DNA of 34,095 nucleotides from Acholeplasmatales bacterium (GTDB lineage: Bacteria; Bacillota_I; Bacilli_A; Acholeplasmatales; Anaeroplasmataceae), in the NCBI GenBank assembly GCA_016280975.1, contig JAEEHU010000072.1, forward strand, positions 1-34,095, in the 5' to 3' direction. Under the pieces are notes generated by a model that saw only the letters and a program-made list of their open reading frames with translations, did not search any database and had not been told where the DNA came from. This document shows, in pieces, positions 1 through 34,095 of this stretch. The stretch's first letter is position 1. Every line of letters starts with the position of its first letter. The translations under genes were made by a program, and so were the position numbers.

Positions 1-39
1 CCAGCGTTAATCCTGAGCCAGGATCAAACTCTCCATAAA
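1..39 (-). rRNA. rrs: 16S ribosomal RNA, 5' end only (partial)
   Basis: Read on the minus strand, this is the universally conserved 5' start of small-subunit rRNA, including AGAGTTTGATCCTGGCTCAG. The rest of the gene lies beyond the left edge. The mature 5' end is placed by analogy with Bacillus subtilis, whose 16S starts TTTATCGGAGAGTTTG; here the reading is TTTATGGAGAGTTTG. The bases after the conserved block are GATTAACGCTGG, a variant that from memory is typical of Mollicutes-related lineages. It lies downstream of tRNA-Tyr on the same strand with no terminator between, so the two are probably one transcript. Confidence 0.95.
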
Positions 40-127
40 ATTTATGTTTTTTGTTTGTTTAATCTTTTTTGCTCAATTCTTAAATCTGAATTGCGTTTTT
101 TATTGTTTGTAATTCCTTCGTCATATA

Positions 128-144
128 CAGTTTTCAAAGATCAA
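128..144 (-). promoter_or_regulatory. rRNA leader boxA-like antitermination element
   Basis: Between tRNA-Tyr and the 16S gene the minus strand reads TTGATCTTTGAAAACTG. This resembles the CTTTGAAAACT block found in many Bacillota rRNA leaders, which overlaps the boxA site of the Nus antitermination complex. The assignment rests on resemblance only. No second promoter was found between the tRNA and the 16S gene. Confidence 0.4.
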
Positions 145-149
145 TAAGA

Positions 150-234
150 TGGTGGTTGGGGACGGTTTCGAACCGCCGAACCCTCAGGGAGCAGATTTAC
201 AGTCTGCCGCGTTTAGCCTCTTCGCTACCCAACC
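150..234 (-). tRNA. tRNA-Tyr (GTA anticodon)
   Basis: The minus strand folds into an 85-nt class II tRNA. The acceptor stem is GGTTGGG paired with CCCAACC, followed by discriminator A and an encoded CCA. The anticodon stem-loop is GCAGA-CTGTAAA-TCTGC, giving anticodon GTA (tyrosine). The variable arm is long, as expected for bacterial tRNA-Tyr, and the T loop is TTCGAAC. It is the first RNA of an apparent tRNA-Tyr/16S transcription unit, which is a less usual place for a tRNA than the 16S-23S spacer or the end of an rRNA operon. Confidence 0.95.
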
Positions 235-279
235 ATAATTTATTTAGTTGCACTTTACTTTCGGTCACAGTGCTTTTTC

Positions 280-307
280 ATTATACCATAACAATTCTAG
301 TTGTCAA
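280..307 (-). promoter_or_regulatory. Consensus promoter for tRNA-Tyr and 16S rRNA
   Basis: On the minus strand there is a perfect -35 TTGACA (302-307) and a perfect -10 TATAAT (280-285) separated by 16 bp. Transcription would start near 273, about 40 nt before the tRNA. A full-consensus promoter suits a stable-RNA operon. Confidence 0.85.
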
Positions 308-341
308 CAATAAATTTATAATTTTTTTACGATTTTATTAA

Positions 342-366
342 AGAAAAATGGCGATTGATTTCGCCA
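342..366 (-). terminator. Rho-independent terminator of the mnmG-rsmG-DUF951 operon
   Basis: On the minus strand, stem GGCGA / TCGCC (361-365 and 350-354) with a 6-nt loop is followed by TTTTTCTTT. It lies just after the DUF951 stop and before the tRNA-Tyr promoter, separating the two units. Confidence 0.8.
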
Positions 367-369
367 GTT

Positions 370-534
370 TTACTTCTTTATTTTTTTGTCTAATTCGTAG
401 GTAGGTAACATAATAATTCTTTTGCATCCTAAGCACTCAAGCTTGATATCCGCACCAACTCTAATTACCTTCCATTCGTTAGAGCCACAAACGTGTGGTT
501 TCTTAGTTTTAATTATCTCATTAAGCTCATACAT
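370..534 (-). CDS. DUF951 family small Cys-motif protein (54 aa)
   Basis: This 54-residue protein begins MYELNEIIKTKKPHVCGSNE. It matches the DUF951 pattern as I know it: a KKPHxCG(S/T)N block near the start, a VIRVGADIKLEC strand, then CxxC (CLGC) and MLP. The three cysteines suggest a small metal-binding or nucleic-acid-binding fold. The family's function is not established. In many Bacillota DUF951 genes lie near gidB, parB or ychF close to the replication origin, which fits the neighbours here. The ATG overlaps the rsmG stop by one base (TAATG), indicating translational coupling, with the AGGAGAG ribosome-binding site inside the end of rsmG. It is the last gene before the operon terminator. 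Confidence 0.85.
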   Translation of the reverse strand: MYELNEIIKTKKPHVCGSNEWKVIRVGADIKLECLGCKRIIMLPTYELDKKIKK

Positions 535-1229
535 TATAGTGGTCTCTCCTTTATTTTAGCAAACATTCTTGGATATTTATTAGGAGTATTCTTGAACTTT
601 CTTATGATAACTAATTCTCTTTTACCTAAATTATCAGGTAAATCTAAATCAATTACCTTCTCTATTTTTCCACCTAATATTTGAATACCCTTTTCTGCCT
701 CTTTAATTTCAGATTCAGACTCAGTACCCTTCATAGCTATAAATAAACCATCTAGCTTAACAAGTGGCATACATAATTCTACTAATACATTTAATCTTGC
801 GACAGCTCTTGCTGTAACAACATCAAATGCCTCGCGATTAGTCTTAGTGAAATCCTCTGCTCTTGCATGAATTGCTTTTGCATTATTTATGCCTAGCTTT
901 TTAATTAAATCGTTTAAGAAATTGATTCTTTTATTAAGCGCATCAATAATAGTAACATCTATATCATCTCTTACTATCGCAAGAGGAATAGATGGGAATC
1001 CTGCACCAGCTCCAACATCACATAATTTAATATCACTCTTATCAAGTGCTAGATTTAATGTTAAAGAGTCATAAAAATGTTTATTATAAACCTCATCACG
1101 TTCAACTATTGAGGTAAGGTTCATATACTTATTAACCTCAATTAGCTCATTATAATAAAGCTCGAATTTATTTAATTTATCATCATTTAAACTTAAGCCA
1201 AGTTTAGATACTTCTAAATTAAAATTCAC
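534..1229 (-). CDS. rsmG: 16S rRNA (guanine-N7)-methyltransferase RsmG (GidB)
   Basis: RsmG methylates N7 of a conserved guanine in the 530 loop of 16S rRNA (G527 in E. coli) using S-adenosylmethionine. The protein is 231 aa, a normal length for the family. The SAM-binding motif DVGAGAGFPSIPLAI is at about residues 71-85, and the family block VVTARAVARLNVLVEL follows in the middle. The start is a GTG whose bases overlap the mnmG stop (GTGA), with GAGGAGAG just upstream inside mnmG. The stop shares one base with the DUF951 start. The mnmG-rsmG order is a classic arrangement near the chromosome origin in Bacillota. Confidence 0.96.
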   Translation of the reverse strand: MNFNLEVSKLGLSLNDDKLNKFELYYNELIEVNKYMNLTSIVERDEVYNKHFYDSLTLNLALDKSDIKLCDVGAGAGFPSIPLAIVRDDIDVTIIDALNKRINFLNDLIKKLGINNAKAIHARAEDFTKTNREAFDVVTARAVARLNVLVELCMPLVKLDGLFIAMKGTESESEIKEAEKGIQILGGKIEKVIDLDLPDNLGKRELVIIRKFKNTPNKYPRMFAKIKERPL

Positions 1230-3106
1230 TTTTTCTCTCTCCTCATTTTTTCAACGAATACTGAAAGTACAGAAATATCAGCTGGATTAACTCCAGAAAT
1301 ACGAGAAGCTTGACCAATTGTTTGAGGTCTAACCTTCTTTAATTTTTCTCTTGCCTCTAATGCTATATTATCTACTAAATCATAATTGATGTCAGATGGA
1401 ATCTCTTTTGATTCTTGAGACTTCATTCTATCTGCTTGCTCAATTGATTTTTTAATATATCCTTGATACTTTAAATAAATCTCTACTGCTTCATAGATTT
1501 CATATTCATTATCGTATTTAATATCTATATTTATATTAGATAAGGATAAAAGATTAATGATATCCTTGCTTGAAACCTCAGGACGCTTAATTAAAGCCTC
1601 TAGGCTTAATGATTCCTTAACTGGCTCATCAAGCTTTAAATTATCATTAATAACATGTAGATTAATCTTTACTTCCTTAAATACTTTCTTTAATCTTTCG
1701 ATTTCAGCTTTCTTTAATACTAATCTATTATGCTCATCCTCATTAATAGTACCTGCATAATAGCCATATTCTCTTAATCTTAAATCTGCATTATCATGTC
1801 TTAATAATAATCTATATTCAGCTCTTGATGTTAATAATCTATATGGCTCTTTTGTACCCTTAGTTACTAAATCATCAATCATAACACCAATATATGCTTC
1901 ATCTCTTCTAAATACTAATGGCTTTTTATTTAATATTTTCAAGCCTGCATTAATACCAGCAATTAAGCCTTGACCTGCAGCCTCCTCATAGCCAGATGTA
2001 CCATTGATTTGACCTGCAGTAAATAGGTTATTTACAATCTTAGTTTCAAGTGTTGGCCATAATTCAAGTGGGTCAATCGCATCATATTCAATTGCGTATG
2101 CATATCTTATTACTTCACAATCCTTTAAGCCTGGAAGTAATCTAATCATCTTATCTTGAATCTCTTCAGGCATTGATGTTGAGAAACCTTGAATATACTC
2201 CTGATCAATTTCTAAAGATTCAGGCTCGTAAAATATTTGGTGTCTTTCCTTATCCTTAAATTTTACAACCTTATCCTCAATTGATGGACAATATCTAGGA
2301 CCAATTCCTTCAACAACTCCACCATACATTGCAGACTTATCAAGATTATCCATTATAAGTGAATGAATTTCTAAATTTGTATATGCTAAATAACAAGGAG
2401 CTTTTACACCTAAAATTGATTCATAGCCCTTATCATGACTAAAATGCCATGTTATTTCATCACCATTTTCAACACTAGTTTGTGAATAATCAATTGATGA
2501 TGCTTTAATTCTAGGAGGTGTACCTGTCTTTAATCTTTGAATAGTAAACCCACATCTTCTTAAAGCTTCACTAATACCATATGATGTCTTTTGTCCATCT
2601 GGTCCTTCCTTTTTAGTCCAGTGACCTCTTAAAATTCTACTGTTTAAATAGGTACCTGTAGTTAATACTACTGCCTTAGCAAATACTTTTTCACCATTTT
2701 CTAAAACTACGCCTTTTATAGTGTTATCCTCAACTATTAAATCCTCAACTATCATTTCCTTTAAGTCTAGGTTTTTAACAGTCTTTAAATGCTTAAGCAT
2801 TTCTCTTGAATATAGAAGCTTATCCTCTTGGAATCTTAAAGCCCAAACTGCAGGACCCTTACTTCTATTAAGCATCTTAGTTTGGATTTGGCATAAATCA
2901 GCATTTTTACCCATATAGCCACCAAGCGCATCTATTTCACGAACAACAACACCCTTTGCAGGTCCACCAATAGATGGATTACAAGGCATTGAACCAACCA
3001 TATTTAAATTACCAGTAACAAGTAAGGTAGATAGTCCCATCTTGCTTGTTGCGATACATGCTTCACAACCTGCATGACCTCCACCAACAACTATAACATC
3101 ATACAT
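1226..3106 (-). CDS. mnmG: tRNA uridine-5-carboxymethylaminomethyl modification enzyme MnmG (GidA)
   Basis: MnmG works with MnmE to install the carboxymethylaminomethyl group on the wobble uridine of several tRNAs, using FAD, NADH and a folate one-carbon donor. The protein is 626 aa, close to the usual ~630. Visible motifs are the N-terminal FAD loop GGGHAGCEA (residues 8-16), PCNPSIGG, TGTYLNSRILRGHW, and the C-terminal helical domain with TIGQASRISGVNPADISVL, which contacts MnmE. The start ATG is preceded by TAGAGGTAA. The partner mnmE is not in the window. A weak promoter (TTTAAA, 17 bp, TAGAAT) can be read upstream on this strand. Confidence 0.97.
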   Translation of the reverse strand: MYDVIVVGGGHAGCEACIATSKMGLSTLLVTGNLNMVGSMPCNPSIGGPAKGVVVREIDALGGYMGKNADLCQIQTKMLNRSKGPAVWALRFQEDKLLYSREMLKHLKTVKNLDLKEMIVEDLIVEDNTIKGVVLENGEKVFAKAVVLTTGTYLNSRILRGHWTKKEGPDGQKTSYGISEALRRCGFTIQRLKTGTPPRIKASSIDYSQTSVENGDEITWHFSHDKGYESILGVKAPCYLAYTNLEIHSLIMDNLDKSAMYGGVVEGIGPRYCPSIEDKVVKFKDKERHQIFYEPESLEIDQEYIQGFSTSMPEEIQDKMIRLLPGLKDCEVIRYAYAIEYDAIDPLELWPTLETKIVNNLFTAGQINGTSGYEEAAGQGLIAGINAGLKILNKKPLVFRRDEAYIGVMIDDLVTKGTKEPYRLLTSRAEYRLLLRHDNADLRLREYGYYAGTINEDEHNRLVLKKAEIERLKKVFKEVKINLHVINDNLKLDEPVKESLSLEALIKRPEVSSKDIINLLSLSNINIDIKYDNEYEIYEAVEIYLKYQGYIKKSIEQADRMKSQESKEIPSDINYDLVDNIALEAREKLKKVRPQTIGQASRISGVNPADISVLSVFVEKMRREKK

Positions 3107-3199
3107 CTTTATTACCTCTAATTTCTTTACTTTGTAATTCTATCACATTTATTTCAAATTTTAAAAATAATTTTTCGCCTTTTTGCAATTTTGGTCAAA

Positions 3200-3228
3200 T
3201 TGACTTAATTTATAAAATTAGTTATAAT
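3200..3228 (+). promoter_or_regulatory. Promoter of the first GGDEF/EAL gene
   Basis: On the plus strand -35 TTGACT (3200-3205) and -10 TATAAT (3223-3228) are separated by 17 bp. It lies in the divergent region shared with mnmG, about 40 bp before the coding start. Confidence 0.75.
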
Positions 3229-3270
3229 AAATAAAAGGTTTCTCGATTCAAATAAAGGTGTGGTGATACC

Positions 3271-5928
3271 ATGGATGAAAGTAAATTACTAGAAAGTCTA
3301 CTATTCTTAAATAATAGTATCACTTTTGTCGTTAATTCAAAAACAAAGACAATTGAATCTGTATATAACGGCAAAAATAAAAAAGACGAAAATATTACAT
3401 ACAAAGAATTTGCACATAATTTCTGTGTATTCTTTGGACTTAATGATGCGGCTGAGGCTAAACTAATAAGATTTTTAGATAATTTATTACCTTCTTCTGC
3501 ACCATTTCAAATACCAGTTGACTATAGATTAGATGATGGTTCTCCTATTAAACTTATTTATAATGGATTTATGTTTGAAAAAAACATGGTATTATTTACT
3601 GTTAAGAAAGATATAGAAGACCATACAAATGATATGGATCAGCTTACAAAGCTATATACTAAGAATTACATTGTAAATAAAATTAAAAAAGCAATTGATG
3701 CTAATCAAAAATTCGCTCTTATGGTTATAGATATTGATAACTTCAAATTATTTAATGATACATATGGACATCTATATGGAGATATTATCCTAGTTGAAAC
3801 TGCAAGTGCCTTAAAGAAATTCGCAGATAAACGAGGCTATGTTGCAAGAATCGGTGGCGATGAATTCTTAGTAATGCTTTATACTGATGCGACATACGAT
3901 ACAACACATAAGGAATGTACTGCCTTAAGAGAAACTATAAGGAATTTTGCAAAGCACAATATAAAACAAGAAAACATAACAGTAACTGTAGGATGTTCTA
4001 CTTATCCTAACGACGGACTTGATTATGATTTACTATTTAAAAAAGCCGATAAAGCATTATATAGAGGAAAAAGAAAAGGTAGAAACTGCTTTATTATCTA
4101 TAGCGAAGAAAAATGTGGCGAAATCACCGATGAAATGATTTCAGATGTTAAAGCCATTGATAGATTATTTAATACATCTAATAACTATAGTATCATTACA
4201 GGTGTACTTGAAATATTAAGTAGAGATAACAACCTAGATAAAAATATTAATGACTCTTTATCATTAATAGGAAATTATTTTATTCTTGATAGAATATCAG
4301 TTTTAGCACTTGATCCAAATACAGATGCGCCTTACAAGCAATATTCATGGTTCCAGTCTTCTTCTTTTGAAATACCGATAGGATTTAATCAGGAGGGAAA
4401 GGACTTATTTAGAAAAGCACTCGATCAAACAGGTATGGTTAAAATAGTTCAAACAGGTGCGAATAAAAATAGCCCTATTTATGATTTACTTGTGAGTGAA
4501 GGCACTACTGCAACTCTTGCCTTTGAGTTAAGATATGAAAATAAAGTTATGGGCTTAATCAAATATGATATGTGCTCAATAAATAAATTCTGGCAGCCTA
4601 ATGATGTTGCATCGCTTAACTTAATTGGTAAGCTATTTGCAATTAAGCTTAAGAAACAGCATGATGAGGAATTAATTAAAAAGGATTTATATTATGATAA
4701 GCTAACTGATATCTATAACTATACTAAATGGCGTGATGATGTTTCTGAATATGTATTTAAGAGTAAAAAAGATTATTCTATCTTAAGTGTTGATATAAGT
4801 GACTTTAAAACAATAAATGAAGAATTCGGAACTAAAGCAGGAGATAAGTGCTTAAAGGCCATAGCTGAATCATTTAAAAAGATTGATTATGTTAAGGCTA
4901 TATTCTGTAGATTCACAGGAGATAAGTTCTTAGTTTATTTAGAAACTACTAACTGTGACATTATAGAAAAAGCCTATAATGATATTGAATCTAGCGTATT
5001 AAAGCTTCCATTTGGAAATAAGGTATTCTTAAAATGTGGTATTTATATCAACATAGATAAAACAACACTTAATACTTCTGTTGATTATGCAAATGAAGCT
5101 AAAAAAATAAAGAACTCTCAGGTTCATTTATATTACTATACAGAAGAAAACTTCTTAGAACAAAAGAGACGTTCTCAAATTGAGCTTCATCAGGAGGATG
5201 CTCTTAAGAATGGAGAATTCCTTCTATACCTACAACCAAAGGTTAATACATCTATAAATAAGGTTGTAGGAGCTGAGGCATTAACAAGATGGAACTTTAA
5301 TAATGAAACTATATTAAGTCCATTCTTATTTATTTCCATATTTGAAGAAAATGGATTTATATCTAAGCTTGACTATGCTGTATTTGAAAATGTATGTAAA
5401 TTCCAGCGTGAATGCATAGATAACAATTTAACACTTATTCCTATTTCAGTTAATGTATCAAGATATCAAAAGGATTTTGATGATTATATTAATAACATTG
5501 AGACAATAAGACAAAAATATGATATTGATCCATCACTTATTGAAATAGAAATAACTGAGGGTATGTATATTGATAATGTAGATGTAATATCTGACTTTAT
5601 TAATAAATTACATAAAATCGGTTATACTATCTCAATGGATGATTTTGGTTCAGGATTCTCTAACTTAGCATCTTTAGCTAAATTAAACTTTGATATTATA
5701 AAGCTTGATAAAAACTTCTGTTCAAATAGAAAAAACGAAAAGGAAGAAATTATCCTAAAATCAATTATGAAATTATCTAAGGATTTAGATATCAAGGTAT
5801 TATGTGAGGGTGTTGAAACAAACGAATATTGCGAATTCTTAAAAACAATCGGATGCTTCCTAATTCAGGGTTATCTATTTGATAAGCCAATTCCAAAGGA
5901 TGAATTTAAGGATAAATACCTAAAGTAA
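3271..5928 (+). CDS. Cyclic-di-GMP signalling protein, GGDEF - GAF-like - degenerate GGDEF - EAL
   Basis: This 885-aa protein has no membrane segment. Domains in order: a PAS-like N-terminal region (1-115); a first GGDEF domain with intact RIGGDEF (193-199), so diguanylate cyclase activity is possible; a GAF-like sensor region (about 300-465); a second GGDEF-type domain whose signature has decayed to FTGDKF (548-553); and an EAL phosphodiesterase domain (about 635-885). The EAL domain keeps the usual catalytic set: EALTRW (669-674), NVSRYQ, EITEG (E760), MDDFGSG (D790, D791), KLDK and CEGVE (E846). The product-inhibition RxxD motif before GGDEF is absent. Synthesis and hydrolysis may therefore be combined and switched by the sensor regions. 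The gene at 28259-30922 is a full-length paralogue. The ATG follows AAAGGTG. It stands alone and ends at a bidirectional terminator. Confidence 0.9.
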   Translation: MDESKLLESLLFLNNSITFVVNSKTKTIESVYNGKNKKDENITYKEFAHNFCVFFGLNDAAEAKLIRFLDNLLPSSAPFQIPVDYRLDDGSPIKLIYNGFMFEKNMVLFTVKKDIEDHTNDMDQLTKLYTKNYIVNKIKKAIDANQKFALMVIDIDNFKLFNDTYGHLYGDIILVETASALKKFADKRGYVARIGGDEFLVMLYTDATYDTTHKECTALRETIRNFAKHNIKQENITVTVGCSTYPNDGLDYDLLFKKADKALYRGKRKGRNCFIIYSEEKCGEITDEMISDVKAIDRLFNTSNNYSIITGVLEILSRDNNLDKNINDSLSLIGNYFILDRISVLALDPNTDAPYKQYSWFQSSSFEIPIGFNQEGKDLFRKALDQTGMVKIVQTGANKNSPIYDLLVSEGTTATLAFELRYENKVMGLIKYDMCSINKFWQPNDVASLNLIGKLFAIKLKKQHDEELIKKDLYYDKLTDIYNYTKWRDDVSEYVFKSKKDYSILSVDISDFKTINEEFGTKAGDKCLKAIAESFKKIDYVKAIFCRFTGDKFLVYLETTNCDIIEKAYNDIESSVLKLPFGNKVFLKCGIYINIDKTTLNTSVDYANEAKKIKNSQVHLYYYTEENFLEQKRRSQIELHQEDALKNGEFLLYLQPKVNTSINKVVGAEALTRWNFNNETILSPFLFISIFEENGFISKLDYAVFENVCKFQRECIDNNLTLIPISVNVSRYQKDFDDYINNIETIRQKYDIDPSLIEIEITEGMYIDNVDVISDFINKLHKIGYTISMDDFGSGFSNLASLAKLNFDIIKLDKNFCSNRKNEKEEIILKSIMKLSKDLDIKVLCEGVETNEYCEFLKTIGCFLIQGYLFDKPIPKDEFKDKYLK

Positions 5929-5931
5929 GCA

Positions 5932-5965
5932 AAATAAAAAGTTCACAAAACGTGAACTTTTTTTA
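5932..5965. terminator. Bidirectional terminator between the GGDEF/EAL gene and tkt
   Basis: Stem AAAAAGTTCAC (5936-5946) / GTGAACTTTTT (5952-5962) has a short loop. It has a run of T on the plus strand and A-rich sequence on the other side that serves as the T run for the minus strand. It lies between two convergent genes. Confidence 0.85.
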
Positions 5966-5968
5966 TTA

Positions 5969-7939
5969 TTACATTAAATTTTCTTTAAATTCATTATAAA
6001 TTTCATCAACTGTAAATCCATATTCATCAAAAATCTTTGATATAGGCATTGATTTACCGAAAGTATCAATTCCCTTTACATATGATGCATATTTATACCA
6101 GCCTAAAGATGAACCCATTTCTACTGCCATTCTCTTTTGGCTATCCTTTAAAATTGACTTCTTATATTCATCTGATTGCTTTTCAAATAAATAGATTGAA
6201 GGCATTGAAATAACATCAACATTAATTCCATCAGCCTTTAATTTCTTAGCAACCTCTAAGCATAAAGATAATTCAGATCCACAAGTTACGAATGCATACT
6301 TAGAATCCTTAGCTGCCTTATATGCAACATAAGCGCCCTTAGATACACCCTCAGCACTTGTTTCTTCAAGGTTAGGAAGACCTTGACGGCTTGATGTGAT
6401 AACTGTTGGATAAGTATTATCCTTCTTAAATGCATGAAGCATAGCTCCAGTCATTTCCTTTGCATCAGCTGGTCTAATAACATTTGTATTAGGCATTGAT
6501 CTAAACATTGTTAATTGTTCAACTGGTTGATGTGTTGGGCCATCCTCACCTACACATACTGTATCATGTGAGAATAGGAATACTGAAGGAAGACCCATAA
6601 TAGCGGCTAGTCTTACAGCTGGCTTTAGGTAATCACTAAATACGAAGAATCCAGCACAGAAGCCTCTCATACCACCGTATAGTGTAATACCATTAGTGAT
6701 AGCAGCCATTGCATGCTCTCTTACACCAAACTTAATATTTCTACCAAGTGGATTATCCTTTCCGTAAATACCATCAGCACCCTTAACCATTGTTGAAGCA
6801 GTTAAGTCTGCAGAACCACCCATAATATTAGGTAGCTTAGTTGATAACCAATCTAAGATCTTACCCATTTCCTTACGAGTTGATTCAGCTTCTCCAACCT
6901 TCCAAGTTGGAATATCATCAACTGAATCAATTTCAAAGTCGTCATAAACGAACTTCATTAATTCAGCATATTCTTCAGGATACTTCTTTTCATAAGTTCT
7001 TAATAAATGATTCCATTCGTTACAAGCACTAATGCCTCTTTCTGTAACGTTCTTCTTATAGAATTCCTTTACTTCATTAGCGAATTCTAATTCAGGATAA
7101 TTATATTCTAAATTCTTTCTTAATTCCTTAATATCATCTTGGCTCATTGGCTTACCATGAATTGATGATTCTCCACTATTTGGAGCACCATAACCAATGA
7201 TAGTCTTGATTTCAATAAATGTTGGCTTGTCGCTTGAATTCTTAGCAGTTGAAATAGCCTCATCAACTGAATCAATATCATTACCATCTTCAACCTTAAT
7301 ATAATTGAAGCCCATAGCCTCAAACTTAGCCTTTAAGTTATCACTTGTTGCGAAAGATACTTCACCATCAAGTTGGATATCATTTGAGTCATGTAAAATG
7401 ATTAGCTTATTTAAGCCTAAGTGACCAGCAAGGCTCATAGCTTCCATAGCTATACCCTCTTGTAAATCACCATCACCACAAAGTACGAAAGTATTATTAT
7501 CAATTACGCTTAATCCTGGTTGATTAAACTTAGCAGCTAAATAGCTTTCAGCAATTGCAAAACCAACTGCACTTGCGATACCTTGTCCTAAAGGTCCAGT
7601 TGAAATTTCAACACCCTTAGTATGACGATATTCAGGATGTCCTGGAGTCATAGAATCCTTTTGACGAAGATTCTTTAAATCGTCCATAGTTAAGCTTACA
7701 CCTGATAAATGTAACATCATGTATAAAAGTGTAGAACCATGTCCAGCAGATAGGATGAATCTGTCTCTGTTGTACCACTTATCATCTTGTGCATTGATAT
7801 TAATATGTCTTGTAAATAAAGTATGGACAATTGGAGCAGCACCAAGTACGATACCAGGGTGACCACTCTTTGCCTTAGTGATCATTTCAGCTCCAACAAC
7901 TCTTAATGAATTTATACATAGTGAATCAATTGAATTCAT
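5969..7939 (-). CDS. tkt: Transketolase
   Basis: Transketolase moves two-carbon units between sugar phosphates in the non-oxidative pentose phosphate pathway using thiamine diphosphate. The protein is 656 aa, normal for the family. Landmarks include SGHPG (25-29), SAGHGS, STGPLGQG, the thiamine diphosphate/metal motif GDGDLQEG with the downstream asparagine in HDSNDIQLDG, and GVREHAM in the second domain. The catalytic core looks complete. The start is set by AGGAGTAATAAC before ATG. It follows the unknown acidic-tailed membrane protein by 14 nt and is probably co-transcribed with it. Confidence 0.96.
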   Translation of the reverse strand: MNSIDSLCINSLRVVGAEMITKAKSGHPGIVLGAAPIVHTLFTRHININAQDDKWYNRDRFILSAGHGSTLLYMMLHLSGVSLTMDDLKNLRQKDSMTPGHPEYRHTKGVEISTGPLGQGIASAVGFAIAESYLAAKFNQPGLSVIDNNTFVLCGDGDLQEGIAMEAMSLAGHLGLNKLIILHDSNDIQLDGEVSFATSDNLKAKFEAMGFNYIKVEDGNDIDSVDEAISTAKNSSDKPTFIEIKTIIGYGAPNSGESSIHGKPMSQDDIKELRKNLEYNYPELEFANEVKEFYKKNVTERGISACNEWNHLLRTYEKKYPEEYAELMKFVYDDFEIDSVDDIPTWKVGEAESTRKEMGKILDWLSTKLPNIMGGSADLTASTMVKGADGIYGKDNPLGRNIKFGVREHAMAAITNGITLYGGMRGFCAGFFVFSDYLKPAVRLAAIMGLPSVFLFSHDTVCVGEDGPTHQPVEQLTMFRSMPNTNVIRPADAKEMTGAMLHAFKKDNTYPTVITSSRQGLPNLEETSAEGVSKGAYVAYKAAKDSKYAFVTCGSELSLCLEVAKKLKADGINVDVISMPSIYLFEKQSDEYKKSILKDSQKRMAVEMGSSLGWYKYASYVKGIDTFGKSMPISKIFDEYGFTVDEIYNEFKENLM

Positions 7940-7953
7940 GTTATTACTCCTAA

Positions 7954-8751
7954 TTACTTGTTTTCTTCTTCTGTTGTTACTTCTTCGGTAACTTCTTTAA
8001 CTTGAACTTCAGCCTCAGGCTTAGCTTCTTCTTTAACTTCTTCTACCTTTTCTTCTGTAGCTTCTTCCTTAACTTCTTCATCCTTTACTTCTTCTACAGT
8101 ATCAGATTCAATAGCAGCTACTACAGGAGCATCTTCAGTATTTTCTTCATCTAAGTTTTCTTCATTATTTTGATATAAGCTATCGAAATAAGAATCCATA
8201 TAATTCTTTTGAGTTTCAATTACCTCATCGAAGTGTTCTTCACCTAAATGCTTAATAATTAAATCTCTACTTGCTATATTTTCTTTTGTAATTTTCTTCT
8301 TTGTTAAGAAGTTGAATAATAGCATAACAAAGAATAAGCCAATTAATACACCAATGATTACCCATTGCATTACACCCTTTAATTGTTCAGCAAATACAAA
8401 TGATAGTACACACATAACAACTAAGATACCCATAAGAGGATAAATCATACCAAATGTAAATCTTTTAGAAATCTTATCTGTTCTATCCCAGAAGTCAGTC
8501 CAAATCTTATTTACTTCCTTTGAATATAATTCACCAACTGCCTCGTGATAGCCTCTTTCAATAAACAATCTATAATTAACTCCGTCAACAGATGACCATA
8601 CAGCGAATTGTCCCTTACCAAGTAGGAATTCTTCCTTTACTCCTGTAAATTCATCCATGTAATAAAGCTCAATCTTTCTTCCTTCAAGTTCTTGAGTTTC
8701 AAATGGTGCAACCTCATTAGCTGCAGCGAATAATTTTTGATTTATTCTCAT
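7954..8751 (-). CDS. Unknown two-TM membrane protein with Glu-rich C-terminal tail
   Basis: I do not recognise this 265-aa protein. The N-terminal ~100 residues are soluble and include a stretch that looks like a small beta fold ([20 protein letters not shown]). Two adjacent hydrophobic helices follow, [16 protein letters not shown] and [20 protein letters not shown]. After a charged segment the last ~70 residues are a low-complexity tail of Glu, Val, Lys and Thr with repeated EEVKEE-like units. Two helices in a hairpin would put both ends on the same, probably cytoplasmic, side. I chose the ATG at 8751 over an in-frame GTG three codons earlier because that GTG lies inside the ribosome-binding site AGGTGAG. 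It heads the transcription unit with tkt; whether it acts in carbon metabolism is unknown. Confidence 0.7.
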
Positions 8752-8762
8752 AAATCTCACCT

Positions 8763-8779
8763 GTACCCTTATAGGGTAC
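8763..8779. promoter_or_regulatory. 7-bp inverted repeat in the leader of the tkt operon
   Basis: GTACCCT-TAT-AGGGTAC is a perfect 7-bp inverted repeat directly abutting the ribosome-binding site (8756-8762) of the gene at 7954-8751. Read on the minus strand, AAGGGTAC also occurs twice as a direct repeat with a 13-bp period. It lies between the predicted transcription start (~8800) and the start codon. It could be a repressor operator or an RNA hairpin affecting translation initiation. Confidence 0.5.
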
Positions 8780-8806
8780 CCTTTCTACTATAAAAATTTC
8801 AAAATG

Positions 8807-8835
8807 ATTATATCATACTAGATATAAAATTTAAA
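8807..8835 (-). promoter_or_regulatory. Promoter of the membrane protein - tkt operon
   Basis: On the minus strand -35 TTTAAA (8830-8835) and -10 TATAAT (8807-8812) are separated by 17 bp. The -10 is perfect and the -35 is weak. Confidence 0.6.
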
Positions 8836-8840
8836 GCGAA

Positions 8841-8876
8841 ATTAAAATTCCAACCAAAGGATTATTTTGGTTGGAA
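8841..8876 (-). terminator. Terminator overlapping the 3' end of the cvpA-like gene
   Basis: On the minus strand TTCCAACCAAA / TTTGGTTGGAA form an 11-bp stem around a 7-nt loop, followed by TTTTAATTT. The 5' arm encodes the last residues (Phe-Gln-Pro-Lys) of the CvpA-like protein, and the TAA stop starts at the arm-loop boundary. Confidence 0.8.
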
Positions 8877-9560
8877 TAAAGATACGATAAATGTAAACAA
8901 GTTACCGTTAAATAGCCACTTAGATAATCTAAAGCTGTCTGTTGTAAGCTGCATATCAACATCAAGCCAATTATTTAGATCAGTCCATCCTGCATATTTA
9001 TATATTAAATTTAGGAAGAATAATAATAGTGAAACTGTAGCGGTATAAATCACAAGTGAGAATACCATACCTAAAATTCCATCAATTACTCTTACGCCCT
9101 TACTCTTTCTTAATACCTTAGCAACAATTACTAAAATAATAATGATAACGAATGTGCCTAGGAAAATAATACCAAAGGCAATACACTTCATTATTAGCAT
9201 TGTTATTGCTTCTACAACCTCTGGAACTGTTGTTGGATGAGTTATAGATAAAATAATCCATGCCATAAATGAATTACCACCTAATGCCTCAGTCAATGTT
9301 TCCATATTTATATCAGGTGATGAGAAGTTTGGTGATATCGCTCCATCAATACTTGATTGTATTCCAGGATAGAACCAGCCCCAATCCTTCATTATATAAG
9401 CAAATGAAGTACAGAAGAATATACCAAGTAGTATAGCTGAAATAATACCAACTAATACAACGAATTTATGAATAAATCCTTTAAGGTAACCTATAAACAT
9501 AGCGACTATAGCAAGACCTACTATAATGACGTCCATTAGACCACAAAATCCTAAATCCAT
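8862..9560 (-). CDS. CvpA family membrane protein
   Basis: A 232-aa integral membrane protein with about four hydrophobic helices. The first ends in GYLKGFIHKFVVLVG, like the G-x-x-x-G-F pattern of the CvpA (colicin V production) family, and a later segment, RVIDGILGMVFSLVIY, matches the family's LGxxxGL helix. Family function is poorly defined; members affect envelope integrity and secretion in various bacteria. An insert of about 60 residues between helices 2 and 3 (WFYPGIQSSIDG onward) probably faces outside. The start is the ATG at 9560 because AAAGGAGGAT lies just before it; an upstream in-frame ATG lacks such a site. It is a single gene, divergent from the aminopeptidase, and ends in its own terminator. 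Confidence 0.75.
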   Translation of the reverse strand: MDLGFCGLMDVIIVGLAIVAMFIGYLKGFIHKFVVLVGIISAILLGIFFCTSFAYIMKDWGWFYPGIQSSIDGAISPNFSSPDINMETLTEALGGNSFMAWIILSITHPTTVPEVVEAITMLIMKCIAFGIIFLGTFVIIIILVIVAKVLRKSKGVRVIDGILGMVFSLVIYTATVSLLLFFLNLIYKYAGWTDLNNWLDVDMQLTTDSFRLSKWLFNGNLFTFIVSLFQPK

Positions 9561-9640
9561 AAGTATCCTCCTTTCAATTTGCATTTTCGATTATAGACCA
9601 AAATGCTCTAAAAAACAACAAATTTAAGAACTGATTTTCA

Positions 9641-9669
9641 TTTAATAATTATAAATCTTGTAATATAAT
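9641..9669 (+). promoter_or_regulatory. Candidate promoter of the aminopeptidase gene
   Basis: A perfect -10 TATAAT (9664-9669) lies about 20 bp before the start codon. The best -35 at 17-bp spacing is the weak TTTAAT (9641-9646). Confidence 0.45.
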
Positions 9670-9689
9670 ACTTTGTGGGAGGTTTTAAG

Positions 9690-11450
9690 ATGAGTAATTT
9701 ATCTAATTTTCAAGAACTAATAGCTTCTAAAGGTTATACATGCTATATAGTTCCAACTTCTGATTCACATAATAGTGAATATGTAAGTGATTATTTTAAA
9801 GCAAGAGAGTATTTATCAGGCTTCACTGGTTCTGCTGGTATCTTAATAGTATTTGAAGACAGTGCATACCTATGGACTGATGGTAGATACTTTATTCAAG
9901 CAGAGCATCAACTAGAAGGCTCTGGTATAACATTAATGAAGGCAGGAACAAAGGACACTCCAAGGATTTCTACTTTCTTACATGACAAACTAAAGGACAA
10001 TGATGTAGTAGGATTTGATGGTACACTTCTTACAGCAAGCTATGTTGAAGGCCTACTTCAAACAATCGATAAAAAGATCACATTAAAGACTGCTGAGGAC
10101 TTAGTTAATAGCGTTTGGGAAAAGCGTCCAGCTTTACCATTTAGTCTTCTTTATAAGCTTGATACATTCTTCTCTGGTAAATCAACTAAGGATAAGATTA
10201 GTGATTTAAGAGCTAAGATGAAGGAATGTAATACAAATACACATATTCTATCATCATTAACTGATATAGCTTGGCTATTCAATTTAAGAGGTAATGACAT
10301 TGAATACACTCCAGTATTCTTATCTTATGCAGTTATAACATTAGATCAAGTATATCTATTTGTCGATCAAGCTAAATTAAATATTGAGGTTCAAAAGTAC
10401 CTTGATGAAAATGATATAACAGTTAAGGATTATAATGACTTCTACGATTTCATTAATACACTTAAGAATAAGCAAATCCTAATTGATAAGGATGAAATCA
10501 ATTATAAAACTTATTCTATTATCAATAGTAATAACAATAAGCTTATTAATGAACCAAATCCTACAAGCTATAGTAAAGCAATTAAAAATGAAACTGAAAT
10601 CAAGAATATTAAAGATGCACATTTAAAGGATGCTCGTGCAATGGTTAGATTCATGAACTGGCTATATAAGGAGCTTGATAGCGCAATTCCTCTAAATGAG
10701 CTTGCAATCCAAGATAAGCTTGATGGATTTAGAGCAGCTGAGGAAGGGTTCGTTGAATTATCATTCTCAACTATTTGTGGATATAAAGAGCACGGTGCAA
10801 TAGTTCACTACTCTTCTTCTAAAGAGACAAATATTGAGGTTACTGGAAATGGTCTATTATTAATTGATAGTGGTGGACATTATTTAGAGGGTACAACAGA
10901 TATCACAAGAACTTTCGCAATTGGTAAGATAAATGACCAAGCTAAAACAGCATTTACTAATGTATTAAAATCACATATAGCACTTGCTGAGGCAGTATTC
11001 CCTAGTGGAATTACTCATAAGGAGCTTGATACAATATCAAGAATGCCACTATGGAAAACATATCAAGACTATCGTCACGGTACTGGTCATGGTGTTGGAT
11101 ATCTTCTTTCAGTTCATGAAGGACCAAATACATCAAGAGCTACAATGCCAATAACAGTTGGTACAATTACAACTGATGAACCAGGCTTATATATTGAAAA
11201 TAAGTTTGGCGTAAGAATTGAAAGTGAATTATTATGTGTTAAGAAGGAATCAACTGAATATGGTGATTTCCTAGGATTTGAAAATCTAACATATGTTCCA
11301 ATTGACATTAATGCAATTAAGCCTTCACTTTTAACAAAGTTTGAGAAGGAATGGTTAAATAATTATCATAAAAATATTTATGAAAAATTATCACCAATGC
11401 TAAATAAGGAAGAACAGGAATTCCTAAAGAAAATAACTGAAGCAATATAA
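9690..11450 (+). CDS. pepP: Aminopeptidase P (Xaa-Pro aminopeptidase, M24B family)
   Basis: This enzyme removes an N-terminal residue that precedes proline, probably in the cytoplasm since no signal peptide is seen. The protein is 586 aa, matching the long three-domain aminopeptidase P type. Two creatinase-like N-terminal domains (about 1-300, with YLSGFTGSAG near the start) precede the pita-bread catalytic domain. Metal ligands are visible: LLIDSGGHYLEGTTDITRTF gives the two Asp, HGTGHGVGYLLSVHEGP gives the His, and TTDEPGLYIE and GVRIESE give the two Glu. I chose ATG 9690 because the upstream GTG at 9675 lies inside the GGGAGG ribosome-binding site. It converges on mscS through a shared terminator. 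Confidence 0.92.
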   Translation: MSNLSNFQELIASKGYTCYIVPTSDSHNSEYVSDYFKAREYLSGFTGSAGILIVFEDSAYLWTDGRYFIQAEHQLEGSGITLMKAGTKDTPRISTFLHDKLKDNDVVGFDGTLLTASYVEGLLQTIDKKITLKTAEDLVNSVWEKRPALPFSLLYKLDTFFSGKSTKDKISDLRAKMKECNTNTHILSSLTDIAWLFNLRGNDIEYTPVFLSYAVITLDQVYLFVDQAKLNIEVQKYLDENDITVKDYNDFYDFINTLKNKQILIDKDEINYKTYSIINSNNNKLINEPNPTSYSKAIKNETEIKNIKDAHLKDARAMVRFMNWLYKELDSAIPLNELAIQDKLDGFRAAEEGFVELSFSTICGYKEHGAIVHYSSSKETNIEVTGNGLLLIDSGGHYLEGTTDITRTFAIGKINDQAKTAFTNVLKSHIALAEAVFPSGITHKELDTISRMPLWKTYQDYRHGTGHGVGYLLSVHEGPNTSRATMPITVGTITTDEPGLYIENKFGVRIESELLCVKKESTEYGDFLGFENLTYVPIDINAIKPSLLTKFEKEWLNNYHKNIYEKLSPMLNKEEQEFLKKITEAI

Positions 11451-11476
11451 AAAAGAGACTCGCGTCTCTTTTTTTT
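11449..11476. terminator. Bidirectional terminator between pepP and the mscS-like gene
   Basis: Stem AAAAAAGAGAC (11449-11459) / GTCTCTTTTTT (11464-11474) with loop TCGC is flanked by A and T runs, so it works in both directions. It overlaps the pepP stop codon and abuts the stop of the channel gene. Confidence 0.9.
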
Positions 11477-12518
11477 AATTATTGTTTTCTTGACCATCCA
11501 TAGTCTTTGATAGTTCTTTTTGTTCATCAACGAAATCTTGAGCCTCTTGCTTCATCTTCTTAGTAGTATGATACTCTGTAGGCTTGTAGTTTTGAACAAC
11601 AACTTGATTGAATGATAAATCGATACCAGCTTCTGTAAATACCATACGATATTCTCTTAATAAGTCTCTTTGAACTTGATATCTATCCTCTTCTAAACAT
11701 TTAGCTACAATCTTAACAGCAACGTTTGAATCACCATAGCCTGAAACACCTTTATAGAAAGGTCCTTCTACTATTGCAGGAATCTTCTCACGGAACATAT
11801 CAAAATGATCCTTTAATAATCCTTCAATTACAACGATAGGTACATCATATGGGAATTCACAGTCTACTATAGCTAAAGATAATTCTCTTGACATGTTAAT
11901 TACATTAGAAATATCTGAGTTATTGATAATCTTAATATTACCAGCTGCGTCTAAAATTCTAGTTGAACGAATACCAATTTCTGTAACAGTTCCTCTAAAA
12001 TCACCAACTGTAATAATTTCACCAACCTCATATTCATTTTCAAATACAATGAACATACCTGCAACGATATCAGCAATTAAGCTTTGGCATCCTAAACCTA
12101 TAACTAAAGTTAGGATACCAACTGATGCGAAAATTGCCATTGCATTAACACCTAATGCTTGAAGTACAAATATAATAATTGCGATTGCGCATGCATATTT
12201 TACTAATCCATCTAATAATGTAACTACTGTTTTAGTTCTATTTGATTTTACCATTACCTTGTGGAATAGCATTCTAATTAACTTACATATAGCATAGATT
12301 ACAACAACCCAAACTATACACTTGATTAAAACAGGTAAGTGGTCCATGAATGCCGCACCGGCTTCATATGTGTTCCATACATTAGCTTGGACCCAAGCGC
12401 CAACTGGTGTTTCAGGAGCAGCCATTTCAATAATTAAAAATGTTAAGAATGTTACTAGGACTACGCCTATAATAACGAGTTCTACAATTGTAAATGCCTT
12501 TTTGTTTTTTGTTTTCAT
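11475..12518 (-). CDS. MscS-family mechanosensitive ion channel
   Basis: A 347-aa small-conductance mechanosensitive channel homologue. Three hydrophobic regions come first: residues ~10-30, ~60-85 and ~100-125. The pore helix and hinge follow, with GILTLVIGLGCQSLIADIVAG and then FENEYEVGEIITVGDFRGTV, the characteristic MscS beta-domain start, and ILDAAGNIKIINNSDISN. The C-terminal ~50 residues are hydrophilic. Such channels open under membrane tension and release solutes after hypo-osmotic shock. GGAGGAAAAGAAAAG precedes the ATG. It starts 17 nt after the giant surface-protein gene and is very likely in the same operon, which hints that the giant protein works under membrane or envelope stress (inference). 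Confidence 0.92.
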   Translation of the reverse strand: MKTKNKKAFTIVELVIIGVVLVTFLTFLIIEMAAPETPVGAWVQANVWNTYEAGAAFMDHLPVLIKCIVWVVVIYAICKLIRMLFHKVMVKSNRTKTVVTLLDGLVKYACAIAIIIFVLQALGVNAMAIFASVGILTLVIGLGCQSLIADIVAGMFIVFENEYEVGEIITVGDFRGTVTEIGIRSTRILDAAGNIKIINNSDISNVINMSRELSLAIVDCEFPYDVPIVVIEGLLKDHFDMFREKIPAIVEGPFYKGVSGYGDSNVAVKIVAKCLEEDRYQVQRDLLREYRMVFTEAGIDLSFNQVVVQNYKPTEYHTTKKMKQEAQDFVDEQKELSKTMDGQENNN

Positions 12519-12535
12519 CTTTTCTTTTCCTCCAA

Positions 12536-15500
12536 TTAAATTGAATATGTTACTTCTGTGTAACCAATTTCTGAGTTACCTTGTTCTATTACTAAATTAC
12601 CACGAGGGTCATTATAGTTAGATGCTGTAATAGTGATCTTATAAATACCACTACCTTGAACCTCAACTAATACAGTATTTGATGAAACTGATTGACTTGC
12701 TGTACTAGATAAATCAATTGTGCCTGTCTTAAATGATAGAAGTTTAGATCCATCTAAGTAGTCAGGATTGATATAATTTTTATCAATGTAAATTATATTA
12801 CTATATGTACCAGCGCTTGAATCATACTTCCAATCAGTATCTTCAATTGGGCTATTAGCTCTACCAAGGTTATATGATTCATATTTTATATAATTACCAT
12901 CTTGGACATTATAAACTGTTACGTACACTTCATAATTTGTATTCTTTACATTACTAAATGATACAGATGAAGATGTTGAGTAATCAGATTCATATAACTT
13001 CTCATGAGTATAACCATTGTAACTTAATTTCTCATGAAGCTCGACCTTGTAAGCATAATTTGGATTTGCTGTTGAATCAAAGCCTGTGTTAATTGTTAGA
13101 TTAATAGTATCATCAGCATTCTTAGTAGCTGAACTATTAATTGCGCTTCTATCTAAACTAAAGCTATTACTTTCTGGAATTGTATCAAGTCTTACTTCAG
13201 TGAATTCAATACTCTTTGTAACTATGGCTTCACCATTTGCAAAGATATCAAATTCAAGTGTACACTTGCTTACTCCATGAACATCATAGTTATAGTATTC
13301 ATAACTTTGAACCTCATGTAGGAATGTTATATATATTCCTCCAATATCTGCACTTTGTTCCATATATGCCGAATTGTTATCTGGTCTAATAGACTGAAGA
13401 TCTGATTCATCCTTTAGACTACCCGTTGAGGTATCTATGATATTTTCACCGGCTGTATGAACACTTAACGTGTAATCTCCACGATATGGTAGGTTAGTGA
13501 AGCATCCGATATCTGTTGTTAATGAACCTGCTAAATAATACATAGCATTATAAGTCCATGGAGATTCAAGTCCAGATTCAGGAGCCTCGTTACCATCCGC
13601 ATCATAATACTTTCCATCTTCTTGATTTAAGATATAAACTATATCATTATCTTCATCATATTTAGTTGCAGACATATTACATGAGAAGCTACCATATGAT
13701 GAATTTCCTAGTATCGAATATACTGCGTAATCTAGATTAACTTCACTTTCTATTGAATGAACCTTTGTGAATGTGTAGCTAACATTCATGCCATTTAGTG
13801 TATAGCGAATATCAAATTCAAGTGAAGCTAAATTTGATTCTAGTTGATAAATATCTATATTACATGTTCCATCCGCATTGAAGCTTTGTGGATCTTGAGA
13901 GCCATAAACTACTCTTGAATTAGCTGTATCAAGCTCTGCACCCTCTGGAAGAATAAGCTCTGTTGGAAGTGTGATATGATCATCATTATCGTTATAAACG
14001 AAATCACTAATATTAGCATCAAGTGCTATTTCATTAGTTAAGAATATTACATCTCCACCATATGAATAATGCTTATATACTGAAACAATTAGCTTAGTTG
14101 TTTCATATTGCTTATTAAATTCAATAGTTTTTGAGCCTTGATCTCCAGTATGAGTTAATGTTGTAACACTTCCGCTTGAAGATGGCTTATAGTATTGTTC
14201 AACTTTTAAGTAATAGTCATCAAATGTATCATCTGATGTTACATCAATAGTCATAGTATCGCCACTAGTTGTAACTGACATATTCTTAACTATATCAGAT
14301 TGCTCAAACTCATATGTCTTATATTCAAAGACATTATAATGGATTTGATAGCTTGATATACTTAAAGTACTGCTCATAATTTCTTGGGTCTTAACTTCCA
14401 TGATTTTAACTGTAACTTTAGTATATCCTGGATTTAAACTTAAGCGGATTTGACCATTTGCGTATGAAGATTCTTTAATTAGCTCGTCACCAAAGTATGC
14501 TTGAGCTATTAATGTATCTCTACTATCTGTAGCTGTATAATCAAGCTTAATCTCAATTACATTTGCGTAAGTTGGATCTTCTTCTGTCTCATCTGTAATT
14601 GAGTCAACATCATACTTACCTGTGAATTCACCGATTGTAACTGTTGTAGAACCTGATAGATCCTCGTAATTAACAATATCATTTGAGCCATTAGCTTCAA
14701 TATATGCTGCAATGAAGTCATTTGGTCCACCACTGAATGATACTGTCGCAGTCGTTGGAGCGTTTGTTAACGAGAAGAATGTGGCCTCAACCTCAATTAC
14801 ATCTCCTCTTACAGCAACGACATAGCTTGTTGAGTTATCACTTGCTGTTACTGTATATCCATATGCTCCATCACCAAGTGATGTCATGGTTTCATCATAT
14901 TCCTTATATAATACTTCTAATTCCTTACCAGCATAGTTAATAACTATTGGTGTTGAATTATCAAAATTATCAGGATTTAAATCAAAGAAGATTGCAGCAG
15001 TATAGCTATCTCTTCCTTCTTCAATACCAATTGTTGCATTTGCTAAATCAAGTGTAGTTGATACGTTAGTTTCTGCACATTTGTAATGATCATCTGTTGT
15101 AGAGTAACCATCAATAGTTATTGCGTTTGTATCATAATAAACATTATCCTTCTTATAGAATACTTGATATTTAAATGTATAATCTAAATCTTCCATATTT
15201 AAAAGCTTAATAATTACATCTTGAGTGTATTCAGTTTCACGATATATTGTTTTATTACCTTGCTTGTAACTATATAATAGCTTTCCGTAGTGATTTGAAG
15301 ATAACTCTTGGAACCTAGTATTGAAATAATAATTTACTGTACCATCAGAATTTTCTGTCTTAATATATTCAACCTTTTTATCTGAATTACCTGCTCTAAA
15401 GTTTTGAAGATTAGAATCACCAGCACCATCAGTTACTGTTCTATCAACAGTAATGGTATATTCTTCATTATCAAATCCTTGTGATGTAACCTTATATTTT

Positions 15501-18500
15501 AATTCAGAAACTATAACATCATATGTACTTTGATCATATATTTCATTTGTCTTTACAACATAATAGCCATTTTCAAATGTTTCACTACCTGGAGCTTCTC
15601 TTTCCTCCATTTTAACAAATACATAGCTATCTTCTTCCTTGTCATATGCTACTTCTATATCTAGATTTGCATTAACAAGCTTATCATTTAAATATGTGTC
15701 AAACTTAATATTTACTGTGTTATAGAAGCTATTATAATGTGTTGCATAATAAGATACTTCATATCTTGCACCTAAGTCTACTGAATCACCAATTATTCTA
15801 TGATAAATGTTTATACCATTTGATGAATAATTAACCTCAACTGAAGGTATTAAAGTATTAGTTGTTAATTCAGCTATTGTGATATTACCAGTTAATGTGC
15901 TGAATTCATATTGCTCCTCTAAGCCCATAAATGTAATTACGTTTGTAATATCTTGACCTGTTAATAATTCTGCATCACTAGGAAGTGTAATTTCATAAGG
16001 TATTACTACTTCACCATCACTATTTACATCGGCCTCACCTAATGTAATAGATGTAGTAAATGGTACTTCAATTGAATCGAATACTACCTTATTACCATAG
16101 TAATCATTTTGATATACCTCAACTATTACCTTAACTGGCTCATCATGTAAGCTAAATTGAGTTTCAGTTGAGCCTTGAGAAATATCTTGTACCTCTTCAG
16201 ATGAAACATTACCATTTGATTCATAATAATAAGTTATACCCATATGATAATCATCAAATGAATCAAGTATTTCACCATTAACATTGATGCTTACATCACA
16301 GACATCCTCTAAATCAATATTATCTTCCATTAAATTTACGCCTGTAATAATTGAAGCCTTTTCAAATTCAATAGTATCAAGTAATGTTTCATTATATGTT
16401 AATGCAAAAATTTCTGCATTTTGATATTCATTTATTGTGTTAACATATTGATTTTTAGTTTCAATAATCTTAACTTCAACAGTTGAATATACTGGATCAA
16501 TATCAATAACTGCTGGTCCGTCATCTACGTATGAATCACTTCCGATTACATTACCATTTGCATAAACAACAACCATTAATCTATCTCTTTCGTCAGTTTT
16601 AATGAAATTGATTCCGTTAACAAATATTCTTGCTTGAGCTAATTGATTTGACTTTTCATGTGTTACTTCTACATCCTCTAAATTATAGATACCTGTATAA
16701 GCACCAATTGTCTTAGTAATATCACCTTGAAGTGTTTCTTTACCAATCATATCATCGAATTGATCAATGAAGTCACTAGCAACTGCACTATATTCAAGTT
16801 GGGCAGTGTATAAAATATCTCCAGATATTGCAGATACCTTCTTATATGCTTCAACTCTAATAATATCATCCTCAATCTTAGCGATATATCCATATGTTCC
16901 ATCTTGTGATTCATATGTCTCTGGAGAATCAGCTGTAGTTGGAAGTGCGATATTATATTCAGTTCCATCATAAGTTAATGTTACTGCTTTTGATGAATCA
17001 ATATTATTTTGAAGAAGTTCAAAGTAAATAACCATTCTTTCTTCAGCATCTTGTGTTGTAAGCTTAGCAATAGATGCTGTATTATCCTCTAAGCCATTAA
17101 GCTTAATTAATTCTGCTGGATATAGCTTACCTTGTGCACCTATTAGGTCTGCATCATAGTAAGTGTCACCATTCTTATAGAATATTTGATAGCTAAATGA
17201 ATAATCCTTATCATTTAAGCTTAAAATGCTATATGTCTTTGTATTAAAGAAATCAGTATGGAAATACTTAGTCTTATTATCTTCAGTATAGCTATAAGTA
17301 ATTCTTCCATAATAATCATCACCTAAGTTAGCTGCGTTAGTATCGAAATAGAAATTAGCTGTACCATCAGAATTTAACGTCTTAGCATATTTAATATATC
17401 TAGTGTCATTATCTGTAAATCCTGCACTATAACCACCAGTTAAGCTTTCAGTTGTAATAGTACTATCCAATAGGATATTATGCTCTTCTGTATCGAAGCC
17501 GTTACTTGAAATCTTATAAGAAATACCTTTTTCATCACCAATTGATATTGTCTTAACAATATAGTAGTTTTGGTAAATGCCAGTTGAAAGCTCACTTATA
17601 TTTCTTTCTTCAATATTTACATATTCATAGCCTGAATCTGTTGACTCCTTAACCATTGGTTGAAGATTAATGTTAACAGTCTTGCCGTCTATCTTAGTAT
17701 CAAACTTAATGTTGATATAGTTATAGAAGCTATTAAAATGTGTTGCATAATATGAAACCTCATATTCAGCACCTAAATTAATATCTTCAATTTCAAAGCC
17801 TGTTCTAATTTCTACGCCATCTAATACATAAGTAACCTCAAATGTTGGAGTAAGTAGATTACTATATAGGTTTTCTAATCTTACCTCACCCTCAAGGTTT
17901 TCACTAGTTGAGGACTCGTAAGCACCATTAAAGCCTACAAATACTTCATTTATAGTTGCGTTATCTGGAATAGTTATTTCATATGGAACAGTAACGATTC
18001 CGTTTCCATCAACTGATATTTCACCACAAGTAAATGTTTCTTGCATTGGTAAAATAGTATATTCTCTTACTAAAATGTCACCTGAGTAAATTGAAATATC
18101 AAATGATTTAATATCCTTTAATGTTACACTATCATCATTTGAATATGGAACACTTTCATTTTGATAGCTTCCAGTAAATGATTCATTTAAAACATTCTTA
18201 GTTCCATCAAGGTTATTTTGAGTAATATTTACATTGAATTCCTTAGCTGAATCATCCTTATAATATTCAAATTGAACAAAGTAATTATCATCAAGCATTA
18301 CGAACTTAACATTCTTGAATGGATCTTGATGCTCAATTCCATGTGAGTATGTCTTAATTAATTCGTATTCGTCACTACCCTTTAGCTTTCCATAAACAGA
18401 AACATAAACTGTAGTCCCATTTGCTGTTGTCTCAAATGTCTTTGTATAAGTCTTTGATGTAAGAACTTGCTCATCAACTACTCTATCATTAACCTTTTCA

Positions 18501-20116
18501 ACTACCATATAATCAGTACACTTATCAAATACATCGTTAATTTCTAGATCATACTTTAGCTTATATTTATCTAAACTTAAATCAAAGTCTTCAGTGAAGT
18601 CTAAAGATGTATAAATAGGTGCATCTTTTCTTGCTTCTTCCATTGGATATGAATAAATCTTTTTAGACTCATATTTTTTCAAAGCCTTATTAGTAGTTTT
18701 AGTTCCTGTATAGTATACATCAATACCACTTACATTTCCTGGAACTAGAAGTGTTGCTATACTACCATCATCATTTGGCTTTTCATATTTATTATATGTA
18801 TATGTTGCAAGCGGAGTCTTATTAGGCTTAGTTGTATTCTCACTATCAGTATCTGCGTTATTTGATACTTCTGTTTCATATACATCGATAATATATCCAT
18901 CTCTTGGGTCAGTTGATGAGAATCCTGTTTGAATTGATAAATTAAAGCCTTGATCTGAATATTCAATAGATGGTGTTTGAACTGAATATACGGCATCATA
19001 CTTCTCATTATCTGCAACGAAATCATCTGGATATTTAGCACTATAGTTATATTCACCAATTACGATTTCTTTGTCACAATATGTTGTGTACGCAATTGCT
19101 TCAATTACATCTAAGTCAACAAGGCCTCTAATGACACCTCTAAAGAAATTATCCTCATCAATAGTTTCAGGAACTCCCTCTACAGGCTCTCCTCCTGCTG
19201 TAATTTCAACTCTATGATTAGATCCTGTTAAATAGTGATCTGAAATATAAATATCATAATTAATATCATATGATAGTGATTCATAGTCAAATACAGGATT
19301 AAAATCAAATACAGCTTGTGGTTCAGGAAGCTGGCTTGTAACGACTACATTTGATAAGAATCGTGTTTCAATTAAATTTTCAGCCGAACCAACTATCTCA
19401 ACATTATATGGTCTATAAGGAGTAAGTCCTGTAACAATTTGCTTTTGTATACCAGGCTCAGTTATTGGGTATTCCTCATAGAACGTATTATTATAAATCT
19501 TAATTTTATAGTTAACTCCTGGAGCTAACTCTTCAACATCTATTTCATATTTAATGTAGTCTGTTCCTACATCATAAATTGCAGATAAAATTTGTGGTTC
19601 TGGTGCCATAATTGTACCACCAGCAAGTGCAACAACACCGACTGTAGCAAAGGCTACAACAGTTGCACCACCTGCAACAGATGCAGCTGATGCGCCAGCA
19701 CTAGCTCCTGCTGAGGCTCCAGCTGATGCGCCTGATGCGGATGCACTACCTGATGCAGATGCACTGCTTGAGGCCGATGCGCTACTTGATGCGGCTGTTG
19801 CGTCTGCTCCTACATCACCTGATAGGCTTGATGCATCTTGAACATTACCTGCATTTATATCAGGAGATTGTTGTCCATCTGCCGTATTTCTAAATCTATC
19901 ATCAATCTGTTCCTCGATTTTTCGAGGTTCAGTATCTGCTGTTAATGGCTTTTTATCCATGCCATAAATATCTTGGCTTGTTTCTGGGACATTAACTACT
20001 TCAGGAGAAGGATTTACTGTCTCTTTTGGAGCGTAGTATTCGATTGCTTTAATATCTTTGAACTCAGGAATAGCTTTATTCAATTCATGACCAAAGTTAT
20101 TGTATTCATCATTCAT
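12536..20116 (-). CDS. Giant membrane-anchored repeat surface protein (~2526 aa)
   Basis: I do not recognise a named family. Starting from the ATG at 20116, which follows AAAGGAGGAG, the protein is ~2526 aa; an upstream in-frame ATG would put that ribosome-binding site inside the gene. Residues 1-106 are hydrophilic without a signal peptide. Residues 107-147 are almost pure Ser/Ala/Gly. One hydrophobic segment, about 148-170 (VAFATVGVVALAGG), is the only membrane anchor. Everything after it is probably extracellular: first fibronectin III-like strands (e.g. GLTPYRPYNVEIVG), then two ~660-680-residue tandem modules, a partial third, and a C-terminal beta-rich end (EVQGSGIYKITITASNYND). No LPXTG sorting signal or other C-terminal anchor is present. 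It is Asp/Tyr/Thr-rich, as adhesins often are. It is first in an operon with the MscS-type channel and divergent from the PadR cassette. Role as adhesin or envelope scaffold is inference. Confidence 0.8.
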   Translation of the reverse strand: MNDEYNNFGHELNKAIPEFKDIKAIEYYAPKETVNPSPEVVNVPETSQDIYGMDKKPLTADTEPRKIEEQIDDRFRNTADGQQSPDINAGNVQDASSLSGDVGADATAASSSASASSSASASGSASASGASAGASAGASAGASAASVAGGATVVAFATVGVVALAGGTIMAPEPQILSAIYDVGTDYIKYEIDVEELAPGVNYKIKIYNNTFYEEYPITEPGIQKQIVTGLTPYRPYNVEIVGSAENLIETRFLSNVVVTSQLPEPQAVFDFNPVFDYESLSYDINYDIYISDHYLTGSNHRVEITAGGEPVEGVPETIDEDNFFRGVIRGLVDLDVIEAIAYTTYCDKEIVIGEYNYSAKYPDDFVADNEKYDAVYSVQTPSIEYSDQGFNLSIQTGFSSTDPRDGYIIDVYETEVSNNADTDSENTTKPNKTPLATYTYNKYEKPNDDGSIATLLVPGNVSGIDVYYTGTKTTNKALKKYESKKIYSYPMEEARKDAPIYTSLDFTEDFDLSLDKYKLKYDLEINDVFDKCTDYMVVEKVNDRVVDEQVLTSKTYTKTFETTANGTTVYVSVYGKLKGSDEYELIKTYSHGIEHQDPFKNVKFVMLDDNYFVQFEYYKDDSAKEFNVNITQNNLDGTKNVLNESFTGSYQNESVPYSNDDSVTLKDIKSFDISIYSGDILVREYTILPMQETFTCGEISVDGNGIVTVPYEITIPDNATINEVFVGFNGAYESSTSENLEGEVRLENLYSNLLTPTFEVTYVLDGVEIRTGFEIEDINLGAEYEVSYYATHFNSFYNYINIKFDTKIDGKTVNINLQPMVKESTDSGYEYVNIEERNISELSTGIYQNYYIVKTISIGDEKGISYKISSNGFDTEEHNILLDSTITTESLTGGYSAGFTDNDTRYIKYAKTLNSDGTANFYFDTNAANLGDDYYGRITYSYTEDNKTKYFHTDFFNTKTYSILSLNDKDYSFSYQIFYKNGDTYYDADLIGAQGKLYPAELIKLNGLEDNTASIAKLTTQDAEERMVIYFELLQNNIDSSKAVTLTYDGTEYNIALPTTADSPETYESQDGTYGYIAKIEDDIIRVEAYKKVSAISGDILYTAQLEYSAVASDFIDQFDDMIGKETLQGDITKTIGAYTGIYNLEDVEVTHEKSNQLAQARIFVNGINFIKTDERDRLMVVVYANGNVIGSDSYVDDGPAVIDIDPVYSTVEVKIIETKNQYVNTINEYQNAEIFALTYNETLLDTIEFEKASIITGVNLMEDNIDLEDVCDVSINVNGEILDSFDDYHMGITYYYESNGNVSSEEVQDISQGSTETQFSLHDEPVKVIVEVYQNDYYGNKVVFDSIEVPFTTSITLGEADVNSDGEVVIPYEITLPSDAELLTGQDITNVITFMGLEEQYEFSTLTGNITIAELTTNTLIPSVEVNYSSNGINIYHRIIGDSVDLGARYEVSYYATHYNSFYNTVNIKFDTYLNDKLVNANLDIEVAYDKEEDSYVFVKMEEREAPGSETFENGYYVVKTNEIYDQSTYDVIVSELKYKVTSQGFDNEEYTITVDRTVTDGAGDSNLQNFRAGNSDKKVEYIKTENSDGTVNYYFNTRFQELSSNHYGKLLYSYKQGNKTIYRETEYTQDVIIKLLNMEDLDYTFKYQVFYKKDNVYYDTNAITIDGYSTTDDHYKCAETNVSTTLDLANATIGIEEGRDSYTAAIFFDLNPDNFDNSTPIVINYAGKELEVLYKEYDETMTSLGDGAYGYTVTASDNSTSYVVAVRGDVIEVEATFFSLTNAPTTATVSFSGGPNDFIAAYIEANGSNDIVNYEDLSGSTTVTIGEFTGKYDVDSITDETEEDPTYANVIEIKLDYTATDSRDTLIAQAYFGDELIKESSYANGQIRLSLNPGYTKVTVKIMEVKTQEIMSSTLSISSYQIHYNVFEYKTYEFEQSDIVKNMSVTTSGDTMTIDVTSDDTFDDYYLKVEQYYKPSSSGSVTTLTHTGDQGSKTIEFNKQYETTKLIVSVYKHYSYGGDVIFLTNEIALDANISDFVYNDNDDHITLPTELILPEGAELDTANSRVVYGSQDPQSFNADGTCNIDIYQLESNLASLEFDIRYTLNGMNVSYTFTKVHSIESEVNLDYAVYSILGNSSYGSFSCNMSATKYDEDNDIVYILNQEDGKYYDADGNEAPESGLESPWTYNAMYYLAGSLTTDIGCFTNLPYRGDYTLSVHTAGENIIDTSTGSLKDESDLQSIRPDNNSAYMEQSADIGGIYITFLHEVQSYEYYNYDVHGVSKCTLEFDIFANGEAIVTKSIEFTEVRLDTIPESNSFSLDRSAINSSATKNADDTINLTINTGFDSTANPNYAYKVELHEKLSYNGYTHEKLYESDYSTSSSVSFSNVKNTNYEVYVTVYNVQDGNYIKYESYNLGRANSPIEDTDWKYDSSAGTYSNIIYIDKNYINPDYLDGSKLLSFKTGTIDLSSTASQSVSSNTVLVEVQGSGIYKITITASNYNDPRGNLVIEQGNSEIGYTEVTYSI
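13680..14023 (-). repeat. Partial third copy of the surface-protein module
   Basis: After the second module the protein reads DHITLPTELILP, then VNLDYAVYSILGNSSYGSF. In position and pattern this echoes VTVPYEITIP and LGAEYEVSYYATHFNSFYN of the complete copies. It is much more diverged, and I could not follow the similarity beyond about 115-150 residues. Confidence 0.5.
14024..16060 (-). repeat. Second ~679-aa tandem module of the giant surface protein
   Basis: Starts at FTTSITLGEADVNSDGEV. Shared landmarks with the first module are VVIPYEITLP, LGARYEVSYYATHYNSFYN, VNIKFDT, SDGTVNYYFNT, YTFKYQVFYKKDNVYYD and FDDYYLKVEQYY, all in the same order. The DNA around 15697-15777 is also close to 17697-17776, which suggests a duplication that is not very old or is kept similar by recombination. 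Confidence 0.8.
16061..18034 (-). repeat. First ~658-aa tandem module of the giant surface protein
   Basis: Starts at FTCGEISVDGNGIVTVPYE. Landmarks in order are VTVPYEITIP, LGAEYEVSYYATHFNSFYN, INIKFDT, SDGTANFYFDT, YSFSYQIFYKNGDTYYD and FDDYHMGITYYY. Each has a counterpart about 2.0 kb further along the gene in the second module. Confidence 0.8.
19670..19805 (-). repeat. Ser/Ala/Gly low-complexity coding repeat
   Basis: The DNA is a degenerate short-period repeat (units like GATGCG and GATGCAGATGCA on the plus strand), locally richer in G+C than its surroundings. It encodes SASASSSASASGSASASG followed by SAG triplets, just before the membrane anchor of the giant protein. Such a tract could change length by slippage. 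Confidence 0.7.
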
Positions 20117-20151
20117 AAATACTTCTCCTCCTTTTTTCCAAAAACCATTTA

Positions 20152-20180
20152 ATTTTATCACATTTTCTGATTATAATCAA
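20152..20180 (-). promoter_or_regulatory. Candidate promoter of the giant surface protein - mscS operon
   Basis: On the minus strand -35 TTGATT (20175-20180) and -10 TAAAAT (20152-20157) are 17 bp apart, placing the transcript start about 30 nt before the start codon. A second TATAAT at 20171-20176 is less well placed. Confidence 0.55.
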
Positions 20181-20185
20181 TTGTT

Positions 20186-20203
20186 TGATAGTTTACACTA
20201 TCA
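20186..20203. promoter_or_regulatory. Dyad operator candidate between the giant gene and padR
   Basis: TGATAGT-TTAC-ACTATCA is a perfect 7-bp inverted repeat with a 4-bp centre. It lies just upstream of the -35 of the giant gene and 22 bp upstream of the -35 of the padR promoter. PadR-family repressors usually bind dyads of this size and often repress their own gene, so this is the best operator candidate. Binding is not shown. Confidence 0.5.
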
Positions 20204-20225
20204 TAAATATTTTTTAATATTATGC

Positions 20226-20254
20226 TTGACATAATACTATGCGAGGCGTAATAT
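20226..20254 (+). promoter_or_regulatory. Promoter of the padR-DUF1700-DUF4097 operon
   Basis: Perfect -35 TTGACA (20226-20231), 17-bp spacer, -10 TAATAT (20249-20254). GAGGAGG follows at 20262-20268 and ATG at 20276, so the leader is very short. Confidence 0.75.
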
Positions 20255-20275
20255 TATACATGAGGAGGCATTAAG

Positions 20276-20590
20276 ATGAATGTACAATTAAAAAGAGGAA
20301 TTACAGACGTATGTGTTTTAGCTGTACTTAAAGAGGAAGCATCATACGGTTATAAAATAATTTCCGATTTAGAAAACATCATGAGCTTAAGCGAATCAAC
20401 ATTATATCCAATACTAAAAAGATTGGAAGCACAAAAGTGCTTAACTACTTTTTCTAAAGATTACAACGGAAGATTAAGAAAATATTATGAAATAACGGAT
20501 ATCGGAAAATCTAAAATTATTGAGTTTATCGAAGAATGGAAGGAAATCGAAAAGGTTGGAAGATTCATAAATTCAAGGGGAGGAATTTAA
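20276..20590 (+). CDS. PadR-family transcriptional regulator
   Basis: A 104-aa protein consisting of a PadR winged-helix domain: N-terminal helix with LKRGITDVCVLAVLKEEASYGYKI, the typical LSESTLYPILKRLE recognition region, and a wing with GRLRKYYEITDIGK. This is the short PadR subfamily 2, which has a small C-terminal dimerisation helix and often represses its own operon. It is first in a three-gene operon. The DUF1700 ATG comes one base after its stop, with GGGGAGGA inside the end of this gene. Its ligand is unknown. Confidence 0.93.
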   Translation: MNVQLKRGITDVCVLAVLKEEASYGYKIISDLENIMSLSESTLYPILKRLEAQKCLTTFSKDYNGRLRKYYEITDIGKSKIIEFIEEWKEIEKVGRFINSRGGI

Positions 20591-20591
20591 G

Positions 20592-21209
20592 ATGACTAGA
20601 GAAGATTTTATTAATAAGTTAAATAGAGGCCTAAGAGATTATCCAGATAAGAATGATATAGTTGCATATTATTATGAACTAATATCAGATAAGATGGATA
20701 ATGGATTATCTGAAGCTGAGGCTGTTAAATCATTAGGAAACGTTGATACGATTATTAATGATATCCTTAATAATCAGGGAGACAACGTAACAATTAATGA
20801 TGAGGAAAAAGCTTCAAGGTTTGTAGAAAAAAGTGAGAATGTTAATTATAAGGATGGTAGTGAGACTAAGAGTGATAAAAAAAGTAATACTTCTTCTAAG
20901 CACTTAGGCTTTGTTTCAGGCTTAATATACTTCTTATTCTCATTTTCAATTGTAATATTATGTATAGTTGCAATCGCAATTATAGTAGCTGCCGTAATTG
21001 TTAACCTTGCAGGAGGCGCAATGATAGCATTTGGTGGCTATGAATTTCAAGAAGGTATTGGAGTTGGATTTACAATGATAGGAATTGGAATATTCACACT
21101 TGGATTTGGATTCTTATTCTTATATTTTTCAAATCTATTAAGACGCTATATCTTTAAGAATAAAAAAGAATGGCGTAAAAAATTTAGAAGTTCATTGGTA
21201 GGTGAGTAA
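20592..21209 (+). CDS. DUF1700 (HAAS domain) membrane protein
   Basis: A 205-aa protein. The N-terminal ~65 residues form the HAAS-type helical domain: MTREDFINKLNRGL, then DIVAYYYELISDKMDNGLSE and AEAVKSLGNVDTIINDIL. A polar Ser/Lys/Asp linker follows, and then two or three hydrophobic helices from about residue 108 to 185 (LIYFLFSFSIVILCIVAIAI; IGVGFTMIGIGIFTLGFGFL). A basic tail ends the protein. DUF1700 proteins commonly follow a PadR gene and precede a DUF4097 gene. They are thought to act in envelope signalling, but the mechanism is not established. The next gene starts one base after its stop. Confidence 0.88.
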   Translation: MTREDFINKLNRGLRDYPDKNDIVAYYYELISDKMDNGLSEAEAVKSLGNVDTIINDILNNQGDNVTINDEEKASRFVEKSENVNYKDGSETKSDKKSNTSSKHLGFVSGLIYFLFSFSIVILCIVAIAIIVAAVIVNLAGGAMIAFGGYEFQEGIGVGFTMIGIGIFTLGFGFLFLYFSNLLRRYIFKNKKEWRKKFRSSLVGE

Positions 21210-21210
21210 T

Positions 21211-21984
21211 ATGAAGAAAAAGACTAGTCTACTTGTTATTTGGGGAATTATCCTATGTGTTATAGGCTTAGTTGTAGTAGGTGCCTCTGTTACTTTCGCT
21301 GTCAAAGACTACGAAGCCTTCACAAATTACACTGATAAAGAAATAGTTTTAGATGAAGATATTAACTATGATTTTGAATTTGCAACATCTGATGTTGTAA
21401 TTCATAAGACTACTGAGGCTAAAACTAAGGTTACTGCTAAATTAGTTAAGGATACTGATTTAACATTAGAAGGAAATAAGATTGCTATTTCTAAAAAGAA
21501 CATTTGGGGAGTATTATCAATGTACTTCAAAAATAAAATCGATATCTATTTAGGAACAGATATCGAAAATAACGATATTAAGATTTTAATAAATGCATCT
21601 ACATTAAAAAGTGATACCGATATCACTTTAAATAAGTTCAATTTTGAAGCTAACGCATCATCAGGTGACCTTAAGAATATAATTGCTGATTCAGTTAATA
21701 TGAAAATAAATGCTGGATCATTTGAAATTAAGGATTCAACAATTGATAAACTAAATATAGATGTAAATGCAGGAAATGTTAAAATCAAAACTGCTGTTAA
21801 CACATTCACATTTATAGCAAATGCTGCTTCTATTGATTCATATATTAAAGGAGCTAAGGCTGATTATAAGCGTGCAGTTGATCTTGCTGCCGCATCATCA
21901 AACCTAGGCTCAAGCTTTGAAGGAACTAAAACTATTTCTGGTAAGGTTACTGCAGGAAGCGCAGATTTCGAATTTGAATCTTAA
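21211..21984 (+). CDS. DUF4097 family membrane-anchored beta-helix protein
   Basis: A 257-aa protein with one N-terminal hydrophobic anchor (LLVIWGIILCVIGLVVVGAS). A beta-rich domain of short repeated strands follows, with the DUF4097 pattern of alternating SG/NAG turns (ANASSGDLKNIIADS, INAGSFEIKDSTIDKL, VNAGNVKIKTAV, TAGSADFEFES). The fold is expected to be a right-handed beta helix on the outer face of the membrane. I chose ATG 21211, not the GTG at 21202, because AGGTGAG sits just before that ATG. It is last in the PadR operon and ends at a strong terminator. Its target in the envelope is unknown. Confidence 0.85.
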   Translation: MKKKTSLLVIWGIILCVIGLVVVGASVTFAVKDYEAFTNYTDKEIVLDEDINYDFEFATSDVVIHKTTEAKTKVTAKLVKDTDLTLEGNKIAISKKNIWGVLSMYFKNKIDIYLGTDIENNDIKILINASTLKSDTDITLNKFNFEANASSGDLKNIIADSVNMKINAGSFEIKDSTIDKLNIDVNAGNVKIKTAVNTFTFIANAASIDSYIKGAKADYKRAVDLAAASSNLGSSFEGTKTISGKVTAGSADFEFES

Positions 21985-21997
21985 AATATAACAATAT

Positions 21998-22037
21998 AAA
22001 AGTCCTAATGGATTATTATTCCACTAGGACTTTTTTT
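21998..22037. terminator. Terminator between the DUF4097 gene and the glycosyltransferase
   Basis: Stem GTCCTA-TGGA / TCCA-TAGGAC, with one mismatch and a 7-nt loop, is followed by seven T on the plus strand. The A run on the left gives a weaker T run for the convergent minus-strand gene. Confidence 0.85.
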
Positions 22038-23022
22038 ACATCTTTAACATTTCAGAATAGAAATCATCTAATGTCTTAGACATACTTGTTATATTATTTC
22101 TTTCCTTTAGCTCACTATATTCTATTTCAAATATCTTTTCTACCTTTTCTCTACCATAGATTATAAAGATATTTCTTTTTGTTGCTAAGTATTCCTTTAA
22201 TCTATTTAGGTTATACTCCTTCTTATCCTTTAATTCCTCATAATCAAATAAGTTTGAGTATAAAACAATATAAATACCTAAGGTAAAGCTAATTAAATAA
22301 TTGAATTTTAAATAGCTATTTTTAGATACTAAGAATTCATATGTATAAATAGGTGAATCAAAGAAATCATCAAATGTTTCTACTGTATAGCTATATTTTC
22401 TTTTAATTCTTGTTAAGCTTGTATCATTTTTCTTCCATCTATATGTTGTAAAATCTAAATATGTGATATTTTCAGGCTTAATAGTACCTAATATAGATGT
22501 TGTGAAAAATGAATCCTCTAGGTGTCTTACCTTCGGATGGAATCTAATTCCATTTTCAGATAAGAATTTTCTTTTATATACTTTACCATGCATCCATGGG
22601 AAGGTATCTTTTCCTTTTTTAATTAAAAGTGTATTTTTTTCTTCTGTTTCAAGTGCGATATTAGTAACTAAATAGTCAGGCTCCTTTTTTGATATAAAGT
22701 CAGTAATTATATATAAAGCCTTCTTATCAAATAATTCATCATCACTATCACAAAACATAATATAGTCTGATGATGTACTATCTATACCCTTTTGGCGAGC
22801 AAGACCAGGACCAGTATTTTTATCATTTCTAATATATGAAATATTTAAATTCTTAAAGCTCTTTAGAAAGTCTTCATCTAATAATACATCACTACAGTCA
22901 TTAACTATAGTAAGCTTAATATTATTAAAATCGACACGCTCTTGATTATTTATTGAATCAAGTAGTGGTTTAATATCCTCATTCTTTTCCTTATATTGTG
23001 GAATTATTATATCAAGTAACAT
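22036..23022 (-). CDS. Family 2 glycosyltransferase
   Basis: A 328-aa GT-A fold enzyme. It begins LLDIIIPQYKEKNEDIKPLL and continues with the nucleotide-binding strand TIVNDCSD. Next comes NTGPGLARQKGID, then the metal-binding DxD-type motif in YIMFCDSDDELF (about residues 90-101). HGKVYKRKFL lies before the acceptor region. The C-terminal half is rich in Tyr, Lys and Phe and has no clear membrane helix. Donor and acceptor cannot be read from sequence; cell-surface glycan or glycolipid synthesis is likely. Its ribosome-binding site AAAGGAG overlaps the end of the preA-like gene, and only 4 nt separate the two genes, so it is last in the kinase operon. Confidence 0.85.
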   Translation of the reverse strand: MLLDIIIPQYKEKNEDIKPLLDSINNQERVDFNNIKLTIVNDCSDVLLDEDFLKSFKNLNISYIRNDKNTGPGLARQKGIDSTSSDYIMFCDSDDELFDKKALYIITDFISKKEPDYLVTNIALETEEKNTLLIKKGKDTFPWMHGKVYKRKFLSENGIRFHPKVRHLEDSFFTTSILGTIKPENITYLDFTTYRWKKNDTSLTRIKRKYSYTVETFDDFFDSPIYTYEFLVSKNSYLKFNYLISFTLGIYIVLYSNLFDYEELKDKKEYNLNRLKEYLATKRNIFIIYGREKVEKIFEIEYSELKERNNITSMSKTLDDFYSEMLKM

Positions 23023-23026
23023 ATAT

Positions 23027-24499
23027 TTACTCCTTTATCTTAGTTTCTATATCGCTTGAAACGATAGCGCCCTCTGGACATACAATAACACATAAGTGGC
23101 ATCCAACACATCTTTTTGGATCAAGCTTAGGCTTTCTATCCTCAAATTTAATTGCTTGATGTCCGCCATCCATACAAGATATATAGCATCTTCCACATCC
23201 AATACAATTAGATCTTATGAATTTAGGATAGATAACCATATCTCTTTCTCTTTCCTTAACATCCTTTAGGTTTTTAATATTAAAGCCTCTTATATTTTCA
23301 AAATTAAAATTATATGTTCCCAAGAACAATTTTAATCCTTCAACTAAATCAGTAATTATTCTATAGCCATATTCCATTACGGCTGTAGTGATTTGAACTG
23401 ATGAGGCACCAAGTGAAAAATACATTAGGGCATCCTCAAATGTATATATTCCACCCATACCTGAAATATATAAATCATCTAGGCTTTCATCCTTTGTTAT
23501 TTCAGATAGGAATCTTAATGATATTGGCTTAACTGCACTTCCTGATAAGCCACCAATAGAGAATACTTCCTTTTTCTTATTGTGGTAAAGATTAGTTACT
23601 GCCTCAAATTCGGTTATAGACTTAATAGTATTAATTAAAGATACACCATCAGCCCCACCGTCTTTGGCGGCCTTTGCACTAGGAATAATTGAAAGTACAT
23701 TTGGTGTTAATTTTGCAATAACTGGTATTTTAACACTATTTTTAACAACACTTGTATATCTTTTTACAAGGTCTGGCACTTGTCCTACATCACTTCCGGA
23801 ATGCTCCTCAGTCATATTAGGGCATGAGAAATTAAGCTCAAGGGCATCCGCGCCAGCCTCTTCTGCGATTTTTGCTAAGTATTCCCATTCATAATCATCC
23901 CTACCCATTATTGATACTAATAGGAATTTATTAGGATAATTCTTTTTTAGCTTTTTAAATATCTCAACATTTTCAATAACTGTGTGATCAGATAGCTGTT
24001 CAATATTTTTAAATGCTAAGAATGAGCCATCAAAATTTTTAATTGCAGAAAATCTTGGAGATGCCTCATGTATATCCATAAGTGATATTGTCTTAAATGA
24101 AACACCTGCCCAGCCCATATCAAAGGCACGAGAAACCATTTCATATGATGAGCCTACAACTGATGATGATAATATAAATGGATTTTCCATTTTAAATCCA
24201 CAGAAATCAGTTGTAATATCTGATTCTTTAATTTCTTGATTGAAATACTTTTTTTGTCTATATGAATCCTCAAGTATTTCTTTTATTCTAACTTTATTAG
24301 GTGATATACATGCTTCTTCGCATGGTGCGTCACAATCCATACACGCATTAGTCACGTTATTAATCGCACCTAAATAATTATTAAATCTAAGTGATCTAAT
24401 AATTCTATCAGGCATCGCATTCCTTTTACAAGCTTTTGAGCATAATGCATCATGACAAAGTAAGCATAATGCTAAGTCTCTTGACGAAATATTTGGCAT
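23027..24499 (-). CDS. preA: PreA-like dihydropyrimidine dehydrogenase / DHOD-fold protein with extra N-terminal Fe-S domain
   Basis: A 490-aa flavoprotein. Residues ~85-410 form the FMN-binding barrel of the PreA/dihydroorotate dehydrogenase type (NPFILSSSVVGSSYEM, ELNFSCPNM, GSDVGQVPDLVKRY, AKLTPN, INTIKSIT, SGMGGIYTFEDAL). Residues ~425-490 carry two ferredoxin clusters (CIGCGRCYISC and CVGCHLCVIVCP), as in PreA. Residues 1-85 add two Cys groups, C12-C15-C20-C24 and C53-C56-C60-C64, resembling the Fe-S helical domain at the N-terminus of eukaryotic dihydropyrimidine dehydrogenase and of PreT/GltD. The FAD/NAD domains of PreT are absent, and no preT is nearby. PreA reduces uracil or thymine in known cases; the substrate here is uncertain. 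ATG 24499 was chosen because AAAGGAG lies just before it, overlapping an in-frame GTG. Confidence 0.8.
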   Translation of the reverse strand: MPNISSRDLALCLLCHDALCSKACKRNAMPDRIIRSLRFNNYLGAINNVTNACMDCDAPCEEACISPNKVRIKEILEDSYRQKKYFNQEIKESDITTDFCGFKMENPFILSSSVVGSSYEMVSRAFDMGWAGVSFKTISLMDIHEASPRFSAIKNFDGSFLAFKNIEQLSDHTVIENVEIFKKLKKNYPNKFLLVSIMGRDDYEWEYLAKIAEEAGADALELNFSCPNMTEEHSGSDVGQVPDLVKRYTSVVKNSVKIPVIAKLTPNVLSIIPSAKAAKDGGADGVSLINTIKSITEFEAVTNLYHNKKKEVFSIGGLSGSAVKPISLRFLSEITKDESLDDLYISGMGGIYTFEDALMYFSLGASSVQITTAVMEYGYRIITDLVEGLKLFLGTYNFNFENIRGFNIKNLKDVKERERDMVIYPKFIRSNCIGCGRCYISCMDGGHQAIKFEDRKPKLDPKRCVGCHLCVIVCPEGAIVSSDIETKIKE

Positions 24500-24514
24500 G
24501 TAAATCACTCCTTT

Positions 24515-25288
24515 TTATTCAAATCTATATAGTTCTGTATCTCCCCATGGATATTGAATCATATATTCTCCATGATAAGAATTTTTATATTTTTTATTTC
24601 CTTTTAAATATTCATAAGAATCACAAGTAATTAGCTTAGTGTTAATTGCATAAGTGTTCGCATCAGAAAGTAATAAATCTCCAATATTATGCTCTTCTAA
24701 TACCTTTTTTAACTCAGCGAAGTTTTTAGTAATATAGCTTTGAATAGTTCTAGAATATCCATCATCCTCATATACAACCGCTGCGAGTTCCTTTCTATTT
24801 ACAGCTGAACCATTTCTATCTACTAAATAAGCTAAAACCTCTTTAGCCTTTGATGATAAGGCTAAAGGCTTACCATCAACCTTAATATCAAAGTTTCCAA
24901 ATGTTTGAACAACAACTCTTTTTGTTATTTCGTTATCCTCTAGGAAATAATTAATTTGTTCTTCTATCATTTCCTTACTAATAGGCTTTAATAAATAACC
25001 TTTAGCACTAGCTCTAATTGCTTGATTTGTATATTCTGTATAGCCTGTTGTAAATACAACATTTATTTCAGGATGATTTTCTCTTAAATACTTCGCAACA
25101 TCAATACCATTTACATCTGGCATATTGATATCTGAAAATATTACATCAGCTGTATTATCCTTAAGATAATCAGTTAATTGCTTAAATGTATTAAAGCCAA
25201 TTACCTCTGTAATAGCCTCAACCTTCTTACAATTAATAATCATACCCTGAAGTATTATCTTTTCATCATCTAAACATATAACCTTCAT
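24515..25288 (-). CDS. Response regulator, receiver plus winged-helix output domain
   Basis: A 257-aa regulator. The receiver domain (1-120) has the acidic pair D7-D8, phospho-acceptor D53 in FSDINMPDVNG, T80/T81 and K101 in YLLKPIS. The C-terminal half (about 128-257) begins VVVQTFGNFDIKVDGKPLAL and continues SSKAKEVLAYLVDRNGSAVNRKEL. This is the winged-helix type related to OmpR/SARP activators, not LytTR, and it ends with YMIQYPWGDTELYRF. Pairing this output with a LytS-like kinase is common in Clostridia-type Bacillota. The ATG overlaps the kinase stop by one base (TGATG), with GGAGG just before it. Targets are unknown; the genes downstream in the operon are natural candidates. Confidence 0.9.
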   Translation of the reverse strand: MKVICLDDEKIILQGMIINCKKVEAITEVIGFNTFKQLTDYLKDNTADVIFSDINMPDVNGIDVAKYLRENHPEINVVFTTGYTEYTNQAIRASAKGYLLKPISKEMIEEQINYFLEDNEITKRVVVQTFGNFDIKVDGKPLALSSKAKEVLAYLVDRNGSAVNRKELAAVVYEDDGYSRTIQSYITKNFAELKKVLEEHNIGDLLLSDANTYAINTKLITCDSYEYLKGNKKYKNSYHGEYMIQYPWGDTELYRFE

Positions 25289-26571
25289 CAGTTTTCCTCC
25301 GGTACAGTAATAGTTACTTTAGTTCCCTTATCTACTTCACTTTCAATTGTGAATGTTCCTTTTACCATGCTTTCAATTCTTGTTTTAACATTTTCTATTC
25401 CAACGTGGTTTTTAGCATCATATTTAATAATATCTGGATTAAATCCAATACCATTATCCTTTATAACTAAAACGTGTTTGTCATCTTCCTTATAGGTAAT
25501 TACCTCAACAAGACCATTTTCACGTGCTCTTACACCATATTTAATAGCATTTTCAACCATTGGCTGTATTGTTAATACTGGCAATTTGAAATCCTTATCC
25601 TTAATTGCAAATATTACCTTAACATTATCAAATCTAACCATTTCAATATCTGAATATGCCATCGCATGCTTTACCTCTTCTAATACAGGTACAGGGCCAG
25701 ACTTACTTAAAGCATCTGTATGCATTCTTAGATACTGTGAAAATTCACCAATAGTTTTAGCTGCCTTTTCAGGATCTATTTCACATAATACCTGAATAGT
25801 TGTTAGAGTATTATATATAAAGTGTGGCTGAATTTGAGATAGCATAAGGGCTGTTGTTTTTTCCTGCATGCTACGCTCATGTACTATTGCCTCAGTTGAA
25901 CTCTTATCGAAGTTAAGATACATAAAATATAAAGCCGCACCTATAATAAAAGCCTCAGATGAATTGGCATAATCGGTTTTTAATGAGATTGCAAGAACTT
26001 GAGCTACTATCGCAATCATAGTAGTTAAAAGTATAATGAAATCTATTTGTCTTCTTGTTTTATGAATAGTTGTTTCAACAATAGATGTTATTACTAGTGA
26101 TAACAAATATAGTCCACAAATAACATAAACTGTATATCCAAGCCAAGATCTATCAAATGTGTTATTTGCATTATACCAAATAACAAAACGTAGGCTTGGA
26201 ACAAAATATGAAAGCATCGCAATAAAATATATAACTGTATTTATTACTACACCTATCCATATTAAATAATGCTTCTTATCCTTAAAGTCTAATCTTATAT
26301 GATAGAATAGTACAATTATTACAGGCCTTAATGTGTAGCATAAAAACGAGAATAAATATCTTGGAAAATTCTCTTCAGCAACTCTCTCATTATTAAATAG
26401 TGTTTCTAAATATTCAAATACTGTAAGAATTAATATAGCAAATACAATAGATATTAATAATTTCTTATCCTTTTTATTAATTCTTGATGCAATAAATAAA
26501 AATATTAATAAAGAAATTGTTAATATAAATAATACAAAATGCTCATTAAAATAAACAAAAAAATCTCTCAT
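25288..26571 (-). CDS. LytS-like sensor histidine kinase
   Basis: A 427-aa membrane kinase. About seven hydrophobic helices fill the first ~210 residues, with no large extracellular domain, so the signal may be sensed in or near the membrane. The His_kinase segment has the phospho-acceptor in SQIQPHFIYNTLTTIQVL. The ATPase domain follows, with LTIQPMVENAIKYGVR (N box), IKDNGIGFNPD (G1) and a terminal GTKVTITVPEE. This is the family of LytS/YpdA-type kinases. ATG 26571 is preferred over the GTG three codons upstream, which lies inside the ribosome-binding site AAAGGTG. It heads the operon kinase, regulator, PreA-like protein, glycosyltransferase. Confidence 0.92.
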   Translation of the reverse strand: MRDFFVYFNEHFVLFILTISLLIFLFIASRINKKDKKLLISIVFAILILTVFEYLETLFNNERVAEENFPRYLFSFLCYTLRPVIIVLFYHIRLDFKDKKHYLIWIGVVINTVIYFIAMLSYFVPSLRFVIWYNANNTFDRSWLGYTVYVICGLYLLSLVITSIVETTIHKTRRQIDFIILLTTMIAIVAQVLAISLKTDYANSSEAFIIGAALYFMYLNFDKSSTEAIVHERSMQEKTTALMLSQIQPHFIYNTLTTIQVLCEIDPEKAAKTIGEFSQYLRMHTDALSKSGPVPVLEEVKHAMAYSDIEMVRFDNVKVIFAIKDKDFKLPVLTIQPMVENAIKYGVRARENGLVEVITYKEDDKHVLVIKDNGIGFNPDIIKYDAKNHVGIENVKTRIESMVKGTFTIESEVDKGTKVTITVPEEN

Positions 26572-26637
26572 GAAAATCACCTTTAATTAATTATATCATA
26601 ATTAAATAAAATTAACGAACTTAGTATAACATTTCTC

Positions 26638-26669
26638 TGTTGCAAAATGTGAGCAAAAAACCTGCAACA
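26638..26669. promoter_or_regulatory. Paired TGCAACA motifs upstream of the kinase operon
   Basis: TGTTGCA (26638-26644) and TGCAACA (26663-26669) face outward around an 18-bp centre. They lie just upstream of a possible minus-strand -10 (TATACT, 26623-26628), whose -35 is poor. The same 7-mer forms the palindrome at 27301-27316. This may be a TetR operator pair, or chance. Confidence 0.4.
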
Positions 26670-26679
26670 ATAGTGCCAC

Positions 26680-26715
26680 AAAAAAATAAATCTAAGTTTT
26701 TTTAATCTTAGATTT
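26680..26715 (-). terminator. Terminator of the tetR gene
   Basis: On the minus strand AAATCTAAG / CTTAGATTT forms a 9-bp stem with a 10-nt loop, followed by seven T. The upstream arm overlaps the TAA stop of the regulator gene. Confidence 0.85.
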
Positions 26716-27217
26716 ATTCTTCCATAGAATTATTAATAATATCTCTTAATCTTTTTGCCATTTCAGATTCAGATTCTTTCATACCATCTTCCATCCACTT
26801 CATAATAACCATATAAACTCCACCTATTTTATATGTCATCTCATATGGAATATTTAGGCTTTTATCAGTTGGATAAATAGATGAGAATACCTGATACATT
26901 TCATAATCAAGCTTTGCCTTTCTAAACTGCATAACTATATCATAGCTTGATCTTAATAATTCAAATAGTTTAGTTACCTTATATATAAATGATTTATCTA
27001 AGCTACTATCTACAAACTCCTGATAAATTTTAGCTTCTTCTTTAAATTTAGCCATTAATATATCCATTTTAGAATCATAGTTTCTATAAAATGTAGATCT
27101 ATTGAATCCAGCCTTTTCACATATCTCATTTATTTGTATTGAATCGAAATCCTTTTCCTTCATTAGTTCTACTAATGCATTATAAAAGCATTCCTTTGAA
27201 AAATTCTTAGTTCTCAT
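26714..27217 (-). CDS. TetR-family transcriptional regulator
   Basis: A 167-aa regulator. The N-terminal helix-turn-helix covers residues ~1-50: ALVELMKEKDFDSIQINEIC then EKAGFNRSTFYRNYDSK, a clear TetR signature. The C-terminal ligand and dimerisation domain (50-167) is short and looks like the DhaS/TetR_C type (KVTKLFELLRSSYDIVMQF, YMVIMKWMEDGMKESESEMA). It is divergent from the degV gene with a perfect palindrome between the two, so it probably represses itself and degV. TetR/DegV pairs are common in Bacillota and usually concern fatty-acid handling. The ligand is unknown. Confidence 0.92.
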   Translation of the reverse strand: MRTKNFSKECFYNALVELMKEKDFDSIQINEICEKAGFNRSTFYRNYDSKMDILMAKFKEEAKIYQEFVDSSLDKSFIYKVTKLFELLRSSYDIVMQFRKAKLDYEMYQVFSSIYPTDKSLNIPYEMTYKIGGVYMVIMKWMEDGMKESESEMAKRLRDIINNSMEE

Positions 27218-27300
27218 GAAACAAATATCCCCTTTTGTTGCGTTTAGATTTGAATATTTAGAAATCTCTAAAACTTTAAATACTTTGTGCTAAAATATAG

Positions 27301-27316
27301 TGCAACACTTGTTGCA
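27301..27316. promoter_or_regulatory. TetR operator candidate in the tetR-degV intergenic region
   Basis: TGCAACA-CT-TGTTGCA is a 16-bp palindrome with perfect 7-bp arms. It ends 5 bp before the degV -10 (TATAAT, 27322-27327), so it covers the degV -35/spacer. It also contains TTGCAC, which can act as the -35 of a minus-strand promoter for tetR (17 bp to TATTTA). This position suits a repressor of both genes. Confidence 0.65.
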
Positions 27317-27357
27317 TTAATTATAATATAAGTTTATTAGATATTAAAGGGGACTTT

Positions 27358-28212
27358 ATGATTAGAATAGTTTTAGACTCATGCTCAAGTATGACACTTG
27401 CTGAGGCAGAAAAAAGGAATATTAAAATTGTTCCTATGAAATACGAATTAAATGGTAAGGAATTAAATCCACTTACTGATGAAATAGAAATAAAAGAATT
27501 CTATGATATGATTGAAAATCATGATGTAAATGTTAAAACATCATGCGTATCACCCGATGATTATAGAACTATATTTGAAGATGCAGTTAAAAATAATGAA
27601 GAAATTTTATATATAGCATTATCTAAAGGATTATCAGGAAGCTATAATAGTGCACAGCTTGCAAAAAATATAATCTTAGATGATTATCCTGATGCTACTA
27701 TAGAAATAGTTAATAGCTTATCTGGTTCTATTGGTATTAAACTTTTAGTTGATGAGGCTGAAATACTTATTAATGAAGGTAAGACTATTTCTGAAATTGC
27801 AGAAATCTTAAATTCATATGCAAAAAGATTAGTAAGTAATTTTACTATCGGATCTTTATATCACCTATATAAGGGTGGAAGATTAAAATTCACTGCAATG
27901 ATGGCAGGAAGACTTCTTCACTTTAAGCCAGTTATAGCAACTAATAGCGAAGGCTCTTTAGAAAAGAGCGGCACATTCATTGGCAAGAATAAAGCAATTG
28001 GTGCTATGGAAGAATCACTAGATAAAGCAATTGATACTACTTCTAGATCTATTTATATTGGATATACTAATAATATTGATGAGGCAAACAGATTTAAATC
28101 TAAATTAGAAGCTAAGTATCCTAACTTAAATGTAATTACTGAACCAATTGATAAAACAATGGGCTGTCATTGTGGCCCTGAGGCAATCGCAGTATTCTAT
28201 TTTCATAAGTAA
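27358..28212 (+). CDS. DegV family fatty-acid-binding protein (FakB-like)
   Basis: A 284-aa DegV-fold protein. Landmarks are IVLDSCSSMTLAEAEKRNI at the start, TSCVSPDDYRTIFEDA (family TSxPSxxEF), ALSKGLSGSYNSAQLA, LYHLYKGGRL and the C-terminal MGCHCGPEAIAVFYF. DegV proteins bind a fatty acid; those acting as FakB present it to the kinase FakA for phosphorylation and entry into phospholipid synthesis. No fakA gene is in the window. The ATG follows AAAGGGGA. It is probably controlled by the divergent TetR regulator through the palindrome over its promoter, and it ends at a bidirectional terminator. Confidence 0.92.
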   Translation: MIRIVLDSCSSMTLAEAEKRNIKIVPMKYELNGKELNPLTDEIEIKEFYDMIENHDVNVKTSCVSPDDYRTIFEDAVKNNEEILYIALSKGLSGSYNSAQLAKNIILDDYPDATIEIVNSLSGSIGIKLLVDEAEILINEGKTISEIAEILNSYAKRLVSNFTIGSLYHLYKGGRLKFTAMMAGRLLHFKPVIATNSEGSLEKSGTFIGKNKAIGAMEESLDKAIDTTSRSIYIGYTNNIDEANRFKSKLEAKYPNLNVITEPIDKTMGCHCGPEAIAVFYFHK

Positions 28213-28256
28213 AAATAAGCCGTAGAATCTTTAAGACTCTACGGCATTTTTATTAT
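28211..28256. terminator. Bidirectional terminator between degV and the second GGDEF/EAL gene
   Basis: Stem GCCGTAGA (28219-28226) / TCTACGGC (28238-28245) encloses a further short TCTT/AAGA pairing. It has a T run on the plus strand and A-rich sequence on the other side for the convergent gene. Confidence 0.88.
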
Positions 28257-28258
28257 AT

Positions 28259-30922
28259 TTATTTCATATATTTATTAATGAATTCATTCTTTTCAAGTGG
28301 CTTATCGAAATAATATCCTTGAATTAAATCAGCACCCTTTTTGGCAAGCTTCTCATAAGTTTCCTTATCCTCTACACCCTCACATACTACAATGTGCTTT
28401 GTTTTCTTAGTGATATCAAATATCGCATCTAATATTATTTCTTGATTTTTACTTGATATATTACATAATGATTTATCTAATTTGATGATTTGGAAATCTA
28501 GGTTAGAAATATTATTTAAATTAGAATAGCCAGATCCGAAATCATCAATTGAAATCGAATAGCCTTCTTTTCTAAGCATATTTACAAATCTTTGGATATC
28601 ATCTACATTTTCTGTATACATTCCTTCTGTGATTTCAAGCTCAATTAATTCAATTGGAATATTATATTTATTTCTAATTCCATTAATTGTATTAATATAA
28701 TTCTCATAATCTACTGTGTATCTAGAAACATTTACAGAAATAGGTACTGGCTTTTTACCAGAATCTATTATTTCTCTTAAAAGCTTACATACATTTTCAA
28801 ACACATTGTAATCAAGTCTAGTTATATAGCCAGTTCTTTCAAATAATGGAATAAATTTATATGGCTGTAATATTTTTTCAAAATTATAATTCCAACGAGT
28901 TAATGCCTCAGCTCCACCAATCTCTTTAGTCTTAGCTGAAATCTTTGGTTGAATATATAATAAGAATTCATCATTCTTTAAGGCTTCTTCAATATGAAGC
29001 TCTAATGTTGTTTGTTCCTTTATATCATCATATAGCTTATCAGTATATAATAATACCTCATTATCCTGACTCGCATTTAGAGCGAAGAATGCTTTTTCTG
29101 ATGATGAATCTATTCCTTCACTAGAATAAGCTATATAAACACCAGCTCTTAATCTAATCGCTGTATATTTATTAGTGTAATGTGTAGATGAAGTATAGCT
29201 ATATAATTCTTTAGCTCTTTCCTTTAATCTATCGAAGTCTGAATCCTTAGTTAAAACCGCGAACATATCTTCTCTTACACGACAATAAATATCACCGGTT
29301 TGCCTTTTTAACCAAGTTGCAATTTTATTAATTAATTCATCACACTTTTTATTACCTAAAGCTGTTATTAATGATGTGTAATTACATATTTCAAACACCA
29401 AAACTGAATATTGATTATTATTTGTATTTAAAAATGTATTGGCATCAATTATCCATTTTGAATAATTATATAATCCAGTTTCCTTATCAATATATAATTC
29501 ATTATAGTGCTTTTTATCTGCGTATTCACTTGCGAGTTTTATCGCATACATTTTAGATACTAATGATAGTGCACTAACATTTTTAGATTGCCAGAATCTA
29601 TATTTGTGAATCATATCAAAACGAACCTGACCATAAACCTTATCCTCATGAATTAATTCAAAGGCTAGAATTGATTTAGCTTTTTCTCTAATTAATTGAT
29701 CATAAATAGGTAGATGTGAATAATACTCAACCTGATTAATATTTACCATATTTAAGGAATCATATGATTTACGCCAATTGATAATATTATTAAAATTAGA
29801 TGTTAAAGGAACGACAGGGTATGCTGGATTATTCCATACTATTTGATCCTCAAACTGACCTGTTTCAGGATTAGTAACTATAAGTGATATTCTATCTAGC
29901 ATATAGAAATTACCAAGTAGTGATAAGCTATCAGTAAAATTAAATTTAATGTAGCTCTTTCTATTTAATACCTCAGTAATACCATAAATAATATTATAGT
30001 TTGTTATAGATGGATCATAGGTATCTATTTTCTTTATCTTTACCTCGTTCTTATCATCTAATGTTACCTTGCCACATTTCTCCTCAGTATACATAATAAA
30101 GCAGTTCTTGCCCTTTCCTTTACCTCTAAGAAGAGCACTATCTACCTTTTTTAATAATAACTCACTATTATCTGCATCTTGAGGATATAATGCCGCACCA
30201 ATAGTCGCAGTAAATTTGGCATTCTTTACGCAATTACTTCCATCTAGATTAGATATTTTAAGACGTAGTGATCTACATGCCTCATGTACAATATCATAAT
30301 CATTTGAAATATGTAATAGTACTAAGAATTCATCTCCACCGATTCTAGCAACATAACCATTATTATTTAATGTTGATTTAATGATTGAACCTATTTCAAT
30401 TAAAATCATATCACCAAACATATGGCCATATTTCTCATTGAATGCTTTAAAATCATCTATATCAATCTTCATTAAAACAAATTCTTGTTTTCTTTCAATT
30501 GACTTATTCATAGCCTCATAGAATGTATCTTTACTATAGCACTTAGTTAAATCGTCTAGAATTAATGTAGTTTCATCAAAATTAACTGTTACAGTAATAA
30601 TAATTTTATTACTACTTCCTGGAATTACCTTAAATCTTATATTACTAGTAGTGCCATCAGTCTTTTCGTAATCTAGCGAGAACTCAAATGCCTCTTCGAT
30701 ATCCTGTAAATATAAAAAGAACTTCTTTAAGTCATCAACATATCTATCCAATAAATCAAAATGAGATAATAATATATTAATTAATTCATCAACAGTAGCT
30801 TTATCCTTAAATCTATTATTACCCTTATAAATATCAGTGATTTCTTTTGAATCTGTATCTAAAGCAAATATTAAGTTGTTGTTTGAATATAATACCTTTT
30901 TAATTAGCTCATTAAATTTCAT
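28259..30922 (-). CDS. Cyclic-di-GMP signalling protein, GGDEF - GAF-like - degenerate GGDEF - EAL (paralogue)
   Basis: An 887-aa cytoplasmic protein that is collinear with the 885-aa protein at 3271-5928. Both have GGDEF at residues 195-199 (here RIGGDEF, intact), a GAF-like middle with the shared NDSLSLxGN/TDSLSLLGN and RISxL/RISLI blocks, and a degenerate second GGDEF (CRVREDMF, about 547-554). The EAL domain at the end keeps EALTRW (672-677), NVSRY, EITEG, IDDFGSG, KLDKS, CEGVE and IQGYYFDKP. No RxxD inhibition site is seen. The true start is probably the ATG at 30922, since alignment with the paralogue begins there; a further 13 in-frame codons upstream look like leader. It stands alone behind a strong promoter with an inverted repeat at the likely start of transcription. 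Confidence 0.9.
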   Translation of the reverse strand: MKFNELIKKVLYSNNNLIFALDTDSKEITDIYKGNNRFKDKATVDELINILLSHFDLLDRYVDDLKKFFLYLQDIEEAFEFSLDYEKTDGTTSNIRFKVIPGSSNKIIITVTVNFDETTLILDDLTKCYSKDTFYEAMNKSIERKQEFVLMKIDIDDFKAFNEKYGHMFGDMILIEIGSIIKSTLNNNGYVARIGGDEFLVLLHISNDYDIVHEACRSLRLKISNLDGSNCVKNAKFTATIGAALYPQDADNSELLLKKVDSALLRGKGKGKNCFIMYTEEKCGKVTLDDKNEVKIKKIDTYDPSITNYNIIYGITEVLNRKSYIKFNFTDSLSLLGNFYMLDRISLIVTNPETGQFEDQIVWNNPAYPVVPLTSNFNNIINWRKSYDSLNMVNINQVEYYSHLPIYDQLIREKAKSILAFELIHEDKVYGQVRFDMIHKYRFWQSKNVSALSLVSKMYAIKLASEYADKKHYNELYIDKETGLYNYSKWIIDANTFLNTNNNQYSVLVFEICNYTSLITALGNKKCDELINKIATWLKRQTGDIYCRVREDMFAVLTKDSDFDRLKERAKELYSYTSSTHYTNKYTAIRLRAGVYIAYSSEGIDSSSEKAFFALNASQDNEVLLYTDKLYDDIKEQTTLELHIEEALKNDEFLLYIQPKISAKTKEIGGAEALTRWNYNFEKILQPYKFIPLFERTGYITRLDYNVFENVCKLLREIIDSGKKPVPISVNVSRYTVDYENYINTINGIRNKYNIPIELIELEITEGMYTENVDDIQRFVNMLRKEGYSISIDDFGSGYSNLNNISNLDFQIIKLDKSLCNISSKNQEIILDAIFDITKKTKHIVVCEGVEDKETYEKLAKKGADLIQGYYFDKPLEKNEFINKYMK

Positions 30923-30969
30923 ACTATTTTCCCCACAATAACCAACTCTAATATATAACATCTAAAATA

Positions 30970-30985
30970 GAAACATATTTGTTTC
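30970..30985. promoter_or_regulatory. Inverted repeat at the transcription start of the second GGDEF/EAL gene
   Basis: GAAACA-TATT-TGTTTC is a perfect 6-bp inverted repeat placed directly downstream of the -10 box, where a bound repressor would block initiation. No such repeat was noticed at the paralogue's promoter. Confidence 0.45.
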
Positions 30986-31015
30986 ATTATACCAAGTAAA
31001 ACTATATTTAGTCAA
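30986..31015 (-). promoter_or_regulatory. Promoter of the second GGDEF/EAL gene
   Basis: On the minus strand -35 TTGACT (31010-31015) and -10 TATAAT (30986-30991) are 18 bp apart. The same hexamers, TTGACT and TATAAT, occur at the promoter of the paralogous gene. Confidence 0.75.
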
Positions 31016-31054
31016 TTTATTGCGATGATTAGTAACATATCTTACTATTATGTC

Positions 31055-31090
31055 AAAAAGATGATTACACCTTTTGTGGCATAATCATCT
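31055..31090 (-). terminator. Terminator of the lipase gene
   Basis: On the minus strand AGATGATTA / TAATCATCT (31082-31090 and 31060-31068), with partial inner pairing, is followed by TTTTTG. It lies shortly after the lipase stop codon. Confidence 0.75.
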
Positions 31091-31106
31091 ATCATAAATC
31101 TTATTT

Positions 31107-33749
31107 TTATATTGTATTTTCTACTACTTCAATTACTTCTTCATCTTGAGACTTTTCATCCATTTCAATTTCATCTATATTGTCAGTTTCATTATTGTTA
31201 GATTTAATATCATGATTTTTATTACTAATCTTTTCAATAATAAACATTGCAAGCGAGAAATTAAATAATAGTGAATAGAAAATACTATATAGGAAATGAT
31301 AATCTCTATATAAATACATCATTAGGAATATAAATGATATTACAAATAGATATGTAGGATATTCACTCTTACCAACTCTAGATAGAGCACATATTATAAC
31401 TAAAAGTAATAATATAGCAAGTATATATACAAGTATTGCTTGAGCATCAAATGCTCTTATAAAAAACATTGCTACACCAAGTACTACTACCGCACCTACT
31501 CCAAATAATATCCAAGAATTTTTAGATAGCATTTCGTCTTTTAAATAATAATATATTAAGTATCCTACACCAACTATATATATTGATATAGCTGCAATTA
31601 TACTAAATGATATTACTAAAGATCCTATCGTCATAAGTAGGATAAATGGTATTAATGTCTTATGAATATTTTTTATAGTGTCTTTAATTTTTATTGAAAT
31701 TAAGCATAATCCTATTAATGATATAATCGCAACAATCTTAAATATAACTGTAATAAATAAATACTCAGATAATAAGAAATATGCCATTTCAGCTTCTAAT
31801 ATAGCTGATAAGGTAACTGCTATTAAAGAATACTTTAAGATATTTACTTTTGCATGCTTTGCCTTCATTCTTAAGAAATATAATAAGAACATTATTAAAG
31901 ATAATACTAATGCTATTATAAATACTAATCCAATTAATAATGTTTGATAGTGGAATGCAGTTTTATCTATTCCTAGGAATGTCGAAAAATCATAGGCGCT
32001 ATACTCTTTAAAGCTTCCTGTTGTAGATGAAACTCCATCTGTAACTGATAGTAATACTCCAGTATCACCTTTACTTGCTTTTATATTATAATCACTTGAA
32101 TTAAGTGCGCTTGTAAATATTCTTCCATATGATATTACTTTAATATCTAATATAGAATTATTTCTTGCCTCATATGATAATTCATAATTTAAGTCATTTG
32201 GTAAAACTAATATATTTTTACCATTAATCTTAAAATATGAAACATCATAATTATTATTTATAGCATAATCTGTTAATGATTTTTCACCATTTGTGATTTT
32301 ATATAATAATTCATTTGATGTTTTATCTTTTATATAATAATTGGCATTATTATCAAGTATTATATATGAAAATGAATTATTAGTATTAAATACATCCGCC
32401 TCATCTATAGTATATAAAGAATAAAAATATAATTCAGGGAAATGCTCATGTGCAAGCTGTAACATTGAAGATGATAATTTATTATCATATCCTTCCATAT
32501 AATCGTCTTTAAATAATAAATGTGGTAAGAAATTAATTGCATAATCTAGAACATGATTTTTATATTCTAAAAGCGAAGAATCTATTTCTTTCCAATTAAT
32601 AAATGTATTTCTAAATAGATGAATTATATTATTAATACTTTTATCACCTAATATACTTAAAAATAGTGGTTGTACATAATCAGTAAATTGAAATTCATTA
32701 GGACATAGGTCTAAAAATATTCCATAGAATAATCTTACTCTTAAATTAAAATTAGAATTATAATTTGTTGTTATTCCTTCTCTTGCTAATGCATTCTTTA
32801 TTTTTTCATATTTATATGGATGCATAGAATCAAATTCAGAACCAGTTATATATTTATTTACTCCATAGTGATGATATCCCCACTCCATAGGTACAAATTG
32901 AGGGATAAAGTCACTTGCATTCATTATATTAAATATATTAGTATAATTAGTTTCATCAATTTCTCCCCATACTACTTCAGGGGCTGCAAATGTATATGCA
33001 TAAACTGAATCTTTATCAAATAGTAGATTTGTATTTAGATTCGCAGCAACTAAATTAGCTATCGCGCCAGCTCTTGAAAATCCTGTAATCCATACCTTAT
33101 ATTTTCCAGGTATGTTTTGTGTTGATATATAGCTTAATACTCTATCTGTAACTAATGTAGCAGCACTATCAAATCCCTCATGACGTATACCGCTATCTAC
33201 ACTTAAATTTGATTGCCACTCATTTTTATAATTACCGCCACGTATAGCAACAACAAATAATGTGTATGATTCACCGTCTTTTTCAATTCTTTTGTTACCT
33301 ATGGCACTTCCTACAGTATATTCACTTGTTTCTTTATAATAATCATCTATACGTAAATCATCAAATCCTGTTGAATATAAATAATCATATAATGTTCCAA
33401 TAGATTTATCATCCTCATCTTCATAATCACCATCTAAATTAAATGATGTTAAAGCAAGACCAATACTTTGTTTTGCTAAGAAATGATGGTATTCGTTTGA
33501 ATTCTTAAAGAATATTTCATCAGAATATACAACAGGCTGTATTTTTTTCATTTTTTGAGAATAATATTGTATTCTAGCATTATAATACTTATAGTCAATA
33601 TTTTCCTCATCGTCATGATATACCCTATTTTCATCTACAACACTAGTATATGTTTGATTATTATTTTGATTATTACTTCCACTACATGATGTTAATATTA
33701 TTAAAGGCAATAATACTAACACCATTAAAAAAATTACTTTTTTTCTCAT
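31107..33749 (-). CDS. Lipoprotein class 3 lipase-like hydrolase fused to a multi-pass membrane domain
   Basis: An 880-aa protein. Residues 1-22 are a lipoprotein signal peptide (MRKKVIFLMVLVLLPLIILT then SC) with lipobox LTS-C22, so the mature N-terminus should be lipid-anchored outside. The next part is an alpha/beta hydrolase of the lipase class 3 type: FVVAIRGG before the nucleophile elbow ITGFSRAGAIANLVA (Ser225), TFAAPEV, and NASDFIPQFVP (Asp280 as the likely acid), with a His in GYHHYGVN as a possible third member. After a poorly conserved extracellular stretch (300-597), residues ~598-845 contain about nine hydrophobic helices, followed by an acidic cytoplasmic tail (846-880). ATG 33749 starts the signal peptide; upstream in-frame codons do not belong. 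It is a single gene with its own terminator. Substrate unknown. Confidence 0.78.
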   Translation of the reverse strand: MRKKVIFLMVLVLLPLIILTSCSGSNNQNNNQTYTSVVDENRVYHDDEENIDYKYYNARIQYYSQKMKKIQPVVYSDEIFFKNSNEYHHFLAKQSIGLALTSFNLDGDYEDEDDKSIGTLYDYLYSTGFDDLRIDDYYKETSEYTVGSAIGNKRIEKDGESYTLFVVAIRGGNYKNEWQSNLSVDSGIRHEGFDSAATLVTDRVLSYISTQNIPGKYKVWITGFSRAGAIANLVAANLNTNLLFDKDSVYAYTFAAPEVVWGEIDETNYTNIFNIMNASDFIPQFVPMEWGYHHYGVNKYITGSEFDSMHPYKYEKIKNALAREGITTNYNSNFNLRVRLFYGIFLDLCPNEFQFTDYVQPLFLSILGDKSINNIIHLFRNTFINWKEIDSSLLEYKNHVLDYAINFLPHLLFKDDYMEGYDNKLSSSMLQLAHEHFPELYFYSLYTIDEADVFNTNNSFSYIILDNNANYYIKDKTSNELLYKITNGEKSLTDYAINNNYDVSYFKINGKNILVLPNDLNYELSYEARNNSILDIKVISYGRIFTSALNSSDYNIKASKGDTGVLLSVTDGVSSTTGSFKEYSAYDFSTFLGIDKTAFHYQTLLIGLVFIIALVLSLIMFLLYFLRMKAKHAKVNILKYSLIAVTLSAILEAEMAYFLLSEYLFITVIFKIVAIISLIGLCLISIKIKDTIKNIHKTLIPFILLMTIGSLVISFSIIAAISIYIVGVGYLIYYYLKDEMLSKNSWILFGVGAVVVLGVAMFFIRAFDAQAILVYILAILLLLVIICALSRVGKSEYPTYLFVISFIFLMMYLYRDYHFLYSIFYSLLFNFSLAMFIIEKISNKNHDIKSNNNETDNIDEIEMDEKSQDEEVIEVVENTI

Positions 33750-33802
33750 CTTGTAATCACACCATTCGTTTTTGATTATAAATAATAGCATACTATATAT
33801 GA

Positions 33803-33831
33803 ATTATATCATTATTTAACAAACCAATAAA
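33803..33831 (-). promoter_or_regulatory. Candidate promoter of the lipase gene
   Basis: On the minus strand a perfect -10 TATAAT (33803-33808) has a weak -35 TTTATT (33826-33831) at 17 bp. A second TATAAT lies closer to the gene, so the choice is open. Confidence 0.4.
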
Positions 33832-33866
33832 CAAAAGATGGCAATTTTACAAAACTGCCATCTTTA
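33830..33866 (-). terminator. Terminator upstream of the lipase gene
   Basis: On the minus strand AAAGATGGCA / TGCCATCTTT (33856-33865 and 33834-33843) forms a 10-bp stem with further TTTT/AAAA pairing inside, followed by TTTTGTTT. It closes the unit that comes in from the right edge. Confidence 0.8.
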
Positions 33867-33927
33867 TTATGTCTAACTTTTGGGGTTCACTACAATATAA
33901 GTCATCTTTTTTTACTTCTCTAATCAT
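33847..33927 (-). pseudogene. Truncated GNAT-like gene start (26-codon remnant)
   Basis: A good ribosome-binding site (GAGGAAA) precedes an ATG at 33927. The ORF reads MIREVKKDDLY, which looks like the N-terminus of a GNAT acetyltransferase. After 11 codons it runs into sequence resembling an insertion-sequence end, then into the terminator stem, and stops at 33847. The simplest reading is the leftover 5' end of a gene whose body was lost after an insertion and deletion. It could also be a genuine short ORF. Eleven residues are too few to fix the family. Confidence 0.45.
33871..33894 (-). mobile_element. Possible solo IS3-type terminal repeat
   Basis: On the minus strand the segment starts TGTAGTGA and continues ACCCCAAAAGTTAGAC. 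From memory this is the style of terminal inverted repeats in the IS3 family. It begins exactly where the acetyltransferase-like reading frame stops making sense. No transposase or second end is seen in the window, so only one end would remain. Confidence 0.45.
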
Positions 33928-33955
33928 TAATTAATTTCCTCATTTGTTTTATTAT

Positions 33956-34095
33956 TTATTTTAAAGTATTATATAGTTTTAAGAATTTTGTATCATTCAT
34001 TTGCTCATTAGTGATATATTTTCCATCTTTAAATAATGCATATGTAGTTATCGGAGTAGGAGCATTTTGTGCTTCTTCTTTACTACTTATATAGA
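33956..34095 (-). CDS. C-terminus of a YoaP-like domain protein (partial)
   Basis: Only the last 46 codons lie in the window; the 5' part is beyond the right edge. The visible end contains SSKEEAQNAPTPITTYALF and then KDGKYITNEQMNDTKFLKLY. From memory this matches the YoaP-like C-terminal domain often found after a GNAT acetyltransferase domain, with the EEAQNAP and TTY(A/S)LFxxGK blocks. Function of the domain is unclear. A truncated GNAT-like start lies 28 nt downstream on the same strand. The assignment is by pattern recall only. Confidence 0.6.
   Translation of the reverse strand, partial: YISSKEEAQNAPTPITTYALFKDGKYITNEQMNDTKFLKLYNTLK

Follow-up and report, generated by a model that had tools for sequence, protein, structure and literature searches.

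A Giant Single-Pass Surface Protein with a Repeat-Built FN3/Ig-Like Ectodomain Adjoins an MscS-Type Channel in an Acholeplasmatales Bacterium

Introduction

The nearest architectural analogue of the protein described here is Gli349 of Mycoplasma mobile, which has 3183 aa, an N-terminal TM segment and 18 repeats of ~100 aa, and whose gene lies in the order gli123-gli349-gli521-gli42 (PMC7052211). Going by the published description, both are giant surface proteins with an N-terminal TM segment from bacteria that are, or in our case probably are, wall-less, but they differ in their gene neighbours, and a ~670-aa higher-order unit has not been reported for the Gli349 repeats. FN3/Ig-type bacterial adhesins and S-layer proteins also form extracellular beta-sandwich strings, and our protein differs from them in having no signal peptide or sortase anchor, in its N-terminal TM segment and in its constant MscS neighbour. 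Sortase-anchored Gram-positive adhesins have an LPXTG motif and a sortase in the genome, both of which are absent here.

Bacterial MscS is the textbook case of a channel gated by bilayer tension alone, and known members are described as directly gated in this way (PMC12940486). Some animal channels are known for force-from-filament gating, as with the ankyrin spring of NompC and the tip link of hair cells (PMC12940486, PMC10801851). These also place a long repeat-domain element on a mechanosensitive channel, but the proteins are unrelated to ours, the likeness is one of analogy only, and the link drawn here comes from genome context, not force measurements. MscS, YnaI, MscK and MSL10 share the MscS beta domain and pore helix with the channel at our locus. 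The literature searched describes no separate single-pass ectodomain paired with an MscS-type channel in bacteria and no member of the superfamily with such an operon-encoded partner, whereas the channel here adjoins one.

The locus lies in a stretch of 34,095 nucleotides (hereafter the window) from an Acholeplasmatales bacterium (contig JAEEHU010000072.1). We describe the gene pair and its co-directional apparent operon, its architecture and conservation, the predicted domain folds and the variation in size. We see the value of the work in the conserved pairing of ectodomain and MscS, whose single-pass partner reaches thousands of residues in certain species.

Results and Discussion

Gene Organization and Membrane Anchor

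The reading frame of the giant gene is open over the whole of positions 12536–20161, and its best start is the ATG at 20116, which has the Shine-Dalgarno sequence AAAAAGGAGGAG ahead of it (Table 1). The sole hydrophobic segment directly follows a Ser/Ala/Gly tract, with no second TM segment in the hydropathy profile, and a signal peptide and LPXTG were looked for and found absent, the C-terminus reading ...GYTEVTYSI. A sequence-only reading of this DNA had described a ~2526-aa protein with just these traits, and had proposed an inside-out anchored adhesin or scaffold. The K/R-rich cytoplasmic flanks of short relatives do point to an N-in anchor, and the role of the protein is likely mainly extracellular; the adhesin or scaffold part of the proposal now seems incomplete given the MscS neighbour. 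A motif, DE[FY]...E[FY]KxFxAxEYY...E, recurs in the tail when the tails of relatives are read by eye.

Searches with the giant protein returned nothing from Pfam (E<=1), NCBIfam (E<=0.01) or the sequences of the PDB, and none of the curated FN3, Ig or adhesin profiles in Pfam and NCBIfam was matched. A direct search of genome contigs with the protein found no relative; the family was reached by a genome-collection search and via channel homologues.

Table 1. Coordinates of the features at the locus, all within the window.
Feature	Position	Strand	Basis
Giant single-pass surface protein, 2526 aa	12536..20116	-	ORF, hydropathy, start-site inspection
N-terminal tail (putatively cytoplasmic), residues 1-147, Ser/Ala/Gly tract at its end	19676..20116	-	Comparison with tails of relatives
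Single transmembrane segment, residues ~147-172	19601..19678	-	Hydropathy
Membrane-proximal ectodomains, residues 173-612, predicted FN3/Ig-like	18281..19600	-	AF2, Foldseek
Supermodule copy 1, residues 613-1281, ~6-7 predicted beta-sandwich domains	16274..18280	-	Self-comparison, HHalign, AF2, Foldseek
Supermodule copy 2, residues 1282-1960	14237..16273	-	Self-comparison, HHalign
Supermodule copy 3, diverged and shortened, residues 1961-2526	12539..14236	-	Self-comparison, HHalign
GGAGG ribosome-binding site of the MscS gene, inside the 17-bp gap	12529..12533	-	Sequence inspection
MscS-family channel, 347 aa, extra N-terminal helix (TM0) and ~38-aa C-terminal extension	11475..12518	-	Pfam, NCBIfam, alignment
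Intrinsic-terminator-like hairpin closing the two-gene unit	11449..11474	-	Terminator scan
GT2 glycosyltransferase	22036..23022	-	Pfam, synteny

The gene 17 bp downstream, on the same strand, encodes a protein matched by PF00924 (MS_channel_2nd; E 3e-16, 59.7 bits over a cut-off of 20.2) and by NCBIfam MscS models at scores under their equivalog cut-offs. Its MscS beta domain and TM3 pore-helix motif (GLGxQSLIADIxAG in the alignment of the window's MscS group) place it by sequence in the MscS superfamily, and it is the only MscS of its own genome at E<=1e-20. No terminator was found between the two genes, which apparently share one transcription unit.

Repeat Architecture and Predicted Fold

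Self-comparison of the giant protein gave diagonals at offsets of 662–691 residues, with 40-residue ungapped scores of 157, 122, 77, 68 and 63 against a maximum of 41–55 in five shuffles, so that the strongest stand well clear of the shuffled range. Profile-profile comparison with HHalign matched residues 613–1285, 1282–1960 and 1961–2196 almost continuously (probability up to 100), and further matched 1578–1668 to 2322–2417. The ~670-aa unit is thus present in about 2.6 copies, two full and a shortened, diverged third, in keeping with the tandem modules of ~660–680 aa first suggested from the sequence. The unit joins fall at ~16273 and ~14236, about 210 bp from the boundaries near 16060 and 14024 that had been proposed; tandem repeats have no fixed phase. 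A 236-aa internal duplication was also found by profile-profile comparison within the membrane-proximal region.

The AF2 models of residues 613–1290 (pLDDT 81.6) and 125–625 (pLDDT 82.2) are both all-beta. Foldseek against the PDB matched the supermodule model to Ig/FN3 strings and the membrane-proximal model best to fibronectin FN4-7 and FN7-10, with E down to 1.8e-9 and prob 1.00; whole-chain TM-scores were low, as is expected because multi-domain chains are flexible. On these models the protein appears to be a chain of ~100-aa FN3/Ig-like beta-sandwich domains, and from its length the ectodomain would contain roughly 25 immunoglobulin-like domains. The very long module of the sequence-only reading is therefore real as a repeat, but not as one ~670-aa domain: the models predict a higher-order repeat, a run of ~6–7 ordinary FN3/Ig-like domains.

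Large strings of this kind are typical of adhesins, and the Foldseek matches include a bacterial ice adhesin (4p99) and an S-layer protein (7ptp). These fit our main alternative, which we consider rather unlikely: the protein would act on its own, as an adhesin, scaffold or surface-layer component of a cell without a wall, and its co-transcription with an osmotic safety valve would have regulatory or historical causes, the two proteins not being physically linked. The general build also recalls the leg protein of a gliding machine, as Gli349 likewise combines an N-terminal TM segment with ~3000 aa of ~100-aa repeats (PMC7052211). Such a role seems very improbable here, as the constant neighbour is an MscS gene and not the gli123-gli349-gli521-gli42 set of M. 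mobile (PMC7052211), and there is no second giant surface gene within the window.

Conservation of the Gene Pair

Wherever a relative's contig includes the 3′ end of the giant gene, this channel comes next; in three other giant-bearing genomes (G004, G006 and G019) the contigs break off within the giant gene. Named relatives are MAGs from the rumen and gut that carry the labels Acholeplasmatales, Bacillales, Bacilli or Clostridia. We also chose orthologues of the window's channel (group A, >=56% identical) by the channel alone and then inspected the upstream DNA, and a large single-pass protein lay directly upstream at every locus with readable upstream DNA, with one exception, a second MscS copy in G024 (L075/L101). 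This unpartnered copy (L025:1095-2150) sits ~4 kb upstream of a partnered pair with a GT2 gene nearby, and is perhaps a remnant of a moved locus. Genomes of the same family without the giant protein are also without the group-A MscS.

The pair reaches other families and orders, where a TM0-type MscS is preceded by a single-pass protein mostly of 426–473 aa, and the gaps between the two genes are mostly −41 to +33 bp, some of them overlapping. Small partners of 284–306 aa were also seen upstream of divergent MscS genes (L077, L076, L079 and L173), and G010 has one such pair in addition to a giant one. Among the top-scoring MscS genes, whose subfamily carries the extra N-terminal helix, a partner of 289–3007 aa lies directly upstream of 57 of the 58 with a complete upstream gene, compared with 23 of 273 same-strand neighbours in the background and 0 of 13 MscS genes at the lowest scores, which are mostly canonical (Fisher p 6e-44, a statistic that ignores kinship and uses a profile built from partnered loci). 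The partnered MscS group together, separate from canonical MscS, in a clade with 99% support that also contains a few unpartnered sequences. Together with the joint absence of giant protein and group-A MscS, this pairing across families and orders argues for a functional partnership. It also speaks against a stand-alone adhesin, for which one would not expect the pairing to be kept across several orders even with a partner of only ~280–470 aa, canonical MscS genes of the same genomes to have no such neighbour, or the giant protein to be missing where this MscS is missing.

Other points count against the partnership. Conserved operons need not encode complexes, and the 390-bit cut that defines the top-scoring set comes from a profile of partnered loci and so favours partnered genes. 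Intermediate MscS (320–390 bits) are mixed, with 7/16 called partnered, the L082 call among them doubtful, and 9/16 unpartnered. A long partner tail accompanies a ~35-aa C-terminal channel extension in 62 of 64 pairs, a match that reflects one evolutionary change and is hence no independent evidence for the pair.

Two proteins of the wider family (L145:1902-5603 and L146:715-4269; 1185–1234 aa) carry a C-terminal MscS domain behind two large TM-flanked extracytoplasmic regions. The fused regions have no detectable sequence similarity to the partner, which speaks against reading these proteins as gene fusions of it, though large extracytoplasmic regions joined to an MscS chain would be in line with a partnership. 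By eye the regions resemble Cache sensors, with no Cache match in Pfam or the PDB, and the two may possibly be ligand-sensing MscS channels. They lend some weight to the alternative that the giant ectodomain is a receptor instead of a mechanical tether, so that binding of a molecule to it would gate or modulate the channel by chemical means. As a sub-case of the partnership we find this unlikely, since tandem duplication has repeatedly altered the length of this ~2350-aa chain, which makes it look like a spacer or an element for reach and not like a ligand pocket.

Size Variation among Relatives

Homologues with different module numbers, which the sequence-only reading had suggested looking for, were found, with zero to 2.6 copies of the supermodule. 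In L103 and L093 a ~206-aa stretch is repeated five or six times in its place, and other homologues duplicate stretches of ~103, ~192–214 or ~290–300 aa, so that repeats in related genes span 1, 2, 3 or ~7 domains. These differing stretches support the reading of the ~670-aa unit as a higher-order repeat. Within group A the giant protein ranges from 966 to 3007 aa, and at 2526 aa the protein in the window is among the longest members seen of the ectodomain-MscS pair. Among relatives it is mostly ~27–46% identical over aligned parts, compared with 61–85% for the adjoining channel, and certain tandem copies are 98–100% identical. This fast divergence and recent duplication would suit an outward-facing adhesin, and a diverging partner beside a conserved channel is equally expected of one, which counts against the partnership.

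Host Genome and Neighbourhood

Transpeptidase, SEDS and sortase genes were not found in the 99%-complete host genome (sortase PF04203 gave no match), and because these are missing the host is probably wall-less. The suggestion made from the sequence that the cell may lack sortase-type anchoring is thus well founded. The genome carries MscL in addition to the one MscS, and with MscL kept, the paired MscS could serve a different role. Across the two nearest families, 2 of 23 giant-bearing genomes and 8 of 18 without the giant protein have a transpeptidase (Fisher p 0.012). Independent pairs on an MnmG tree were too few for significance, and so a link between the pair and loss of the cell wall was not upheld after kinship control and remains a hint only. 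Within genus g1 (G007, G014, G016, G021, G005 and G020), some genomes have penicillin-binding transpeptidases and most have none, and wall loss there looks recent or repeated.

At least 8 relatives have a homologue of the GT2 glycosyltransferase gene immediately upstream of the giant gene, and in the window the GT2 gene is displaced by ~1.9 kb by a cluster divergent from the giant gene that encodes PadR-regulator, HAAS-domain and DUF4097 proteins (20276–21984). The enzyme may modify the ectodomain, and its position upstream in several relatives would also fit an adhesin. Elsewhere in the window are two long GGDEF-EAL proteins of 885 and 900 aa (3271–5928 and 28259–30961), in a host that is apparently wall-less, and an 894-aa Lipase_3-domain protein with a multi-helix membrane C-terminal half (31107–33791).

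Proposed Role of the Pair

The near-constant MscS pairing, absent from the sequence-only reading, changes the most likely role of the giant protein, as it suggests that the filament serves the channel as a handle or sensor outside the cell. We favour, at a probability of roughly 55%, that the giant protein is a dedicated extracellular partner of the adjoining MscS-type channel, and on the strength of the genomic linkage the two probably form a physical complex. With an N-in single-pass anchor, the membrane helix and the conserved tail would sit next to the channel, while the long, length-variable FN3/Ig-like chain would project outward. Through this chain, attachment outside the cell (to a surface, a fibre, a neighbour or a surface layer) or the binding of a ligand could influence whether the channel opens or closes, or where it is localised. 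The giant protein would then be a tether or sensory ectodomain, with attachment or load outside modulating gating. That force or ligand does control gating through it is possible, at somewhat below even odds. More tentative is the idea of a bacterial force-from-filament channel. Gating of the MscS-type channel would then be controlled via a giant FN3/Ig filament outside the cell, with a length that evolution can tune, and such channels would be widespread among wall-less bacteria and their relatives.

The deeply conserved, unannotated pair makes it directly testable whether bacteria gate or position mechanosensitive channels via an external handle, and it offers a candidate function for a large unnamed surface-protein family of wall-less rumen and gut bacteria.
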